Of a stretch of 64,000 bases of DNA, positions 1 to 64,000 are shown piece after piece (position 1 is the stretch's first letter; each line of letters opens with the position of its first letter). The notes beneath the pieces were generated by a model. It was not told where the DNA came from, ran no database searches, and was given only the letters and a program-made list of their open reading frames with translations. Position numbers and translations under genes: made by a program. The DNA comes from Bordetella petrii (GTDB taxonomy: Bacteria > Pseudomonadota > Gammaproteobacteria > Burkholderiales > Burkholderiaceae_B), in assembly GCA_017745595.1 (NCBI GenBank), contig WMBV01000004.1, positions 124,001-188,000 on the forward strand, in the 5' to 3' direction.

Positions 1-928
1 CGGTGCCGGCGGCGGCATCGCCCGGCCGCCGTCCGTTGGTGTAGACCCACAGGAAAGCAAGCAGCAGCGCCGTCGCCGACAGATAGCATTGCGCCAGCAA
101 CAGCGATTCGCCGGGCCGCAACCCGTGCGGAAAGAAGGGGCCGCGCTCGTCGGCCGCGTAATACAGCGCGATGGCGCCCAGGCTGATCAGGCCCAGCGCG
201 CCGCCGCGGCTGCCCCAGGCCATCGACATCACCGCCGCCAGCAGAATGGGCGCGCAGGCCAGCGGCAGCACCACGGCCGCGCGGTGCGCGCCGGGGGTGA
301 TCTCGGCGAAGACGTACCATGCGCTGGCGCACAGCAGCCCCCAGGCAATCAGGCCCGCCAGCAGGGCCGCCGCGCCGGGGCGCCGGGCCTGGCCGGCCAC
401 GTCGGTCCAGCTGAGGATGGCGATGGTGGGCAGCAGCACGCCGGCGAGATTGGCCGCCCACCAGATCCATACGGACCCCACGAACGGCAGCCCGTTCAGA
501 TAGGCCAGCCAGCCCACGCCCAGCACGGCCGCCAGGGCGCTGACCAGCACCGTGGCGCCGATCAGCACCAGCACGCCGTGCAAGTCGTCGCCGCGCCGCG
601 CATAGCGGCGCACCAGCCACGCGATGCCGGCATCGGCGGCCACGGAAATGCCGCCCAGGGCGATGGAGTTCAGGAAGTCGTGGTGTATCCAGGTGTCGAG
701 CAGCAGCCGGGCCGCGATGAAGGCGGCGAACAAGGCCGGCCAGCGGCGCGGCGGGGTAAGCAGGAAGCCGGATACGGCCACGCCGGCGGCCAGCCAGACG
801 AACGAGACGCGGGTGGCGGGGTCGTCGAGCCGCAGCGACACATAGCCGGCGGCGGCGTAGACCGCCGCCCAGAGCAATAGCGATAGCGCGGAACGAAGCA
901 GGGAACGGGCCATGCGGAAGTCTGCCAT
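1..928 (-). CDS. MASE1-type integral membrane sensor, N-terminal part (C-terminus outside window)
   Basis: The leftward frame starting near MADFRMARSLLRSALSLLL gives about 300 residues of mostly hydrophobic helices separated by short charged loops. Phrases such as FVWLAAGVAVSGFLL and WWAANLAGVLLPTIAIL match the layout of the MASE1 sensory domain, a bundle of 8-10 membrane helices. In other bacteria MASE1 is followed by a GGDEF, EAL or histidine kinase domain; that part would lie beyond the left edge, so the output activity cannot be stated. The start could also be the internal ATG at 913. The gene follows the cytochrome oxidase genes in the same direction but no functional tie can be shown. 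The family call is from hydropathy and memory of the domain, so it is moderate. Confidence 0.6.
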   Translation of the reverse strand, partial: MADFRMARSLLRSALSLLLWAAVYAAAGYVSLRLDDPATRVSFVWLAAGVAVSGFLLTPPRRWPALFAAFIAARLLLDTWIHHDFLNSIALGGISVAADAGIAWLVRRYARRGDDLHGVLVLIGATVLVSALAAVLGVGWLAYLNGLPFVGSVWIWWAANLAGVLLPTIAILSWTDVAGQARRPGAAALLAGLIAWGLLCASAWYVFAEITPGAHRAAVVLPLACAPILLAAVMSMAWGSRGGALGLISLGAIALYYAADERGPFFPHGLRPGESLLLAQCYLSATALLLAFLWVYTNGRRPGDAAAGT

Positions 929-992
929 GCGTGTGCTGTCGCGCAGTATGGCATAGAGGGCGGCCCGCTGTCTGCGCACGGGGGCGGCCGGT

Positions 993-1340
993 TCAGGCCG
1001 CGTGGCAGGTCGGCACCATCAGCGCGGGCAGGGTCTGCCAGACGATGGCGATGGCGGCCAGCAGGCTGAGCGCGCCGGCTACCCAGCGAAAAAAGCCCGG
1101 CTCGTCGGTGGGCGGCCAGCGATGCCAATGCCGCCAGTAGACCAGCGCGATGGCGGCCAGCGCCAGCAGCGCGGCGGCGATCATGACCCATGCCGCCAGC
1201 CCGCCGTCCACCCACAGCCCATGCAGGGCCGGGCGCGCGCAGAAGACGCCGTTGGCCGCGTAGATGAATACGAAATGCGCGGCCCAGGCCAGCGGGCCGG
1301 CCAGCCAGGGCAGAAACATCGAGATCGAGCGCATGCTCAT
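993..1340 (-). CDS. Small membrane protein of the cytochrome oxidase cluster
   Basis: This 115-residue protein has three clear hydrophobic segments (roughly residues 8-30, 48-68 and 84-105) and few other features. It starts 28 nt after the fused oxidase subunit I/III gene in the same direction, so it is probably in that operon. Small membrane proteins in this position are often accessory or subunit IV-like polypeptides of haem-copper oxidases. I do not recognise a specific family; the role in the oxidase is inferred from position only. Confidence 0.6.
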   Translation of the reverse strand: MSMRSISMFLPWLAGPLAWAAHFVFIYAANGVFCARPALHGLWVDGGLAAWVMIAAALLALAAIALVYWRHWHRWPPTDEPGFFRWVAGALSLLAAIAIVWQTLPALMVPTCHAA

Positions 1341-1368
1341 GCGCGGTTCCTTTTAGTGTGACCAGGCC

Positions 1369-3891
1369 CTAGCCCACCCAGCGCGGAAAGCCGTGCAGCA
1401 CGCAAGTGCCCAGCAATCCTTGCACGACCGTGTAGTGCCACAGCAAGGCCGTGTTGTCGAAGCAGGCGCGGCGGTCGGCCGCCAGCCTGCCGGCCCACGA
1501 CCGCGCCGCCGTGAACAGGCCCATGAAGCCCAGCGCGGCCACCAGCAGGGCCTGCAGGCCGATGACGGCATACACCGCGGCGGCGTAGGCGCTGTCTGGC
1601 GGACGCAGGCCGGTGCGCCATTGCGCGGCGGCTTCCAGCCCCACGGCGGCCGCCAGCATCAGGCAGCCCAGCGGCAGGCCGATGCGCACCCAACCCTGGC
1701 GGCCGTGTTGCAGTCCGCGGCCGCCGGCCCAGACCAGCACGCTGCTGAAGACCAGCAGCGCGGCGCCGGACAGGGGCACCGGCAGGGCGACCAGCGCGTC
1801 CGCGGCGGGCCAGCCCCGGGGCGCGACGGTCCACAAGAAAAAATACGCAAACAGCAGGGCGCTGAAGATGCTGCCGCACACCATGATCAGCATGACCATC
1901 GCCCACCACGAATGCGATCCGCTGCCGGTGCAGAATACCGGCAGCCGCCATCCGCCGCCCACATCCACCGGCGCGTGGGTGGGTGCGGGATCGGCGTCCC
2001 ACAGCCAGCGCAGGATCATGGCAATGGCCAGGACGCCGAACAGCGCGGCCGGCACCATCAGTTTCACCGTCAGCAGCAGGAAGAAGCTGGCGGTGCCCAG
2101 GGCGGCCAGCACCGGCGGCCAGCCGGGACCGGGCAGCCGCAGCACGTATTGGGGGCGCGCCTCGATGGCGCTGGTGACCAGCGTGGTGCGTTCGCCCGTG
2201 AGCGCGCCCGGCAGGTAATAGCGGCCCGCGTCGACGTCGGCCGCCAGGCCGGGCTGGTCCCACAGCGGTTCGCGGCTGCCGACCCACGGCACGCTGCGCG
2301 GGCCCGCGACCCCGGCGGGCAGCCATTCCAGCGTGCCGGCCCGCCACACGTTGCCGGCATTGTGCGCCACCGACGGCCGGAAGTTGCGTGCCAGGTCGAC
2401 CAGAAACACCAGCACCCCGGCCGCGATGATGTAGGCCCCGATGGTCGACGCCAGGTTCAGCGCGCCCCAGCCGTAGCTGTCGGCATAGGTGTAGACCCGG
2501 CGCGGCATGCCCGCCAGGCCCGTCAGGTGCATGGGGAAAAATCCCAGGTTGAAGCCGATGAACATCAGCCAGAAAGCCCAGCGCCCCAGGCGCTCGGACA
2601 AGGCCCGGCGGCTGACGAACGGCATCCAGTAATAAAACGCCGCGAACAGCGGGAACACCATGCCGCCCACCAGCACATAGTGCAGGTGCGCCACGATGAA
2701 ATAGGTATCGTGCGCCTGCCAGTCGAACGGAATGACCGCCACCATGACGCCGGTCAGGCCGCCCAGCACGAAGATGAAGAAAAAGCCCAGGATGAACAGC
2801 AGGGGCGTCTTCAGGGGCCGCAGGCGGGGCGCCGCCGCGATGGTGGCGATCCAGGCGAAGATCTGGATGCCGGTGGGAATGGACACCGCCATGCTGGCCG
2901 CCGAGGCGAAGCTTAACGATAGCTGCGGAATGCCGCTGGCGAACATGTGGTGCACCCACAGGCCGAAGCTGAGAAAGCTGGTGGCCACCACCGCCATTAC
3001 CACCGCCCGGTAGCCCACCAGGGGGCGCCCGGCCATGGCGGGCACGATCATCGACACCATGCCGGCCGCCGGCAGGAAAATGATGTAGACCTCGGGGTGG
3101 CCGAACAGCCAGAACAAATGCTGCCACAGTAGCGGGTCGCCGCCTTTATCGGCAATGAAGAACGGCATGCCGAAAGCGCGTTCGAGTTCCAGCAGCGCGG
3201 TGGCCACGATCACCGCCGGAAACGCGATGATGACCATGCCCGAGAACGCCAGCATGATCCACGCGAAGATCGGCAGTTTGTCGAGCGACATGCCGGGCGC
3301 GCGGGTGCGCAGAATGCCCACCGCCAGTTCGATGGCCCCGGCGATCGCCGAGATCTCGATGAAGCCTATGCCCAGCAGCCACAGGTCGGCATTGATGGCG
3401 GGCGAATAGGCGGTGCTGGTCAGCGGCGGGTACATGAACCAGCCGCCGTCGGGGGCCAGGCCCACGAAGATGCTGCAGAAAAACACCAGCCCGCCGATGG
3501 CATAGGCCCAGTATGCGTAAGACGACAGGCGGGGAAAGGGCAGGTCGCGCGCGCCCAGCATATTGGGCAGCAGCAGCACCGCCATGGCTTCCACCGCGGG
3601 CACTGCGAACAGGAACATCATCACCGTGCCATGCATGGTGAACAGCTGGTTGTAGAGCGCGTGGCCGATGAGGTCGTTGTCGGGCACGGCCAACTGCGTG
3701 CGCATCAGCAGGGCCAGTATGCCCGCCAGCAAGAAGAACAGCATGGCCGTGCCGATATACAGCAGGCCGACGTAGTTGTTGTTGACCACCGTGATGGCGC
3801 GCCACCCGGTCGGGCGCCGCCACAGGCGTTCCAGTTGCTCGCGTTCGCCCGCGGGCCGCGGCAGCGCGTTGGGCAGGGTGTCGGGCCTCAT
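1369..3891 (-). CDS. ctaD: Cytochrome c oxidase subunit I fused to subunit III
   Basis: This is the catalytic subunit of a haem-copper terminal oxidase in the inner membrane. It shows the expected ligand motifs: a low-spin haem histidine in FTMHGTVMMF, GHPEVY with the CuB histidine and cross-linked tyrosine, the CuB pair WVHHMF, and HDTYFIVAHLHY for the two haems. At 840 residues it is far longer than a plain subunit I (about 530-550). The extra C-terminal 250 residues carry further membrane helices, including WWAMVMLIMVCGSIFSALLF, and correspond to a fused subunit III, as in several bacterial caa3 oxidases. Its ATG overlaps the stop of the upstream subunit II gene (ATGA), indicating translational coupling. 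The conserved glutamate in GHPEV fits an A1-type proton path. Confidence 0.93.
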   Translation of the reverse strand: MRPDTLPNALPRPAGEREQLERLWRRPTGWRAITVVNNNYVGLLYIGTAMLFFLLAGILALLMRTQLAVPDNDLIGHALYNQLFTMHGTVMMFLFAVPAVEAMAVLLLPNMLGARDLPFPRLSSYAYWAYAIGGLVFFCSIFVGLAPDGGWFMYPPLTSTAYSPAINADLWLLGIGFIEISAIAGAIELAVGILRTRAPGMSLDKLPIFAWIMLAFSGMVIIAFPAVIVATALLELERAFGMPFFIADKGGDPLLWQHLFWLFGHPEVYIIFLPAAGMVSMIVPAMAGRPLVGYRAVVMAVVATSFLSFGLWVHHMFASGIPQLSLSFASAASMAVSIPTGIQIFAWIATIAAAPRLRPLKTPLLFILGFFFIFVLGGLTGVMVAVIPFDWQAHDTYFIVAHLHYVLVGGMVFPLFAAFYYWMPFVSRRALSERLGRWAFWLMFIGFNLGFFPMHLTGLAGMPRRVYTYADSYGWGALNLASTIGAYIIAAGVLVFLVDLARNFRPSVAHNAGNVWRAGTLEWLPAGVAGPRSVPWVGSREPLWDQPGLAADVDAGRYYLPGALTGERTTLVTSAIEARPQYVLRLPGPGWPPVLAALGTASFFLLLTVKLMVPAALFGVLAIAMILRWLWDADPAPTHAPVDVGGGWRLPVFCTGSGSHSWWAMVMLIMVCGSIFSALLFAYFFLWTVAPRGWPAADALVALPVPLSGAALLVFSSVLVWAGGRGLQHGRQGWVRIGLPLGCLMLAAAVGLEAAAQWRTGLRPPDSAYAAAVYAVIGLQALLVAALGFMGLFTAARSWAGRLAADRRACFDNTALLWHYTVVQGLLGTCVLHGFPRWVG

Positions 3892-4877
3892 TGCAGGCTT
3901 TCCAGGTAGTGGGCCACGGCGCGCAGCTGCTCGCCGGACAGATGCTTGAACGTAGGCATGCCGTTACCCGGCTTGATGTGCTGGCTGCCCGCGATCCAGC
4001 CGGCCAGCGTGCCGGCGTTGTTCGGCAAGACGCCCGCGGCCAGCGACGGGCGGCTGCCTACGTGAGTCAGGTCGGGGCCCTGCGTGCCGGCGGCGGCCGT
4101 GCCGCGCACGGTGTGGCACCGCGCGCAGGCTTGCATGAAGACCTGGCGGCCCTGCAGCAGGCGGGCCTGTCCGTCTTGGGCGGGCGCGGCGGGCCGCCGT
4201 TGCGCCCGCATCCAGGCCTGGAACTCGGCGGCGGACAGCACCTGCACGTCGAGCATCATGTTGGCGTGCTGCGCGCCGCAGTATTCCGCGCACTGCCCGC
4301 GCAGGCTGCCGGTTTCCCGCGCGCGCACGCGCAGCCGGTTGACGTGGCCCGGCACCATGTCCCGCTTGCCGGCCAGGTTGGGCACCCAGAAGCTGTGCAC
4401 GACATTGCGCGACGCAAGCAGCAAATCCACCGGCTGGCCGACCGGAATGCGGATTTCGTTGGCCGTCTCGAACAGCGCCTGGCCGTGTTCGTCCAGGTAG
4501 CGCACCCGCCACCACCACATTTCGCCCATGACCTCGATGCGCACCGCGGCGGGGGCATCGCTGCGCTGCATCGCGGCCGCCAGGCCCAGGCCGTACACCA
4601 GCAGGGCCGACAGCACCGCCACCGGAAACACCACGCCCGCGCCGATCAGCCAGCCGCGCGCGTACAAGTGCCGGCGCCACCGTTGCGGGCCGTACAGCGC
4701 CAGCGCCAGCAGCAGCATGACCAGCACGAAAATCCCGGCGCCGCCCAGCACCATCGCCCAGCCGGCCTCGGCGCTGAAACCGGCCTGGTCGCCCCTGGGA
4801 TGCAAGGCCGACTGGCGGTCGGCCCACATCGTCGCAAGCGGCACGGCAAGAACAGCGTAGGCGCTGAGGTGGGGCAT
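3888..4877 (-). CDS. ctaC: Cytochrome c oxidase subunit II with C-terminal haem c domain (caa3 type)
   Basis: The 329-residue protein has two N-terminal hydrophobic segments (about residues 41-62 and 77-102) and a periplasmic cupredoxin domain. The CuA ligands are visible as H161, C196, C200, H204 and M207. The motif GEMWWWRVRY is the aromatic electron-entry patch. A C-terminal cytochrome c domain follows, with CARCH at 251-255 and a likely axial methionine at M307. A fused haem c marks a caa3-type enzyme that takes electrons directly from its own c domain. The open frame extends further upstream, but that stretch is proline/arginine-rich and unlike the family, so I start at the ATG giving MPHLSAY. 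It is divergent from the cytochrome c genes at 5.1 kb. Confidence 0.9.
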   Translation of the reverse strand: MPHLSAYAVLAVPLATMWADRQSALHPRGDQAGFSAEAGWAMVLGGAGIFVLVMLLLALALYGPQRWRRHLYARGWLIGAGVVFPVAVLSALLVYGLGLAAAMQRSDAPAAVRIEVMGEMWWWRVRYLDEHGQALFETANEIRIPVGQPVDLLLASRNVVHSFWVPNLAGKRDMVPGHVNRLRVRARETGSLRGQCAEYCGAQHANMMLDVQVLSAAEFQAWMRAQRRPAAPAQDGQARLLQGRQVFMQACARCHTVRGTAAAGTQGPDLTHVGSRPSLAAGVLPNNAGTLAGWIAGSQHIKPGNGMPTFKHLSGEQLRAVAHYLESLQ

Positions 4878-5094
4878 ATCGGGCAAACCGCCAGAGTGGG
4901 GGAACAGGCCGTGCAAAGCACGTGCCGTGCCAGCGGCGCATCGGGCCGCGGCAGGCGGCCCGCGCGGGGCGCCGCCGGAAAAATTTACCGGCGGCGCGGT
5001 TTTTTGCCGCAAATGCCGTGCCCAAGCCGGCCGCCGCCGCCGCGGCGCCGGGGCGGGCAAAGAAATTGCTGTGTCCTCGGAAAAAAGGATGCCC

Positions 5095-5574
5095 ATGCCC
5101 AGATCGACGCTCGCGGGGATGCCCCCAGGCTGGCCGGACCCGCCCGTGGCCCGCGCCCTTGGCTGGCCGCGGGCCGCGTGGCGGCCGGCGGGCCTGGGCG
5201 CCGCCCTGGCCTGGTCGGCCCTGCTGGCCCTGGCGGGCTGCGGCGACGCGCCGCCGCCGCTGGCGCCGCCCGCGCAGGCCGTTGCCTTGCCGGGCGCCGA
5301 CAGCGTCCGGGGGCGCCAGCGCATTGCCGAGTACGGCTGCGTCAGCTGTCATCAGATTCCCGGCATACGCGGCGCCGGCGCGCGCGTCGGGCCGCCGCTG
5401 CGGCATCTGGCCAGCCGCGCCTACCTGGGCGGCGTGCTGGCCAATACGCCCGCCAATCTAGTGCGCTGGCTGCGCGATCCACCCGCCATCGCGCCGCATA
5501 CCGCCATGCCCGACGTGGGGCTGAGCGAGGCCGATGCCCGCGACATCGCCGCCTATCTGCTCACCTTGCGCTGA
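5095..5574 (+). CDS. Lipoprotein cytochrome c, single haem
   Basis: This small protein (159 residues from the ATG at 5095) has a hydrophobic leader ending LALAGC, a lipobox, so it is probably tethered in the periplasm. One haem c site is visible in YGCVSCHQIPG and a methionine ligand in TAMPDV. The start at 5095 is preferred over 5089 because AAAAGGA lies at a usual distance upstream. It heads a rightward pair with the dihaem cytochrome 12 nt downstream and is divergent from the oxidase operon. A role in delivering electrons to the oxidase is inferred. Its haem domain closely resembles the second haem domain of its neighbour. Confidence 0.85.
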   Translation: MPRSTLAGMPPGWPDPPVARALGWPRAAWRPAGLGAALAWSALLALAGCGDAPPPLAPPAQAVALPGADSVRGRQRIAEYGCVSCHQIPGIRGAGARVGPPLRHLASRAYLGGVLANTPANLVRWLRDPPAIAPHTAMPDVGLSEADARDIAAYLLTLR

Positions 5575-5586
5575 AAGGATGCCGCC

Positions 5587-6447
5587 ATGAAACCCTGGAT
5601 GCGTACCGCCGGCATTACTCTGGGGGCCACCGCCGTCGCCGGGGTGGCGGCCGCCCTGGGCCTGGTCTACAGCGGCTGGTACGACAGCACCGCCACCAAC
5701 CCGCACACGCCGCCGGTCAACCATGTGCTGGACATCGCCTTGCAGCGCTCGGTCACCGTGCGGGCCGCCGACGTGGATGTGCCGCCGCTGGATGACCCGC
5801 AGCGTGCCATCGACGGCTTCAAGCTCTTTCGCGCCCACTGTGTGCAGTGCCACGGCGCGCCCGGCGTCGCGCCGGAACCTTTCGCGCGCGGCCTGATGCC
5901 GGCCCCGGCCGCCTTGGTGGACACGGCCCGGCATTGGCCGGCGTCCGAGGTCTACTGGGTAATCCGCTACGGCGCAAAAATGACGGGCATGCCCGCCTGG
6001 CAATATCGCATCAGCGACGACGACATCTGGAACGTGGTGGCCTTCATGAAAGTCCTGCCCACGTTGTCTGTGGCGGACTATCGGGCGTGGGACAGCAGGC
6101 ATGCCGGCGGATCGGCACCGTCTCCGCCGCCGGTGACGCCGGCCGCCGAGTTGCGCGTGGGCGACGCCGAAGCCGGCCGCAAAGCCATGCAGCAGTACCT
6201 GTGCATTACCTGCCATGCCATCCCCGGCGTGGTCGGCGCCAACCGCCACGTCGGCCCGCCGTTGCAGGGCATCGCCAGGCAGCAGTACATCGCCGGCATA
6301 CTGCCCAACACCCCGGACAACATGGTGCGCTGGCTGCGCGGCCCCACCGCCATCGACCCGGACTCGGCCATGCCCAACCTGGACGTCAGCGAGCAGGACG
6401 CACGGGACATGGCCGCCTACCTGTACACGCTGGACGACGCCAAATAA
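5587..6447 (+). CDS. Dihaem cytochrome c, membrane-anchored
   Basis: The 286-residue protein begins with one hydrophobic segment (about residues 7-28, probable uncleaved anchor) and has two haem c motifs: HCVQCHG in the first domain and LCITCHAIPG in the second, with SAMPN as a likely methionine ligand. The second domain aligns along its whole length with the haem domain of the upstream cytochrome (shared VGPPL, NTP, MVRWLR/LVRWLR and DARDxAAYL elements). The two genes probably work together as electron carriers to the adjacent caa3 oxidase. An AAAGGA ribosome site lies just upstream. Confidence 0.85.
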   Translation: MKPWMRTAGITLGATAVAGVAAALGLVYSGWYDSTATNPHTPPVNHVLDIALQRSVTVRAADVDVPPLDDPQRAIDGFKLFRAHCVQCHGAPGVAPEPFARGLMPAPAALVDTARHWPASEVYWVIRYGAKMTGMPAWQYRISDDDIWNVVAFMKVLPTLSVADYRAWDSRHAGGSAPSPPPVTPAAELRVGDAEAGRKAMQQYLCITCHAIPGVVGANRHVGPPLQGIARQQYIAGILPNTPDNMVRWLRGPTAIDPDSAMPNLDVSEQDARDMAAYLYTLDDAK

Positions 6448-6527
6448 GTGGCCGAACGGCTTCGATGCAGTCGGGGAAATACACCCGGCAGCAATCTTCT
6501 CAATACACCCAGGGCACCCGCCGCTGC

Positions 6528-7292
6528 TTACACCATCAGCATCGTAGACAAATCCGCCGCCAGTTCCCGCATGGCCTGCGCCACCGGGCCTTCAAGCTTT
6601 TCACGTGTCATGACGGAACTGGCGCCGCCGCAGTTCATGGCCATGACGTGCCGGCCATTGGGCGACACGATGGCGATTCCCAGGGCGTTCACATCCGGAT
6701 GGTAGCGCTGCAGATTCAGCACGTAGCCGCGCTCGCGATACGTGTCGAGGGCTTCATCGAGATAACGGCGGTGTTCTTCCCAGTGCTGGGGATGCGCCTG
6801 CTTCAGTTCTTGCAGCAGCGATGTGCGTTCGGCTTCTGGCAGAGCGGCCATGTAGGCGGCACCCACGGCGGAGCGCTGGATCTGCAGGGCCGAGCCCACA
6901 TGGAAGTTCAGCTGCAGCATGGTGGGTGCCGAGGCCCGGGCCACGATGCGCATGTGGAGCTTGTCGCGGCCGGCGACCGAGACGGATGAGTCGAAGCGGT
7001 TGGCGATTTCGGTGATGCGGGGCTGCGCGACCTCGGCGATGCCGCCGTGCGACAGCGCTTCGCACCCCAGCGCCAGGACCCCGGGGCTGACCCGCAGTTT
7101 TTCCACGTCGTGCCCCGGCTCAAGGTAGCCGGCTTTTTGCAGCGTATAGCAAAGGCGCCAGACGGTGGATTGCGACAGCCCCAGCATGCGCGCGATTTCG
7201 GTGCTGCCGAGTTCGCGGTGTTCGCTGGTGAAGCAGCGCAGGACATCCAGGCCTCGGGCCAGTGCGGTGACGAAATGCCGATCTTCCTTCAT
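6528..7292 (-). CDS. IclR family transcriptional regulator
   Basis: From the ATG preceded by AGAGGT the protein is 254 residues, normal for IclR regulators. Residues about 8-70 form the winged helix-turn-helix (ELGSTEIARMLGLSQSTVWR), and the rest is the effector-binding domain. It is divergent from the ADP-forming acyl-CoA synthetase at 7421. The 128-nt gap holds a 15-bp palindrome (7375-7389) that recurs in front of the leftward operon beginning at 21172. I infer that this protein controls both, probably in response to the acid or its CoA ester. Effector unknown. Confidence 0.88.
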   Translation of the reverse strand: MKEDRHFVTALARGLDVLRCFTSEHRELGSTEIARMLGLSQSTVWRLCYTLQKAGYLEPGHDVEKLRVSPGVLALGCEALSHGGIAEVAQPRITEIANRFDSSVSVAGRDKLHMRIVARASAPTMLQLNFHVGSALQIQRSAVGAAYMAALPEAERTSLLQELKQAHPQHWEEHRRYLDEALDTYRERGYVLNLQRYHPDVNALGIAIVSPNGRHVMAMNCGGASSVMTREKLEGPVAQAMRELAADLSTMLMV

Positions 7293-7362
7293 GGGACCTC
7301 TGGGTAGGCATGCGGTTGCCAGCCGCCGATGCGTTGACAGTGCTGATAGTAGACTCTTACAC

Positions 7363-7405
7363 TGATCTGCATAGCAGTTGATCAAACTGTACTGCAAATT
7401 ATAAG
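7363..7405 (+). promoter_or_regulatory. Putative IclR operator and promoter element, copy A
   Basis: The stretch contains the palindrome CAGTTGATCAAACTG (7375-7389) followed by CTGCAAATTATAAG, ending 15 nt before the synthetase ATG. A closely similar element with the same order and orientation relative to its gene lies before the operon start at 21172. TTGATC (7378-7383) and TATAAG (7400-7405) are 16 nt apart and could be promoter hexamers overlapped by the operator. The assignment to the adjacent IclR regulator is inference. Confidence 0.6.
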
Positions 7406-7420
7406 TGAGGCAACGATTTC

Positions 7421-9583
7421 ATGGCAACTGATCTGGTGGGCGCGGCCGGCAATCATCCTGGCGATTTCCCCGATTTGACGCGGTTCTTTGCGCCACGGCG
7501 GATCGCGCTGGTGGGCGCGACAGAAGATTTGTCGAAGTTTGGCGGGCGGTGCATGCGCCAGACCATGGATTTCGGATACACCGGGGCCATCTATCCGGTG
7601 AACCCGCGCCGCGCAACGGTTTTCGGCCTGCCATGCCACCGCTCGATTGCCGAGCTGCCCGAAGTGCCCGACCATGTGGGCATCGTGCTGCCCGCCACGG
7701 CCGTGCCGCAGGCGCTTGAAGAATGCGCGGCGCGCGGCGTGCCATTCGCCACGGTGTTCTCTTCGGGCTTTGGCGAACTGGGCACCGAGGCCGGCCGGGC
7801 TATGCAGCAACGGATCGTGCAGCAGGCCCGGGAAGGCGGCATCCGGCTGATGGGGCCGAACTGCAACGGCATGGTCAATTTCGTGGATGGCTTCGCGCTG
7901 ACGTCCACGGCCACCATCCAGGGCAAGCGCCGGCCCGCCGGCGACATTGCCGTGGTCAGCCAGTCGGGCGGCGCGGGGCAGGTCAATGTCATGTGGCGCG
8001 CCCAGCAGGCCGGACTGGGCATCAGCTACCAGGTCAGCTGCGGCAACGCCGCCGACCTGGACCTGATCGATTACGCCTGGTTCATGCTGGAAAGCGCGGC
8101 CACGCGCGTTGTGCTGATGCTGGCCGAGCGCCTGACGGACGGCGACCGTCTGCGCCGGCTGGCGTCGCGCGCGGACGCGCTGGGCAAGAGCATCGTGATG
8201 GTGAAGGTGGGGCGCACCGAGGCCGGCAGCCGCGCGGCGGCTTCGCATACCGGCGCGATCACGGGGGCCGACGATGTCTGCGATGCGGCCTTGCGCCAGA
8301 TGGGCATTGTGCGCGTGGACGACTGCAACGAACTCTACGAAACCGCGATGCTGCTGCGCCAGGGGCGCACGGTTGCCGGCCGTGGCGCGGCGGCGACTTC
8401 CATTTCGGGCGGCAATCTGGTCATGGTGGCGGACCTGGGGGCCTCGCTGGGCCTGGAGTGGCCCGAATACACGCCGCATACGCGCGAACGCCTGGCGCAG
8501 GCGCTGCCCGGGTTCGGCTCGGCCGCCAACCCTACTGACCTGACCGCCGCGGCGATTGGCCAGGATGGGGCGTACGAGCAGGCCGCCCGGGCCATACTGG
8601 CCGATCCGGCGGTGGACGTCATGATTCCCGTCCTGACGATCGCCAGCGCGGCCGATATCAGGACGATGGCGCGCGTGGCCGCGGCCAGCGAAAAAATCGT
8701 GCCCATTCTCTGGACCGGCTGCGCATCGGACGATCCGGCGCTGACGCCCGAGACGCTGGTGGCGGAAGGCCAGGCCGTGTACCGGGACGCGCTGGCTTGC
8801 CTGAAAGCGGTGCGGCGCGTCATGGACCATGGCGAATGGCGGCGGCGCCAGGGCGAGGCGCCCGCGGCGCGGCCGGCGGGAACCGACGCGGCGGCGGCGC
8901 GCCAACTGCTGGCGCGAGCCGGCGGGCCGCTCAGCGAGCACCAGTCGAAGGCGCTGCTGGCATGCTACGGCCTGCCGTTGACCCGGGAGTACCTGGCGCG
9001 CTCAGAGGATGAGGCGGTCCGGTGCGCCGCCACGCTGGAGGGCCCGGTGGTGCTGAAGGTGCAGTCCGCCGATATCCCGCACAAGACCGAGGCCGGCGCC
9101 ATACGCATCGGCGTGCAGGGCGGCGCGGCCGTGGCGGCGGCGCATCGCGACATCCTGCAGTCCGCCTCGCGGTATTGCCCGCAAGCCCGCATCGATGGCG
9201 TGCTGGTGCAAGAGATGATCACTGGCGCGCGCGAGATGCTGCTGGGCGTGTCGCGCGACGCCACGTTCGGGCCGGTGCTGGCCATCGGGCTGGGCGGCAT
9301 TCACGTCGAGGTGTTCAAGGATGTGGTGTTCCGCATGGCGCCGCTCAGTCCCGCCGAGGCGCGCCGGGCCATCATGGAATTGCGTAGCGCGGCGCTGCTG
9401 CATGAAGTGCGGGGCCAGCCCGCCGCCGACATCGATGCGCTGGTCGACTGTGTGGTGCGGGTGTCGTGGCTGGCCGCCGACCTGCGCGACAGCCTTGCCG
9501 AGTTGGACATCAACCCCTTGTGCGTGCTGCCCGATGGGCGGGGCGCCCGGGTGGTCGATGCATTAGCCGTGCCTCGCAAGTAG
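7421..9583 (+). CDS. Acyl-CoA synthetase (ADP/NDP-forming), fused alpha and beta domains
   Basis: The 720-residue protein matches the one-chain NDP-forming acetyl-CoA synthetase family. Residues about 15-145 form a CoA-binding Rossmann domain (RIALVGATEDLSKFGGR). Two succinyl-CoA-ligase-like domains follow, with the phospho-histidine H276 in ASHTGAITG. From about residue 500 there is an ATP-grasp domain (GPVVLKVQSADIPHKTEAGAIRIG, FGPVLAIGLGGIHVEV, LAELDINPL). The enzyme would join a carboxylic acid to CoA at the cost of ATP. It probably supplies the activation step for the acyl-CoA genes at 10.6-21.2 kb, which have no other CoA ligase. The substrate cannot be told from sequence. Confidence 0.9.
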   Translation: MATDLVGAAGNHPGDFPDLTRFFAPRRIALVGATEDLSKFGGRCMRQTMDFGYTGAIYPVNPRRATVFGLPCHRSIAELPEVPDHVGIVLPATAVPQALEECAARGVPFATVFSSGFGELGTEAGRAMQQRIVQQAREGGIRLMGPNCNGMVNFVDGFALTSTATIQGKRRPAGDIAVVSQSGGAGQVNVMWRAQQAGLGISYQVSCGNAADLDLIDYAWFMLESAATRVVLMLAERLTDGDRLRRLASRADALGKSIVMVKVGRTEAGSRAAASHTGAITGADDVCDAALRQMGIVRVDDCNELYETAMLLRQGRTVAGRGAAATSISGGNLVMVADLGASLGLEWPEYTPHTRERLAQALPGFGSAANPTDLTAAAIGQDGAYEQAARAILADPAVDVMIPVLTIASAADIRTMARVAAASEKIVPILWTGCASDDPALTPETLVAEGQAVYRDALACLKAVRRVMDHGEWRRRQGEAPAARPAGTDAAAARQLLARAGGPLSEHQSKALLACYGLPLTREYLARSEDEAVRCAATLEGPVVLKVQSADIPHKTEAGAIRIGVQGGAAVAAAHRDILQSASRYCPQARIDGVLVQEMITGAREMLLGVSRDATFGPVLAIGLGGIHVEVFKDVVFRMAPLSPAEARRAIMELRSAALLHEVRGQPAADIDALVDCVVRVSWLAADLRDSLAELDINPLCVLPDGRGARVVDALAVPRK

Positions 9584-9667
9584 TCGGATCTCATGAGGCC
9601 GGTCTTTCAACAGGCCCGGGCGCGCGAGCATCCGGGCCGATAGAACAATATCTATTGGAGACACACC

Positions 9668-10657
9668 ATGAGTACAAAACGGCAGACCCCGCGCATGGCA
9701 CGCTGGGGCAGTGCAGCACTGGCCGCCGCGGCGATGGCGCTAGCCGCGCCCGCGGTATCCGCATATCCGGACCGGCCTATTACGGTCATCAATCCGTGGA
9801 CCGCCGGCGGACCCGCCGACACGGTGGCGCGGCCCATACTCGAGAAGCTGTCGCAGCGCCTGGGCCAGCCCGTGGTGCTGGAGAACCGGGCGGGCGCCAA
9901 CGGCCTGATCGGGGCGACGTATGTGGCGCGGGCCAAGCCCGATGGCTACACGTTGCTTTTCTCGCATGTGGGCCCCATCACCATCAGCCCGGCCTTGACC
10001 AAAGACATGCCTTTCGATCCGGTGCGGGATTTCGCGCCGATCACGCAGGTGGTGTCCGCGCCCACCGTCCTGCTGGTCCGTCCCGGCCTGCCCATCCACA
10101 ATCTGAAAGAGCTGGTCGATTATGCGCGCGCGCATCCCGGCAAGCTGTCTTATGGGTCGGTCGGGCCGGGCAGCACCACGCACCTGGCGGGCGTCATCCT
10201 GGGCGACATGGCCGATATCGACCTCTTGCATGTGCCCTACAAGGGCGCGGCGCCCGTCGTGACCGACCTGTTGGGCGGCCAGATCGACATGGGGTTCCTG
10301 AACATCGCGGGTGCCATGCCGTATATCAAGTCCGGCCAGCTGCGGCCGATCGGCGTCAGTACCCTGAAGCGTTCCGCGCTGCTGCCCGATCTGCCGGCAA
10401 TCGCCGAGACTTATCCGGGCTTCGAAGTGAACTCGTGGTATGGCCTGATGGCCCCCGCGAAGACGCCGCCGGCGATTGTCCAACAGCTGCAGCGCGAGGT
10501 CAGCGAAATCCTGAAGCTGCCCGACATCAAGAAACAGTTCGAAGCCATCGGCCTGGCGCCGGAAGGCACCGCGTCCGATGTCTATGCGCAGCAGATCGAG
10601 CGCGACCTCGCGCGCTGGGCCGATATCGTCAAGGCCGCCGGTCTGAAGCCTCAATAG
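9668..10657 (+). CDS. Bug-type periplasmic solute-binding protein (TTT receptor)
   Basis: The 329-residue protein has a signal peptide (about residues 1-32, ending VSAYP) and the family pattern YPDRPITVINPWTAGGPADTVAR. It also has KPDGYTLLF, FAPITQV and the late DLPAIAETYPGFEVNSWYG. These receptors bind carboxylates for tripartite tricarboxylate transporters. TTGGAGACACACC precedes the ATG. It lies 84 nt after the acyl-CoA synthetase, and no TctA/TctB membrane gene is present in the window. Its 3' end overlaps the convergent alpha/beta hydrolase gene by 29 nt. Confidence 0.9.
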   Translation: MSTKRQTPRMARWGSAALAAAAMALAAPAVSAYPDRPITVINPWTAGGPADTVARPILEKLSQRLGQPVVLENRAGANGLIGATYVARAKPDGYTLLFSHVGPITISPALTKDMPFDPVRDFAPITQVVSAPTVLLVRPGLPIHNLKELVDYARAHPGKLSYGSVGPGSTTHLAGVILGDMADIDLLHVPYKGAAPVVTDLLGGQIDMGFLNIAGAMPYIKSGQLRPIGVSTLKRSALLPDLPAIAETYPGFEVNSWYGLMAPAKTPPAIVQQLQREVSEILKLPDIKKQFEAIGLAPEGTASDVYAQQIERDLARWADIVKAAGLKPQ

Positions 10658-11522
10658 GCGCCGATTGCTGCATGAAAGTCAGGATCCGGTCCACGACGTC
10701 GGCCGGCCGGCTTTCCAGGACGCCGCCATTGGCATCGTCCAGCGTGGCGTAGTGCGCCTGCTGCATCCGGGCGCACAGCGCCGGACCCTGCGGGCCGAAA
10801 TGGGCCTCGGCCTCGGTCAGCAGTTCCAGCACCAGCGTGCGCGCGGCGATGCGCTGCATCGTGCCGGTCAGGTCGAAATCGAAGATGGCGTCGTAGACCG
10901 GCATGACCGACTTCCAGCCCTGCAGATAGTCCAGCACGCGGATTTCGGCCTGCGCGACTTGCGCGGCGTCGGCCCGCGCGGAACGCAGCAGCGCCGGCGG
11001 CCACCAGTAGCCGTCCAGCGTCGCGTGCGCGCCCAGCCAGTTGCGCAGGGCGTCGGCATGCGGATCGCCGCTGGCGTGCGTGGGCGTATAGCGGGCCAGA
11101 AAGTCGCGGATGCCGGCGTTGCGTTCGGCGTGATCGGCGTGGATGCTGTGGGTCTGGCCGGCCAGGATGACGTCGCCCACGCGGTCGGGCCAGTCGCTGG
11201 CCAGCGCCGCGGCAATCTTGTTGCCGGTATGCAGGCCGAACACGTGCGCGCGCTCGATCTCCAGGGTATCCATCAGTTGCACCAGGCTGGCCGCCAGCGC
11301 CGGCAGGCTGATGGGGCCGGGCAGCGGCGCCGAGTTGCCGAAGCCGGGCGTGTCGACGGCGATGGCGCGGAAGTGGGGCGCCAGCAGGGGCAGCATGTGG
11401 CGGAACACACGGTGCGAGCGCGGCGTGGCATGAAGCAGCAGCAGCGGTGCGCCGGTGCCGGCTTCGGCATAGTGCACCTGGCCGCCCGGCGTGGCGGCAT
11501 AGCCGCAGGTCTGGTTGGTCAT
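10629..11522 (-). CDS. Alpha/beta hydrolase fold protein with atypical nucleophile elbow
   Basis: The 297-residue protein has the fold's landmarks: LLLLHATPRSHR for the oxyanion strand-loop, AVDTPGFGNS, and an elbow in HVFGLHTGNKIA. The elbow reads G96-L-H98-T-G100, so a histidine occupies the place normally held by Ser, Cys or Asp. I recall GxHTG elbows in other proteobacterial members, so it may be a real subfamily. A possible acid/His pair lies in LVLELLTEAEAHFG. It is the last gene of the leftward operon, 8 nt after a Bug receptor, and may remove an ester or lactone from the imported substrate. The reaction is not known. Confidence 0.75.
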   Translation of the reverse strand: MTNQTCGYAATPGGQVHYAEAGTGAPLLLLHATPRSHRVFRHMLPLLAPHFRAIAVDTPGFGNSAPLPGPISLPALAASLVQLMDTLEIERAHVFGLHTGNKIAAALASDWPDRVGDVILAGQTHSIHADHAERNAGIRDFLARYTPTHASGDPHADALRNWLGAHATLDGYWWPPALLRSARADAAQVAQAEIRVLDYLQGWKSVMPVYDAIFDFDLTGTMQRIAARTLVLELLTEAEAHFGPQGPALCARMQQAHYATLDDANGGVLESRPADVVDRILTFMQQSAPIEASDRRP

Positions 11523-11530
11523 GGTTGCCC

Positions 11531-12508
11531 TCAATCCATGGTGACGTGGGCCGCGCGGATGATCTGCGCGTAGCGTTCGGAATCGTTGCGCAGGGTCCGG
11601 GCGAACGCTTCGGGCGTGGTGCCTGTCGGCGTGATGCCCAGCGCATCGAAGCGTTGGCGCACTTCGGGTGCCTGCAGGGCTGCGTTGACGTCGGCGTTGA
11701 TTTTGCGCACCAGGTCGCCGGGCAGGCCGGCGGGGGCCAGCACGCCCCACCAGATGCCGCCGTCGAAGCCGGGCAGCGCCGCCTCGGACATGGTGGGCAG
11801 GTCCGGCAGCACCGGCGAGCGCTGCGGGCTGGTCACCGCCAGGGCGCGGATGCGGCCGGCCTGCACCTGCGGCAGTGCCGACGGCATGGCTTCGATCATC
11901 ATCTGCACCGTGCCGCCGACCAGGGCCGCCATGGCGGGCCCGCTGCCGTTGTACGGAATGTGCACGATGTCCACGCCCGCGTCGCGCTTGAACATTTCGG
12001 TGATCAGGTGGATGGACGTGCCGTTGCCGGTGGAGGCGTACGACAGCTTGCCGGGCTGCGCCTTGGCCTGCGCGATCAGTTCCTTGACGGTGCGCGCCGG
12101 CACCGACGGGTGCACCACCGCCAGCATGGGCGCCGTGCCCACCAGCGAAATCGGCGTGAAATCGGCGATGGGGTCGAACGGCAGCTTGGGATTCAGGCCG
12201 GGCAGGATCGCGTGCGTGATGCTGCCCAGCATCAGCGTCAGGCCGTCGGGGGCGGCGCGCGCCACGACGTCGCTGCCGATGACGCCGCTGGCGCCGGGCC
12301 GGTTCTCGACCACCACCGATTGTTTCCAGGCCGCGGTCAGGGGCTGGCTGAGGGCGCGCGCGATCGAATCGTTGGGGCCGCCGGGCGGGTAGGGCACCAC
12401 GATGCGGACCGGGTGTGCGGGGAAACTTTCGGCCGTGCCGGACGCGGCGGGGGCGCCCGCGGTTGCCGCGAGCAGGACGCAGATCAGTAGCCTATGCCAT
12501 GCCATCAT
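11531..12508 (-). CDS. Bug-type periplasmic solute-binding protein (TTT receptor)
   Basis: The start at 12508 follows AAGGAGACAATC, an ideal ribosome site, and gives 325 residues. A signal peptide (MMAWHRLLICVLLAATAG onward) is followed by the signature VRIVVPYPPGGPNDSIAR and the usual KLPFDPIADFTPISLVG, GKLSYASTGNGTSIH and LPDLPTMSEAALPGFDGG segments. It is one of three Bug receptors in this operon; the sequences differ clearly, so they probably bind different or related acids. No transporter membrane subunits are adjacent. Confidence 0.9.
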   Translation of the reverse strand: MMAWHRLLICVLLAATAGAPAASGTAESFPAHPVRIVVPYPPGGPNDSIARALSQPLTAAWKQSVVVENRPGASGVIGSDVVARAAPDGLTLMLGSITHAILPGLNPKLPFDPIADFTPISLVGTAPMLAVVHPSVPARTVKELIAQAKAQPGKLSYASTGNGTSIHLITEMFKRDAGVDIVHIPYNGSGPAMAALVGGTVQMMIEAMPSALPQVQAGRIRALAVTSPQRSPVLPDLPTMSEAALPGFDGGIWWGVLAPAGLPGDLVRKINADVNAALQAPEVRQRFDALGITPTGTTPEAFARTLRNDSERYAQIIRAAHVTMD

Positions 12509-12555
12509 GATTGTCTCCTTGGTGCCGGGCCGGGGCCGCGGCGTGTTCAATCGGC

Positions 12556-13542
12556 TTAATTGATCTTGATGCCGGCTTTGCGGACCACGTCTTCCCACTT
12601 GCGGGTTTCCTGCCGCATGTAGTCGGCGAAGGCCTGCGGGCTCATGGGCATCGGGTCCAGCCCCTGCCTGGCCAGCAGCTGCTGCATGTCCGCACTGTTG
12701 ATAATGCGCGTCAGTTCGGCGTTGAGCTTGTCGACCACCGGCTTGGGCGTGCCGGCCGGGGCCAGGATGCCGAACCACGATCCCACGTCGAAGCCGGGCA
12801 GCCCGGATTCGTCGACGGTGGGCAGCTCGGGCATGGCCGAGGCGCGCTTCTTGGTCGAGATGGCTACGGCGCGCAGCTTGCCGCTGCGCACGTGCGGCAG
12901 CGACGAGGTCATGCCGTCGAAGATCATATCGACGTGCCCGCCCAGCAGATCCACGATGGCTGGCGCGTTGCCCTTGTATGGCACGTGGGTCATGGAAATG
13001 CCGGCCATGTTCTCGAGCAGTTCGCCGGCCAGGTGGGCGCCCTGGCCGGCCCCGCCGGAAGCGAAGCTGAAGCGATTGGGCTGGGCCTTTGACAGCGTGA
13101 TGACGTCGTTGATGGAATGGATGGGGGAGTCCGGCCGCACGACCAGCATCAACGGCAGGGTGGCAACGGTGGTGACTGGCGCGAAATCCTTGACGGGATC
13201 GTAGGGCAGCGTGTCGTACAGGCTGGGGTTGACCACCAGGGTGCCGAAGAAGGCGACCAGCAGGCTGTAGCCATCGGGCGCCGCCTTGGCCACCATTTCG
13301 GTGGCGATGAAGGAATTGCCGCCGGGGCGGTTTTCCACCACCACCGGTACTTTCCAGGCCTGGCCGAGCCGTTCGCCCAGCGCGCGCGAGACGGTATCGG
13401 TGGGGCCGCCGGGCGGGAAGGGCAGGATCAGGTGGATGGGCTTGGACGGGTACGTGTCCTGGGCGGCCGCCGGCAGTGTTGCCGCGCCGGCCAGGCAGGC
13501 CAGGGTCAATATCAGGGGCTTGCAGCGGGAAAGCAATCGCAT
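12556..13542 (-). CDS. Bug-type periplasmic solute-binding protein (TTT receptor)
   Basis: This 328-residue protein starts MRLLSRCKPLILTLACLAG, a signal peptide cleaved near AAAQDTYPS, then IHLILPFPPGGPTDTVSRALG. The remaining family landmarks (PYDPVKDFAPVTTVA, FSFASGGAGQGAHLAGELLENMAG, ELPTVDESGLPGFDVGSWFG) are all present. TGGAGACCCACC lies before the ATG. It is arranged in tandem with the receptor at 11531, 47 nt apart, and follows the flavoprotein gene. Confidence 0.9.
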   Translation of the reverse strand: MRLLSRCKPLILTLACLAGAATLPAAAQDTYPSKPIHLILPFPPGGPTDTVSRALGERLGQAWKVPVVVENRPGGNSFIATEMVAKAAPDGYSLLVAFFGTLVVNPSLYDTLPYDPVKDFAPVTTVATLPLMLVVRPDSPIHSINDVITLSKAQPNRFSFASGGAGQGAHLAGELLENMAGISMTHVPYKGNAPAIVDLLGGHVDMIFDGMTSSLPHVRSGKLRAVAISTKKRASAMPELPTVDESGLPGFDVGSWFGILAPAGTPKPVVDKLNAELTRIINSADMQQLLARQGLDPMPMSPQAFADYMRQETRKWEDVVRKAGIKIN

Positions 13543-13630
13543 GGTGGGTCTCCAGGTGTTGTTGTCGTCATCCGTACCTGCGGTGCGCCGGGCAAATGTC
13601 CGGCTGAGGGAAGAGCCGCCGGGAAGTGGC

Positions 13631-15046
13631 TCAGGATTCGTGGCGCGGCGCCGCGGCCTGGTGCCCTGCGATGCGGCCGAACACCGCGCTCTTGCCCAGC
13701 GACGAGCCCGTCATGTAGGCCGCGCCGTGAAAGCCTCCGGTGACTTCGCCGGCGGCGTACAGGCCGGGGATAGGGTCGCCGTAGACGTCCAGCACGCGGG
13801 CCTGCGCGTCGATCGCCAGCCCCGCGTAGGTGGCCAGCACGGCGCTGGTCGAGGCGTAGGCATAGAACGGCGCGGTGTCGATGCGGCACAGCGCGCCGTA
13901 GTGATTGGCCAGCCCGTCGCGGCCGAACTCAGTGTCGCGGCCATACTGCGCAACGTCGCGGTTGTAGCGGTCCAGCGTGGCGGTCAGCGCGGCCGCGTCG
14001 ATGCCCAGCTGGCCGGCCAGCGCCGCGATAGAGTCGGCCTGCACCAGGTGCCCCGACGCCAGCGCGTCCTGGAAGTCCGAGGTCGTCACGCCGGGCACCG
14101 ACAGGGCCATGATGCCCGCGTCGAAGATCTGGTAGGCCAGGGCGTCGCGCTGTTCCAGGCAGGCATCGCCGCTGATCTTGTACGACACGGATTCGTCGAC
14201 GAAGCGGCGCCCGTCCAAGTTGACGGCGATGCCGCCCTTGAAGATGGCATGGATGAGCAGGCGCTGTTCGGTACCGGAGCTGGGATGCACGCCGAAGGTG
14301 CCGCGCACGTATCCCATGTCGCGCAGGTTCGCGCCCAGCGCCATGCCCATCCGTAGTCCGTCGCCGGTGTTGCCGCGCCCGCCGATGCGCAGCGCGCGGG
14401 TCTGCAGGGGCGCGAACACGCCCAGCCATTCCTCGCTGCGCGAAAATCCGCCGGTGGCCAGTACGATGCCGTGCCTGGCACGCAGCGGCCGGGCCGGCGC
14501 GGCGCCTTCCGCGACCAGCAGCTCCAGGCCGCCGTCGTGGCCGATGTGGCGCAGGCGCTGCGCCTGCGTGTTGCGGCGCAGTTCGAAGCGGCCCGTCGCG
14601 CGAGCGCTATTGTCCAGCGCGGCGATCATCTGCTCTGTGTCGACGCGGTTCGAGCGGGGCACAGACTGGCCGCCACCCAGTTGCACCGAATGGAATCGCA
14701 CCCCATGCTGCTTCAGCCAGCGGTAGGTGTCGAGCTGGGCGGCCGCATAGGCCTGCAGCAGCAGCGGGTCATTGCGCCCGCCGCCCACTTTCTGCAGATC
14801 GGACAGCAGCAGCGCGTCGGAATCGCTGATGCCGGCCGCCAACTGCTCGTCGGTGCCGGCAAAGGCCATGGCGCCGCCGCTGATGAGGGTACTGCCGCCG
14901 ACCTCGTCGAGCTTTTCCAGCATGAGCACGCGGTGGCCTTCCTGCAGGGCCGCCAGGGCGGCGCAGTAGCCGGCCAGCCCACCGCCGCAGACGATGACAT
15001 CTGCCTGGTCGGCCGGCCGCGCCGGGGGAGTGTCTGAAGTGTGCAA
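13631..15046 (-). CDS. FAD-dependent oxidoreductase of the fumarate reductase/ketosteroid dehydrogenase type
   Basis: The 471-residue flavoprotein has an N-terminal dinucleotide fold (ADVIVCGGGLAGYCAALAAL, then LEKLDEVGGSTLISGGAMAF) and a C-terminal FAD segment (PGLYAAGEVTGGFHGAAYMTGSSLG). This architecture is shared by fumarate reductase flavoproteins, tricarballylate dehydrogenase and 3-ketosteroid dehydrogenases, which move hydrogens across a C-C bond next to a carbonyl. The start is TTG at 15046, preceded by GGGAGACCAGCC; no better ATG exists. It is in the leftward acyl-CoA operon, 45 nt after the enoyl-CoA hydratase. The substrate is unknown; desaturation of the carbon skeleton is a reasonable guess. 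Confidence 0.85.
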   Translation of the reverse strand: MHTSDTPPARPADQADVIVCGGGLAGYCAALAALQEGHRVLMLEKLDEVGGSTLISGGAMAFAGTDEQLAAGISDSDALLLSDLQKVGGGRNDPLLLQAYAAAQLDTYRWLKQHGVRFHSVQLGGGQSVPRSNRVDTEQMIAALDNSARATGRFELRRNTQAQRLRHIGHDGGLELLVAEGAAPARPLRARHGIVLATGGFSRSEEWLGVFAPLQTRALRIGGRGNTGDGLRMGMALGANLRDMGYVRGTFGVHPSSGTEQRLLIHAIFKGGIAVNLDGRRFVDESVSYKISGDACLEQRDALAYQIFDAGIMALSVPGVTTSDFQDALASGHLVQADSIAALAGQLGIDAAALTATLDRYNRDVAQYGRDTEFGRDGLANHYGALCRIDTAPFYAYASTSAVLATYAGLAIDAQARVLDVYGDPIPGLYAAGEVTGGFHGAAYMTGSSLGKSAVFGRIAGHQAAAPRHES

Positions 15047-15091
15047 GGCTGGTCTCCCTGGATGTGTTCTTTATGCCCGGGCGGTATCGCG

Positions 15092-15871
15092 CTATTGCCC
15101 GGTGTAGCGGGGCGGACGCTTTTCCTGGAACGCGCGCGCGGCTTCCTGGCGGTCCTGGGTATCCACCAGGTGCGCGGACAGGTCGCTTTCCAGCCGCATG
15201 CCGTCGGCCAGCGGCAGTTCGGCGCCGCCGCGCACCGCTTCTTTGGCGAACTGCATGGCCAGCGGCGGGCGCGCGGCGATGTGCCGGGCCAGGTCGCCGG
15301 CGGCCTGCTGCAGCGCCTCGGGCGCCGCCAGCCGCGAGACCAGGCCCATGGCCAGCGCCCGCTCGGCATCCAGCCGTTCGCCGGTCAGCACCAGGTCGAG
15401 CGCCACGCCCATGCCTAGCACGCGGGTGATGCGCTGCGTGCCGCCGGCGCCGGGGATGATGCCGTGGCCGGTCTCGGGCAGGCCGAAGGTCGCGTTCGTG
15501 GCGGCGATGCGGATGTCGCAGGCCAGCGCGATTTCCAGTCCGCCGCCCAGGCAGTGGCCGTGCACGGCGGCGATCACCGGTTTGAGCGCGCGGTCGAAGG
15601 CGGTGATCCAGTGATGATGCACGCGCGCCTGGCGGTACGCCGCCGGTTGCGGTGCGGTGCCGAATTCCTTGATGTCGGCGCCGACACAGAAGGCGCGCGG
15701 GCCGGCGCCGCGCACCACGATGACCCGCACTTGCGGGTTGGCGTCGGCCTTGGCCACGGCCTCGGGCAGCAGGCGCCTGACATCGTCGTTGATGGCATTC
15801 AGGGCGTCGGGGCGGTTCAGCGTGATCCACGCGACCGCGTCTTCGATATGGACGAGCACGGCGTCGGTCAT
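15092..15871 (-). CDS. Enoyl-CoA hydratase
   Basis: The 259-residue crotonase-fold protein has both acidic residues of hydratases: the glutamate in GGGLEIALACD and the one in FGLPETGHGIIPGAGGTQ. The oxyanion-hole segment is RAFCVGADIKEF. It should add water to a trans-2-enoyl-CoA. The ATG (CGGAGACATC before it) overlaps the stop of the DUF35 gene by 4 nt, so the two are translationally coupled. In this operon it would form the 3-hydroxyacyl-CoA that the thiolase-like/DUF35 pair could then cleave. Confidence 0.9.
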   Translation of the reverse strand: MTDAVLVHIEDAVAWITLNRPDALNAINDDVRRLLPEAVAKADANPQVRVIVVRGAGPRAFCVGADIKEFGTAPQPAAYRQARVHHHWITAFDRALKPVIAAVHGHCLGGGLEIALACDIRIAATNATFGLPETGHGIIPGAGGTQRITRVLGMGVALDLVLTGERLDAERALAMGLVSRLAAPEALQQAAGDLARHIAARPPLAMQFAKEAVRGGAELPLADGMRLESDLSAHLVDTQDRQEAARAFQEKRPPRYTGQ

Positions 15872-16254
15872 GATGTCTCCGGGATGGGTTCGAACTGCGG
15901 CGGCTGGCCCGGCGCGCCGGCGCGCACTTGCACGGGCAGGCCGATGCGGGCCTGGTCGGGCGCGATGCCGACCAGCCGCGTCATCAGGTGCGGTCCTTCG
16001 TCGGTGGCGACGATGGCCACGGTGTAGGGCACGTCGGCGGCGAATGCCGGGCTGGGCGCGCGGTGCACGACGGAATAGCTGTAGACGGTGCCGCGCCCGC
16101 TGGCGCGCGCCGGCACTACGTCGGTGCTGCCGCAGAACGGGCAGGCCGGGCGCGGGTAGAAATGGAAGCGCCGGCAGGCGGCGCAGTGCGGCAGGGCGAA
16201 GCCCAGGCCGCGCACCCGGCCCCAGTAGGAATCGTATTGGTCTGTGTCGGACAT
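15868..16254 (-). CDS. DUF35 OB-fold protein with zinc ribbon
   Basis: The 128-residue protein has an N-terminal zinc ribbon (HCAACRRFHFYPRPACPFCG, two CxxC pairs) and a C-terminal OB fold (GRGTVYSYSVVHRAPSPAF, PYTVAIVATDEGPHLMTRL). DUF35 proteins form complexes with thiolase-superfamily partners. In the steroid side-chain aldolase Ltp2-ChsH2 the DUF35 part is needed for activity. The gene lies 4 nt after the thiolase-like gene and overlaps the hydratase gene, a typical arrangement for such a complex. Confidence 0.9.
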   Translation of the reverse strand: MSDTDQYDSYWGRVRGLGFALPHCAACRRFHFYPRPACPFCGSTDVVPARASGRGTVYSYSVVHRAPSPAFAADVPYTVAIVATDEGPHLMTRLVGIAPDQARIGLPVQVRAGAPGQPPQFEPIPETS

Positions 16255-16258
16255 GGCG

Positions 16259-17431
16259 TCAGGCCTTTGCGATGATCAACGTGGCGTGCAGGCCGATGAT
16301 GCCGCCGTTGCCGTGCACCAGCGCCACCTCGGCGTTCGGGACCTGGCGTTCTCCGGCCTGGCCGCGTATCTGGCGCACGCCTTCCACCAGATGCAGCATG
16401 CCTCCCGCCAGGCCGGGATGTCCGGCCGAGAGCAGCCCCCCGTGAGTGGTGACCGGCAGCCTGCCGCCCGGCCCGATGGCGCCGTGCTCGACATATCGGC
16501 CGCCTTCGCCCTTGGCGCAGAAGCCCAGGTCTTCCAGTTCGATGATGACGGTGATGGTGAAGCAGTCGTACAGCTCGGCCACGTCGATGTCCGCCGGCGC
16601 CAGGCCCGCCATGGCGTAGGCGTCGCGGCCGGATTGCACCGCGCCGGTAGTGGTGACGTTGCGGTAGTCGCCGATATAAGTGTGCGAATGCCCGTAGCCG
16701 TGGCCCAGCAGCTTGACGGCCGGCTGGCGCAGGTCGCGCGCGCGTTCCGGCGTGGTGACGATGAACGCGGCCGCGCCGTCGGATACCAGCGCGCAATCCA
16801 GCAGCCGCAGCGGCGAGGTGATCATGCGCGACTGCATCACGTCGGCCAGCGAGATCGGATCGCGTTTGTGCGCCAGCGGATTGCGCGCCGCGTGCGCGCG
16901 CATGGCGACCGCGACTTCCGCCATCTGCTCGAAGGTGGTGCCGTATTCGTGCATGTGGCGCTGGGCCGCCAGCGCGTACAGCGTGGGCACCATCGGGCCG
17001 TAGGGAGCTTCGAACTCCGGGTGCGCCCAGCCGGCATCGGCCATTTTCTGCACCGCCGCGCCGCGCGAATGGAACGACAGCAGGTTCTGCCCGGCCACGC
17101 ACAGCACGGTCTCGCACTGCCCGGTGGCCACCGCCATGGCCGCGTGGTGGGCCATGGCCACGCCCGACGCCCCCGCCACGTCCAGCGTGGCCAGGTAGCG
17201 CGGTTGCAGGCCCAGGCCGTCGGCCACCACGCCGCAGGGCATGGCCCAGTTTTCCACGCGCAGCGGCGTGGTGAGCAGGCCGTCGATGTCTTGCGGCGCC
17301 AGGCCGGCATCGGCCAGCGCGCTCAGGGCCGCCTGGCGCTGCAGGCCGAGCGCGTCGAACTGGGGCACCAGCCCGAGCGGGCTTTCGCCCACGCCGGCAA
17401 TGACCGCCGCCAGGGGCGCGCGCCGGCTCAC
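16259..17431 (-). CDS. Thiolase-superfamily protein lacking the nucleophilic cysteine (candidate retro-aldolase)
   Basis: From the GTG at 17431 (overlapping the upstream stop as GTGA) the protein is 390 residues, the usual size of lipid-transfer/SCP2 thiolases. The N-terminal position that carries the catalytic Cys in thiolases reads DVAGASGVAMA, with Gly87 where CASG is expected. The LYDCFTITVIIELEDLGFC segment (Tyr288) and GGLLSAGHPGLAGG are present. The steroid aldolase Ltp2 likewise lacks the thiolase cysteine and uses tyrosines, one of them near residue 294. With the DUF35 partner next door, retro-aldol cleavage of a 3-hydroxyacyl-CoA is a plausible activity. Ordinary thiolysis is unlikely without the cysteine. 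Confidence 0.8.
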   Translation of the reverse strand: MSRRAPLAAVIAGVGESPLGLVPQFDALGLQRQAALSALADAGLAPQDIDGLLTTPLRVENWAMPCGVVADGLGLQPRYLATLDVAGASGVAMAHHAAMAVATGQCETVLCVAGQNLLSFHSRGAAVQKMADAGWAHPEFEAPYGPMVPTLYALAAQRHMHEYGTTFEQMAEVAVAMRAHAARNPLAHKRDPISLADVMQSRMITSPLRLLDCALVSDGAAAFIVTTPERARDLRQPAVKLLGHGYGHSHTYIGDYRNVTTTGAVQSGRDAYAMAGLAPADIDVAELYDCFTITVIIELEDLGFCAKGEGGRYVEHGAIGPGGRLPVTTHGGLLSAGHPGLAGGMLHLVEGVRQIRGQAGERQVPNAEVALVHGNGGIIGLHATLIIAKA

Positions 17432-18570
17432 CGCAGCACCTCGCGCGCGATCAGCATGCGCTGGATCTCGGATGAGCCTTCGCCCACGCGATAATGGCGG
17501 ATGTCGCGGTAAAAGCGTTCCACCGGGAAGCCGCGCACCAGCCCCATGCCACCATGGATCTGCACTGCCCGGTCGGCGACGCGGCCCACCATTTCCGACG
17601 CGGCCAGTTTGCACATGCTGGGCGCGCTGCCGGTGTCTTCGCCGGCCTGCAGGCGGCGCAGGGTTTCATAGACGAAAGCCCGCGCCTGCGCCAGTTCGGT
17701 GGCGGAATCGGCCAGCATCCACTGGATGGCCTGGCGTTCGGCCAGTGGCTTGCCGAAGGTGGTGCGTTCCCGGGCATACTGCGCGGACATTTCCAGCAGG
17801 CGGTCGGCCGCGCCCAGGCAAGAGCAGGCCACGCCCATGCGGCCGCTGGTCAGCGACGACATGGCCACCTTGAAGCCCTGGCCGACCTCGCCCAGCACAC
17901 CGCCGGCCGGCACCACGCAATTGTCGAAGGTCAGTTCGGCCAGCTTGATGGGTTCCGAACCGATGGTGGTGTCGACCCGGGACACCGCGAAGCCCGGCGT
18001 GCCCTTGTCGACCAGGAAGGCGGTGATGCCGCCGCGCGCGCGTTTTTCCGGGTCGGTGACAGCCATGACCAGGACCACGTCGGCGACATGGGCGCCGCTG
18101 ATGTAGTGCTTGCTGCCGTTGAGTACCCAGCCGTCGCCGCGCGGCTCGGCGCGCGTCTGGATCGCTTGCGCGTCCGAGCCCGCGCCCGGCTCGGTCAGCG
18201 CGAACGACGCGTTCAGCGTGCCCGCGCACAGCCCTGCCAGGTAGCGTTCCTGCTGGGCGGCTGTGCCGAAGCGGGCGATCGCGATGGGATTCAGGCCGCT
18301 GGTCGCATCCAGGATCAGCGTGAAGATGCGGTGCGAGCGGCTGAACTCTTCCAGCACCAGGCAATAGGTGGGCAGGTCGAAGTCGCCGCCGCCGAATTTG
18401 GCGGGCAGGCGCATGCCCAGGTAGCCGTGCTCGCGCAGCAGCGGCACGGCGCGCTCGGGCAATTGGCCGGTGCGGTCGATTTCCAGGGCGATCGGTTCGA
18501 GCTGCTGTTGCGTGAAGCGGCGGATGGCCGCGCGCATCTCGGCGAGTTCCGGGCTGATTTCCAGTTGCAA
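17428..18570 (-). CDS. Acyl-CoA dehydrogenase
   Basis: The 380-residue protein has the full family pattern: N-terminal helical domain, FALTEPGAGSDAQAIQTRAE with NGSKHYISGA (FAD and substrate loops), QIHGGMGLVRGFPVERFYRD, and a C-terminal GEGSSEIQR whose first glutamate is the probable catalytic base. It would oxidise an acyl-CoA to the 2-enoyl-CoA. The start is a TTG at 18570 with CAGGAGACCTGAC upstream; the frame further upstream looks non-coding. It begins 1 nt after the stop of the crotonase-like gene and overlaps the thiolase-like gene, so it is tightly embedded in the operon. Confidence 0.9.
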   Translation of the reverse strand: MQLEISPELAEMRAAIRRFTQQQLEPIALEIDRTGQLPERAVPLLREHGYLGMRLPAKFGGGDFDLPTYCLVLEEFSRSHRIFTLILDATSGLNPIAIARFGTAAQQERYLAGLCAGTLNASFALTEPGAGSDAQAIQTRAEPRGDGWVLNGSKHYISGAHVADVVLVMAVTDPEKRARGGITAFLVDKGTPGFAVSRVDTTIGSEPIKLAELTFDNCVVPAGGVLGEVGQGFKVAMSSLTSGRMGVACSCLGAADRLLEMSAQYARERTTFGKPLAERQAIQWMLADSATELAQARAFVYETLRRLQAGEDTGSAPSMCKLAASEMVGRVADRAVQIHGGMGLVRGFPVERFYRDIRHYRVGEGSSEIQRMLIAREVLR

Positions 18571-18571
18571 G

Positions 18572-19312
18572 TCAGGTCTCCTGGGGACGTGTTGGTGGCG
18601 CGGGCTGGCCGGCCAGCGTGGCTGCCTCGGCTGCTTCGGCCAGGTGCTGGCGCAAGCCGCGGTTGATCCAGCGCTTGTTGGCCGCGTAGGCGTGGCCGGC
18701 GTGCGCGCCGCGCGCCTGCGCCAGTGCGGCGCAGCGGCCGCGCAAGGCCGGCGCCGACGCCAGGTGGTCGACCAGGCCGGACTGCAGGGCCTGGCCGGCA
18801 TCGATGCGTTCGCCGGCCTGTACCAGCCGCTGCAACATCGGCCGGGGCGCGCGCCGCGCCACGATGGCCGCGCCTATCGGCGTGGGCATGCCCAGCCGGA
18901 TTTCCGGCAGCGACAGCCAGGCGGGCTCCGCCATGACGATCTCGTCGCAAACCAGGGCCAGCATGGCGCCGGCGCCGACGGCCGGGGCCTGCACACAGGC
19001 CAGCAGCGGCTTGGGAAAGTCCAGCAAGGTGTACAGGGTGTCCATCAGCAGGTCGCGGCGGCGTTGCGCGGCCTCTGCCGTGGGCAATTCGGCGAACTCC
19101 TTCAGGTCGGCGCCAGCGCAGAATGCCCGCTCGCCAGCCGCGCCCAATACCACCGCGCCGATGGCGGGGTCTTGCGCGGCCTGTCGCAGCGCCCGGGCCA
19201 GCGCGGCGCAGGTGGCCTGGTTCAATGCGTTGGCGGCGGCCGGGCGGGCCAGCGTCAGCCAGCGCACGGTGCCTTCGGTAACGGTCTCGATCATAGGAAG
19301 CAGTGTCGTCAT
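18572..19312 (-). CDS. Enoyl-CoA hydratase/isomerase family protein
   Basis: The 246-residue crotonase-fold protein has the oxyanion-hole element ERAFCAGADLKEF. The first acidic residue expected in GGGxE is replaced (VGAGAMLALVCDEI). A glutamate is kept in LSLPEIRLGMPTPIGA. Crotonase proteins with one glutamate are often isomerases or hydrolases rather than hydratases. This one is therefore probably not redundant with the hydratase at 15092. It is the third gene of the leftward operon, 12 nt after the racemase-like gene. Confidence 0.82.
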   Translation of the reverse strand: MTTLLPMIETVTEGTVRWLTLARPAAANALNQATCAALARALRQAAQDPAIGAVVLGAAGERAFCAGADLKEFAELPTAEAAQRRRDLLMDTLYTLLDFPKPLLACVQAPAVGAGAMLALVCDEIVMAEPAWLSLPEIRLGMPTPIGAAIVARRAPRPMLQRLVQAGERIDAGQALQSGLVDHLASAPALRGRCAALAQARGAHAGHAYAANKRWINRGLRQHLAEAAEAATLAGQPAPPTRPQET

Positions 19313-19324
19313 GCGGGGCGCCGT

Positions 19325-20122
19325 TCAGCGGGCGGACAGCGCGTCCACCTGCTGCAGGATGTCGGCGGGCGGAGTCGTGTAGGCCCAGCGGCGGCCCACG
19401 CCCATGCCCGTCGCGCGCTGCAGCCGCACCATCATTTGCGCGGCCGCGAGCGCATTGCCGATGCAATCCATCACGGTCGCGCCATCGATTGTGCGCACGC
19501 CATTGAAAAAGAGCAGTTCGCTCAGCACGCCTTCGGCCGGAATCACCACGTCGGCACCGCCGTCGACCAGGCGTTGGGCCACGGCGCGAAAATCGTCGCA
19601 GACGTCCTGCGGAGTGCTCAACGCCGCTTCGAGCTGCGCTTCGGTGACGGGGCGGGCCAGCGCCTCGATGCCGCTGACGCGCGCGCCCAGGGAATGCCGC
19701 GCCACCAGCGCTGCCACGCGCTTGACGCCGGCCGGCGCGAGCGGCACCAGCGCGAAACGCTCGGCCAGCGTGCACGCGGTCAGCAGCGCGCTTTCAGGCA
19801 TCGAGACCACGGGGATGCGCAAGATCGAACGGATCTCGGCCAGAAAGGGCTCGCTGAAGCTGCCCAGAATGACGGCGTCGTGGCCGTCGGCCTGCGCCCG
19901 GCGGCAGAAGTCGATGGCCTCGCGCTGGATGACGTGCTTGACATAGGGGAAGCGCAGCATTTCCGCCGGGGTGCGGACGTCATACCAGTGCTCTGAAGCG
20001 CCGTTGAACGTGACGGCGACCTCGTCGCCGCAGACCGCTTGCGCATGCCGCGACAAGGCCTGGACGTACCGGGGCAGGTGGCCCAGCGGCGCCATGGACT
20101 GATACCAGATTTTCATGGTCAT
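19325..20122 (-). CDS. Asp/Glu/hydantoin racemase-like protein without the catalytic cysteines
   Basis: The 265-residue protein has the racemase-family fold pattern: KIWYQSMAPLGHLPRYVQAL, DAVILGSFSEPFLAEIRSILRIPVVSMPESAL, and GGADVVIPAEGVLSELL. In hydantoin and Asp/Glu racemases cysteines sit in the loops corresponding here to GSFSEP (Ser88) and IPAEGV (Ala196). Both are absent, so a two-cysteine racemase mechanism is not possible. It may act as an isomerase, decarboxylase or binding protein on a dicarboxylate. It is the second gene of the operon, directly after a Bug receptor. Confidence 0.7.
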   Translation of the reverse strand: MTMKIWYQSMAPLGHLPRYVQALSRHAQAVCGDEVAVTFNGASEHWYDVRTPAEMLRFPYVKHVIQREAIDFCRRAQADGHDAVILGSFSEPFLAEIRSILRIPVVSMPESALLTACTLAERFALVPLAPAGVKRVAALVARHSLGARVSGIEALARPVTEAQLEAALSTPQDVCDDFRAVAQRLVDGGADVVIPAEGVLSELLFFNGVRTIDGATVMDCIGNALAAAQMMVRLQRATGMGVGRRWAYTTPPADILQQVDALSAR

Positions 20123-20149
20123 GGAATGAGCGGAGAAAAGTGGGGGCGG

Positions 20150-21172
20150 TTATTCGACCTTGGCGCCCGTCATCTTGACGATGGCGGCGTATTCGGGGAT
20201 TTCCTTGGCGATCTGCGCGGCGAACTGCTGCGGCGTGCTGGCGATTTTCTCCAGTCCGCCGTCCACGAACAGGCGCTGGTGGATATCAGGCTGGTTCAGT
20301 GCGTCGATCACTGCGTCATGCAGCTTTTGCACGATCGCCGGCGGCGTCCCCGCGGGGGCGAGCAGGCCATACCAGGAAACGATCTGGAAGCCCGGCAAGC
20401 CGGATTCGGCCACCGTGGGGATGTCCGGCGCGAACGAGGCGCGCTTGGCCGTGACCACCGCCAACCCTTTCAGCGAGCCATTCTGCAGCGACGGCATGGC
20501 TGCCAGCAGGCCGCCGACCATCAGCTTCACGTGCCCGGCCAGCAGGGCTGTGGTTGCCGGAGCCATGCCGCGATAGGGAATGTGCGCGAGGTCGATGCCG
20601 GCGCGTTGCGCCAGCAGTGCGCCGGCCAGGTGGCCGCCGGATCCCGCGCCCGACGATCCATAGTTCAGCTGGCCCGGATGTGCCTTTGCGTAAGCAATCA
20701 GTTCCTGCACGTTGTTGACCGGGACGGACGGATGCGCCAGCAGCACGAGCGGGATTTCGGCGATCTCGGTGATGGGCGCGAAATTCTTTTGCGGATCGAA
20801 AGGCAGTTTGGCGTACAGCGAGCGGTTCACCACCAGCGGGCCGTTCGTGCCCAGCAACAGGGTCTGGCCGTCGGGCGCCGCGCGGGCGACTTCTTCGGTG
20901 CCGATATTGCCGCCCGCGCCAGAACGGTTTTCGACGACGAACGGCTGCCCCAGGCTGATCGCCAGTTTCGCGGCGATGCTGCGCGCCACGATATCCGCGG
21001 GGCCACCCGGCGGATAGGGCACGATGACGCGCACCGGGCCCGAGGGGTAGGCGGCGGCCGCGCCGGCGGTGCGCGCCAGGCCGGCCGTGATCAGCATGGC
21101 GGCGACGCAGGCGGCGCCCAGTGCGGCCAGGCGACGCATGGCACGCCCGTACGTGATGGTCGGGGTCATCAT
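20150..21172 (-). CDS. Bug-type periplasmic solute-binding protein (TTT receptor), first gene of the operon
   Basis: The start at 21172 is preceded by TGGAGACCTC and gives 340 residues. The signal peptide (about residues 12-38, LAALGAACVAAMLITAGLA) is followed by VRVIVPYPPGGPADIVARSI. Further family elements are FDPQKNFAPITEIAEIPLV, LNYGSSGAGSGGHLAGALLAQRAG and DIPTVAESGLPGFQIVSWYG. It leads an eleven-gene leftward operon and lies just downstream of the putative IclR operator copy B, so uptake and breakdown genes would be induced together. Confidence 0.92.
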   Translation of the reverse strand: MMTPTITYGRAMRRLAALGAACVAAMLITAGLARTAGAAAAYPSGPVRVIVPYPPGGPADIVARSIAAKLAISLGQPFVVENRSGAGGNIGTEEVARAAPDGQTLLLGTNGPLVVNRSLYAKLPFDPQKNFAPITEIAEIPLVLLAHPSVPVNNVQELIAYAKAHPGQLNYGSSGAGSGGHLAGALLAQRAGIDLAHIPYRGMAPATTALLAGHVKLMVGGLLAAMPSLQNGSLKGLAVVTAKRASFAPDIPTVAESGLPGFQIVSWYGLLAPAGTPPAIVQKLHDAVIDALNQPDIHQRLFVDGGLEKIASTPQQFAAQIAKEIPEYAAIVKMTGAKVE

Positions 21173-21183
21173 GAGGTCTCCAT

Positions 21184-21226
21184 TTTTATAATTTGTACTG
21201 CAGTTTATTAAATTGCTATGTGGGTA
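21184..21226 (-). promoter_or_regulatory. Putative IclR operator and promoter element, copy B
   Basis: Read leftwards this contains CAATTTAATAAACTG (21201-21215), a slightly degenerate form of the palindrome at 7375-7389, then CAGTACAAATTATAAA. It ends about 12 nt before the operon's first ATG. Most bases of the surrounding 40 nt agree with copy A in the same orientation relative to the gene, including TTATAATTTG and TGCTATG read on the plus strand. This is strong sequence evidence for co-regulation; the identity of the regulator is inferred from position. Confidence 0.6.
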
Positions 21227-21485
21227 CAGAATAGAACTCGCCCGCGGCGCTGTCAACGGAACGCCGGATCTGATGGATCTCGCGCAGGGCCATGCCACGG
21301 GCATACATGGCCACGGATCTGGTCATCCAAACCCGTGAAGTGCCGTTCAGGCCCATGGCGCATCAAGGCCCTGGAAAACGTCACCCTGACCAATCCCCGC
21401 ACGGGGCGGGCCATTCTGCGGTCCTGACAAAGTTGCCGTGATTTTCCCTTTGTCAGATATCATCGTGCGATCCCCACGGGCTGCC
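21227..21485. other. Gap between operon promoter and the next gene
   Basis: About 260 nt with no convincing gene. A 69-codon open frame crosses it on the plus strand but has no ribosome site, resembles nothing and begins inside the operon promoter. CCCCGCACGGGGCGGG (near 21404-21419) could fold weakly. The AGGAGG at 21486-21491 belongs to the next gene. Confidence 0.4.
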
Positions 21486-21501
21486 AGGAGGCATGCGCGC
21501 C

Positions 21502-23172
21502 ATGCGTCGTCCGACCTTAAGCGGGCTGTTCTCGCCCGATAGCGCTACTTCTTTTTGCGGTATCGGCTTGATATTGGGCACCTTGTTTTTTGCCGCCTCG
21601 CTGACGCCTTCGCTGGTGCCGCGGTCGCCGATGGTGCAAGGGGTACTGGGCGGCTTCTGCCTGGCGGCGGGCTATGCGCTGGGCGTGTTGCTGCGCCGGA
21701 TCTGGCTGGCTCTGGCCTTGCCGACGCTGCCGCCGCGGGCGCACCAGGTCGGCATGATGCTGGTGCTGGCGGGCTGCATCGTCACGGTGATCCTGGCGCT
21801 GTGGTGGGCCACCAGTTGGCAGAACCGGCTGCGCGCGCTGATGCAGATGCCGGCCATCGACAGCGCGGGCCCCTGGACCAGCGCGGGCCTGGCCTTGTTG
21901 ACGTTTGCCTGCCTGCTGGCGCTGGGCCGGCTGGCCGGCTGGCTGGCGCGCTGGGTGGCCCGCCGGCTGACGCGCGTGCTGTCGCGGCAGGCCTCGATGC
22001 TGCTGGCGGTGGTGATCACCGCGGCCCTGTTCTGGACCATCGGCAACGGCGTGCTGGCGCTTGGCGCCTTGCGTTGGGCGGACCAGATCTACAGCCGCCT
22101 GGATGCGCTGGTCGAAGACGACATCGCGCAGCCCCAGGCGTGGGACAAGACCGGCGGCCCCGGTTCGCTGATCGACTGGCACCGGGTCGGCCGCCAGGGG
22201 CGGCGCATGGTGGCGGCCGGCCCCGACGCCGCGGAAATCCAGCGGCTGACCGGCCAGCCGGCCCGCGAACCGCTGCGCGTGTATGTGGGCCTGAATTCGG
22301 CGCCGTCGCCGCGCGAGCGGGCCGACTTGGCGCTGCGCGAGCTGCAGCGGATCGGGGCGTTCGAGCGGGCGAACCTGGTCATCGCCACCCCCACCGGCAC
22401 GGGCTGGGTCGACCCGGAAAGCCAATCGGCGCTCGAATACGTGCTGCACGGCGACGTGGCCACGGTGTCGGTGCAGTATTCGTACTTGCTGAGCTGGCTG
22501 GCCTTGCTGGCCGAGCCCGAATACGGCGTGGAAACGGCGCGCGCGGTGTTCGCCACGGTGTACGGGTATTGGCGCTCGCTGGATCCGCGGCACCGCCCCC
22601 GGCTGTACCTGCAGGGCCTCAGCCTGGGCGCGCTGAACGGCGACCTGAGCCACGATCTTTACCAGGTGATCGGCGCGCCCTACCAGGGCGCCTTGTGGTC
22701 GGGGCCGCCCTTCAATACCCCGACCTGGAAGGCGGTCACGGCGGACCGCAACGCCGGTTCGCCGGCCTGGCTGCCGACCTTCGGCGACGGGTCGGTGGTG
22801 CGCTTTACCGCGCAGAAAAACGCGCTGGACGACGCGCCCAAGCCCTGGGGCGATTTTCGCGTGGTGTTCCTGCAGTACGCGAGCGATGCGGTAACGTTCT
22901 TCGATCCGCACGCGTTGTGGCGGCGCCCTGACTGGATGGTGCCGCCGCTGGGGCCCGATGTCTCGCCCGACATCCGCTGGATTCCGGTGGTGACGTTCCT
23001 GCAGCTGGCGTTCGATATGGCGCTGGCGGTCGAGCCGCCCAAGGGCCACGGGCACGTCTACGCGTTCGATCACTACCTGGATGCCTGGGCCAGCCTGACC
23101 TCGCCCTCGGACTGGACCCCCGAGTCGCTGGCGGCGCTGAAACGGGCCGTCGCGGCCGCCCGCCGGCAATAG
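21502..23172 (+). CDS. Membrane alpha/beta hydrolase family protein (Abhydrolase_9 type)
   Basis: The 556-residue protein begins with four or five membrane helices (about residues 15-205: LGTLFFAASLTPSLVPRSP, MLVLAGCIVTVILALWW, ALLTFACLLALGRL, LAVVITAALFWTIGNG). A hydrolase domain follows with a serine elbow GLSLGALNG. LTPSLVPRSP and the layout match a conserved family of large membrane-bound hydrolases of unknown substrate. AGGAGG lies 10 nt before the ATG at 21502; the ATG at 21493 is too close to it. It stands alone, convergent with the endonuclease gene. Function beyond hydrolase fold is not known. Confidence 0.8.
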   Translation: MRRPTLSGLFSPDSATSFCGIGLILGTLFFAASLTPSLVPRSPMVQGVLGGFCLAAGYALGVLLRRIWLALALPTLPPRAHQVGMMLVLAGCIVTVILALWWATSWQNRLRALMQMPAIDSAGPWTSAGLALLTFACLLALGRLAGWLARWVARRLTRVLSRQASMLLAVVITAALFWTIGNGVLALGALRWADQIYSRLDALVEDDIAQPQAWDKTGGPGSLIDWHRVGRQGRRMVAAGPDAAEIQRLTGQPAREPLRVYVGLNSAPSPRERADLALRELQRIGAFERANLVIATPTGTGWVDPESQSALEYVLHGDVATVSVQYSYLLSWLALLAEPEYGVETARAVFATVYGYWRSLDPRHRPRLYLQGLSLGALNGDLSHDLYQVIGAPYQGALWSGPPFNTPTWKAVTADRNAGSPAWLPTFGDGSVVRFTAQKNALDDAPKPWGDFRVVFLQYASDAVTFFDPHALWRRPDWMVPPLGPDVSPDIRWIPVVTFLQLAFDMALAVEPPKGHGHVYAFDHYLDAWASLTSPSDWTPESLAALKRAVAAARRQ

Positions 23173-23198
23173 GCGCGGCGCGTTCGCGCAAGCGCGGT

Positions 23199-24110
23199 TC
23201 AGCCTTGCCGCGCGGGCAGCAGCCGCATTCCGGTGCGCCTGACAAACTCGGCATAGCTGATCGGCGCGCCGGCCTTGGCGCCGCTGTTGTTGGCCTGCCA
23301 GTGCACCCACGACCGTCCGGTCGTGGCGTCGTACACGACCTTGTAAAGATGGCCGGGCACCGCGACGCCGGCCCCGATCGTGGCGGGCCGGCCGTCGTAC
23401 ACGGGCCCGGTAAAAACGTATACGTCGCCCGCGGCGCGCATCGCGTATTTGCGCGTGTCCTGTTCGATCCGGCTCCAGGGCCCGGCATTGTGCGCCTGGT
23501 CCTGCGGCACCATATTCGCCAGGGAAAAACTCTGTGCCATGGCGGCGGGCGTAGACATGTCGGCCGCGGGCGCCATGTGCCCGCGCGAAAATCCCGAACC
23601 CCGGTAGTCATCCAGTTCGGCCCGTTCGGCGCGGGGCACGCGCGCCTCGGCGTAGAACTTGTCGGTGCGTTGCAGCCCCTGGGCCTGGATCAACGCCTTG
23701 CGGTTCAGGCGCTCGGCGACGAACACGGGCGTCTTGGTCCGGCCGTCGTGCAGCACGGCGAAGGCGGAAAAGCACACCTCGCGCAGTCTTGGGCCGGCGG
23801 GCACGGCGGGCGGATGCCCCTTCGGAAAGAACTGGGGGCAGTCCGTGAACCGGGTCTGGACCGTTGGCCCGCTGGGCGCGGCCAACGGCGCGGCGTGCTG
23901 CTGGGGCGGCCATTCCAGGCGGGCCAGGACGTCCTGCACTGAGACGGGAATCCGCCATTGCGGATTCAGCAGGTAGGTGGCGGCGCCGAAGCTGGCTAGA
24001 GACGAAACGACGAACGCCCGCAGGAAGCGCGTGATGCTGTGGGCCGATCGGGTACGGCTCTTTGCGGGGGATCTTTTTTTCCTGGAAACGGGTTTCTTCG
24101 CGCGCGTCAT
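23199..24110 (-). CDS. DNA/RNA non-specific endonuclease (NUC1/EndoG type), membrane-anchored
   Basis: The 303-residue protein carries the His-Me finger motif SRGHMAPAAD, with the following NMVPQDQAHN supplying the metal-binding asparagine, as in Serratia nuclease and EndoG. A basic N-terminus (TRAKKPVSRKKRSPAK) precedes one hydrophobic segment (about residues 35-52), so the catalytic domain is probably outside the cytoplasm. It may degrade extracellular or periplasmic nucleic acid. The ATG at 24110 is chosen over an upstream one because the extra 27 residues look unlike a protein N-terminus. Confidence 0.85.
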   Translation of the reverse strand: MTRAKKPVSRKKRSPAKSRTRSAHSITRFLRAFVVSSLASFGAATYLLNPQWRIPVSVQDVLARLEWPPQQHAAPLAAPSGPTVQTRFTDCPQFFPKGHPPAVPAGPRLREVCFSAFAVLHDGRTKTPVFVAERLNRKALIQAQGLQRTDKFYAEARVPRAERAELDDYRGSGFSRGHMAPAADMSTPAAMAQSFSLANMVPQDQAHNAGPWSRIEQDTRKYAMRAAGDVYVFTGPVYDGRPATIGAGVAVPGHLYKVVYDATTGRSWVHWQANNSGAKAGAPISYAEFVRRTGMRLLPARQG

Positions 24111-24209
24111 GCTACCTGTGGCTGCTAACCGGTTGCGTGCTGGCAAGCAGCCTGGCAACCCATTCAGCCACGCATTGTAGATGAGGGGCAACTTCGCCCC
24201 GCGCCGGCC

Positions 24210-25070
24210 CTAGTCGCGCAGCAGCTCCGCCGGCGCCGCCGCGCCCTGGGTTCGAGAGTACCGTTGCAGGGCCCGGTCCGAGTCGATGCCCAAGGGGGCC
24301 AGCCGCCGGGCCAGGCCTGCGGCGTTGTCGGCAATCGATTGCCGCGCCGGCAGCTTCCCCCGCGTTGCCACGATCACCCGGTTGCCTTCTTTCAGATTGA
24401 AGAATGTTCCGAATACCGCCGCATAAGTGGCCGATTCCCGTTCGTACAGCTGGCTGTTGGTGAACGTATTCGCCACCACGATTCCGTCGGGCGCCAGTAT
24501 TGCCTTGACGTGCTGCAGGAATTCCAGCGTCATCAGGTGTTGGGGGATGTAGTCCACATCGAAGGCGTCCAGCATCACCATGTCGTACTGCCTGCCTTCT
24601 CGATGCGCGCGCTCGATGTACGCGCGCCCGTCTTCGATGAACAGCCGCTGTGACGGCCCCCGCCGATAGCCAAAGTACGCCTCTGCCACCTTGCCCACCC
24701 CGGGGTCGATCTCCACGGTATCGATGGTGGCATCGGGCAGCAGTTTCGCCAGGGCCTTCTGCAAGGTGGCGCCGCCCAGGCCGACGATCAATACCGTTTT
24801 CGGGTCCGGCTTTACGTACAAGGCACTGATCATCATGCGCGTATAGCTGAAGACCAGTTTGTCGGGTTCGTCCACATCCAGGCAGGTTTGCCGGCCGAAG
24901 TCGACCATGGTGTTGAAGTTCATGCAGCGTTCGCCGTTTTCTTCAAACACCAGGATCTTGCCGAACTGCGAGGGTTCGCTGTGCAGCAGGATGGGGGCGG
25001 CTTGGGCGGCGAAGGGGAGCAGGGCGGCGCAGGCCAGGAGCAGGGCGGAAAGCTGGCGGGTGCGAAGCAT
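24210..25070 (-). CDS. Exported spermidine-synthase-like methyltransferase-fold protein
   Basis: From the ATG at 25070 the protein is 286 residues with a signal peptide (LSALLLACAALLPFAAQAAP). The Rossmann core of spermidine synthases is visible: VLIVGLGGATLQKALAKLLP, DTVEIDPGVGKVAEAYFG, LFIEDGRAYIERA, MVMLDAFD. A signal peptide is unusual for a polyamine synthase, which uses a cytosolic substrate, so this is probably a non-canonical member. An enormous in-frame open frame continues upstream through the CoA-transferase gene, but that part is a shadow. Confidence 0.75.
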   Translation of the reverse strand: MLRTRQLSALLLACAALLPFAAQAAPILLHSEPSQFGKILVFEENGERCMNFNTMVDFGRQTCLDVDEPDKLVFSYTRMMISALYVKPDPKTVLIVGLGGATLQKALAKLLPDATIDTVEIDPGVGKVAEAYFGYRRGPSQRLFIEDGRAYIERAHREGRQYDMVMLDAFDVDYIPQHLMTLEFLQHVKAILAPDGIVVANTFTNSQLYERESATYAAVFGTFFNLKEGNRVIVATRGKLPARQSIADNAAGLARRLAPLGIDSDRALQRYSRTQGAAAPAELLRD

Positions 25071-25128
25071 GGGATGTACGCCGGGCGGGGATGGCACATC
25101 ATATCCCGAGGAGGTTGCTGCGGGCTTC

Positions 25129-25159
25129 GGTATCTGGCACCCCGCGGGAGCCAGACACC
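25129..25159. repeat. Gene-end hairpin repeat, single copy
   Basis: Inverted repeat with arms GGTATCTGGC and GCCAGACACC (one mismatch) around ACCCCGCGGGA. It lies 49 nt downstream of the CoA-transferase stop and 59 nt before the spermidine-synthase-like ATG. It is the most divergent of thirteen copies in the window. Confidence 0.75.
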
Positions 25160-25207
25160 TGAGTCGCGCGCCCGGGGGCCGGTTTCGGGCGCTTGGGCCA
25201 GTGCCGC

Positions 25208-26455
25208 TCAAACCACCTTTTTCTGCTTCAGCGCCTGGATGTCCTGCTGCCCATAGCCCAGCAATTGCGCCAGGACATAATCGGTGCTGTCTCCCACGGC
25301 CGGCGGCGGCAGTTCGTATCTGACCGGCGTGCCGCACAGCCGCAACGGGCTGGCAATGGTGGATACGATGCCGCCGCCGGGTCGGGGCATGTCGACGCGC
25401 AGGCCGCGGTACTGCACCTGCGGGTGCTGGAAGACTTGTTCGTAGTTGTTGATGCGGCCGCAGGGCACGTCGGCGGCTTCCAGCCTGGCGATCCAGTCTT
25501 CGGCGCCACGGGTCAGCATGGTGCGGGCCAGCTCGGGCACCAGTTTGTTGCGGCCCACGATGCGGCCTTTCACTTTGGTCCAGCGCGCATCGGCGGCGAG
25601 GTCCGGGCGGGCGATGGCTGCGCAGTAGCGTTGCCACTGCACGTCGTTGCCGACCGCGACGACGATTTCGCCGTCGGCCACGGTAAATACCTGGTAAGGC
25701 ACCAGGCTGGCGTGCGCGTTGCCGTAGCGGTGCGGAATCTTGCCGTTGGCGAAATAGCCGGTGACCTGGTTGCCCCCCAGGGCCACGATGCAGTCGAGCA
25801 GGGCCATGTCGATGTATTGCCCCTCGCCGGACTCGCCGCGGCGGTTCAGGGCCGCCAGGATGGCAATGGTGGCGTACATGCCGGTGATGACGTCGGCGAT
25901 GGCGATGCCGGTTTTCTGGGGGCCCCCGCCAGGCAGGCTGTCGTGCTCGCCGGTGATGCTCATCAGGCCGCCGATGGCCTGGAAGACGAAGTCGTAGCCG
26001 GGCTTGCGGGCGCTGGGGCCGCTTTGGCCGTAGCCGGTAATCGAGCAGTACACCAGCCCCGGGTTCACGGCGCGCAGGCTGTCGTAGTCCAGGCCGTAGC
26101 GTTTCAGGTCGCCGATCTTGTAGTTTTCCACCACGACGTCGCTGCGGGCGGCCAGTTCGCGCACCAGGCGCTGGCCGTCGGGGCTGGCGATGTCGATGGT
26201 GACCGACTTCTTGCCGCGGTTGGCGGCGGCGTAGTAGGTGGAGTCGGCCGCGTCGCGGCCGTCGGCATCCTTGGTCCAGGGCGGCCCCCAGGCGCGGGTG
26301 TCGTCGCCGCTGCCGGGGCGTTCGACCTTGATGACCTCGGCGCCCAGGTCGGCCAGGTTCTGGGTGCACCAGGGCCCCGCCAGGATGCGGGACAGGTCCA
26401 GCACCCTGATGTGCGACAGGGCGCCTGGGGCGGCGGCGGTTGCTGCGTCCGGCAT
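25208..26455 (-). CDS. Family III CoA-transferase (CaiB/BaiF)
   Basis: The 415-residue protein opens with SHIRVLDLSRILAGPWCTQNLADLGAEVIKVE, the family signature. KKSVTIDI, GDLKRYGLDYDSL, NPGLVYCSITGYGQSGP and DFVFQAIGGLMSITGE follow. Asp172 in TGEHD is at the position of the catalytic aspartate that carries the CoA thioester exchange. It moves CoA between a carboxylic acid and an acyl-CoA. It shares a leftward operon with a Bug receptor and two MaoC-like hydratases, so it probably activates the acid brought in by that receptor. Confidence 0.92.
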   Translation of the reverse strand: MPDAATAAAPGALSHIRVLDLSRILAGPWCTQNLADLGAEVIKVERPGSGDDTRAWGPPWTKDADGRDAADSTYYAAANRGKKSVTIDIASPDGQRLVRELAARSDVVVENYKIGDLKRYGLDYDSLRAVNPGLVYCSITGYGQSGPSARKPGYDFVFQAIGGLMSITGEHDSLPGGGPQKTGIAIADVITGMYATIAILAALNRRGESGEGQYIDMALLDCIVALGGNQVTGYFANGKIPHRYGNAHASLVPYQVFTVADGEIVVAVGNDVQWQRYCAAIARPDLAADARWTKVKGRIVGRNKLVPELARTMLTRGAEDWIARLEAADVPCGRINNYEQVFQHPQVQYRGLRVDMPRPGGGIVSTIASPLRLCGTPVRYELPPPAVGDSTDYVLAQLLGYGQQDIQALKQKKVV

Positions 26456-26470
26456 GGGGCGGCTTTCCTT

Positions 26471-27451
26471 TTATTGGATGCTGATGTGGGCGTCGGCGAT
26501 GACCTTGGCCCATTTATCGATTTCGGCATTCACGAAGCTGGCGAACTCGGGCTGGCTCATGGTGCCGGGCTCGGCGCCTTGCTTGGCGAATTGTTGCTTG
26601 ATCTGCGCGCTTTGCAGGGCGGTGAGCACGTCGGTAGAGATTTGCCTGGCCAGCGCCGGCGGCATCTTGCCGGGCGCGTACAAGCCGAACCACGCCATGG
26701 CTTCGAAACCCTTGACGCCGGCTTCGTCCAGCGTGGGCACGTCGGGCAGGGCCGGCGAGCGCTTCAGCGAGGTGACGCCCAGGGCGCGCAGCTTGCCGGC
26801 CTGGATGTGCTGCAGCACGCCGGGCACGGAATCGAACATCACCGGAATCTGTCCGCCCAGCAGGTCGTTCAGGGCCGGGGCGGCGCCCTTGTACGGAATG
26901 TGGACCATGTCGATGCCGGCCATGGATTTGAACAGCTCGCCCGACAGGTGGTTGGCGCCGCCCGTGCCGGACGAGCCGAAGTTCACCTTGCCCGGGTGGG
27001 CACGGGCGTAGGCGATCAGTTCCTGCACGTTCTGGGCGGGAAACGACGGGTTCACGACCAGCACGTTGGGCACCGCCGCCACCTCGGCAATGGGGGTGAA
27101 GTCTTTGCGGGTGTCGTAGCGCAGGTTCTTGTACAGGCTGGGGTTGATGACGTGGTGCGTGGCCGTCAGCATCAGCGTGTAGCCGTCGGGTTCGGTGCGG
27201 GCCAGTTGTTCGGAAAAGATGGTGCCGCTGGCGCCGGGCTTGTTTTCGACGACGACGGTCTGCTTCCATTGCTGGCTGAGCTCGTTGGCCAGCAGGCGGG
27301 CCAGGATGTCGGTGGTGCCGCCGGGCGGAAAGGGCACCACCAGGGTCACGCTGCGCGACGGGTAGGCTTGCTGGGCCTGCGCGGCGGGCGCGGCGGCGAC
27401 GGCGGCCACGGCCAGGGTGGCGGCGGCGGCCGCTTGGATCCATGTCTTCAT
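26471..27451 (-). CDS. Bug-type periplasmic solute-binding protein (TTT receptor)
   Basis: The 326-residue protein starts MKTWIQAAAAATLAVAAVAA, a signal peptide, after the ribosome site CGGAGACAAATC. The family elements YPSRSVTLVVPFPPGGTTDILAR, DYxxRKDFTPIAEVA, VNFGSSGTGGANHLSGELFKSMAG and LPDVPTLDEAGVKGFEAMAWFG are all present. It is 15 nt upstream of the CoA-transferase and probably provides its substrate. A paired hairpin repeat lies immediately upstream. Confidence 0.92.
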   Translation of the reverse strand: MKTWIQAAAAATLAVAAVAAAPAAQAQQAYPSRSVTLVVPFPPGGTTDILARLLANELSQQWKQTVVVENKPGASGTIFSEQLARTEPDGYTLMLTATHHVINPSLYKNLRYDTRKDFTPIAEVAAVPNVLVVNPSFPAQNVQELIAYARAHPGKVNFGSSGTGGANHLSGELFKSMAGIDMVHIPYKGAAPALNDLLGGQIPVMFDSVPGVLQHIQAGKLRALGVTSLKRSPALPDVPTLDEAGVKGFEAMAWFGLYAPGKMPPALARQISTDVLTALQSAQIKQQFAKQGAEPGTMSQPEFASFVNAEIDKWAKVIADAHISIQ

Positions 27452-27493
27452 GATTTGTCTCCGGTGCTTTTTTGTGGGCAATCTCGGGTGTTC

Positions 27494-27562
27494 GGTGTCA
27501 GGCACCCCTGCGGGGAGCCTGACACCTCTTAGGTGTCTGACACCCCATGGGTGTCAGACACC
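27494..27562. repeat. Gene-end hairpin repeats, pair
   Basis: Copy 1 (27494-27526) has arms GGTGTCAGGC/GCCTGACACC around ACCCCTGCGGGGA. Copy 2 (27532-27562) is a perfect palindrome with arms GGTGTCTGACACCC and GGGTGTCAGACACC around CAT. Copy 2 overlaps the last codons and stop of the MaoC gene at 27554. Confidence 0.85.
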
Positions 27563-28000
27563 GCCGTGTTTCGGAAACTCGACCATGGCTTCGCCTGTCG
27601 CCACGGTTTCGCCGCGCTGGTTGGTGACTTGCACGTCCAGCATGGCCCATTGGCTTTTTTCGGTTTTGCGGGTCGACGTGATGGTGGCGCGCGGCGTGAT
27701 GGTGTCGCCCGGCTTTACCGGGGCCTTCCAGCGGGTTTCCAGGCGGCGCTGCACGCCGCCCAGCGGATACAGCCAATCGGTCAGCATCTTGGCGATGACG
27801 CCGAAGTTGTTCATGCCGTGCATGATGATGCCGCCGAAATGGGTCTTGCCGAAGTTGCCCTGCATGTAGTTGTCATCCAGGTGCAGGGGGTTGAAGTCCA
27901 GCGAGGCTTCGCAGAAGTCGCGGATGGATTCGCGGGTGGGGGAAAACGGCGTGCCGTCGATCTGCTGGCCGGTCTTCAGGGTGTCGAATGCGGGGTTCAT
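27554..28000 (-). CDS. MaoC-like hydratase
   Basis: The 148-residue hot-dog-fold protein has the (R)-specific hydratase motif ASLDFNPLHLDDNYM, with the catalytic Asp/His pair, and a later GGIIMHGM. It would add water to an enoyl-CoA or remove it. It is translated 27 nt after the second hydratase-like gene. The last residues (GGV) and the stop codon come from a hairpin repeat, suggesting the repeat replaced the original 3' end. Confidence 0.88.
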   Translation of the reverse strand: MNPAFDTLKTGQQIDGTPFSPTRESIRDFCEASLDFNPLHLDDNYMQGNFGKTHFGGIIMHGMNNFGVIAKMLTDWLYPLGGVQRRLETRWKAPVKPGDTITPRATITSTRKTEKSQWAMLDVQVTNQRGETVATGEAMVEFPKHGGV

Positions 28001-28027
28001 GAATGCGGTTCCTGGTGCGGGCTGCGG

Positions 28028-28501
28028 TTATACGGGGCGGATGGTCCAGCCGCGGCCACTGCAGATGACCTCGTCGCGCTGGTTGAAGAACACGTTGTCG
28101 TGCACGGCGAACAGGCGGTCTTTCTTGATGAACTTGTCCAGCGCGCGGGCCTGCAGGCGGATGACGTCGCCGGGGCGGGCGGGGATGTTGTAGCTCCAGC
28201 TCTGGCCGGCGTTGACGGTGCCGGGGCTGCGCATCCAGTCGTCGGTGGGGGTGCACGAGAACATCAGCAGGATGTGGATGGCCGGCGGCGCGATCAGGCC
28301 CTTGTAAGGCGAATTGCGCGCGTATTCCTCGTCGAAATACAAGGGGTGCATGTCGCCCACCACGCGGCAGTATTTCTGGATGGCTTCCAGGGTCAGCGTG
28401 TAGGGAATGGTCTTGCGCGGCTGGCCGGGAACGATGTCGTCCCAGATCTTGCGCGATTCGGCGTCTTTCCAGAAATCGGTTTCGAAAGTGGCTTCTGTCA
28501 T
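28028..28501 (-). CDS. MaoC-type N-terminal (FAS1-like) dehydratase domain protein
   Basis: The 157-residue protein from MTEATFETDFWKD has the hot-dog motif VGDMHPLYFDEEYARNSPYKGLIAPPAI. This is the N-terminal half seen in two-domain MaoC hydratases. Together with the 148-residue neighbour it probably makes a heteromeric hydratase for an acyl-CoA. It is the first gene of the leftward unit leading to the Bug receptor and CoA-transferase, and is divergent from an IclR regulator. Confidence 0.85.
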   Translation of the reverse strand: MTEATFETDFWKDAESRKIWDDIVPGQPRKTIPYTLTLEAIQKYCRVVGDMHPLYFDEEYARNSPYKGLIAPPAIHILLMFSCTPTDDWMRSPGTVNAGQSWSYNIPARPGDVIRLQARALDKFIKKDRLFAVHDNVFFNQRDEVICSGRGWTIRPV

Positions 28502-28554
28502 GGTGGCGGGCTTTGCGGGGAAAGGGCAGTTGATAAATCTGGGCATCGTGCTAC

Positions 28555-28596
28555 AATGACCGCTTAGCGGATATGTGTATCCGCTTTATGGTCATT
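28555..28596. promoter_or_regulatory. Nested palindrome, probable operator between divergent genes
   Basis: The outer arms AATGACC (28555-28561) and GGTCATT (28590-28596) flank the inner arms AGCGGATA (28566-28573) and TATCCGCT (28578-28585) around TGTG. TACAAT (28552-28557) could be a -10 hexamer reading towards the regulator. It lies between the MaoC-type gene (start 28501) and the IclR gene (start 28642), so autoregulation and control of the divergent operon are likely. Confidence 0.65.
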
Positions 28597-28641
28597 TTGC
28601 GGGCCGTTTTTTGCCGTGTCAAGCACGCGGCGGGGGTAGGC

Positions 28642-29412
28642 ATGGCAACACCTGAAAGCGAATCCTTTGTTCGCACCTTTGCGCGCGGGCTGAAAATCAT
28701 CGAAGCCATGGGGCAGGGCGCGGCCCGGCAAACGCTGGGCGACGTGGCCGAGGCAGTGGATTTGCCGCGCACGGCGGTGCGGCGTTTCTTGCTGACGCTG
28801 ATCGACCTGTCTTTCGTGAAGACTGACGGCAAGTATTACTGGCTGACACCCAAGGTGCTGCGCCTGGGGCTGTCGTACCTGTACTCGCTGCCGTACTGGC
28901 AGCAGGCGCAGCTGGCGCTCGAAGAACTGTGCGCGCGCATCGGGCAGTCGTGCGCGGTGTCGGTGCTCGACGAAGAAGACATCGTGTACGTGCAGCGCCT
29001 GCACACGCGGCGCATCCTGCCCATGAGCCCGTCACTGGGCAGCCGGCTGCCTGCGCATGCGGTGTCGATGGGGCGGGTGCTGCTGTCGGGGCTCGACGAC
29101 GCGGCGCTGGATGCCTACTTGGCCCACGCCACGCTGAAGAAACTGACCGGCGCCACCGTGGTGGATCGCGCGCGCCTGAAAGCCGCCATCGAATTGGCGC
29201 GCGAACAAGGCTACGCCTGGATCGACGGCGAACTGGACGAATCCATCGCCGGCCTGGGCGTGCCGGTGCGCGATAAAGACGGGGCCATCATCGCGGCCAT
29301 CAACGTCAGCTTGTCGGCGGGCAGCTTCGATCAGGCCACGGCCGTGCGCGAGTTCTTGCCCGAGCTGCGGCATACGGCCTCGCAATTGCGGGCGGCGGGG
29401 GTCAGCTACTGA
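28642..29412 (+). CDS. IclR family regulator, PcaR/PobR-like
   Basis: The 256-residue protein from MATPESESFVRTFARGLKIIEAMG has a winged helix-turn-helix (TLGDVAEAVDLPRTAVRRFLLTL) and a C-terminal effector domain. SYLYSLPYWQQAQLALEEL, VSVLDEEDIVYVQRL and the ending of the domain resemble the PcaR/PcaU/PobR branch, which responds to aromatic or aliphatic acids. It is divergent from the MaoC/Bug/CoA-transferase operon, which it probably controls through the palindrome at 28555-28596. GGGGTAGG precedes the ATG. Confidence 0.88.
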   Translation: MATPESESFVRTFARGLKIIEAMGQGAARQTLGDVAEAVDLPRTAVRRFLLTLIDLSFVKTDGKYYWLTPKVLRLGLSYLYSLPYWQQAQLALEELCARIGQSCAVSVLDEEDIVYVQRLHTRRILPMSPSLGSRLPAHAVSMGRVLLSGLDDAALDAYLAHATLKKLTGATVVDRARLKAAIELAREQGYAWIDGELDESIAGLGVPVRDKDGAIIAAINVSLSAGSFDQATAVREFLPELRHTASQLRAAGVSY

Positions 29413-29531
29413 CCGGGCGCCGGCTTCGCCTGGGCCGCGCCGGCGCGTGCGCCGCGCGCGTGTGTCCGCTACAGTAGGCGCCATTGCCGCGCCTTGCCGC
29501 GCGGCCGGTTTCGCCTGAAGGACACTCGCCC

Positions 29532-30434
29532 ATGCCGCGCCGCCTTCCGCCATTGCCCGCATTGCGCCTGTTCGAGGCCGCCGGCCGCCTGCGCAGTTTC
29601 AAACTGGCCGCGGCCGAACTCAACGTCACCCCCAGCGCGGTCAGCCATGGCATCGTGGGGCTGGAACAGGCGCTGGGCGTGGATCTGTTCATGCGCAGCC
29701 CGCGCGGCCTGTCATTGACCCCCGAGGGCGCCGACTATCTGCTGTATGTGTCTGAAGCCCTGTCGCTGATCGCCACGGCCACGCAGCGCCTGCCGGGCGC
29801 ACAGGGCGGCGGCATTGGCATCAGCTGCGCGCCCACGCTGGCCGCGCGCTGGCTGCTGCCGCGCCTGCCGGCGTTCCGGTCGCGATGGCCGCAGGTGCCG
29901 ATCACGCTCGACACCTCGCAGCGCCACGTGGCGTTCCCGGTCGATGGCTTCGACTTCGCCATCCGCATGAGCCGCGGCGCCGTGTCGGCGGCCAGCTGGA
30001 TACCGCTATTCGGCGAACAGCTGATGCCGGTGTGCAGCCCGGCGTATCGCGACCGCCTTGCGCATGCCGACGGCGGCTTCGACTGGCGGCGCGCCACCCT
30101 GATCCATGTCGATCTCGCCAGCGAAGACTGGCAGGCCTGGTTGGATCGGGCGGGCGACGCGGCGCCGGCGGGACTCGACCTGGCCGGCGGCCTGCGCTTC
30201 GATACGATCCAGCTGGCATTCGAGGCCGCCCATGCCGGGCTGGGCGTGGCGCTGGGACGCCGGCCGCTGGTCGGGCCCGATCTGGCGGCGGGCACCCTGG
30301 TCACGTTCAACCAGCCCATCGTGCAGGCCGAAACGGTCTACTGGCTGGTCAGCGCCGACAGTGTCGCGCGGCGCAGCGCGCACCTGGCCTTCCGCGACTG
30401 GCTGATCGACGAGGCGCGCGCGTTCGCGGGATGA
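29532..30434 (+). CDS. LysR family transcriptional regulator (GcvA-like)
   Basis: The 300-residue protein begins MPRRLPPLPALRLFEAAGRLRSFKLAAAELNVTPSAVSHGI, the LysR helix-turn-helix in the GcvA subgroup form. A substrate-binding domain follows (IGISCAPTLAARWLLPRLPAF, VDGFDFAIRMSRG). The target is not evident; the next gene is an MFS transporter in the same direction, 94 nt downstream, which could be its target or partner. The start is supported by GAAGGA upstream. Confidence 0.9.
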   Translation: MPRRLPPLPALRLFEAAGRLRSFKLAAAELNVTPSAVSHGIVGLEQALGVDLFMRSPRGLSLTPEGADYLLYVSEALSLIATATQRLPGAQGGGIGISCAPTLAARWLLPRLPAFRSRWPQVPITLDTSQRHVAFPVDGFDFAIRMSRGAVSAASWIPLFGEQLMPVCSPAYRDRLAHADGGFDWRRATLIHVDLASEDWQAWLDRAGDAAPAGLDLAGGLRFDTIQLAFEAAHAGLGVALGRRPLVGPDLAAGTLVTFNQPIVQAETVYWLVSADSVARRSAHLAFRDWLIDEARAFAG

Positions 30435-30528
30435 GGCGAGTGAATCGCTTTCACTCGCCGCCGAATTCTTTTCCTTTGCCCGGGCGGCCGGCCGCTGCCA
30501 CCATGCCGGCAAAGGAGATCGCGTCATC

Positions 30529-31776
30529 ATGCAAACCGGGAACCCTGTCCGTCCGCTGGCCGCCCCGGCCATCGGCGTCGTGCTGGCGGCGGCACTGATA
30601 CTCAGCGCCGCCATGGGGGTGCGGCAGACGTTCGGCCTGTTCATCACGCCGTTCTCGTTCGATCGCGGCCTGCCGGTGACGCAGATCGCGTTCGCCATCG
30701 CGATACACAACCTGGTATGGGGCGCGGCGCAGCCGTTCGCGGGGGCGGCGGCCGACCGCTACGGGTCGGCGCCAGTCGTGGCGTTCGGCGCGGCGGCCTT
30801 CGCGGCCGGGCTGGCGCTGGCCACGGCGGCGCAGTCGCCCGTGTTGCTGGTGCTGGGCATGGGCGTGCTGGTGGGCATCGGCATCAGCTGCACCAGCTTC
30901 GGCGTGGTGCTCGCCGCGGTGGGGCGGGCGGCGTCGCCGCAGCGGCGCAGCATGGCGCTGGGGCTTGCCAGCGCTGGCGGGTCGGTCGGCCAGGTGGTGC
31001 TGGTGCCGTTTGCGCAAATACTGCGCGAAAGCGGCGGCGTGTCGACATCGCTGCTGGCGTTGGCCGCGCTGATGCTGCTGGTGGCGCCACTGGGCCTGCT
31101 GCTGGACCGTCGCGCGCCGCGCGGCGCGATGCCGGCGGCCGCGGAGCCGGCGCTGCCGTTGAAACAGGCCCTGCTGCATGCCTGCCGCCATCGCGGCTAT
31201 TGCCTGCTGACCCTGGGTTTTTTCACCTGCGGGTTCCAGCTGGCGTTCATTGCCACGCATTTGCCGGGCTACCTGGTGCTGTGCCACATGCCGGCGGGGC
31301 TGGGCGCCACCGCGCTGGCGCTGATCGGCCTGTTCAACATGGCGGGCAGCTGGGCCTGCGGCTGGCTGGGCGGCCGCTACCGCCAGCAGTATGTGCTGGG
31401 CTGGCTGTACCTGATACGCGGCGCGGCTATCGCGGCGTTCTTCCTGCTGCCCAAAAGCACGGCATCGGTGCTGCTGTTCGCCGCGGTCATGGGCCTGACC
31501 TGGCTGGGCACGGTGCCGCTGACCAGCGGGCTGGTGGCCAAGGTATTCGGCACGCGCCACCTGGGCACCCTGTTCGGCGTGTGTTTCCTCAGCCACCAGC
31601 TGGGGTCTTTCCTGGGGGTGTGGCTGGGCGGGCTGGCGTTCGATCTGACGGGCTCGTATACACCGGTGTGGGCGGGTACCGCGCTGGCGGGCCTGGCGGC
31701 CGCGCTGCTGCATTTTCCTATTGACGACCGCGCGGCCGTGCCCGGCGCCGCGGCCGCGGCGCTGGCCCAACGCTGA
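30529..31776 (+). CDS. MFS transporter
   Basis: The 415-residue protein shows twelve hydrophobic segments in two halves with a central basic loop around residues 190-205. The N-terminal GVRQTFGLFITPFSFDRGLP pattern is typical of the oxalate/formate-type MFS branch. LGTLFGVCFLSHQLGSFLGVWLGG lies in the second half. AAGGAGATC lies upstream of the ATG. The substrate is unknown; by context an organic acid is likely. It is flanked by LysR and GntR regulators. Confidence 0.88.
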   Translation: MQTGNPVRPLAAPAIGVVLAAALILSAAMGVRQTFGLFITPFSFDRGLPVTQIAFAIAIHNLVWGAAQPFAGAAADRYGSAPVVAFGAAAFAAGLALATAAQSPVLLVLGMGVLVGIGISCTSFGVVLAAVGRAASPQRRSMALGLASAGGSVGQVVLVPFAQILRESGGVSTSLLALAALMLLVAPLGLLLDRRAPRGAMPAAAEPALPLKQALLHACRHRGYCLLTLGFFTCGFQLAFIATHLPGYLVLCHMPAGLGATALALIGLFNMAGSWACGWLGGRYRQQYVLGWLYLIRGAAIAAFFLLPKSTASVLLFAAVMGLTWLGTVPLTSGLVAKVFGTRHLGTLFGVCFLSHQLGSFLGVWLGGLAFDLTGSYTPVWAGTALAGLAAALLHFPIDDRAAVPGAAAAALAQR

Positions 31777-31838
31777 ATCGAATGTTGATATAGTGGCTAT
31801 CCCCGCCCGCAAGGGCCCCGCCACGGTATACGCCATCG

Positions 31839-32543
31839 ATGTCGCAGGTCCGGTCCGATCCGCCACCCCATGCACCCGCCGAAGCCTCGGGCATCGCGGA
31901 CGCCGTGCGCGAGCTCGAAGAAGACATCGTGCTGGGCAGCCTGCATCCGCGCGAACGCCTGATCGAAGACGACCTGATCCGGCGCTTCGGTTTCAAGCGC
32001 CATGCGGCGCGCGAAGTGCTGGCCGAACTGGCGCGGCGCGGGCTGGTCGAGCGGCGCAAGAATGTGGGCTGTGAAGTGCGGGCTTTCGCGCCTCGGGAAG
32101 TGGTCGAGCTTTACCAGTTGCGCGAGCTGCTCGAGGCCGAGGCCGCGCGCACGCTGCCTTGCCCGTTGCCGGCGCCGGCCCTGCGCCAGCTTACCGATAT
32201 CCAGCGCGAGCACGACCGCGCCGTGGCGGCCGAAGACCCGCGCGCGGTGTTCCACACCAACCAGCGTTTCCACCAGGCCCTGTTCGGCTTTTGCGACAAC
32301 GGCGTGCTGCAAAAGGCCATTCACGAATACGCGCGCCAGACGCACGTCATCCGCTTCGGCTCGCTGGTCGATGCCTCGTACCGCGAGCGTGCGCGGCAAG
32401 AGCACTGGGCCATGATCGCGGCCCTGCAAGAAGGGCGGCGCGACGAGCTCATCCGCCTGTGCCGCGAGCACCTGGCGCCCTCGCGCGACGCCTACCTGGC
32501 GCTCAACCGCCACCTGGTCGCGCGCAGCGCGGCCCCGCGCTGA
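31839..32543 (+). CDS. GntR family regulator, FadR/FCD type
   Basis: The 234-residue protein has an N-terminal winged helix (LEEDIVLGSLHPRERLIEDDLIRRFGFKRHAAREVLAELARRGLVERRKNVGCEVR). A helical FCD domain follows with metal-type histidines (REHDRAV, FHQALFGFCDN, REHWAMI, CREHL). FCD regulators bind carboxylic acids. It is 62 nt downstream of the MFS gene in the same direction, so the two may be linked. The ligand is unknown. Confidence 0.9.
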   Translation: MSQVRSDPPPHAPAEASGIADAVRELEEDIVLGSLHPRERLIEDDLIRRFGFKRHAAREVLAELARRGLVERRKNVGCEVRAFAPREVVELYQLRELLEAEAARTLPCPLPAPALRQLTDIQREHDRAVAAEDPRAVFHTNQRFHQALFGFCDNGVLQKAIHEYARQTHVIRFGSLVDASYRERARQEHWAMIAALQEGRRDELIRLCREHLAPSRDAYLALNRHLVARSAAPR

Positions 32544-32581
32544 ACCATCGCATTCTTGAACGCTTCAACGCGGTCCGCGCA

Positions 32582-33391
32582 TTACACGTCGATGCCCAGC
32601 CGGCGGTCCACGTTTTGGGCTAGCCCGACCAGGCGCGGGCCATGCTCGTTTTCTATCTGGCCGGTTTTCACGGCTTCGATGGGCAAGGTCAAATTGATCG
32701 CAAGGGGCAAGTCTCCCGCGCGATATCGCAACGGCACGGCCAGGCCCGCCAATTCTGGCCGCCAGCAGCCATAGCTGGTGCAGAAACCATGCTGGGCGAT
32801 CTGCCCGAACGCCTCATCCAGCGATATCCGCGCCGCTTCCCGCCCCTGTTCTTCTTGCGCCAGCAGCAGCGGCAGCAAGACATCGCGTTCTTCCGCATCC
32901 AGGGCATACAGTAGCGCGCGGCCCATTGCGGTATGCAGCATCGGGCGGGAAGAACCGATATCGGGTTTCGCGCCCGTATTGCCGCGATCGTGGATCGTGT
33001 CCACGTAGACGACCTGCAGGCGATCCCGGGTGCCGATAGAAACGGGGCCGCCTGCGTCTTCGGACAGCGCGGCGAGTTCATGCTCCGCCACGCGGCGCAC
33101 CGTGAGCTGTATCAGCAGCGGATAGATCAGTGACAGCACGCCAGGCGCCAGCGAATAGCGCTTGCTGGCGGCGTCTTTGCGCAGGTAGCCCAGCGTGACC
33201 AGGGTGAATGTCAGGCGCGCGACGGTAGGGCGCGATAACCCCAGGGCGTCGGCGATGTCTTTGTTGCCCAGTGCCGGCTGGGTGGCGGAAAAGCACCGCA
33301 GGATATCCAACCCATTGGCGAGCGTCGAGGCGAAGCGCGGCTCGCGCTCGAGTTCCTGACGCGGCATGAGATCAAAAGGCAGGTCGGCCAT
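32582..33391 (-). CDS. IclR family transcriptional regulator
   Basis: From the ATG at 33391 (AAAAGGG at a good distance) the protein is 269 residues. The DNA-binding domain includes LGNKDIADALGLSRPTVARLTFTLVTLGYL; the effector domain includes GPVSIGTRDRLQVVYVDTIHDRG and LAGLAVPLRYRAGDLPLAINLTLP. It is divergent from the metallophosphoesterase fusion gene at 33474 with an AT-rich 82-nt gap holding an inverted repeat. It most likely controls the 33.5-36.4 kb genes. Confidence 0.88.
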   Translation of the reverse strand: MADLPFDLMPRQELEREPRFASTLANGLDILRCFSATQPALGNKDIADALGLSRPTVARLTFTLVTLGYLRKDAASKRYSLAPGVLSLIYPLLIQLTVRRVAEHELAALSEDAGGPVSIGTRDRLQVVYVDTIHDRGNTGAKPDIGSSRPMLHTAMGRALLYALDAEERDVLLPLLLAQEEQGREAARISLDEAFGQIAQHGFCTSYGCWRPELAGLAVPLRYRAGDLPLAINLTLPIEAVKTGQIENEHGPRLVGLAQNVDRRLGIDV

Positions 33392-33413
33392 GATTGACAT
33401 CCCTTTTTGTGCC

Positions 33414-33436
33414 GTTATATAAAATGACTGTATAAC
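33414..33436. promoter_or_regulatory. Inverted repeat in divergent AT-rich promoter
   Basis: GTTATA (33414-33419) and TATAAC (33431-33436) form a perfect inverted repeat with an 11-nt spacer in the gap between the IclR gene and the metallophosphoesterase gene. The gap is far richer in A+T than its surroundings and also contains TATATTGAATTATAC closer to the rightward gene. It is a candidate operator. Confidence 0.45.
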
Positions 33437-33473
33437 TATTAATCATCAATTCCACTATATTGAATTATACATC

Positions 33474-35363
33474 ATGACAAATTTCGCCGGCGGTCGTCGG
33501 TTGCTGCGTTTCGCAGTGGTGGCAGACTCGCATCTCAATCCCGCGCAAGCGGGCAATACTTCTCCGTGGCAAACCAATCATTTGGCCAACCCCCGCAACC
33601 AGGTCGTGGTGGCTGCCATCAACAAAATCGCGCCGGCCTTCACCATCCACGTAGGCGACGTGGTACATCCATTGCCGCATTCCACCGACTACGAGGGCGC
33701 TGCCGATTTCGCCACCGCCCTGTACCAGGGCCTGGAAGCCCCTTTCTACATCGCTCCGGGCAACCACGATATTGGCGACAAGCATTTGCCCGGCAATCCC
33801 GCCGCCTGCATTTCGGGCGATAGCTGCGAAAAATACGAGCATCATTTCGGGGCGCAGTGGCAGGCGTTCACGCAAGACAATGTCTGCTTCGTCATTATCA
33901 ACGCATGTCTGCTGGGGTCCGGGCTGCCCCAAGAGGCGGCGCAGTGGCAGTTTCTGGAAAGCCGCTTGCGGGAAGAGTCCGCCGCCGGCCGCCGCATCTT
34001 CCTGTTCACGCACTATCCTCCCTATGTGACGGAGCCGGATGAGGAAAACCATTACGACAATATCGACAATGGCCCACGCCAGCGCCTGCTGGAGCTCACC
34101 GCGAATGCGAGGGTAGAGGCCCTGTTCGCGGGCCATGTGCACACCTTCTTCTTGAATCGCCATGAAGGCATGTGGTCGTATGCGTTGCCCTCGTCCACCA
34201 ATTTCCGCCAGGATTACGCGGAGCTCTTTCGCACCCAGCCCGGAGAAGAATTGGGCCGCAACGACCTGGGCAAATTCGGCTTCTTCATCGTCGATATCCA
34301 CGAGCAAGGCCACATCGCCCGGTTTGCGCGTACGTACGGGTCGACCGATACGGCCCAAAGCGAGCAGATCGCCCTGCAAGTCGAAGGGGATGTGCGTGAA
34401 CATGCGGACAGTACGGTGGGGGCCGATTTCCGCCACGACTGGGCCCGCGCCGAAGCCTTGCCGTACAACCCCCCGTTGGATGCTTTCGTGCGCAAGCGGG
34501 TGCGCAACGACTACTACGCGCTCAATCTTTGGGATGCCGGGATCCGCAGCATCCGGATTCCCATTCAAGACATTACCGACGCCGGTGCGTTCGAGCGCGT
34601 CAAATTACTGGGCGACATGGGCCACCGTTTCACGGTGTTCGGGACCTCCGTGCCGGTTCCGCGAGTGCTGGATCAGTTGGCCGTGCTGGGCAGCGCCCTC
34701 GAGGCCTACGAGTGGATAGGGCCGGAAGCCATTCCTGCGGCCGACGCGATCGAGCCGTTCGCGCGGCGCCAGATACGTTTGTTTGTCGCTCCCGTCATGC
34801 AGCCACCGTCCAGCCATACGAAGGGACAGTATGACCACACCATGAGTTGCGGCCTTTCGCAAGACGAATTGCCTCACCTCGAGCGGTTCGGGCTCGGCGT
34901 GCCAGGCTCACCGGCATTGGGCGTGGTGGTGCGGATTGCCGGCGACGAGCCGGTGCTGGAATCTGTGCAGCATGCTGTTGCGCAGGCGGCCAGGTTCAGT
35001 GTGCCCATTGCCATCCACATCAACCTGGCCAGCCGAAAATCTGCGTCGGTGAACGATGACGACGCGGCGTTGGCGGCGCGCGTCGCAGAGGCTGCCATTG
35101 CCAAGGCCGCCTATCCCGCCGTCTGCATGATCTTGGACACGTTCATGGACATCGACCGCGGCTACTTCGCCCGCAATGGCCTGGTTGACCGGCGCAACAA
35201 TCCGCGCCCCGCGGCGAACGTGCTGCGGCGATTGTCGGAGCGCCTGCGCGGACAAGACGTGACGATAGAAAGCATCACGCGCGATCCGCGGCAGTCTCTT
35301 GTGCGCCTTGCCGCGGGCGCACAGGTCATGAATGTGCAAATCGGGCCGGAGCTTGCGTTCTGA
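33474..35363 (+). CDS. Metallophosphoesterase fused to a C-terminal barrel-like domain
   Basis: The 629-residue protein has a complete calcineurin-like phosphoesterase in its first 320 residues: VVADSH (D18, H20), GD (61-62), GNHD (96-99), THYPP (H180) and GHVH (220-223). The second half, from about residue 330, alternates strand-like and helix-like segments. It contains SIRIPIQDITDAGAFERVK, LSQDELPHLERFGLG and the conserved-looking MILDTFMDIDRGYFARNGLV, which suggest an alpha/beta barrel of the sugar-isomerase or aldolase kind; I do not recognise the family. It is upstream of a Bug receptor and divergent from an IclR regulator. It may release phosphate from and then rearrange an imported compound. 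Codon use is less G+C-biased than in the neighbours. Confidence 0.8.
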   Translation: MTNFAGGRRLLRFAVVADSHLNPAQAGNTSPWQTNHLANPRNQVVVAAINKIAPAFTIHVGDVVHPLPHSTDYEGAADFATALYQGLEAPFYIAPGNHDIGDKHLPGNPAACISGDSCEKYEHHFGAQWQAFTQDNVCFVIINACLLGSGLPQEAAQWQFLESRLREESAAGRRIFLFTHYPPYVTEPDEENHYDNIDNGPRQRLLELTANARVEALFAGHVHTFFLNRHEGMWSYALPSSTNFRQDYAELFRTQPGEELGRNDLGKFGFFIVDIHEQGHIARFARTYGSTDTAQSEQIALQVEGDVREHADSTVGADFRHDWARAEALPYNPPLDAFVRKRVRNDYYALNLWDAGIRSIRIPIQDITDAGAFERVKLLGDMGHRFTVFGTSVPVPRVLDQLAVLGSALEAYEWIGPEAIPAADAIEPFARRQIRLFVAPVMQPPSSHTKGQYDHTMSCGLSQDELPHLERFGLGVPGSPALGVVVRIAGDEPVLESVQHAVAQAARFSVPIAIHINLASRKSASVNDDDAALAARVAEAAIAKAAYPAVCMILDTFMDIDRGYFARNGLVDRRNNPRPAANVLRRLSERLRGQDVTIESITRDPRQSLVRLAAGAQVMNVQIGPELAF

Positions 35364-35412
35364 AAAGACAGGCGCGCCGAGCCATCAAGATAATTTTCAA
35401 GGGAAATCAATA

Positions 35413-36381
35413 ATGAAGCGCTTAGTGATAGCAGCTACCGTTGTCCTTGGCACCTGCGCCATGGCCAAGGCCGTCGCGGCGGACTGGCCAGAACATCCGT
35501 TGCAGATGATCGTGCAGTTTCCCCCCGGCACCACGACCGATGCCGTGGCGCGCGATATCGCCATACGAATGGAAAAGGAACTCGGGCAATCCGTGGTGGT
35601 CGTGAACAAGTCCGGCGCGGGCGGCATCGTCGGGGTGTCGACGCTGGCTCGTGCAAAGCCGGATGGCTACACGCTGGGCACGGTGAACTACCCGGTGCTG
35701 ACGATCATTCCTCAGCAACAGGCCGTTCCTTATGATCCGCTCAAGGATTTTGCCCATCTCGCCGTGGTGGGACCCTACGACTACGGCATTTTCGTGCGCG
35801 CCGACGCGCCATGGAAAAGCTTCAAAGAGCTGGTCGACTACGGAAAAGCAAATCCGGGGAAGCTCTCTTTTGGCACGCTGGGCGCCGGGACGACGAATGA
35901 GTTGATCATGAGCCGCCTGGGCAAGGACCTGGGCATGCAATGGCAGTTCATTCCTTACAAGGGCGACAACGAAAGCGTCACGGCGCTGCTGGGCGGCCAG
36001 GTCGACGTCGTCAACGGCTCGCCCAATGTCACCCTGCCGCAGCTCAAGGCGGGCAAGATCCGCATGCTGGTTTCCACCGGGGGCAATCGCTGGACGGCGA
36101 TGCCCGACGTGCCGACACTGCGGGAAACGGGCATGGTCGACTACGCGCAAGAGTCGTACTTTTCTCTTGCCGCGCCCGCCGGGATTCCCGAAGCCGCGCG
36201 GGCAAAGCTGTCCAGCGCGTTGCAGGCCGTTTTGACCAACCCCGAAGTGATCGGCGCCTTCCAGCAGAAGTACGGCCAGCCTGTGCGGTACCAAGACGGC
36301 GAGGCTTATGCTGCGATTGTGGCGCGCGACTACCGCCGCTGGACAGACGCGCTAGGCGCGCCATCCAGCGGCGGCAAGTAA
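35413..36381 (+). CDS. Bug-type periplasmic solute-binding protein (TTT receptor)
   Basis: The 322-residue protein has a signal peptide (MKRLVIAATVVLGTCAMAKA) and the pattern WPEHPLQMIVQFPPGTTTDAVARDIA. It also has YDPLKDFAHLAVVG, KLSFGTLGAGTTNELIMSRLG and AMPDVPTLRETGMVDYAQESYF. FPPGTTTD replaces the more usual PPGGPxD, so it is a more distant family member than the other five here. It follows the metallophosphoesterase fusion by 49 nt and is probably co-transcribed. Confidence 0.88.
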   Translation: MKRLVIAATVVLGTCAMAKAVAADWPEHPLQMIVQFPPGTTTDAVARDIAIRMEKELGQSVVVVNKSGAGGIVGVSTLARAKPDGYTLGTVNYPVLTIIPQQQAVPYDPLKDFAHLAVVGPYDYGIFVRADAPWKSFKELVDYGKANPGKLSFGTLGAGTTNELIMSRLGKDLGMQWQFIPYKGDNESVTALLGGQVDVVNGSPNVTLPQLKAGKIRMLVSTGGNRWTAMPDVPTLRETGMVDYAQESYFSLAAPAGIPEAARAKLSSALQAVLTNPEVIGAFQQKYGQPVRYQDGEAYAAIVARDYRRWTDALGAPSSGGK

Positions 36382-36413
36382 GGCCCGGGCAAGCACCGGT
36401 TCGGCGCGGCCCG

Positions 36414-37661
36414 CTAGCCGGCGGTGTCCAGGCTGGACAGCTCGCGGCCCCGGGTCTCGGGCAGCAGCAGGGTGGCGATCAGCACCACGGTATACGCGCC
36501 GCCGGCGAAGATGCCGATGGCCATGGCCAGGCCCATGCTGTTGCTCAGGTAGCCCACCAGGCTGGGAAACAGCGCGCCGATGCCGCGGCCGAAGTTATAG
36601 GCAAAGCCCTGGCCGTTGGCGCGGATTTCCGACGGGAACAGTTCGGTCAGGTAGGCGCCCAGGCCGCCGAAGATGCCCGAGGCCGCGAAACCCAGCGGGA
36701 AGCCCAGGAACAGCATCTGGCCGTCGGTCAGCGGCACCTGGGTGTAGAAGTACACGCAGACGCCCGACAGCACCGAATAGATGATGAAGTTGATGCGGCG
36801 GCCCAGGCGGTCGGCCATGTGCGCGCCGGCGATGTAGCCGCAGAACGAGCCCAGGATGATCACCAGCAGGTAGCCGCCGGTATTCAGCACCGACAGGTGC
36901 CGCTCGACCTTCAGGTACGTGGGCAGCCAGGTAGTGACGGCGTAGTAGCCGCCCTGGATGCCGGTGCACAGCAGGGCCGACAGCAGCGTGGTCTTGACCA
37001 GCGCGGGCGAGAAAATCAGCCAGGGCGATACCCGGGGGCGATCCTGCTTCTGCTGGTCGCGCGCCTGTTCGAAGATCTCGGGCTCGGGCACGTGCTTGCG
37101 GATATACAGCACCAGCAGGGCGGGCAGCACGCCCACCCAGAACAGGCTGCGCCAGGCCCATTCCTCGGGCAGCACCGAGAACGCAATGGTGTACAGCAGG
37201 GCGGCCACGCCCCAGCCCACCGCCCAGCCGCTTTGCACGGTGCCCACGGCGCGCGCGCGATGTTGCGACTTGATGATCTCGCCCATCAGCACCGAGCCCA
37301 CCGCCCACTCGCCGCCGAAGCCCAGGCCCTGCAGCGCGCGCAAGATGAAGATCTGCTCGAAGTTCTGGGTGAAGCCGATGCCCACCGTGCATATCGAGAA
37401 CCACAGGATGGTGATCTGCAGGATGCGCACGCGGCCGTAGCGGTCGGCCAGGATGCCGGCGCCCCAGCCGCCGATGGCCGAGAACAGCAGTGTCACCGTG
37501 CCCAGCATGCCCGCCTGGCCGCGGTCGATGCCCCATAGGGTCACCAGCGTCGATATCACGAAGGTGAACACCATGTAATCCAGGGCGTCGATAGTCCAGC
37601 CCAGGAACGATGCGAAGAAAGTGCGTTTGCCCGTAGGCGAGAGTTCGCGAAACCAGCTCAT
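36414..37661 (-). CDS. MFS transporter of the sugar/aromatic acid porter type
   Basis: The 415-residue protein has twelve hydrophobic segments and the loop motifs of the family, including ADRYGRVRIL between helices 2 and 3 and FGGEWAVGSVLMGEI. The N-terminus SPTGKRTFFASFLGWTIDALDYMVFTFVISTL resembles carboxylate/H+ symporters such as sialic acid and aromatic acid carriers. It is upstream of the amidohydrolase gene's end in a leftward pair (amidohydrolase first, then this gene), 21 nt apart. It probably imports the compound related to that enzyme. Confidence 0.88.
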   Translation of the reverse strand: MSWFRELSPTGKRTFFASFLGWTIDALDYMVFTFVISTLVTLWGIDRGQAGMLGTVTLLFSAIGGWGAGILADRYGRVRILQITILWFSICTVGIGFTQNFEQIFILRALQGLGFGGEWAVGSVLMGEIIKSQHRARAVGTVQSGWAVGWGVAALLYTIAFSVLPEEWAWRSLFWVGVLPALLVLYIRKHVPEPEIFEQARDQQKQDRPRVSPWLIFSPALVKTTLLSALLCTGIQGGYYAVTTWLPTYLKVERHLSVLNTGGYLLVIILGSFCGYIAGAHMADRLGRRINFIIYSVLSGVCVYFYTQVPLTDGQMLFLGFPLGFAASGIFGGLGAYLTELFPSEIRANGQGFAYNFGRGIGALFPSLVGYLSNSMGLAMAIGIFAGGAYTVVLIATLLLPETRGRELSSLDTAG

Positions 37662-37682
37662 GTCGTGCCTCTTTCGGATGCG

Positions 37683-38600
37683 TTATTGGCCGGATGCGGC
37701 TCGGTCAAGGACGGGGAAGTCGTACAGCGCCTGCGGGTTGTCCACCAGTATGCGGCGGCGCATGTCGGCGTCGGGCGCCCACTTGGGCAGCAGATTGCGC
37801 AGTACGCCGGTGTCGGGCATGCGGCTGATGGCGACGTGCGGCCAGTCGCTGCCCCACACCATGCGGTCGGGGGCGGCCTGGATCAGGGCCTGTGCCCAAG
37901 GGGTGACGTCGTCGTAGTGGTCGAACTGATCGCTGAGACGGTAGGCGCCCGACAGCTTGGCCCACCAGCCGTATTCCTTGACGCCATGCAGCAGGGCCTG
38001 GAAGCCGGGATGCTGCATGCCCGCCGCGACCGGCATGTGGCCCATGTGGTCGAACACGCAGGGCACGGGCAGCCTGGCCAGGCGCGGCATGACGTCGGGC
38101 AGGTGCCGCACGTCCATCAGGAATTGCGCGTGCCAGCCCAGCCTGGCGATGCGCGGCGCCAGTTGGTCGACCGCGTCCAGGCCGACGCCGCCGCCGAACA
38201 GCACGTTGAAGCGGATGCCGCGTACGCCGGCGGCATGCATGCTTTCCAGTTCGCGGTCGGTGACGTCGGGGTTCACCACCGCCACGCCGCGCAGCTTGTC
38301 GGGATGGCGGCCCAGCACTTCCAGCATGTAGCGGTTATCGGTGCCGTGCACGCTGACCTGCACCAGCACGCCGCGGGCCATGCCGCAGCCGGCCAGCATG
38401 GCCAGGTACTTGTCTTCCGGCGCGGGCGGCGGGGTATAGCTGCGGTTTTCCACGTACGGGTAGCGCACGCCGTCGCCGATGACGTGGGCGTGCGTGTCGA
38501 CTGCGCCGCGCGGCACGTCGAAGGAGGCGGGGGCGATGCCGGGCAGCGGGCCCAGGCAGAGCGCGTGGTCGATCGGCGGGGCTTCCGGTGATGAGGTCAT
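37683..38600 (-). CDS. Amidohydrolase family protein, LigI-like lactonase
   Basis: The 305-residue protein shows the metal-site motif VDTHAHVIG, later GWHAQFLMD, CVFDHMGH and the conserved VWGSDWPHVAI, where the aspartate is catalytic. This pattern fits 2-pyrone-4,6-dicarboxylate lactonase (LigI) and related amidohydrolase-2 enzymes that open lactones of dicarboxylates. An MFS transporter follows it in the same direction. The exact substrate is uncertain; a dicarboxylate lactone is the best guess from family. Confidence 0.82.
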   Translation of the reverse strand: MTSSPEAPPIDHALCLGPLPGIAPASFDVPRGAVDTHAHVIGDGVRYPYVENRSYTPPPAPEDKYLAMLAGCGMARGVLVQVSVHGTDNRYMLEVLGRHPDKLRGVAVVNPDVTDRELESMHAAGVRGIRFNVLFGGGVGLDAVDQLAPRIARLGWHAQFLMDVRHLPDVMPRLARLPVPCVFDHMGHMPVAAGMQHPGFQALLHGVKEYGWWAKLSGAYRLSDQFDHYDDVTPWAQALIQAAPDRMVWGSDWPHVAISRMPDTGVLRNLLPKWAPDADMRRRILVDNPQALYDFPVLDRAASGQ

Positions 38601-38739
38601 AAGGGGCTCGCGGAGTGATGAGTGGGGGCGAGGTTACGCTTGCCGGCCTCGCATCGTCAATAACGTTGTCAATAATAAGCCGGACAGGATGCTGACGGGC
38701 ACCTGACAGGTGTGGGGGCGAGGTGCCCTGGATATGCCA

Positions 38740-38831
38740 GGTGTCCGACTCCCGCAGGGTGTCGGACACCGATGTATTGCCACGGTACCTGCCCACATCG
38801 GTGTCCGACACCCTTGCGGGAGTCGGACACC
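38740..38831. repeat. Gene-end hairpin repeats, pair
   Basis: Copy 1 (38740-38770) and copy 2 (38800-38831) both have the arms GGTGTCCGAC and GTCGGACACC; the loops differ (TCCCGCAGGGT, ACCCTTGCGGGA). They lie 31-122 nt downstream of the EamA gene stop at 38862 and upstream of the amidohydrolase start. The remaining bases of the 38601-38861 gap show no gene. Confidence 0.85.
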
Positions 38832-38861
38832 AGGGCGACCTGGGCGCGGCCCGCACGCCGC

Positions 38862-39728
38862 TCAGGCGCGGGGGGCGGCCCGGAACACCAGCGCCAGCCC
38901 GGCCAGAATCGCCGCCATGCCCGCCAGGCTCAGCGGGGCCAGGCGGTTGCCCAGCAGCAGGTAGTCCAGCAGCGCGGTCACGCCCGGCACCAGGTAGAAC
39001 AGGCTGGTCACATTGACCAGGTTGCCCGTCTGGATCAGCCGGTACAGTAGCAGCGTGGCGCCCACCGAGATCACCAGGCCCAGCCACAGCAGCGGCACCC
39101 ACAGGCCTGGCCCGCCGGACAGCCGCCAGGGCTGCCAGGGCGTGCAGGCCAGGCACAGCAGCAGCGCCACGGCATATTGCAGCGGCAGCGCGCGCAGCGG
39201 CGGCTGGCGCAGGCCTTTCTGCAGGATCGCGCCGCCCGTCATGCTGAGCAGCGCGCCCAGCGCATACAGGATGCCCGCGGCCGAATAGCGCGCCAGGCCG
39301 ATGCTGTCCCACACGACCAGCGCCAGGCCGCCCAGGGCCAGCGCCAGTCCCAGCACGCGCGCCAGCGGATAGCGGCGTTCCAGCAATACCAGGGTCAGCA
39401 AAGGCTGGGCGCCCAGGGTGGTGGCCAGCACGCCCGGCGTAATGCCGTGGTCCAGCGCCAGGAAGTAGCAGATCGTGTAGCCGCCGGTCATGGTCAGGCC
39501 GGTGGCCATCGCGCGCCCGCGCGTGCCGCGCGGCGGCAGCCACGGTTGCCGCGCCGCCGCGGCCAGGGCCAGCAGCGCGGCAAGCGCCAGCGCGAAGCGC
39601 AGCGGCAGGAAGGCAAACGGCGTGGCAGAGGCCAGGCTCCATTTCGAGAAAATCGCGCCGCTGCTCCATAGCAGGACGAAAAGCGCCGTGGCGCCTTGGG
39701 CCTTATAGGCCGGTCTGGAATGCGTCAT
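38862..39728 (-). CDS. EamA/DMT family transporter
   Basis: The 288-residue protein has ten hydrophobic segments arranged as two five-helix repeats. ALFVLLWSSGAIFSKWSLA and PLLTLVLLERRYPLARVLGLALALGGLALV in the first half are typical of EamA exporters of amino acids or metabolites. The ATG at 39728 follows GGGTGAG; an upstream GTG at 39737 is possible. Substrate unknown. It is in the same direction as, but distant from, the PepSY gene upstream. Confidence 0.87.
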   Translation of the reverse strand: MTHSRPAYKAQGATALFVLLWSSGAIFSKWSLASATPFAFLPLRFALALAALLALAAAARQPWLPPRGTRGRAMATGLTMTGGYTICYFLALDHGITPGVLATTLGAQPLLTLVLLERRYPLARVLGLALALGGLALVVWDSIGLARYSAAGILYALGALLSMTGGAILQKGLRQPPLRALPLQYAVALLLCLACTPWQPWRLSGGPGLWVPLLWLGLVISVGATLLLYRLIQTGNLVNVTSLFYLVPGVTALLDYLLLGNRLAPLSLAGMAAILAGLALVFRAAPRA

Positions 39729-39741
39729 CGAACTCACCCGT

Positions 39742-40010
39742 CAAGAAAATGCACAGGCTCCAGCGGCCGCGGCCGGCGCTCGGCGCGCCGGACGGCCAGG
39801 AATCAGGAATGTGCTGGAACCGCGAGGTAGGGCTGGAATCAGCCCTGGGCGATGGCGGGAGGCGGCGGCGCCGCCCGGCCCGCGACCACGCCCGATGGCG
39901 GGGCGGCCGGGGGGGCCTGGTTGACGATGAGCAGGCACGACGCGCGCGGGCCGGCGGCGGGAGCCGCGGCACGCTGACGGGTAAAGGCGGGGGCGCGTCG
40001 GTGCATGATA
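39742..40010. other. Intergenic stretch with a doubtful small open frame
   Basis: Between the PepSY gene and the EamA gene there is no recognised gene. A leftward frame from the ATG at 40006 to the stop at 39839 would give a 55-residue proline/alanine-rich peptide (starting MHRRAPAFTRQ, ending PPPPAIAQG) with a possible -10 (TATCAT) close by. It has no clear ribosome site and may be chance. Confidence 0.3.
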
Positions 40011-40020
40011 GGCGTAGAAA

Positions 40021-41391
40021 CTACACGCGGTGCGGGGCGGTGTCAACGCGCGCCTGGCGTTGCACCAGCAGGTCGATCAGCAGCATGGCCAGCAACGAGG
40101 CGCCCACCAGCGGGAAGACGATGCCGCCCGCGATCATCAGCGCCAGCACGCCGCGCAGCGCGCCGCGCGCCGCCGGCATGGGCGGAATGCCCAGCCGGCC
40201 GTCGGGCCGCCGTTTCCACCACATGACGCCGCCGGCCACGCTGAGCAGCACGATGCCCAGGCAGGCCGCCAGCAGGATCAACTGGTTGGCCAGGCCGAAT
40301 TCCTGCCCCATGTGCACGTTGATGCCCCATTCCAGCGCCTTGCCCAGCGGGCCGTAGTCGGCGTAGCTCATGTCCAGCAGCGGCTTGCCGCTGTACTGGT
40401 CCAGGTGCACGACGCGCTGGCGCGCCAGGTCGTTGGGATACACCGAGGCGGTGTAGACGCCGGCCGCGCCGTGCGGCACATTGATGGCGTAGCCGGGCGC
40501 CAGGCCCAGGCGGTCGAAAATCGACACGGCCGCGTCCAGGCCGATGGGCCGGCCGCCCATCGCATGCGCCTGCGACGATTCCGGCATGCGCGCCTGTTCG
40601 AGCGACCAGGTGGTGGGCCCCATGTGGCCCAGGTGCTCGTCGGACATCGGCACCGCCACGCGCACGCCGGCCGGATAGCCGAAGTTGTTGCCGTTGGCCC
40701 ACTGGTTGACCTTGCCGCCCCAGACAATAGACCAGGGCATGCCCGTGCCCGCCAGGAACAAGATGAACAGCCCCACCGCCGCGCCGGTCACGGCGTGGGT
40801 GTCGCGCCAGAACACGCGCTTGCGCGGCGTGCCGCGCACGCTGACCACGCCCTGTCTGCGGCCGCGCGGCCACCACAAATAGATGCCGGTCAGCACCAGC
40901 AAGATGGCCCAGCCGGCGGCGATTTCGATGGCGCCGTTGGCGATGGGACCGAAATAGTCCAGGCTGTGCAGCCGCCGGATGGTCCACATCAGCGTGCCGC
41001 GCTCGGGCAGGGCGCCCAGCACGGCGCCGCTGTACGGGTCGATATACACGCTCAGGCTGTCGCCGCCGGCCGGCTTGATCACCGCTTGCGCCGCGGCGTC
41101 GGGCGCGGCGGGCGGCAGGTATTTGGCCAGCGTGCCGGGATGGGCCCGCAACGCCGCGGCCGTCAATGCCGAGGGCGCCAGCGCGGGCGTGCCGGCCGGC
41201 TCCACGTGCCGCAGGTCGCGGTACCAGGCATTTTCGATTTCATTGTGGAACAGATACAGCCCGCCGGTGACGGCCAGCAGGATCATGAAGGGCAGCACCA
41301 GCAGGCCCGCGTAGAAATGCCAGCGCCACACGGCGCGATACACATCCGCGCGGCGCACGGTATCGGTGTCGGAAGAAGTGTCGTAGTTCAT
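40021..41391 (-). CDS. PepSY-associated transmembrane protein, probable metal/siderophore-linked reductase
   Basis: The 456-residue protein begins with a long membrane helix (FYAGLLVLPFMILLAVTGGLYLF), has a large periplasmic part with PepSY-like stretches (GDSLSVYIDPYSGAVLGALPERG and the related DQYSGKPLLDMSYADYG), and three further helices including LILLAACLGIVLLSVAGGVMWW. Conserved histidines in the helices (RWHFYAG, RRLHSLDYFG, MGQEF) fit haem-binding PepSY_TM proteins, which reduce ferric siderophores or are linked to metal uptake. It is downstream of the TonB-dependent receptor in the same direction. Confidence 0.87.
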   Translation of the reverse strand: MNYDTSSDTDTVRRADVYRAVWRWHFYAGLLVLPFMILLAVTGGLYLFHNEIENAWYRDLRHVEPAGTPALAPSALTAAALRAHPGTLAKYLPPAAPDAAAQAVIKPAGGDSLSVYIDPYSGAVLGALPERGTLMWTIRRLHSLDYFGPIANGAIEIAAGWAILLVLTGIYLWWPRGRRQGVVSVRGTPRKRVFWRDTHAVTGAAVGLFILFLAGTGMPWSIVWGGKVNQWANGNNFGYPAGVRVAVPMSDEHLGHMGPTTWSLEQARMPESSQAHAMGGRPIGLDAAVSIFDRLGLAPGYAINVPHGAAGVYTASVYPNDLARQRVVHLDQYSGKPLLDMSYADYGPLGKALEWGINVHMGQEFGLANQLILLAACLGIVLLSVAGGVMWWKRRPDGRLGIPPMPAARGALRGVLALMIAGGIVFPLVGASLLAMLLIDLLVQRQARVDTAPHRV

Positions 41392-41483
41392 AGTCTGATT
41401 CAGGTCTGGTTTGGTGTCAGTGCTTCACCGTGCGTTGCGTGGTCCGCCTGGGACGAAACGGATGCGGCGCCGCCTCCTTCATA

Positions 41484-41548
41484 GGTGTCTGACTCCCGCA
41501 GGGTGTCAGACACCGAAGCGGTGTCAGGCACCTACGGAGCCTGACACC
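41484..41548. repeat. Gene-end hairpin repeats, pair
   Basis: Copy 1 (41484-41514) has arms GGTGTCTGAC/GTCAGACACC; copy 2 (41520-41548) has arms GGTGTCAGGC/GCCTGACACC around ACCTACGGA. They lie 31-95 nt downstream of the TonB-dependent receptor stop and about 95 nt before the PepSY gene start, so they may separate or attenuate the two. Confidence 0.85.
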
Positions 41549-41578
41549 TGTCCGGGAGCGCTTTGGGGGGCTTTCACT

Positions 41579-43726
41579 TCAAAATTGGTAGTTGGCCGAC
41601 AGCTCCACGCGCCGCCCGGCGCCCAGCAGCCATTGCGTCGGGTTGTAGTAGGCGGTTTCGGCGTACTGCCTGTCGAACACGTTGTAGGCGCGCAGGGCCA
41701 GGCTCAGGTCGCGCCGGGCCTGCCATTGCAGGGCCAGGTCGGTGGTGGTGTAGGCGGCCATCTCCAGTTCGTTGGCGCTGTCCGCATAACGCTTGCCCAC
41801 ATAGCGCACGCCGGCGATGGCCGTCCATTGCGGCGCGAACTTCCAGCTGAGCCACAGGTTGGCCAGGCGTTCGGGCACGTCGGGCGGCACATTGCCGCGG
41901 CGCGATACGGCGGCACCGCCCGAGGTGTCGGTGTAGTCGTCGTAGCGCGCATCCAGAATGGCGCCGTTGAAGTCCAGCCGCCAGCCACGCGCCAGCTCGA
42001 CGCCCACCGTCAGCTCCAGTCCGCGGCTGGACTGGCTGCCCACCTGCACCCGCAGCGACGGGTCAGCGGGGTCGCGCGTGACCAGGTCGGTCTTGCGGAT
42101 GTGATAGGCCGCCAGCGTCCATTCGCCCTTGTCGTCCCAGAAAGTCTGCTTGATGCCGACTTCGACCTGACGCCCCTGCGACAGCTCGAAATCTTTATTG
42201 GCGGGCGACAGCAGCAGCAGGCTGCCCACCGGGTCGGCGGCCTCGGAATACTGGCCATATACCGCCAGCGTGGGCAGCACGTCGTATACCGTGCCCACGC
42301 GCCAGCCCACGTTGGTGTAGGTGCGGCGATAGGCGGTGGCATGGGCGACCAGGTCTTCCCGTTCGAGGTCGATGTGGTCGTAGCGCAGGCCGCCCAGCAC
42401 CGACCAGCGCTCGGTCAGCAGCAGGCGGTCTTCGGCGAACAGCGCGTACTGCGTGGCGGTGTTGCGATAGCGCGGCGTGGTGCCGGCCTCGTTGATGAAC
42501 TGGCCGTGCTCGAAGTCGTACGGGTCCAGCAGCGTACTGTCGCCATACGGCGAGTTGTTGGTGTGCTTCAGTTTGCTGCGGTTCAGTTCGGCGCCCACCG
42601 ACACCTGGTTGCGCAGGCCCAGCAGGCGGCCGGCGAACGCGGCATCGGCGCGCGCACCCACCTGCGACTGGTCATGCTGGATGGCCGTGTACGCGCTGCG
42701 CTCGATCAGGCCGCTGTCGGGCTGCCAGGTGGTGTTCTCGGCGTTGCGGTAGTCACGGTCGCTGCCGATGTAATACACGCGGCCGCGCACGGTGGTGGCC
42801 GCGCCGGGCGTCCATTCGGCCTGCAGTTCGCTGCGGGTGTCGCGATAGATGATCTTGCTGTCGGCCACGTTGTAGTTCTGGTGGCGCAGCGAATAATCGA
42901 TCTGGCCGTCGATCAGCGGCGTGCCGAAATAACGGGTGGGCGCCTGCCAGGCATAGGCCTGCGTGAGCGTGAAATGTAGATCGGGCGTGGCGTCCAGCCG
43001 CAGCGCCGCGGTGACGGCGGCATTTCTCGAGTCGCCCAGGCTCATGTCGGCATTGCTGCGGTTGCCGCTGGCGTCCAGCCGGTACGACCAGCGCTCGTCC
43101 AGCGCGCCGCCGCTGCCCAGGCCCAGGCGCTGCGTGTCGTGCGTGCCCACGGTGGCCTGGACTTCGTTCTCGATGGGGCCGCGCGTGGGTTTTTTCGGAA
43201 TGACGTTGACCACGCCGCCGATGGCGCCCTCGCCATACAGCACCGAGGCCGGACCCCGCAGTACTTCGATGCGGTCCACCGACCACGGGTCGTAGACGAA
43301 GGTCTGCCCCAGGCCGCCGTACTGGCGCAGGCCGTCGAACAGAATGGCTACCGAGTTCGCATCGGTGAAGCCGCGCGACGACAGCGACGAGCCGCCGTTG
43401 CCGGGGTGGCGGAACGCGCTGATGCCGGGCGCCTGCGTGATGGCGTCCATGACGCTCACCGCGCCGCGCTGGCGCAGTTGCTGGTTGGTGATGATGTCCA
43501 GGCTGGCGGGCGTCTCGAACGGCGTCAGCTGCAGGAACGAGCCGGTGGCGGCGGCTTCGCGCAAAGTGGGTGGCGGCGCATCGGCGGATACGGAAATCGT
43601 GGGCAGCGTGGCGACGGCGCCGTCGGCCTGCCCGCGCGCGCAGGGCGGCGCCGCCAGCAGGGCCAGCGTCGCGGCAACGGCCGTGCGCCGCGGCAGGACG
43701 GCTGTCCTGGCGGAAGGGAAAGGCAT
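41579..43726 (-). CDS. TonB-dependent siderophore receptor
   Basis: The 715-residue outer-membrane protein has a signal peptide (AVAATLALLAAPPCARGQ), a plug domain (TPFETPASLDIITNQQLRQRG, QAPGISAFRHPGNGGSSLSSRGF, IEVLRGPASVLYGEGAIGGVVNVIPK), then a long beta-barrel. The barrel ends in alternating residues with a terminal phenylalanine (ELSANYQF), as expected for outer-membrane porin-like barrels. The plug wording is that of ferric siderophore receptors. DUF2946 and PepSY genes flank it, a common metal-uptake arrangement. No clear Fur box was seen upstream. Confidence 0.93.
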   Translation of the reverse strand: MPFPSARTAVLPRRTAVAATLALLAAPPCARGQADGAVATLPTISVSADAPPPTLREAAATGSFLQLTPFETPASLDIITNQQLRQRGAVSVMDAITQAPGISAFRHPGNGGSSLSSRGFTDANSVAILFDGLRQYGGLGQTFVYDPWSVDRIEVLRGPASVLYGEGAIGGVVNVIPKKPTRGPIENEVQATVGTHDTQRLGLGSGGALDERWSYRLDASGNRSNADMSLGDSRNAAVTAALRLDATPDLHFTLTQAYAWQAPTRYFGTPLIDGQIDYSLRHQNYNVADSKIIYRDTRSELQAEWTPGAATTVRGRVYYIGSDRDYRNAENTTWQPDSGLIERSAYTAIQHDQSQVGARADAAFAGRLLGLRNQVSVGAELNRSKLKHTNNSPYGDSTLLDPYDFEHGQFINEAGTTPRYRNTATQYALFAEDRLLLTERWSVLGGLRYDHIDLEREDLVAHATAYRRTYTNVGWRVGTVYDVLPTLAVYGQYSEAADPVGSLLLLSPANKDFELSQGRQVEVGIKQTFWDDKGEWTLAAYHIRKTDLVTRDPADPSLRVQVGSQSSRGLELTVGVELARGWRLDFNGAILDARYDDYTDTSGGAAVSRRGNVPPDVPERLANLWLSWKFAPQWTAIAGVRYVGKRYADSANELEMAAYTTTDLALQWQARRDLSLALRAYNVFDRQYAETAYYNPTQWLLGAGRRVELSANYQF

Positions 43727-43783
43727 GGAATGTCTCGGTTGGAAAAGGCAAGGGCCGTCGCGCGGGCGACGGGCCGGCAGGGC

Positions 43784-44182
43784 TTAACCGAGCAGAGAAG
43801 GAGGAGCGCGCGCCCCGAGCGGGGCGCCGGGCGATGAGTAGGTGGCCGGCGCGGGCGGCGCGCGGGCGGCCAGGCGCAGGGCCATGGTGCGCACCGGCAC
43901 GACGGCCGCGGGCGCCGACAGCAGCGGCAGGGCGGCCAGCGCCGCCCCCACCGGGCAGACCGCCGATTGTTCGGCATGCTGCGCGTCTTGGTGATGGTCG
44001 GCCTTGTGCGGGCCCTGCACCCATACCGGGCCGGCCGCCGAACACAGCTGGATCAGCGTGGCGTGCGGATCGGTGCCCGGCATGAAGCCTTGCGGCACCA
44101 GCGCTTTCAGCGCGAATACGCACAGCGCCAGCCAGATGGCGGCGTGGTGGCGTACCCGGGAAGCGGCGCGGCGGGAGAACAT
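43784..44182 (-). CDS. DUF2946 family small membrane protein
   Basis: The 132-residue protein has a hydrophobic segment (HHAAIWLALCVFALKALVPQGFMPG) followed by a histidine-rich stretch (GPHKADHHQDAQHAEQ) and a second hydrophobic segment near LAALPLLSAP. ALVPQGFMPG and the His stretch are typical of DUF2946, found next to metal-related TonB receptors. The His-rich loop suggests metal contact. The ATG at 44182 is preferred to a TTG nine nt upstream. It precedes the TonB-dependent receptor in the same direction. Confidence 0.8.
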   Translation of the reverse strand: MFSRRAASRVRHHAAIWLALCVFALKALVPQGFMPGTDPHATLIQLCSAAGPVWVQGPHKADHHQDAQHAEQSAVCPVGAALAALPLLSAPAAVVPVRTMALRLAARAPPAPATYSSPGAPLGARAPPSLLG

Positions 44183-44229
44183 GGTCTGCAATTCTAAACT
44201 ACAGCGGCCGCCCGGGCCGCGGTCTTCCA

Positions 44230-44260
44230 GGTGTCTGACTCCCGCAGGGTGTCAGACACC
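44230..44260. repeat. Gene-end hairpin repeat, single copy
   Basis: Arms GGTGTCTGAC and GTCAGACACC, identical to the copy at 41484 and the first copy at 50606. It begins 19 nt downstream of the stop of the small leftward gene at 44279 and lies upstream of the DUF2946 gene. Confidence 0.85.
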
Positions 44261-44278
44261 GCAGCGAGCCATGCCGCG

Positions 44279-44542
44279 CTACTGCCCCCCTGTGTCGTCC
44301 GGCTGCTGGGTGAACGCGCGCACCAGACGCGCGATGTGGTCCAGTTCGTCTTGCGCGCCGGCGGCCCAGGGCGGCGCATCGAACGGACTGTCGGCCGGCG
44401 CTTGGGCGACGCTGCCTTTCATGTCGGCCAGAATATCCAGCGCCAGTTCGGTGGCTTGCGGATTGCTGCGGGTGGACAATGCCAGGGCCAGCGCCACGGT
44501 TTGCCGCAGCGCCAGCAGGCGGCCGTCGAGTTCGGTTTCCAT
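44279..44542 (-). CDS. Hypothetical protein, 87 residues
   Basis: The protein is mostly helical by composition (METELDGRLLALRQTVALALALS, then TELALDILADMK) with an acidic, proline-containing centre and no membrane segment or signal peptide. I do not recognise a family. It is divergent from the acetyltransferase gene with a 68-nt gap and ends just before a hairpin repeat, which supports it being a real gene. Confidence 0.55.
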   Translation of the reverse strand: METELDGRLLALRQTVALALALSTRSNPQATELALDILADMKGSVAQAPADSPFDAPPWAAGAQDELDHIARLVRAFTQQPDDTGGQ

Positions 44543-44610
44543 GCGATGCCTGTATGAGAGTCGTTGAATCCGTCTATTCTACGGACTGCCGTTCCATCAA
44601 GTTTTCCATC

Positions 44611-45120
44611 ATGCTGCTACGCCCCGAAACCGACGCCGATATCGCCGCCATCCACAGCCTGATCCAGGACGCCTTCCGCGACGAGCCCCACAGCGAACAC
44701 ATCGAAGGCCCGCTGGTCGACGCGCTGCGCGCCGCCGGCGCGCTGGCCCTGTCGCTGGTGGCGGAAGAGCACGGCCGGGTGGTGGGGCACGTGGCTTTTT
44801 CGCCGGTCAGCATCGCGGGGCCGGCGGGCGCCACGGTGGGCTGGTACGGCCTGGGGCCGCTGGCCGTGGCGCCGGCGCGGCAGGGGCGGGGCCTGGGTTC
44901 GATGCTGGTGGTGGAAGGGCTGACCCGCCTGCGCGGGCGCGGCGCGGCGGGCTGCGTGGTGCTGGGCGAACCGCATTACTACGGCCGCTTCGGCTTTCGC
45001 GCCGATCCCCGCCTGGTGTTGCCCGACGTGCCCGCTTCTTATTTCATGGCGCAGGCCTGGCACGCAGGCGCGCAAGGCACGGTGCGCTACCACCCGGCTT
45101 TCGACACGCCGCCGGCCTGA
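44611..45120 (+). CDS. GNAT family N-acetyltransferase
   Basis: The 169-residue protein has the GNAT core: [20 protein letters not shown], the acetyl-CoA loop [22 protein letters not shown] and [17 protein letters not shown]. The sequence resembles the YhbS-type acetyltransferases. The acceptor is unknown. The ATG at 44611 is chosen because homologous proteins start close to MLLRPE; the upstream frame lacks a family match. Confidence 0.9.
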
Positions 45121-45176
45121 CGCCGGGCCGCCGGCGCGGCGTGCGTGGCCGCGCCATAAAAATAACTTGCTATTAA

Positions 45177-45188
45177 ATAGCGCGCTAT
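45177..45188. promoter_or_regulatory. Candidate OhrR operator upstream of ohrR
   Basis: ATAGCGCGCTAT is a perfect palindrome within an AT-rich segment, 18 nt before the ohrR start. Its core TAGYGCRCTA recurs upstream of ohr. Autoregulation by OhrR is the usual family behaviour. Confidence 0.5.
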
Positions 45189-45205
45189 GTATTATGGGTT
45201 CCATC

Positions 45206-45667
45206 ATGACTCGCCGCCGTTCCTCTTCCCCTTCCGCGCCGTCGCTGCTGCTCGACGAACAGCTTTGCTTCGCTCTGCATTCCACGGTGCTGGCCATGAA
45301 CAAGGTGTACCGCAAGCTGTTGCGTCCGCTGGGCCTGACCTATCCGCAATACCTGGTAATGATGGTGCTGTGGGAACAAGACCAACTGACCTTGTCCGAC
45401 ATCGGCCGCCGCCTGTTCCTGGATTCGGCCACGCTGACGCCGCTGCTCAAGCGCATGGAAGCCGCCGGGCTGGTGACGCGGCTGCGGGCCGAGCAAGACG
45501 AACGGCAGGTCATCGTGGGCCTGACCCGGGCCGGGCGCGAACTGAAGCAAAAGGCGGCGCAGATCCCGGTGTCGGTATTGTGCGCCACCGAATGCGCGCC
45601 GGATGAGCTCGACGCGCTGAAGGCCCAGCTCGATCAACTGCGCGCACGCCTGGCGGCCAACGGCTGA
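45206..45667 (+). CDS. ohrR: Organic hydroperoxide-sensing MarR regulator OhrR
   Basis: From [20 protein letters not shown] the protein is 153 residues with the MarR winged helix ([41 protein letters not shown]). Cys21 in LCFALHSTV is the peroxide-sensing cysteine of OhrR. The following [23 protein letters not shown] is also typical. Oxidation of the cysteine releases the repressor. The ohr gene is 156 nt downstream, with palindromes before both genes. Confidence 0.9.
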
Positions 45668-45698
45668 ATCCGCCATGTGTTCTTTTCGGCCAAATAAG

Positions 45699-45708
45699 TA
45701 GTGCACTA
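45699..45708. promoter_or_regulatory. Candidate OhrR operator upstream of ohr
   Basis: TAGTGCACTA is a perfect palindrome in the ohrR-ohr gap, flanked by AATAAG and TTTAAT. It shares its core with the palindrome upstream of ohrR. It lies 116 nt before the ohr ATG, so the promoter probably lies around it. Confidence 0.5.
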
Positions 45709-45823
45709 TTTAATCGTTAGCAACTTGTACCCGGCCCCGGCGAGCCGTACTTTGGTGGAATCGCCGGCTGTTCTTCAACCCGCTGCTCAACCCCGTTTTT
45801 CAACTTTCAGCAAGGAAACTGCC

Positions 45824-46249
45824 ATGTCCCTCGAAAAAGTCGTTTATCGCGCTCATGCCAAGGCCACGGGCGGCCGCGACGGCCGCGCCGTCTCGTCCGA
45901 CAAAATCCTCGACGTCAAACTGACCACGCCCCGCGAAATGGGCGGTGCCGGCGGCGATGGCACCAATCCCGAGCAACTGTTCGCGGCGGGCTACTCGGCC
46001 TGCTTCCTGGGCGCCATGAAGTTCGTCGCCAACCGCGACAAGATCGCCATTCCGTCGGATGTGTCGGTGGACGGCTCGGTAGGCATCGGCCCCATTCCCA
46101 ACGGGTTCGGCATCGAAGTCGAGCTGAAGATTTCGCTGCCCGGCATGGCGCGCGAACAGGCCGAAGACCTGGTGCAGCGCGCCCACATCGTGTGCCCGTA
46201 CTCGAATGCCACGCGCAACAACATCGACGTGACCCTGACCGTGGTGTAG
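45824..46249 (+). CDS. ohr: Organic hydroperoxide reductase Ohr (OsmC family)
   Basis: The 141-residue protein has the catalytic cysteine pair C60 (GYSACFLGA) and C124 ([13 protein letters not shown]), and the conserved arginine and glutamate in GGRDGR and NPEQLF. Ohr reduces organic and fatty acid hydroperoxides with dihydrolipoyl-linked thiols in the cytoplasm. The ATG is preceded by AAGGAAACTGCC. It is downstream of its regulator gene. Confidence 0.95.
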
Positions 46250-46309
46250 GCCGCCGCATGCCTGCCGGCCCGTTCTCCGGCCGCCGGTGGCGGGCCTTCG
46301 GAGCCTCCG

Positions 46310-47056
46310 ATGGACGATGAGCGCCTGCTGTATTTGCCGGTCAATACGCTCAAGCCCGTCGACGACGACGTGTGGATCGTCGACGGGCCCGCCATCCGCT
46401 ACGGCCCGGCGTGGCCCAAGATGCGCTTTCCCACGCGCATGACCGTGCTGCGCCTGGCCGGCGGCGCGCTGTTCGTTCATTCGCCCACCGCGTTGACGCC
46501 GGCCCTGCGCCTGGCCGTCGAACGCCTGGGCACGCCGCGCTGGATCGTGGCCCCCAATCGCATCCACTACTGGTGGGTGCCCGATTGGCACCGCGCCTAC
46601 GCGCGGGCAGAGGTGTTCCTGGCGCCGCGCGTGCTCGAGCAGGCGGCCGGCCGCATCGATTTTCCCGCGCGGCCCCTGCAGGCGCCGGCCGGCTATCCCT
46701 GGGACGCCGAACTGGCCAGCCTGCCCATCGCCGGCGGCTACATGACGGAAGTGGAATTTTTCCATCGCCGCAGCCGCACCCTGATTCTGACCGACCTGAT
46801 CGAAAACTTCGAACCGGCCAAGCTCGATTCGGCCTTCAGCCGCTGGCTGACGCGGCTGGGCGGCGTGCAAGACCCCGACGGCCAGATGCCGCGCGACATG
46901 CGGCTGACCTACGCGCGCCGGCGCGGGGCGCTGCGCGCCGCGGTCGAGCAGATGATCGCCTGGGATCCGCGCCGCGTCATCCTGGCGCATGGCCGCTGGT
47001 ACCCCGAAAACGGCGCCGCGGAACTGCGGCGCGCGTTCCGCTGGCTGCTCGATTAG
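46310..47056 (+). CDS. DUF4336 domain protein (metallo-beta-lactamase-like)
   Basis: The 248-residue protein resembles DUF4336 proteins, a branch with a metallo-beta-lactamase-like fold. It has VDGPAIRYGPAWPKMRFPTRMTVLRL, LFVHSPTALTP, WIVAPNRIHYWWVPDW, TEVEFFHRRSRTLILTDLIENF and RVILAHGRW. The conserved HSPT, NRIHYW and AHG segments suggest remaining metal or active-site residues, but the HxHxDH motif is missing. The molecular role is unknown. It follows ohr by 60 nt and could be read with it. Confidence 0.78.
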   Translation: MDDERLLYLPVNTLKPVDDDVWIVDGPAIRYGPAWPKMRFPTRMTVLRLAGGALFVHSPTALTPALRLAVERLGTPRWIVAPNRIHYWWVPDWHRAYARAEVFLAPRVLEQAAGRIDFPARPLQAPAGYPWDAELASLPIAGGYMTEVEFFHRRSRTLILTDLIENFEPAKLDSAFSRWLTRLGGVQDPDGQMPRDMRLTYARRRGALRAAVEQMIAWDPRRVILAHGRWYPENGAAELRRAFRWLLD

Positions 47057-47102
47057 CGCGCCGGGCCGCTCCGGCGGCTGTCGTGGCCAGCCAACAGTCC
47101 TC

Positions 47103-47130
47103 TTGACGCCCCCCCGCCGGATGGTAGGAT
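47103..47130 (+). promoter_or_regulatory. Putative sigma-70 promoter
   Basis: TTGACG (47103-47108) and TAGGAT (47125-47130) are separated by 16 nt, a good match to the housekeeping consensus. It would read towards the 40-codon frame at 47140 and, beyond it, the repeat-protein gene. Confidence 0.45.
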
Positions 47131-47139
47131 GCCCGCGTC

Positions 47140-47262
47140 ATGACCCGGTCAGTTCCTTCTTCTTTCGCCCTGCTCGCCGCAATGGCCACGCAGCGTCCCA
47201 CCCTGGTGGGCTCGCACGACGTGGCGGTGCGCTCGGCCTACGCACGCGCCAAACCCGGCTAA
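47140..47262 (+). CDS. Possible small protein, 40 residues
   Basis: A short frame (MTRSVPSSFALLAAMATQRP to AKPG) begins 10 nt after a promoter-like pair. It has no good ribosome site apart from weak purines and no known relative that I recall. The following 130 nt before the repeat-protein gene contain a GGCCCGC/GCGGGCC inverted pair but no gene. It could be a leader peptide, a small protein or chance. Confidence 0.3.
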   Translation: MTRSVPSSFALLAAMATQRPTLVGSHDVAVRSAYARAKPG

Positions 47263-47395
47263 TCGGCACGGCCCCAGCGGCCGCCTCGCCTCGATTCCCT
47301 GTTCCACGGTTACCTCCGGGCCCGCACGCCATCCGCGCGCGGGCCTGCGCACACTGCCGCCGGCCAGGGTTCATAGTCTTTCCATGCGTAGTGCC

Positions 47396-48331
47396 ATGCA
47401 ACTTACCAAGAATTTCGTCAAAGCCAAGAACCCCTGCGCCAGCGGCTATAAATGGTTCCTGCGCGACCACAACGGCCAGGGCGATTACCAGGCCGTGCTG
47501 GATGCCCTGGTGGCCGACGGGCGCGTCGATGACGCCTGCTGGCTGCTCGACCAGTTCGGCCCCACCGACTGCGTGCTGGTGGTCGATGCCATCGACGCCG
47601 CCGCCATCGTTTTCGCGGGCACGCTGGTGGCCCGCCAGGGCATCAGCGTCGACGGCGTGGTGCGCGCCGGCGCGCGCATCGTCAGCGGCGCGGGCGTGCG
47701 GGCGGGCGGTTCCATCGTGGCGGGCGGCGACATCGAAGCCCAGGGCAGCATCATCTGCGACGGCGCCATCCGCGCCGGCGGCGATATCCAGGCCGGCTGG
47801 GGCATCAGCGCCGGCACCCGGCTCGATTGCGGCGGCGCCCTGCGCGCCGGCTGGGACATCCGCACCGGCGAAGACCTGTGCGCGGCCGGCGCCATACTGG
47901 CCGCGCAGGGCCTGGACGTCGGCGGCGCGCTGCGCGGCGGCCAGGGCATCAAAACCGACGCCGACCTGCGCGTGCAGGGCGAAGCGGTGGCCGCGCGCGG
48001 CATCCAGGCAGGGGGCGACGTCATTGGCGGCGACCACCTGGAAACGGGCTGGGGCATCAAGGCGGGCGGCGACGTGATCGCGGACGGCGCGATCCGCGTG
48101 GGCGAGGGGATCGAATCCGGCGGGCGCATCGTGGCGGGCGCCGGCCATGGCATTTATGCCGGCCTGCGCGTGCGCATGGACGCCTGGGACGTATCGGCGC
48201 GCGTCAGCGCCCAGGATCCGCCCGCGGCGCTGGTCAGCGGCTATTGGGTGGGCGGTCCGGCGCACAGCAGGCGCTGCAACTACCGAGGGCCATTATGGGT
48301 TGCTCCGCCGCCCAAGGTCGCGCCAAGTTGA
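47396..48331 (+). CDS. Glycine-rich beta-helical repeat protein, function unknown
   Basis: From MQLTKNFVKAKNPCASGYKWF the protein is 311 residues with no signal peptide. Residues 1-65 form a helical lead with DACWLLDQFGPTDCVLVVD. Residues about 70-270 are a run of short repeats of the kind AGGDIxAxGxIxxxGxIxAG (AGGSIVAGGDIEAQG, AGWGISAGTRLDCGG, AGWDIRTGEDL). These are expected to coil into a left-handed beta-helix, as in bactofilin-like or hexapeptide proteins. A polymer-forming or scaffold role is possible; I do not recognise the family. The C-terminus (NYRGPLWVAPPPKVAPS) overlaps the 3' end of the convergent low-G+C MFS gene by about 50 nt. Confidence 0.7.
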   Translation: MQLTKNFVKAKNPCASGYKWFLRDHNGQGDYQAVLDALVADGRVDDACWLLDQFGPTDCVLVVDAIDAAAIVFAGTLVARQGISVDGVVRAGARIVSGAGVRAGGSIVAGGDIEAQGSIICDGAIRAGGDIQAGWGISAGTRLDCGGALRAGWDIRTGEDLCAAGAILAAQGLDVGGALRGGQGIKTDADLRVQGEAVAARGIQAGGDVIGGDHLETGWGIKAGGDVIADGAIRVGEGIESGGRIVAGAGHGIYAGLRVRMDAWDVSARVSAQDPPAALVSGYWVGGPAHSRRCNYRGPLWVAPPPKVAPS

Positions 48332-49536
48332 TCATGCGCGAGGCTCGATGCCTGAGGAGCCAAAAGCTCAAAAGTCCGATCCTGATGTATCGGTTGTGTC
48401 GACAGCAGACGACCGCCCATGGCAATCAAAGACAGCGTTACGCTGGCGGCGGCCAAAAAATAAAGCAAGCCGTCGATACCGAAGCGTGACATAACAACAG
48501 TACCGATCAACGGTCCCAGGATAGAGCCCACGCCGGTGGTCAATATAAGTTGCCCGCTCACGGCAACTACCTGATCTGCCGGCATGCGATCGTGCGCGTT
48601 GGCCACGCAAACCGGATATAGCGCGGACATGAGCCCACCGAGTACCGTAGCCATCGGCAGCACGATGGCACGCGAGTGCGGCAGGTTGACGACTGCGATG
48701 GCCGCAACAGCGAAACCGGCGCTTAGGGCGATGAGCACCGCGCGTCGATCAAAGTAATCAGAAAGCCGGCCGACGGGGATTTGAAACGCGAGTCCGCCTA
48801 GCACTGCAACTAACATGAACAGGGCAATCGTCTCGCGTGGCAGACCTTCGCCCTGCATCCATGCCGGAACTAGTGAATAGAAGCTGGAAGTGATGATGCC
48901 GCTCGCCAGGCATCCCGCAACAGCCACAGGGGCCGCACGGAACAATCGCGTGAACGGAAGTCTGGCAGATACCGTCTTGCCGGGCGGCTCGGCCCTTGCC
49001 GTACTTACGAGGACCAGGGCTACAGCGAATAAAACTGCGATCCCATTGAAGGGTTCCATTGTCTCGACCCTCGTCCGGCCAATAAGGATCTGTCCCAGGG
49101 CTAGAGCGAGGAATGTACCCAGCATATAGACGGAAAAGGTCCGCCCACGTTCCGCCGGGCGGGCTTTTGCATTAAGCCAACTCTCTGTGGTAATAAAAAT
49201 ACCAGCACATCCGAAACCAACGACCGCACGCAGAAGAATCCAGGCTAGTGGTTCAGGCAGCAAGGGCATCATCATCGTCGCAGCGACTATCATTCCGGCA
49301 AACGAGGCGTACGCACGAATGTGCCCGACTCTGCCGATTATCCGCTCGCAGCGCAGCGCGCCGACGGTAAAGCCCGCGAAATAGCTGCTGAGTATTACGC
49401 CGGATATGGCGGGGCCGAAGCCCTCCGTGGCGACACGCAAAGATATGAATGTTCCGAAGAACCCATTTGCGAGTTGTACGACGCTCGTCGCGAGCACTAG
49501 CATACCGATCTGTGACTTGGGTGGCGCAGATTGCAT
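48280..49536 (-). CDS. MFS transporter, YcaD-like
   Basis: The 418-residue protein has twelve hydrophobic segments. The beginning SQIGMLVLATSVVQLANGFFGTFISLRVATEGFG, and later GCAGIFITTESWLNAKARPAERGRTFSVYM, are typical of the YcaD branch of MFS carriers. The substrate is unknown. Its base composition is clearly less G+C-rich than neighbouring genes, and the adjacent UPF0114 gene is lower still, pointing to acquisition by transfer. Its end overlaps the beta-helix gene. Confidence 0.85.
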   Translation of the reverse strand: MQSAPPKSQIGMLVLATSVVQLANGFFGTFISLRVATEGFGPAISGVILSSYFAGFTVGALRCERIIGRVGHIRAYASFAGMIVAATMMMPLLPEPLAWILLRAVVGFGCAGIFITTESWLNAKARPAERGRTFSVYMLGTFLALALGQILIGRTRVETMEPFNGIAVLFAVALVLVSTARAEPPGKTVSARLPFTRLFRAAPVAVAGCLASGIITSSFYSLVPAWMQGEGLPRETIALFMLVAVLGGLAFQIPVGRLSDYFDRRAVLIALSAGFAVAAIAVVNLPHSRAIVLPMATVLGGLMSALYPVCVANAHDRMPADQVVAVSGQLILTTGVGSILGPLIGTVVMSRFGIDGLLYFLAAASVTLSLIAMGGRLLSTQPIHQDRTFELLAPQASSLAHDQLGATLGGGATHNGPR

Positions 49537-49742
49537 AGGCTATCTCTGGTGCAGATGCGTCTCATCGACATTGCGAGGATAAGCGATACTTGAAGACCGT
49601 GCGCAACACCCCTGCCGTCGCAGGCTTGACGTTCTAGCTACAAGCTTGATTAACTCAAATCCCTCGGTGAAGAATCACGCGGGGACTGACCATGCATTTG
49701 AGGGTTTTTGCCGCGTGGGCGCGGTTTTCCTTTGGAGAAAGC

Positions 49743-50228
49743 ATGCTGCATCGAGTTCTTACGTTGGGCCGGTACGTGATGCTTATCCCGGTGATCGCCA
49801 CGTTTCTGGGGGCCATTGCGCTGATTATCTTCAAGACGATAGTGCTGTTCTGGAGTGTTGGAAATATCATCGCTTCCAGTGAAGGCATTAATCAGAGATC
49901 GGGAAAAATGATTGCGATAGGAATCATTGATGCCGTCGATGTGTTTCTGATCGCAATAGCCGTGTATATCATCAGCATCGGGCTGTACTCTTTGTTCATA
50001 GACGACAAGTTGGTTCTCCCTAAATGGTTGGAAATTAAGAACCTTGAGGACCTTAAAGCCAACCTGATAAGCGTGGTGATTGCAGTCCTATCAGTACTCT
50101 TTCTTCAGAAGGCGGTCTCTTGGGAAGGTGATCATGACATCCTGGCATTCGGGGTTTCGATCGCTACAGTTATCGTGGCGCTTACATTTTTCTTGTTCAA
50201 GAATAATGCGAATCGGAAGAAAGAATGA
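49743..50228 (+). CDS. UPF0114 family membrane protein (YqhA-like)
   Basis: From the ATG at 49743 with GGAGAAAGC upstream the protein is 161 residues, the normal size of the YqhA/UPF0114 family. It has three to four membrane helices (YVMLIPVIATFLGAIALIIFKTI, FLIAIAVYIISIGLYSLFI, LISVVIAVLSVLFLQKAVSW, GVSIATVIVALTFFLF). Family members are small inner-membrane proteins of unknown role. The gene is only about 45% G+C in an otherwise 68-70% region, a strong sign of foreign origin. The 206-nt gap before it holds no gene. Confidence 0.85.
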   Translation: MLHRVLTLGRYVMLIPVIATFLGAIALIIFKTIVLFWSVGNIIASSEGINQRSGKMIAIGIIDAVDVFLIAIAVYIISIGLYSLFIDDKLVLPKWLEIKNLEDLKANLISVVIAVLSVLFLQKAVSWEGDHDILAFGVSIATVIVALTFFLFKNNANRKKE

Positions 50229-50275
50229 ACCGCCCCGGGTTTCGCGGAGGCTCCGACTCTTGAGAGAATGGAGCC

Positions 50276-50575
50276 ATGAGCAAGAACAGCACGAATAAAC
50301 TTTCCCTCGAAGCGCGAGAACGCGCGGCGCGCATGGTGCGGCAGCATCGCGGGGAATACCCGTCGCCGGGGGTGGCGGAATCGCCCGCGGCGCCCGATGT
50401 CCGGTCCGTGCCGCCCGCGGCCGACCCCGAGCCGGTGCCGCCCGAAGCGCCCGCGCCGGGCGACTGCTGCCAAAGCGGCTGCATTCCCTGCGTGTACGAC
50501 CTGTACGACGAAGCCATGGACCGCTATCGCGAGCAACTGCGCGCCTGGCGCGCGCGCCACGGCAAGGCGCCGTAG
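50276..50575 (+). CDS. Small cysteine-containing protein with oxidoreductase-like N-terminal domain
   Basis: The 99-residue protein has a basic N-terminus, a proline-rich middle and a C-terminal segment DCCQSGCIPCVYDLYDEAMDRY. This Cys cluster with IPCVYDLY is the short oxidoreductase-like domain found in many proteobacterial small proteins. The cysteines may bind a metal or cluster; the role is unknown. The gene returns to high G+C. Confidence 0.75.
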   Translation: MSKNSTNKLSLEARERAARMVRQHRGEYPSPGVAESPAAPDVRSVPPAADPEPVPPEAPAPGDCCQSGCIPCVYDLYDEAMDRYREQLRAWRARHGKAP

Positions 50576-50605
50576 CGGGCGGGCGCGACGCCTGGATCGC
50601 GGTCA

Positions 50606-50682
50606 GGTGTCTGACTCCCGCAGGGTGTCAGACACCGGGGTGTACGAACGCGGTGCCTGACACCCTGCGGGAGTCAGGCACC
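50606..50682. repeat. Gene-end hairpin repeats, pair
   Basis: Copy 1 (50606-50636) has arms GGTGTCTGAC/GTCAGACACC; copy 2 (50652-50682) has arms GGTGCCTGAC/GTCAGGCACC, a compensated change in both arms. They occupy the gap between the convergent genes ending at 50575 and 50706, where they could terminate transcription from both sides. Confidence 0.88.
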
Positions 50683-50705
50683 TGGACGGTCTGAAGATGC
50701 GCCGG

Positions 50706-51143
50706 CTAGCGCACCAGCGTCAGTTCGTAGTGCGCCGCCAGCGGCCCGGTGGGGCGCGTGCCGTCCTGGTACAGCTGGATCAGCCGGCCTTCGGCCACGA
50801 AAAATAGCTGCCCGTCGCCGGCCTGGTCCAGGCGTATGGTGGCGCCGTCGCTCTGCCATTCGAAAATGCCGCGCACGATGGCGGGCTGTGCCTGCCGTTC
50901 CAGGTAGCGGGTTTGCAGCTCGTAGGCGCCATGCGGCATCAGCGTCAGGCGGGTCTGGATGCCCGGGCAGTCGGCGCAGGGCAGGGTGCCTTCGTAGGTG
51001 CCCGCCCAGTCCAGCGAGTTGCGCGCGTTGTGGGTATCGGCCAGCGCCGGCCCTTCTTTGGCCGGCGTCGGGGCCGATTCGGGCGCGGCGCAGCCGGCCA
51101 GCAGCGCGGCGGCCAGCACGCAAGGCAGCGCGGTGGTTTTCAT
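50706..51143 (-). CDS. NlpE-like lipoprotein (copper resistance/envelope stress)
   Basis: From the ATG at 51143 (CAGGAGTCCGC upstream) the protein is 145 residues with a lipobox (VLAAALLAGCAAP). The NlpE N-terminal domain is visible in WAGTYEGTLPCADCPGIQTRLTL, including the CxxC, and in YELQTRYLERQ. NlpE proteins are outer-membrane lipoproteins linked to surface sensing and copper. Only the N-terminal domain is present, as in many NlpE-N proteins. Confidence 0.85.
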   Translation of the reverse strand: MKTTALPCVLAAALLAGCAAPESAPTPAKEGPALADTHNARNSLDWAGTYEGTLPCADCPGIQTRLTLMPHGAYELQTRYLERQAQPAIVRGIFEWQSDGATIRLDQAGDGQLFFVAEGRLIQLYQDGTRPTGPLAAHYELTLVR

Positions 51144-51203
51144 GCGGACTCCTGTAGACGATGGGGCACGGTCAAACATAGCGCGATCGGCGCGTTCGAG
51201 TTG

Positions 51204-52979
51204 TTACGGGGCGTATGGCCCGGCGGCCGGCAGGTCCGGATGCGCGCGCGCAAGGTCCTGGTAGGCGGACACCGCGGCCAGCACGGTTTCCATTTGCACG
51301 GTATGCGCGTAGCGGAACGCGGCGCCGTACACCGTTTCGTCGGGAAATTCGGATATCAGCGACAGCGGCGCCATTTCCTGTTCGCTCTGGACGACCGCGC
51401 AGGCGATGCCGTGCTGCATGTTGCCGGCCTGCTCCAGCGCATGCGCCTGGTAGCGCGCGGCCTGCCGCGCGTTGAACGCCACCAGGCCCGGCACCCGGGC
51501 CAGGCGCGCGCTGATGCCGTCCATCAATGTCCGCGCCGCCGCTTCCCAGCCGGGATGGTGGCGCAACAACAGGAAAAAACCCTTGGGCAAGGTCCAGGAC
51601 TCGAAGTGGCGCGGCAGGTAGCCCGACAAGGGGCGCGTCCACTCGTGCGCCGGGTAGCCATGCAGGTTGACGTGCAGCCGCGCGCCGCTGCGCGCCAGGG
51701 CGTCGCGGCGGACCTGTTGTTCGAGCAACGGCGCGCCGGTACGGTAGGCCACGTCGTCGCCCAGGGCGCTGTAGCGCGCGGCATGATGCATATGGCGGGG
51801 ATGGCGCGCGCACAGTTCGCGGTGCAGCGCATAGCCGTCGGGGTTTTCGGCCGCGATCAGGGCGAAATGCGCGGGCCCGCCCGCGCGCAGGGCCTGGGCC
51901 GCGCGCAGCGCGCCCACCACGCCCGAGGTTTCGTTGGCATGCTGGCCGCCCGTGATCAGCACCGCCGGCCCCGGGCCGGCCAGGTAGGCGCCCAGCACCG
52001 GCCGCCCCTGGCGCGACCGGGCCGACAGCGGCTCGCCACCCAGCGCCGCCATGTGGGCGGCAATCTGTGCCGGCGCCAGCGGCGCCTCGGCGCAATCCAG
52101 GGGGCGCGGCGATTCCACGGGCACGGGCGGCGGCGGGCCGAAGGCCCGGGTCGCCACATAGACCCGCGCGGGCCCGTCGGCGGCGCGGATGTCGGGCACG
52201 ATCTGGCCGGGCTGCAGGCTGCGGTCGCCGGGCGGCAGTCCGGCATGGTGCTGGAAGAATTCGATCAGCGTGAAGTACAGGTCTTCGTGCAGCGCTTCAT
52301 ACGTGCTGACCAGGCCGGCATCGCCGCCGGCATCGAACTCGATGCCGGGCAGTTCGATGCGGATGTCCAGGCGCTCGAAATGCGGCGCCTGGCCGCTCCA
52401 GCCATGTTCCCGGACCGCTCGCACGGCGGCCTGGAAGGCCAGCTGGTAGTCGGTGGGGCAGGCCGCGTCGGCAACCACCGTGCCCGCGGCGTCGCGCACG
52501 CGCAGCCATCCGGTGGGCGATAACAGCGGCGCGCCATCGTCGGCGCAGGTCGGGGCGTTGGGCGCGTATACCCGGGCCTGGCGCCGCCGGCCGTCGCGGT
52601 AGCGCAGGTCGACCACATAGTGCAGGTCGGCCTCGCCCGCCACGAACTGCAAGGTGGCATCGCCCAGCAGTTCGGCCAGCGGGTGGGCTTCGAGGGTGTA
52701 GCGATTGGGGCGCGCCAGCGGATGCACCGGATAACGCACCGTGACGGCGCTCAGGTGGTCGCGCTCGGCCTCTTCCAGGAAAAAATGCAGCAAGGGCTTG
52801 TAGGCGCTGCGCAGCCGGGCGCGGATGCCGGCGCGCGCCAGCCGGGCCTCGGCCGCGCGCCGGGCGGGTTGCCCTTCGAACAGCCAGCCTTCCAGCGTGG
52901 CGCCGCGCCAGGCGGGGCCGGCGTATTGCCGCAGCCAGGCTTCCAGCGTATGTTCAAGAGTGGTATCGAGCAGGATCAT
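51204..52979 (-). CDS. M14-type zinc carboxypeptidase with long N-terminal extension
   Basis: The 591-residue protein carries the M14 zinc site in its second half: H347 and E350 in GGQHANETSG, and H440 in LHVNLHGYPAHEW. AENPDGY (379-383) and a late EMAPLSLISEFPDETV fit the same fold, where a glutamate provides catalysis. The first 300 residues have no recognised domain. No signal peptide is seen, so it is probably cytoplasmic. It would cleave a C-terminal residue from a peptide or an amide of a small acid. Confidence 0.8.
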   Translation of the reverse strand: MILLDTTLEHTLEAWLRQYAGPAWRGATLEGWLFEGQPARRAAEARLARAGIRARLRSAYKPLLHFFLEEAERDHLSAVTVRYPVHPLARPNRYTLEAHPLAELLGDATLQFVAGEADLHYVVDLRYRDGRRRQARVYAPNAPTCADDGAPLLSPTGWLRVRDAAGTVVADAACPTDYQLAFQAAVRAVREHGWSGQAPHFERLDIRIELPGIEFDAGGDAGLVSTYEALHEDLYFTLIEFFQHHAGLPPGDRSLQPGQIVPDIRAADGPARVYVATRAFGPPPPVPVESPRPLDCAEAPLAPAQIAAHMAALGGEPLSARSRQGRPVLGAYLAGPGPAVLITGGQHANETSGVVGALRAAQALRAGGPAHFALIAAENPDGYALHRELCARHPRHMHHAARYSALGDDVAYRTGAPLLEQQVRRDALARSGARLHVNLHGYPAHEWTRPLSGYLPRHFESWTLPKGFFLLLRHHPGWEAAARTLMDGISARLARVPGLVAFNARQAARYQAHALEQAGNMQHGIACAVVQSEQEMAPLSLISEFPDETVYGAAFRYAHTVQMETVLAAVSAYQDLARAHPDLPAAGPYAP

Positions 52980-53116
52980 GGCAGTCCTTGGGCAGGTGCG
53001 GTCGAGTCTGTTGCCGTTTGAAACTATCGCGGCATGCCGCGGCCCTGGGGCGACTGTACGATAACCGCTGACGGGCGACCCGTCCGGGCGCCTGTGACCC
53101 TGTAAGGAGGCATCCC

Positions 53117-53434
53117 ATGAAGAAGATGAAGATTGCGATGACCGGCCTGGCCGCCGCGGCGTGCCTGCTGGGCGCCTCGGCTATGGCGCAGATGCAGCAG
53201 GTGCAGACGTTCAGCTTTCCGTCACAAGAGGGCAGCAAGTCGCCTCCTTCCACGCTGCGCATCAGCGAACAGCCGGGCAGCCAGCCGGCGCCGCAGGTCC
53301 GCGATAGCCCCGAAAGCACGGCGCAGTACCAGCGTTGCCGCGCGCGGGTCGACCGCGAAGCCACCAATAACACCCAGCTGCAGGCGGGGGTGGCGGCCTG
53401 CCTGCAAGAGCTCGAGGCGCGCCGCGGCCAATAG
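53117..53434 (+). CDS. Small periplasmic protein, unknown function
   Basis: The 105-residue protein has a signal peptide (MKKMKIAMTGLAAAACLLGASAMAQ) with an excellent AAGGAGG upstream. The mature part is hydrophilic with two cysteines (YQRCRARVDRE and AACLQELEARR) that may form a disulphide. I recognise no family. It is divergent from the carboxypeptidase gene with a 137-nt gap. Confidence 0.7.
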   Translation: MKKMKIAMTGLAAAACLLGASAMAQMQQVQTFSFPSQEGSKSPPSTLRISEQPGSQPAPQVRDSPESTAQYQRCRARVDREATNNTQLQAGVAACLQELEARRGQ

Positions 53435-53507
53435 GCCTATAGGCCCACGGGCCGTCGCGGGCGAGTGGTAAGCTGCCCGGCATGTTGAACCATGCCAGCA
53501 GCTTCCC

Positions 53508-54107
53508 ATGACGCCTTCCGACGATGCCCACCTGACCGAAACCCTGGTCGACAGCCAGACACTGTGCGAAGGCAGCTTCCTGAAGGCGCGGCGCGACACG
53601 GTGCGCCTGCCCGACGGCCGGCAGGCCGCGCGCGAATACATCGTGCATCCTGGCGCGGTGGTGATCATTCCCTTGCTCGATGACGGGCGGGTGCTGCTCG
53701 AGCGTCAATTCCGCTATCCGGTCGGACGGGTCATGACCGAATTCCCCGCCGGCAAGCTCGACCCCGGCGAAGACCCGCTGGCCTGCGCGCGCCGCGAACT
53801 GCTCGAAGAAACCGGGTATACGGCGGGGCAGTGGGCCTATGCCGGCGCCATGCACCTGGCCATCGCCTATTCGACCGAGATCATCCACATTTTCTTCGCG
53901 CGCGGGCTCGTCGCGGGCGAGGCCCGGCTCGACCACGACGAATTCCTGGAAGTGCGCAGCGCCACGCCGCAAGAACTGGCCGAGGCCTGCCGCGCCGGCC
54001 GCGTCACCGACGCCAAGACCCTGACCTGCACCCTGTGGCTGCAGAACGTGCTGGCCGGCCAGTGGCCGCTGGATTGGCAGAGCCACGATGAATCCGCAAG
54101 ACCTTGA
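53508..54107 (+). CDS. NUDIX hydrolase, ADP-ribose pyrophosphatase-like
   Basis: The 199-residue protein has the Nudix box at residues 82-104 (GKLDPGEDPLACARRELLEE followed by TGY), with the metal-binding REXXEE core, preceded by VLLERQFRYPVGRVMTEFPA. FRYPVG and EFPAGKLD are typical of ADP-sugar pyrophosphatases, which clear ADP-ribose and related nucleotides. The DUF3820 gene begins inside its last codons. Confidence 0.9.
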   Translation: MTPSDDAHLTETLVDSQTLCEGSFLKARRDTVRLPDGRQAAREYIVHPGAVVIIPLLDDGRVLLERQFRYPVGRVMTEFPAGKLDPGEDPLACARRELLEETGYTAGQWAYAGAMHLAIAYSTEIIHIFFARGLVAGEARLDHDEFLEVRSATPQELAEACRAGRVTDAKTLTCTLWLQNVLAGQWPLDWQSHDESARP

Positions 54108-54330
54108 ACGCCTGGTCACGCGCGAAATGCCTTACGGCAAATACCAGGGGCGCCTGATCGCCGACCTGCCGGGGCCGTACCTGGCCTGGTTTGCGCGCAA
54201 GGGATTCCCGCCCGGCGAAATCGGCCGGCTGCTGGCCCTGATGCACGAGCTCGACCACAACGGACTGTCCGGCCTGCTGCAACCCCTGCGCCAGGCCGCT
54301 CGGCCGGGGGCCGCCCAATCAGGCGTCTGA
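54088..54330 (+). CDS. DUF3820 family protein
   Basis: The 80-residue protein matches DUF3820: LERLVTREMPYGKYQGRLIADLPGPYLAWFARKGFP. The family has been described as putative quorum-sensing-regulated virulence factor, but the biochemical role is unknown. Its ATG lies inside the 3' end of the NUDIX gene (20-nt overlap), so the two are translationally coupled. Confidence 0.85.
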   Translation: MNPQDLERLVTREMPYGKYQGRLIADLPGPYLAWFARKGFPPGEIGRLLALMHELDHNGLSGLLQPLRQAARPGAAQSGV

Positions 54331-54337
54331 AGTGAAA

Positions 54338-54420
54338 GTTCCACCCCCGAAGCGCTGCGCGCTTCCCCCTTAAGGGGCGACGCTGGCGGACCGGCAGAGC
54401 CGGCTCCGCGGCGTCCCCCG
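54338..54420. repeat. Second repeat family: multi-hairpin intergenic element
   Basis: The stretch contains three short hairpins in a row: GAAGCGC-TGC-GCGCTTC (54349-54365), CCCCTTAAGGGG (54366-54377) and CCGGC-AGA-GCCGG (54391-54403). I recall closely similar elements scattered in Burkholderiales genomes; that is memory, not a search. It lies just after the DUF3820 gene and next to a copy of the first repeat family. Confidence 0.6.
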
Positions 54421-54428
54421 ATCAACCA

Positions 54429-54459
54429 GGTGTCTGACTCCCGAAGGGTGTCGGACACC
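54429..54459. repeat. Gene-end hairpin repeat, single copy with arm mismatch
   Basis: Arms GGTGTCTGAC and GTCGGACACC pair with one G-T wobble; the loop is TCCCGAAGGGT. It lies between the convergent genes ending at 54330 and 54502, 43 nt beyond the second stop. Confidence 0.82.
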
Positions 54460-54501
54460 GAGGCGGGCCGCCTCTTTCGTATGCGGCGTGTCCACCGCTG
54501 A

Positions 54502-55671
54502 TTATGGCCGCGGATCGATGGGCTGGCAGGCCGCGGCGCCGGTGTCCGTGCTGGCATCGTCGCCCAGCAGCGCGCGCGTGCCACACAGCGAACCGAACAT
54601 GGCGGCCGGATCGTGGCCCGCGCCCATCACCTGCTGTTGTTCGTGGTGCAGAGCGACCGGCCGCGCGCCGCGGCCGGCCAGCAGCCGGTCGTAGCGCAGG
54701 TAGCCCAGGCCGCGCGACAGCCGCGTGGCCCCCTGCGCCTCGGCGCCGCAGCGCTTGTCCAGGCCGTGGTCTTCGGGGTTGTTGTCGGCGCTGCCCAGCA
54801 AATACACCACATCGCGCGCGGCATACCGCACATACAGGCTGGCCGGATCCGGGTCGCCCGCGTAGGCGGGCCAGTTCTGCGGCCCGTACGGATACTGGTT
54901 ATAGGTGGGGCAGATGCCGCGTTCGTAGGGCTCGAAGCCTGTGCCGCCGCGGCGCGGCCGTTCGTTGGTCAGGTACAGGTACGACGGCGCGTTGGCGATG
55001 ACGTAGCGCGGCGCCAGCCCGTTGCGCCGCAGGGCGCCGTCCTGGTCGTTCAGCACGGCGTAGCGCTGCAGCAACTGGGCGCCGCTGGAATGGCCCGCCA
55101 GCACGATCTGTTCCAGCGCCGGCAGGCGCTGGCGGTCGGCCAGCGCGCGCAGCACGTCGTCGAGCACCTGGAAGGCGCTGGCCGGGGCCGGGCGCCCCGC
55201 CACCCGCACGCTGGGGGCGCCGTTGGCCCAGCTGGCCTTGCGCCAGGCGGGCCGGCCGGCATAAGCGGCATCGATCGGGGTGGGAAACTCCAGCGCCAGG
55301 ATCAGGGTGTCGGCGCGGCGCGCGGCGTCGCGCTGCACCAGGGCGTCGATGATCTGGTAGTAGCGGCGGGCATCGCGGCGGTCGCCGTGCAGCACCACGA
55401 TGGCGCGCCGGATGTCGTCCAGCGGGCTGGCCAGCTTGCGATTGGCGTATACCGGCATGCGGTAGGCGTGCTTGCCTTCGCCCAGCGCCAGGTCTTGCCA
55501 GGGCGGCGCCGGCCGGGGTGCCTGCGGCAGCGGCTCGTCGTAGTTGTAGGGCGGGGGCAGCGGCGTTTGCGCGCGCGCCGCGCCCACCGCCAGGCCCACC
55601 GCCAGCGCCAGGCCGGCCGCGGCGCGGCAATGCGGACGCAGGCGGGGCGGACGCATGCGCATGGGCCGCAA
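54502..55671 (-). CDS. Exported alpha/beta hydrolase-like protein
   Basis: The 389-residue protein has a signal peptide (AGLALAVGLAVGAARAQ) and a serine elbow GHSSGAQLL within QIVLAGHSSGA, preceded by RRAIVVLHGDRRDARRYY. The late HHEQQQVMGAGHD may provide the histidine. The family seems to be secreted hydrolases of unknown substrate. It follows the FNR gene by 5 nt in the same direction, but regulation by it is not shown. Confidence 0.75.
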   Translation of the reverse strand: MRPMRMRPPRLRPHCRAAAGLALAVGLAVGAARAQTPLPPPYNYDEPLPQAPRPAPPWQDLALGEGKHAYRMPVYANRKLASPLDDIRRAIVVLHGDRRDARRYYQIIDALVQRDAARRADTLILALEFPTPIDAAYAGRPAWRKASWANGAPSVRVAGRPAPASAFQVLDDVLRALADRQRLPALEQIVLAGHSSGAQLLQRYAVLNDQDGALRRNGLAPRYVIANAPSYLYLTNERPRRGGTGFEPYERGICPTYNQYPYGPQNWPAYAGDPDPASLYVRYAARDVVYLLGSADNNPEDHGLDKRCGAEAQGATRLSRGLGYLRYDRLLAGRGARPVALHHEQQQVMGAGHDPAAMFGSLCGTRALLGDDASTDTGAAACQPIDPRP

Positions 55672-55676
55672 GGCGC

Positions 55677-56405
55677 TCAGCAGGGGTCTTGGCCCAGCAT
55701 CTGCTTCAGAGCCGGCACGTCGAGCAAACGAACTTCACGTTGATTGATCCGGATCAAACCTTCGCGTGCAAAACGCGAAAACAGCCGGCTGGCGGTTTCG
55801 AGCGTCAGGCCCAGGTAATTGCCGATTTCTTCGCGGCTCATGCGCAGCACGAATTCGGTGGACGAATACCCCAGCGCCGCGTAGCGCTGCGACAGGTTCA
55901 GCAGGAACGCGGCCAGGCGCTGTTCAGAGCGCATGCCGCCCAGCGAGGCCAGCATCTGGTACGAACGCCCCAGTTCGCGGCTCATCAGGCGGCGCATCTG
56001 GTGCTGCAGCGACGGCAGGTGGCTGGCGACGTGGTCGATCTGCGACAGGCGGATGACGCAGACCTCGGAGTCTTCCATCGCCATCGCGGTCGAGACGTGC
56101 TTGCCTTCGAGCATGCCGTCCAGGCCCACGACTTCGCCCGGCAGGTGAAAACCGGTGATCTGCACGTGCCCGGCGGCATCTTCGATCTGGGTTTTCATGC
56201 TGCCGTAGCGCACGCTGTAGACCGCGTCCAGCGGATCTTGCAGCGTGTAGAGGGGTTTGCCTTTTTCGACCCGGACGCGCTCTTGCACGAGCTCGTCCAG
56301 CTGTTCGACGTCGGCGGCCGCCATGCCCACGGGAATGCAGACATGACCGAGCATGCAAGTGGAGCAATTCGGGGATTCGGGCGGCAAAGGGACACGTTTT
56401 TGCAT
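55677..56405 (-). CDS. fnr: Oxygen-sensing regulator of the FNR family
   Basis: The 242-residue protein has the cyclic-nucleotide-like domain and a C-terminal helix-turn-helix (MSREEIGNYLGLTLETASRLFSRFAREGLI). Cysteines at 14, 17, 23 and 116 match the [4Fe-4S] ligand set of FNR proteins, with a spacing close to that in E. coli. It would switch genes when oxygen falls. A near-consensus FNR box lies just before the gene (56414-56427), consistent with autoregulation. Confidence 0.92.
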   Translation of the reverse strand: MQKRVPLPPESPNCSTCMLGHVCIPVGMAAADVEQLDELVQERVRVEKGKPLYTLQDPLDAVYSVRYGSMKTQIEDAAGHVQITGFHLPGEVVGLDGMLEGKHVSTAMAMEDSEVCVIRLSQIDHVASHLPSLQHQMRRLMSRELGRSYQMLASLGGMRSEQRLAAFLLNLSQRYAALGYSSTEFVLRMSREEIGNYLGLTLETASRLFSRFAREGLIRINQREVRLLDVPALKQMLGQDPC

Positions 56406-56413
56406 GATTTACC

Positions 56414-56427
56414 TTGATGTCGCTCAA
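56414..56427. promoter_or_regulatory. Putative FNR box upstream of fnr
   Basis: TTGATGTCGCTCAA matches TTGAT-N4-ATCAA at nine of ten positions. It lies 9 nt before the fnr start, so binding would block the gene's own transcription or translation start. Confidence 0.6.
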
Positions 56428-56641
56428 GCCCCTTACGCGAGCCAGTGCCTGACGACAATTAATGACGAATCCCTATTGTATTCCTTGCGGGATGTGACGA
56501 GGCGCAGCGATTTCCCCTTACAGCCCCGGTTTGTGGTAGCTGCGGGGACGGGAACGATCTATGCTGCCAGTACGGACTCGCCCCGGCGCCACGGTCCGAG
56601 TGTTGCCTGTACGCCACGCATTGCCCTGATGGCGTCGAGGT
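56428..56641. other. Intergenic region between fnr and the clpB promoter
   Basis: No gene is seen. It contains the fnr promoter region (AT-rich around 56457-56482, AATTAATGACGAATCC and TATTGTATTCC) and further G+C-rich sequence without clear motifs. Confidence 0.5.
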
Positions 56642-56667
56642 CTTGAAAAAAAACCGGGGCGCCCGCA
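56642..56667 (+). promoter_or_regulatory. Putative sigma-32 heat-shock promoter for clpB
   Basis: CTTGAA (56642-56647, continuing as a run of A) and CCCGCA (56662-56667) are 14 nt apart, close to CTTGAA-N13-14-CCCCAT. clpB is normally under heat-shock sigma factor control, so the match fits its position 66 nt upstream of the ATG. Confidence 0.6.
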
Positions 56668-56732
56668 CATGCAGGTCATCGAGCCAGCCGCGAATCCTGC
56701 CGGTCAGGCTCTCCATCAAGCCTAAGACCACT

Positions 56733-59327
<2,595 letters not shown>

Positions 59328-59341
59328 GGCCCGGCCGGGCC

Positions 59342-59420
59342 GGTGTCTGACACCCTGTCGGGAGTCAGACACCTCGTCAGACAGGGTCAGGTGTCCGACA
59401 CCCTGCGGGTGTCGGACACC
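59342..59420. repeat. Gene-end hairpin repeats, pair
   Basis: Copy 1 (59342-59373) has arms GGTGTCTGAC/GTCAGACACC around ACCCTGTCGGGA; copy 2 (59390-59420) has arms GGTGTCCGAC/GTCGGACACC around ACCCTGCGGGT. They lie between the convergent clpB and reductase genes, 15 and 18 nt from the two stops. Confidence 0.88.
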
Positions 59421-59437
59421 TTATATCCTTGTATCCA

Positions 59438-60817
59438 TCAATAAACGTCGCGCCGATACCGGTTGTCGCGGCGCAGCGCCGCCAGGGCCTCGGGGCCCAG
59501 TATCTGTGCCAGGGCCTCGTCCACGCCCTGCGCCATGCCGTGCAGGCTGCCGCACACATAGATGTCGGCGCCCGCCGCCACCCACGCCGCCACTTGCGCG
59601 CCGGCCTCGAGCAGGGCGTGCTGCACGTAGCGCCGCTCGCCGGTATCGCGCGAGAACACGGCATCCAGGCGTTGCAGCCGGCCGCGCGCCAGCCAGTCTT
59701 CGACTTCTTCGCGATGAAACCAGTCGCGGGCCGCCTGGCGTTCGCCGAATACCAGCCAGTTGCGGTAGTGGCCCGCGGCGATACGCGCCTTGAGCAGCGC
59801 GCGCAGGCCGGCCAGGCCGGTGCCGTTGCCGACCAGCAGCATCGGCCGCGCGTCGGCCGGCGGGTGGAAATTGGAATTGGCGCGCAGCCGCAAATCGATC
59901 GTGTCGCCTACCTGCGCCGTGTGCGTCAGCCAGCCGCTGCCCAGGCCCAGGCGGCCATCGGCGCCCTGCATCTGCCGCACCAGCAGGTGGACGGCGCCGT
60001 CGGCGGGCACCGACGCCACCGAGTATTCGCGGTGCGGCAGCAACGCGCCGCCGCGCCCGTCGCGCGGGCCGATCTCGGCGATGTCACCCGCCTGCCACGC
60101 GGGGGCGGGGCCTTCCGGCGGCTGCAGCACCAGATGAAAACAGGGGCCGCCCAGGCTGCCGGGATTCAGCAGCGTGCGCCGCGCCAGGCGCCAGGGCTGG
60201 TACGCGGGGGCTTCCCAATCGGGCAGGTCGGCGCGGCCGGCCAGCAGGCCCAGGTGATGCTGCCAATGCCGCAACGCGGCGGGGTCGGCGTTGTCGGCTT
60301 CGACGCGGTCGAACAGCGCGGTGGCGCCGTGGTTGCGCAGCCACGCATCGAGCCGGCGGCCGAAGCCGCAGAAATTGCGGTAGCTGCTGTCGCCCAGCGC
60401 CAGGACGGCGTAGCTCAGCCGGGCCAGCGGCGCGGCCGCCGCGCCGTCTTGTGCCATCAAGGTATCGGCGAACGCCGCGGCATTGTCGGGCGGGTCGCCT
60501 TCGCCATAGGTACTGGCCACGACCAGCAGGCGCGCATAGCCGCCCAGTGTGGCCAGGTCCAGCTGGCCCAGCGCCGCCACGCGCGCCTGCAGGCCGCCCA
60601 GCCGCAACGATGCGGCGGTCTGGCGCGCCAACGCCTCGGCCTGGCCGGTCTGGCTGGCGTGGGCCACCAGCACCGCGGCCCCGGCGGCGGGCGCGCGCAG
60701 TTCGCGCGCGGCCTGCGCCTGCAGGGCCGCGCGCCGCCGCGCCTGGCGCCACGCCCACAGGCACAGCAATAGCCAGGCGGCGATGGCGCAGCAGGCGGCG
60801 AGCGGGCGCGGCGACAT
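59438..60817 (-). CDS. Membrane-anchored diflavin reductase (flavodoxin plus FAD/NADPH domains)
   Basis: The 459-residue protein starts with one membrane helix (ACCAIAAWLLLCLWAW). A flavodoxin domain follows (VLVAHASQTGQAEALARQTA, VVASTYGEGDPPDNAAAFAD, LALGDSSYRNFCGFGRRLD). Then come a ferredoxin-NADP reductase-like part with an FAD motif REYSVAS (RxYS), GNGTGLAGLRALL for the pyridine nucleotide and DIYVCGSLHGMAQGVDEAL. It would pass electrons from NADPH through FAD and FMN. It ends the leftward cluster with ApbE and PepSY proteins and may drive periplasmic or membrane reduction, perhaps of iron. Confidence 0.87.
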   Translation of the reverse strand: MSPRPLAACCAIAAWLLLCLWAWRQARRRAALQAQAARELRAPAAGAAVLVAHASQTGQAEALARQTAASLRLGGLQARVAALGQLDLATLGGYARLLVVASTYGEGDPPDNAAAFADTLMAQDGAAAAPLARLSYAVLALGDSSYRNFCGFGRRLDAWLRNHGATALFDRVEADNADPAALRHWQHHLGLLAGRADLPDWEAPAYQPWRLARRTLLNPGSLGGPCFHLVLQPPEGPAPAWQAGDIAEIGPRDGRGGALLPHREYSVASVPADGAVHLLVRQMQGADGRLGLGSGWLTHTAQVGDTIDLRLRANSNFHPPADARPMLLVGNGTGLAGLRALLKARIAAGHYRNWLVFGERQAARDWFHREEVEDWLARGRLQRLDAVFSRDTGERRYVQHALLEAGAQVAAWVAAGADIYVCGSLHGMAQGVDEALAQILGPEALAALRRDNRYRRDVY

Positions 60818-60826
60818 GCGGGCGGG

Positions 60827-61864
60827 TCAGGCGCCGGCCAGGGCCGCGAAGGCGTCGCTGGCGGCCAGGCGCAGGTGTTGCGCGTCGCGCACGATGAACA
60901 GCGCGGCAAGGCCGTGCCGGTGCGCGTGGGCCAGGCCGTCGCGCTCGCCCAGCACGGTCAGGGCCGTGGCCAGCGCGTCGGCCTGCATGCAGCCCGCGTG
61001 CACCACCGTGACCGAGGCCACGCCATTGTCGACGGGGCGCCCGGTGCGCGGATCGAGCGTGTGCGCATAGCGGCCCGCGGCGGTGTCCCGATAGCGGCGG
61101 TAGTCGCCCGACGTGGCGATGCTGCGGTCGCGCAGCGCCAGGGCCAGCACGTGGTCGTCGCTGCCGTCGGGCACTTCCACAGCCACCTGCCAGGGCTGCC
61201 CGTCGGGCCGGCGGCCGCGCGCGCGCAGTTCGCCGCCCACCTCGACCAGGTAATGCGCGATTCCCAGGCCATCGAGCGCCTGGGCCGCGCGGTCCACGCC
61301 GTAGCCTTTGGCGATGGCCGACAAGTCCAGGTACGCGCCGCCGGGCTGCCAGACGCCGTGGATGGCGGGGTCCAGCCGGATGCGCCGCCAGCCGCAGCGC
61401 TGGCGCGCGGCCTGCAGGGTGGCGGCCGAGGGCGGCTCGCTGGGGTGTGGCGGCGGGCCGAATCCCCAGGCATTGACCAGCGGCCCCACCGTGGGGTCAT
61501 AGGCGCCGCCGGTCGCGGCCGCCAATTCCAGGGCATGCCGCAGCACGTGCAGACAATCGCCCGGCAAGGCGTGCCAGCCCGGCGCGGCGCGGTTGTAGCG
61601 CGACAGGTCCGAGGCCTCATCCCACGTGCTCATCTGCGCCACCACCTCGTCCAGCGCCCGCTGGATGGCCATCCGCGCCGCCGGGGCGGCCAGGCCGGGC
61701 GGCAGCGCCAGGCGGGCCGACCAGGTCGTGCCCATGGTGGCGCCGGCCAGCGCCGCGGGCGCGGCCGCGCGCACGGCCGGCAGCGCGCCATAGCCGGCCG
61801 GCATGGCGGCGGCGGGACGCGGCGGCGAAGCCGGCCCCGGGCCGGCGGGCGCGTACGAGGGCAT
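60827..61864 (-). CDS. apbE: FAD:protein FMN transferase
   Basis: The 345-residue protein matches ApbE: ATMGTTWSARLAL, STWDEASDLSRYNR, PTVGPLVNAWGFG, DLSAIAKGYGVDRAAQALDG, VEVGGELRARGRRPDGQPWQVAVE, YAHTLDPRTGRPV and the late SVTVVHAGCMQADALATAL. It attaches FMN to a threonine of periplasmic or membrane proteins. It lies between the diflavin reductase and the DUF4198 gene, so its target is probably a cluster member or one encoded elsewhere; no obvious FMN-accepting S/T-GA-T motif was noticed in the neighbours. Confidence 0.92.
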   Translation of the reverse strand: MPSYAPAGPGPASPPRPAAAMPAGYGALPAVRAAAPAALAGATMGTTWSARLALPPGLAAPAARMAIQRALDEVVAQMSTWDEASDLSRYNRAAPGWHALPGDCLHVLRHALELAAATGGAYDPTVGPLVNAWGFGPPPHPSEPPSAATLQAARQRCGWRRIRLDPAIHGVWQPGGAYLDLSAIAKGYGVDRAAQALDGLGIAHYLVEVGGELRARGRRPDGQPWQVAVEVPDGSDDHVLALALRDRSIATSGDYRRYRDTAAGRYAHTLDPRTGRPVDNGVASVTVVHAGCMQADALATALTVLGERDGLAHAHRHGLAALFIVRDAQHLRLAASDAFAALAGA

Positions 61865-61869
61865 GGCGA

Positions 61870-62670
61870 TCAGGGCTGCAGCACTTCCAGCGTGGCGGAA
61901 TACGACAGGCGCCGCTTGCTTGCCTTCGGCACGCTGGTCCGGTCGTCTTCGGCGCGGGCTTCGACCCAGTACAGGCCGGGCTGCGGCCACTGCACCTGGA
62001 ATTTGCCGTCCTGGCCGGTGGTCACTTCGATTTCGTTGATCTGGTCGCGATAGCGGCTGCCGCCGGGCACGATGGTGACGTCCAGCGCGGCGGCTGGCTT
62101 GCCGTCCAGCATCATCTGGAACGTGGCGGTCTCGCCGGCGTACAGGTCGTTGGGGTGCGTGACCGGCACCAGCTCCAGCCCCTTGCCCACGGGCTGGAGC
62201 GGACTGGGCTTGCCGGCCGTGGCGAAGGTTTCCACGCGGCCCAGGCTTTGCGAGATTTCCAGGTCCTGGGCCTGGGCCGGCACCGCGGCCGCCAGCCCGT
62301 CGGGCTTGCCGAAATAGCGCTTGGGCTGGCCGTCCTGCTTCCAGCGGGCGAACACGCCGTCGTTGACGACCGCAATGCGGTACGTGCCGGCCTGGCTGAG
62401 CTGCAGGTCGAATGTGCTGCGCAGCTTGCCCCGGTTCTGGTTCTGGGCCTCGGCCGGCTTGCCGTCGGGCGCCACGATCGCCAGGTTGTCCAGGCGCAGC
62501 GGCGCATGGTTGAAATAGAACTTGTCGTTGCCGACGGCGGCATCCACGGTGATCCAGCTGTCGGTGCCCGACAGCACGGTGGACGACGGCCGCATCCACG
62601 CATCGTGGGCGTGGGAGGCGGCGGGCAGGGCCAATGCCAGGACGGCGGCGAATCGGATAGCGGTTTTCAT
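61870..62670 (-). CDS. DUF4198 domain protein, periplasmic
   Basis: The 266-residue protein has a signal peptide (MKTAIRFAAVLALALPAASHA) followed by HDAWMRPSSTVLSGTDSWITVDAAVGNDKFYFNHAPL, the start of DUF4198. The C-terminal DVTIVPGGSRYRDQINEIEVTTGQDGKFQVQWPQPGLYWVEA is a beta-sandwich that ends the family domain. DUF4198 proteins are often next to metal (nickel, iron) transport genes. Here it is between DUF2271 and ApbE genes. Role unknown. Confidence 0.88.
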   Translation of the reverse strand: MKTAIRFAAVLALALPAASHAHDAWMRPSSTVLSGTDSWITVDAAVGNDKFYFNHAPLRLDNLAIVAPDGKPAEAQNQNRGKLRSTFDLQLSQAGTYRIAVVNDGVFARWKQDGQPKRYFGKPDGLAAAVPAQAQDLEISQSLGRVETFATAGKPSPLQPVGKGLELVPVTHPNDLYAGETATFQMMLDGKPAAALDVTIVPGGSRYRDQINEIEVTTGQDGKFQVQWPQPGLYWVEARAEDDRTSVPKASKRRLSYSATLEVLQP

Positions 62671-62695
62671 CGGGGTTCCGGAAAGTGGGCGGCGA

Positions 62696-63211
62696 TCAGG
62701 GTTTCAGGTTGACGGCAATGGCGCCGAGTTCGTGCTCGCCCTGGGCCGACAGGTGTTCGGCCTGGGCGGGCGGCCAGTCGAACGGAATGCGCACCAGCTC
62801 GCGTCCGCCGACTTCGCGGGCGGCTTCCACCACGACCGCATAGCGGCCGGGCTTCAGGTCGGCCAGGGGCTTGCCGCCGCCGGCAAACGCCAGCTCGTGC
62901 CGGCCGGCGGGGCGGGTGGCGCCGCTGACGCCGTCCACCGGGAACTGCTGGTTGCGGCCGCTGCGGCGCCACCACTGGCGCATGTCCTTCAGCCACTCGG
63001 CGCCTTCATTGTTCTTCTTGGCCACGTCGTACCAGACGGCCAGGTCGGCGGCCACGCTCTGGTCGGGGTTCTCGAGCCAGATCGCCACGTACGGGCGGTG
63101 GTATTCGGCCACGTCCAGGCGCGGGATCTCGATATTGAGGCCCAGGTCGGCGGCCTGCGCCGTCCGGGCGATCAGGCCGGCCAGCAGGGCCGACAGCAAC
63201 AGCTTGCGCAT
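62696..63211 (-). CDS. DUF2271 domain protein, periplasmic
   Basis: The 171-residue protein has a signal peptide (KLLLSALLAGLIARTAQA) and DUF2271 landmarks: LNIEIPRLDVAEYHRPYVAIWLEN, LAVWYDVAKKNNEGAEWLKDMRQWWRRSGR and the late KPGRYAVVVEAAREVGG. DUF2271 genes commonly occur beside PepSY and ApbE genes in iron-responsive clusters. Its role is unknown. It is the second gene of this leftward cluster. Confidence 0.88.
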   Translation of the reverse strand: MRKLLLSALLAGLIARTAQAADLGLNIEIPRLDVAEYHRPYVAIWLENPDQSVAADLAVWYDVAKKNNEGAEWLKDMRQWWRRSGRNQQFPVDGVSGATRPAGRHELAFAGGGKPLADLKPGRYAVVVEAAREVGGRELVRIPFDWPPAQAEHLSAQGEHELGAIAVNLKP

Positions 63212-63233
63212 GACATCTCCAGGCTTGCGGTTT

Positions 63234-63863
63234 TCAATGGATGAACAGCAGGGCCAGCACCAGCGGGATCAGCGCCCCCAGCCCCACCATGGGCCAGGTG
63301 GCGGCGCGCTGGCCGGCGTGCAGTTGCAGCAGTACCAGTCCCGTCAGCGAAAACACCAGACAGGCCACGGCAAAGATATCGATGAACCAGCTCCAGGCGG
63401 CGCCGGTGTGACGGCCCTTGTGCAGGTCGTTCAGGTAGGCCACCCAGCCGCGGTCGGTACGTTCGTATTCGATGGCGCCGTCGGCCAGGTCGATCGACAG
63501 CCAGGCGTCGCCGCCGGCGCGCGGCAGCGATACATACAGTTCATCGGGCGACCATTCCGGATCGCGGCCGTCCACCTGCGCGTCCAGTTCGCCGGCCAGC
63601 CATTGCGCCACCGGGGGCGGCACGCGGACATGCCTGGCGCCCGTATTGGCGATCTTCAGCTGATCCAGCAGGGCCGGGGGCAACTGCGCCTGCCGCGTCG
63701 TGACCGTGGGACGGGCATCGATCAGCGAGGCGTTATTCAAGGTCAGGCCGGTAACGGCGAACAGCAGCATGCCCAGCAGGCATAATGCCGAACTGATCCA
63801 ATGCCATTGATGCAGGGTCTTGAGCCAATAGGCCCGCCGACGCGAAGATTGTTTGCCGTCCAT
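63234..63863 (-). CDS. PepSY-associated membrane protein
   Basis: The 209-residue protein has one N-terminal helix (WISSALCLLGMLLFAVTGLTLN), a periplasmic PepSY-like section (DAWLSIDLADGAIEYERTDRGWVAYLNDLHKGRHTG) and two C-terminal helices. Histidines next to helices (LHQWHWISS, LHKGRHTGAAW) are likely haem ligands as in siderophore reductases of the PepSY_TM type. It is the first gene of the leftward cluster and has a Fur-box-like sequence 41 nt upstream, so iron control is likely. Confidence 0.87.
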   Translation of the reverse strand: MDGKQSSRRRAYWLKTLHQWHWISSALCLLGMLLFAVTGLTLNNASLIDARPTVTTRQAQLPPALLDQLKIANTGARHVRVPPPVAQWLAGELDAQVDGRDPEWSPDELYVSLPRAGGDAWLSIDLADGAIEYERTDRGWVAYLNDLHKGRHTGAAWSWFIDIFAVACLVFSLTGLVLLQLHAGQRAATWPMVGLGALIPLVLALLFIH

Positions 63864-63903
63864 GAGACATCACGGTTCAAGGCTGCGGATTCTATCATTT
63901 AAA

Positions 63904-63918
63904 TGAGAATGAATCTCA
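63904..63918. promoter_or_regulatory. Putative Fur box between PepSY gene and crcB
   Basis: TGAGAATGAATCTCA is a 7-1-7 type inverted repeat close to TGATAATNATTATCA; its outer arms TGAGA/TCTCA are perfect. It is 41 nt before the PepSY gene and 6 nt before the crcB ATG. Iron repression of the leftward cluster is the likely effect. Confidence 0.65.
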
Positions 63919-63924
63919 AAAATC

Positions 63925-64000
63925 ATGACGCAGACTCTCGTTCCGCTCCATTTCCTTGCGGTGGCCATCGGCGCCGCGTTCGGCGCCTGCGCGCGCTGGC
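63925..64000 (+). CDS. crcB: Fluoride channel CrcB/FluC, N-terminus only
   Basis: Only the first 25 residues lie in the window (MTQTLVPLHFLAVAIGAAFG, then ACARW). The GAxFGACARW pattern is the conserved start of CrcB, whose first helix ends at this arginine. CrcB dimers export fluoride from the cytoplasm. The remaining about 100 residues lie beyond the right edge. Confidence 0.75.
   Translation, partial: MTQTLVPLHFLAVAIGAAFGACARW

Follow-up and report, generated by a model that had tools for sequence, protein, structure and literature searches.

Introduction

The described systems closest to the gene studied here are thiolase-fold proteins paired with DUF35 proteins. CtSal, a proteobacterial bile acid aldolase with the DUF35 partner Shy (PDB 9myr), has Gly at the thiolase nucleophile position together with Tyr-Asp-Cys and THGG motifs, and its Tyr302 and Cys304 are essential, according to PMC12329534. 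The steroid C3 side-chain aldolase TcLtp2, partnered by the DUF35 protein ChsH2 (6ok1), has the same Gly and THGG and a catalytic Tyr (Tyr294). SCP-2 thiolases and the benzoylsuccinyl-CoA thiolase BbsAB share the fold, have a Cys nucleophile and an HDxF motif, and fall outside the clade described below; BbsAB also pairs with DUF35. Since both BbsB and archaeal acetoacetyl-CoA thiolase, which retain the Cys in our alignment, form complexes with DUF35 proteins (PMC12329534; 6esq), DUF35 pairing by itself does not separate an aldolase from a thiolase.

For ibuprofen degradation, PMC9195938 describes a retro-aldolase step yielding propionyl-CoA and 4-isobutylcatechol, and credits the propionyl-CoA to a 'thiolase' encoded by ipfDE. 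On plasmid pIBU218 (NZ_CP059320), the published ipfE primer falls within an OB-fold gene. The gene adjoining it is by position ipfD, and its product has no Cys, with Gly and Tyr instead. As this step is published and IpfD belongs to the same clade as CtSal and TcLtp2 (see below), a clade member with a non-steroid substrate is already in print. A second Cys-less thiolase-like/OB-fold pair on pIBU218 (L194, 20939-22503) is Ltp2-like (YDHF plus Tyr) and adjoins genes for a crotonase and a CaiB-type CoA-transferase.

Here, we analysed a stretch of 64,000 nucleotides from Bordetella petrii (the window), which encodes a Cys-less thiolase-fold protein, hereafter the query. With a probability of roughly 0.7, judging from sequence and by analogy with the characterised enzymes, we take the query to be the catalytic subunit of a 3-hydroxyacyl-CoA retro-aldolase acting with its DUF35 partner, rather than a thiolase.

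Results

An intact thiolase-fold gene beside a DUF35 gene

The gene is intact, with 390 codons between a GTG start at 17431 and a stop codon ending at 16259, as placed in the initial annotation. The GTG overlaps the stop codon of the upstream acyl-CoA dehydrogenase gene by 4 bp (GTGA), and the ATG of the DUF35 gene follows at 16254, leaving the 4-nt gap that had been noted before (Table 1). Comparison with a 94% orthologue gives pN/pS 0.13, a sign of purifying selection. In Pfam the product matches Thiolase_C_1 (PF22691) and, weakly, Thiolase_N. Its best NCBIfam model is PRK06158 (NF004811), 'acetyl-CoA acetyltransferase', with a score of 410.7 bits that lies below the curated cut-off of 421. 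The closest PDB sequences are 4u4e (the best, 307 bits), 9myr (CtSal), 6ok1 (TcLtp2), 7yvy and 7pxp (BbsB). The first of these, a putative thiolase of Sphaerobacter thermophilus, shares the Gly, the Tyr and the GHP-position His with the query, but has YDSF and belongs to another subclade.

Table 1. Positions in the window of the putative retro-aldolase gene, its proposed active-site codons and neighbouring genes
Feature	Position	Strand	Remarks
Cys-less thiolase-fold protein, proposed 3-hydroxyacyl-CoA retro-aldolase	16259..17431	-	390 aa; PF22691 204 bits, PF00108 34 bits
Gly87 codon, thiolase nucleophile position	17171..17173	-	Gly in 49/49; aligned with thiolase Cys and CtSal Gly89
Tyr288 codon, proposed catalytic base	16568..16570	-	Tyr in 49/49; putative role after PMC12329534
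Cys290 codon, proposed proton donor (CtSal Cys304)	16562..16564	-	Cys 45/49, Ser 4/49; putative role
His338 codon, thiolase GHP His; column of CtSal Gln352 and TcLtp2 Tyr344	16418..16420	-	His 45/49, Gln 4/49
His330 codon in TTHGG; Ser in most thiolases (NPSGG)	16442..16444	-	His 45/49; one of five clade-separating columns
DUF35 protein, zinc ribbon and OB fold, free-standing	15868..16254	-	128 aa; PF01796 83.5 bits, PF12172 34 bits
Acyl-CoA dehydrogenase, proposed 2,3-desaturation	17428..18588	-	PF00441, PF02770, PF02771; GTG start at 18588 putative
Crotonase, Met at first catalytic Glu, second Glu kept	18572..19312	-	PF00378 133 bits
Second crotonase, both Glu, proposed hydratase	15092..15871	-	PF00378 218 bits
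ADP-forming acyl-CoA ligase, proposed activation	7421..9583	+	720 aa; PF13549, PF13607, PF13380
FAD-binding dehydrogenase (flavocytochrome c-like), next in window operon	13631..15046	-	PF00890 205 bits; no conserved part of the set
Asp/Glu/hydantoin racemase-family protein	19325..20122	-	PF01177; family in 5/56 leftover cassette genes
TctC-type periplasmic binding protein	12556..13542	-	PF03401
TctC-type periplasmic binding protein	20150..21172	-	PF03401

The AlphaFold2 model built from 49 aligned sequences (pLDDT 89, pTM 0.91) matched TbSLP with malonyl-CoA (Z 53.0, rmsd 1.9, 375 residues), 6esq (Z 52.5), CtSal (9myr; Z 51.6, rmsd 2.5 over 379 residues, 33% identity) and TcLtp2 (6ok1; Z 49.1). 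This predicted fold cannot tell a thiolase from an aldolase, because both have it. With TbSLP among the closest structures and YDCF common to both proteins, the query might instead be an acyl-CoA decarboxylase or hydrolase, or a C-C bond former. According to PMC12329534, TbSLP does decarboxylate malonyl-CoA, but slowly (0.005 per s), and CtSal has no such activity; furthermore, the ligase, dehydrogenase and crotonase of the gene set point to a degradative route through 2,3-enoyl and 3-hydroxy intermediates. We regard this alternative as unlikely.

A Sal-type Tyr-Cys dyad with a thiolase His

Gly87 and Tyr288 are invariant in an alignment of 49 sequences, 48 from the 80 fetched loci plus the window, and also in all 118 distinct sequences with BLAST scores above 120 bits, a set that includes the window and omits its own duplicate (L009) and one true thiolase (L071, 16109-17155). 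Because of this invariance, their presence is, on the alignments, neither chance nor a sequencing slip. As the initial annotation had proposed, Gly87 lies in the column of the thiolase nucleophile (Cys in 10 of 11 rows outside the clade, Ala in one), and Tyr288, which it had placed near the Ltp2 Tyr, aligns exactly with TcLtp2 Tyr294, with CtSal Tyr302 and with the His of HDxF. Five alignment columns set the clade apart from thiolases, those of Gly87, Tyr288 and His330 among them. Distant paralogues in the same genome diverge from the clade marks, Gly at the nucleophile position and Tyr in YDxF, which the query carries: position 87 is Gln in L174 or Ala in L175, never Cys, and position 288 is Leu in L173.

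The query lacks two thiolase marks, the nucleophilic Cys (Gly87) and the HDxF His (Tyr288), and keeps a third, the GHP His (His338), which sits in a loop (335-339) with pLDDT below 50 in the model. Both Ltp2 marks are absent, Cys290 aligning with His296 of YDHF and His338 with Tyr344. The Tyr302/Cys304 dyad of Sal is present as Tyr288/Cys290, while Sal Gln347, Gln352 and Gln161 are replaced by Leu333, His338 and Pro149, the 161 column adjoining a gap. Judging from these residues, the active site is best described as the Tyr-Cys dyad of Sal combined with the GHP His of thiolases, not as the Tyr294 plus Tyr344 of Ltp2. Because CtSal needs both residues of the dyad (PMC12329534), its presence in the query argues for a retro-aldolase.

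Could the query still be a thiolase that uses another nucleophile, most likely Cys290, the counterpart of the second Cys in SCP-2 thiolases? It retains the thiolase fold and the GHP His, and models and annotators name its relatives acetyl-CoA acetyltransferase or thiolase. Against this, position 87 is Gly throughout the 49 relatives; within residues 80-95, Cys is one of the four commonest letters only at 80 (8/49) and 91 (12/49); the HDxF His has become Tyr; and sister clades have Ser or Ala in place of Cys290. CtSal shares the Gly and is an aldolase (PMC12329534). Together with the gene neighbourhood described below, these points make a thiolase quite improbable.

Among the 118 members, the residues at positions 290/338 are C/H in 69, A/H in 24, S/H in 19, C/Q in four and N/Y in one, with one sequence truncated. 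Gln338 always accompanies Cys290 (4/4), and Ala or Ser at 290 always accompanies His338 (43/43), a covariation suggesting that either Cys290 or His338 could return the proton. This pairing rule fails in distant members, namely L166 (D/Q), L173 (S/M), L174 (S/Y) and IpfD (A/Y), the last being 40% identical to the query, with FYDAF and Tyr at the GHP position. At position 290, where C, S, A, N, D, G and H all occur, the tree requires 10 changes or more, and the proposed acid is not fixed across the family.

A free-standing DUF35 partner

Just a zinc ribbon and an OB fold (zf-ChsH2 and OB_ChsH2_C) were found by Pfam in the 128 residues of the DUF35 protein, whose best PDB match is the DUF35 protein of ChsH2 (6ok1_B). 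Its zinc ribbon has four Cys ligands, C24, C27, C38 and C41 (C-x2-C-x10-C-x2-C), invariant in 16 of 16 sequences, in contrast to the Cys3His1 site of Shy. Shy is a DUF35 within a MaoC hydratase, whereas the protein in the window is free-standing and, unlike ChsH2, is not carried by a MaoC-type hydratase subunit. A DUF35 gene lies on the same strand in all 43 orthologue loci that have 600 bp downstream.

The lack of the classical nucleophile, and the report that multienzyme complexes are held together by DUF35 proteins (PMC12329534), would also fit a catalytically dead CoA-binding partner or a scaffold for the dehydrogenase and crotonase. We consider this very unlikely, given that Gly87 and Tyr288 are invariant and Cys290 and His338 nearly so in the 49 relatives, that purifying selection acts on the gene, and that the set holds no conserved Cys-bearing thiolase for it to assist.

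A large clade of Cys-less proteins

In a tree of 74 proteins, the Cys-less proteins form one clade of 65 rows (support 100/100) that holds CtSal, TcLtp2, 4u4e, IpfD and the query, and nine Cys/HD thiolases fall outside it. All 65 sampled rows lack the thiolase nucleophile. The rows of the first tree were hand-picked (20 of the 46 orthologue loci, 25 other loci, 21 proteins of the same genome, seven PDB stretches and the window); the second tree gained two plasmid proteins and omits two long branches, L176 (Ala) and L178 (Cys), which lie outside the clade in the first. The Cys/no-Cys state takes one change in the first tree and the Tyr/His state three. On these trees the absence of the Cys is ancestral to the clade and not a local loss. 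The initial annotation was thus right that the nucleophilic Cys is absent, but its statement that the protein 'has lost' it misleads, because the change arose at the base of a large family.

The query belongs to a 22-row subclade (100/100) whose members all have Gly, YDC and His. TcLtp2 lies in a separate 9-row group (99/87) with IpfD, an LTP-like protein and six paralogues from the genome of the query, and CtSal is likewise in another clade than the query. All three characterised enzymes, CtSal, TcLtp2 and IpfD, share a 25-row group, and the query falls into a different one. Their function is therefore carried by analogy over a deep split, which counts against the retro-aldolase reading.

The genome of the query has 22 PF22691 matches, comprising 15 Cys-less clade members, six with Cys and one with Ala. 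Its 15 DUF35 matches adjoin all 15 Cys-less genes and none of the seven other family genes (one-sided chance 6e-6). These 15 pairs in one 6.1 Mb genome are spread over contigs C1, C3, C5, C9, C10, C11, C12, C13, C18, C44, C63, C67 and C68, and six of the Cys-less genes (L040-L045) encode YDAF with a GHP-position His.

A recurrent gene set around the orthologues

From a homologue scan of genome contigs, in which the best 80 of 276 loci were kept, at least 46 loci were found at 62% identity or above. They come from Bordetella, Pollutimonas and many betaproteobacterial assemblies, as well as from Roseomonas, Rubritepida and Chelativorans records. In a sample of 399 genomes of the same order, matches at E 1e-135 or better occur in 14, counting the query's own, so that the candidate gene is a scattered accessory gene.

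Of the 36 orthologue loci with 4.6 kb upstream, 30 have an ADP-forming acyl-CoA ligase gene upstream on the same strand (it is on the opposite strand in the window), 29 an acyl-CoA dehydrogenase gene and 26 a crotonase gene. Ligase, dehydrogenase, crotonase and DUF35 genes are all present in 21 of 34 testable loci; at least one partner is absent in the other 13, and L075, L077 and L083 are without ligase, dehydrogenase and crotonase. The gene set is therefore not universal among the orthologue loci. Neither the set nor the clade was found described in our literature searches, which took in few subscription papers. The FAD-binding dehydrogenase that comes next in the window operon has a close copy (91%) in L047 and L059 alone, two records of a single genomic stretch, and a 29% relative in L106.

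Crotonases have two catalytic Glu residues, and single-Glu crotonases include isomerases and hydratase-lyases. In the upstream crotonase, Met replaces the first Glu in the window copy as well as in all 28 readable copies from other loci, and the second is kept in 29 of 29; the copies are the 27 counted as upstream plus L071, one copy being truncated at the first site. This sequence suggests that the upstream crotonase may not be an ordinary enoyl-CoA hydratase. Both Glu are present in all six downstream copies of the second crotonase from other loci. The hydration step is unsure because the upstream crotonase lacks one catalytic Glu; this enzyme may still perform the hydration in some altered manner, or the second crotonase may do so in the window.

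Four genes for TctC-type binding proteins flank the operon (window 9668-13542 and 20150-21172), and the stretches fetched for 41 of 49 loci contain TctC genes. No membrane component for TctC proteins was found among the window genes scanned with Pfam. A cytochrome oxidase cluster (COX1, COX2 with cytochrome c, CBB3-type cytochrome; window 1372-6444) also adjoins the gene set.

No 3-hydroxyacyl-CoA dehydrogenase found near the orthologues

We searched 5 kb to either side for a 3HCDH_N or SDR gene on the same strand and found one at none of 47 orthologue loci (22 with full flanks, 25 cut short on a side). Among 51 other loci of the family, 15 have such a gene, as do 12 of the 35 with full flanks; eight of the 51 are paralogues from the genome of the query. 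The 47 loci are the 46 above plus L049, and L047 and L048 had been dropped as copies of L059 and L077. Since reference frames with fused crotonase domains match the crotonases of the cassettes, only the 3HCDH_N and SDR domain stretches served as references (10 and 12, BLAST E 1e-8, distances centre to centre), a search by which distant SDRs can be missed. When 56 leftover genes around the candidate were scanned with Pfam, the 25 of 84 families listed, those with at least two genes, included neither a 3-hydroxyacyl-CoA dehydrogenase or SDR nor an aldehyde dehydrogenase; these lists are without L098 and L099, two of the 47 loci, which have no gene call for the candidate.

Orthologue loci at which no 3-hydroxyacyl-CoA dehydrogenase was found argue further against a thiolase. 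In favour of a thiolase, however, seven of the 15 relatives near a dehydrogenase or SDR carry YDC (L112, L113, L114, L120, L124, L127 and L130, all outside the subclade of the query), which weakens YDC as a sign of an aldolase; the family may not be uniform, and YDC by itself may not mark aldolases.

Within the genome of the query, an SDR gene lies on the same strand within 5 kb of all six Cys-bearing members, and an SDR or dehydrogenase gene near three of the 15 Cys-less ones (p 0.0015). At 3 kb the counts are 3/6 versus 2/15 (p 0.11) and at 7 kb 6/6 versus 4/15 (p 0.004). Three of the six Cys genes have their SDR at 4.3-5.0 kb, and the contrast depends on the distance cut. This test used the 10 strong 3HCDH_N matches of the genome, 12 weak ones being dropped. 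The SDR nearest to the query is 39 kb away. Three Cys-less YDAF paralogues, L040 (C18), L044 (C3) and L045 (C10), have an SDR or 3-hydroxyacyl-CoA dehydrogenase gene within 5 kb, a neighbour that a plain retro-aldolase would not need. The genome holds 10 strong 3HCDH_N matches and 84 SDR matches elsewhere, and the missing dehydrogenase could come from there.

Discussion

The analysis establishes the predicted fold, the residues, the clade and the gene set, and it found no dehydrogenase nearby. We infer the catalytic roles, the complex with the DUF35 protein and the order of the reactions. Weighing against a retro-aldolase are the deep split from the characterised enzymes, the variable position 290, the relatives that do have a dehydrogenase or SDR nearby, the dehydrogenases and SDRs elsewhere in the genome, the incomplete gene sets, the single-Glu crotonase and the lack of an aldehyde dehydrogenase among the families listed. 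In the proposed route, a carboxylic acid would be activated by the ADP-forming acyl-CoA ligase, the acyl-CoA desaturated by the acyl-CoA dehydrogenase and the enoyl-CoA hydrated by a crotonase. The retro-aldolase, together with the DUF35 protein, would then cleave the 3-hydroxyacyl-CoA to acetyl-CoA (propionyl-CoA from a 2-methyl substrate) and an aldehyde or ketone. Ibuprofen degradation differs in that its hydroxyls come from a ring dioxygenase (PMC9195938) instead of desaturation and hydration.

The initial annotation, an Ltp2-ChsH2-like retro-aldolase rather than a thiolase, holds up in its second half. The nucleophile and the HDxF His are replaced, the clade shared with CtSal, TcLtp2 and IpfD is fully supported, a DUF35 gene accompanies every orthologue locus that could be scored, and the search around the orthologues revealed neither a 3-hydroxyacyl-CoA dehydrogenase nor an SDR. 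The likeness to Ltp2-ChsH2 does not hold, as YDHF and Tyr344 are absent, the dyad is that of Sal, the DUF35 protein stands free without a MaoC hydratase, and the query has its own clade. Its putative chemistry most resembles that of Sal, with one thiolase His retained, and no 3-hydroxyacyl-CoA dehydrogenase was found in the conserved gene set around it. Nothing points to a steroid role, and the query has no visible steroid context. The HsaA model reached 34 bits in the genome against a cut-off of 450 bits; no control genome scored above that cut-off, and the comparison speaks against a bile acid or steroid substrate without being decisive.

More tentatively, at somewhat less than even odds, the gene set may be a degradation module, so far undescribed, that occurs in Burkholderiales and a few Alphaproteobacteria. 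Ligase, dehydrogenase and one-Glu crotonase would be followed by a Tyr/Cys/His retro-aldolase with a free DUF35 protein, by-passing the oxidation and thiolysis half of beta-oxidation, and the 15 pairs in the genome would form a repertoire of aldolases for different acids. If so, the module would suit acids with a blocked 3-carbon (tertiary or aryl), and the proton would be supplied by Cys290, His338 or a Tyr, differing by subclade. The natural variants of the family, YDC/H, YDC/Q, YDA/H, YDS/H and YDH/Y, offer material for asking which residue delivers it.

Relatives of the query carry the database names thiolase or acetyl-CoA acetyltransferase. If the clade consists of retro-aldolases, pathway reconstructions that trust these names would err at the cleavage step, and this genome alone would hold 15 candidates. 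C-C lyases beyond steroids and ibuprofen, or aldol-forming biocatalysts working in reverse, would then become directly testable.
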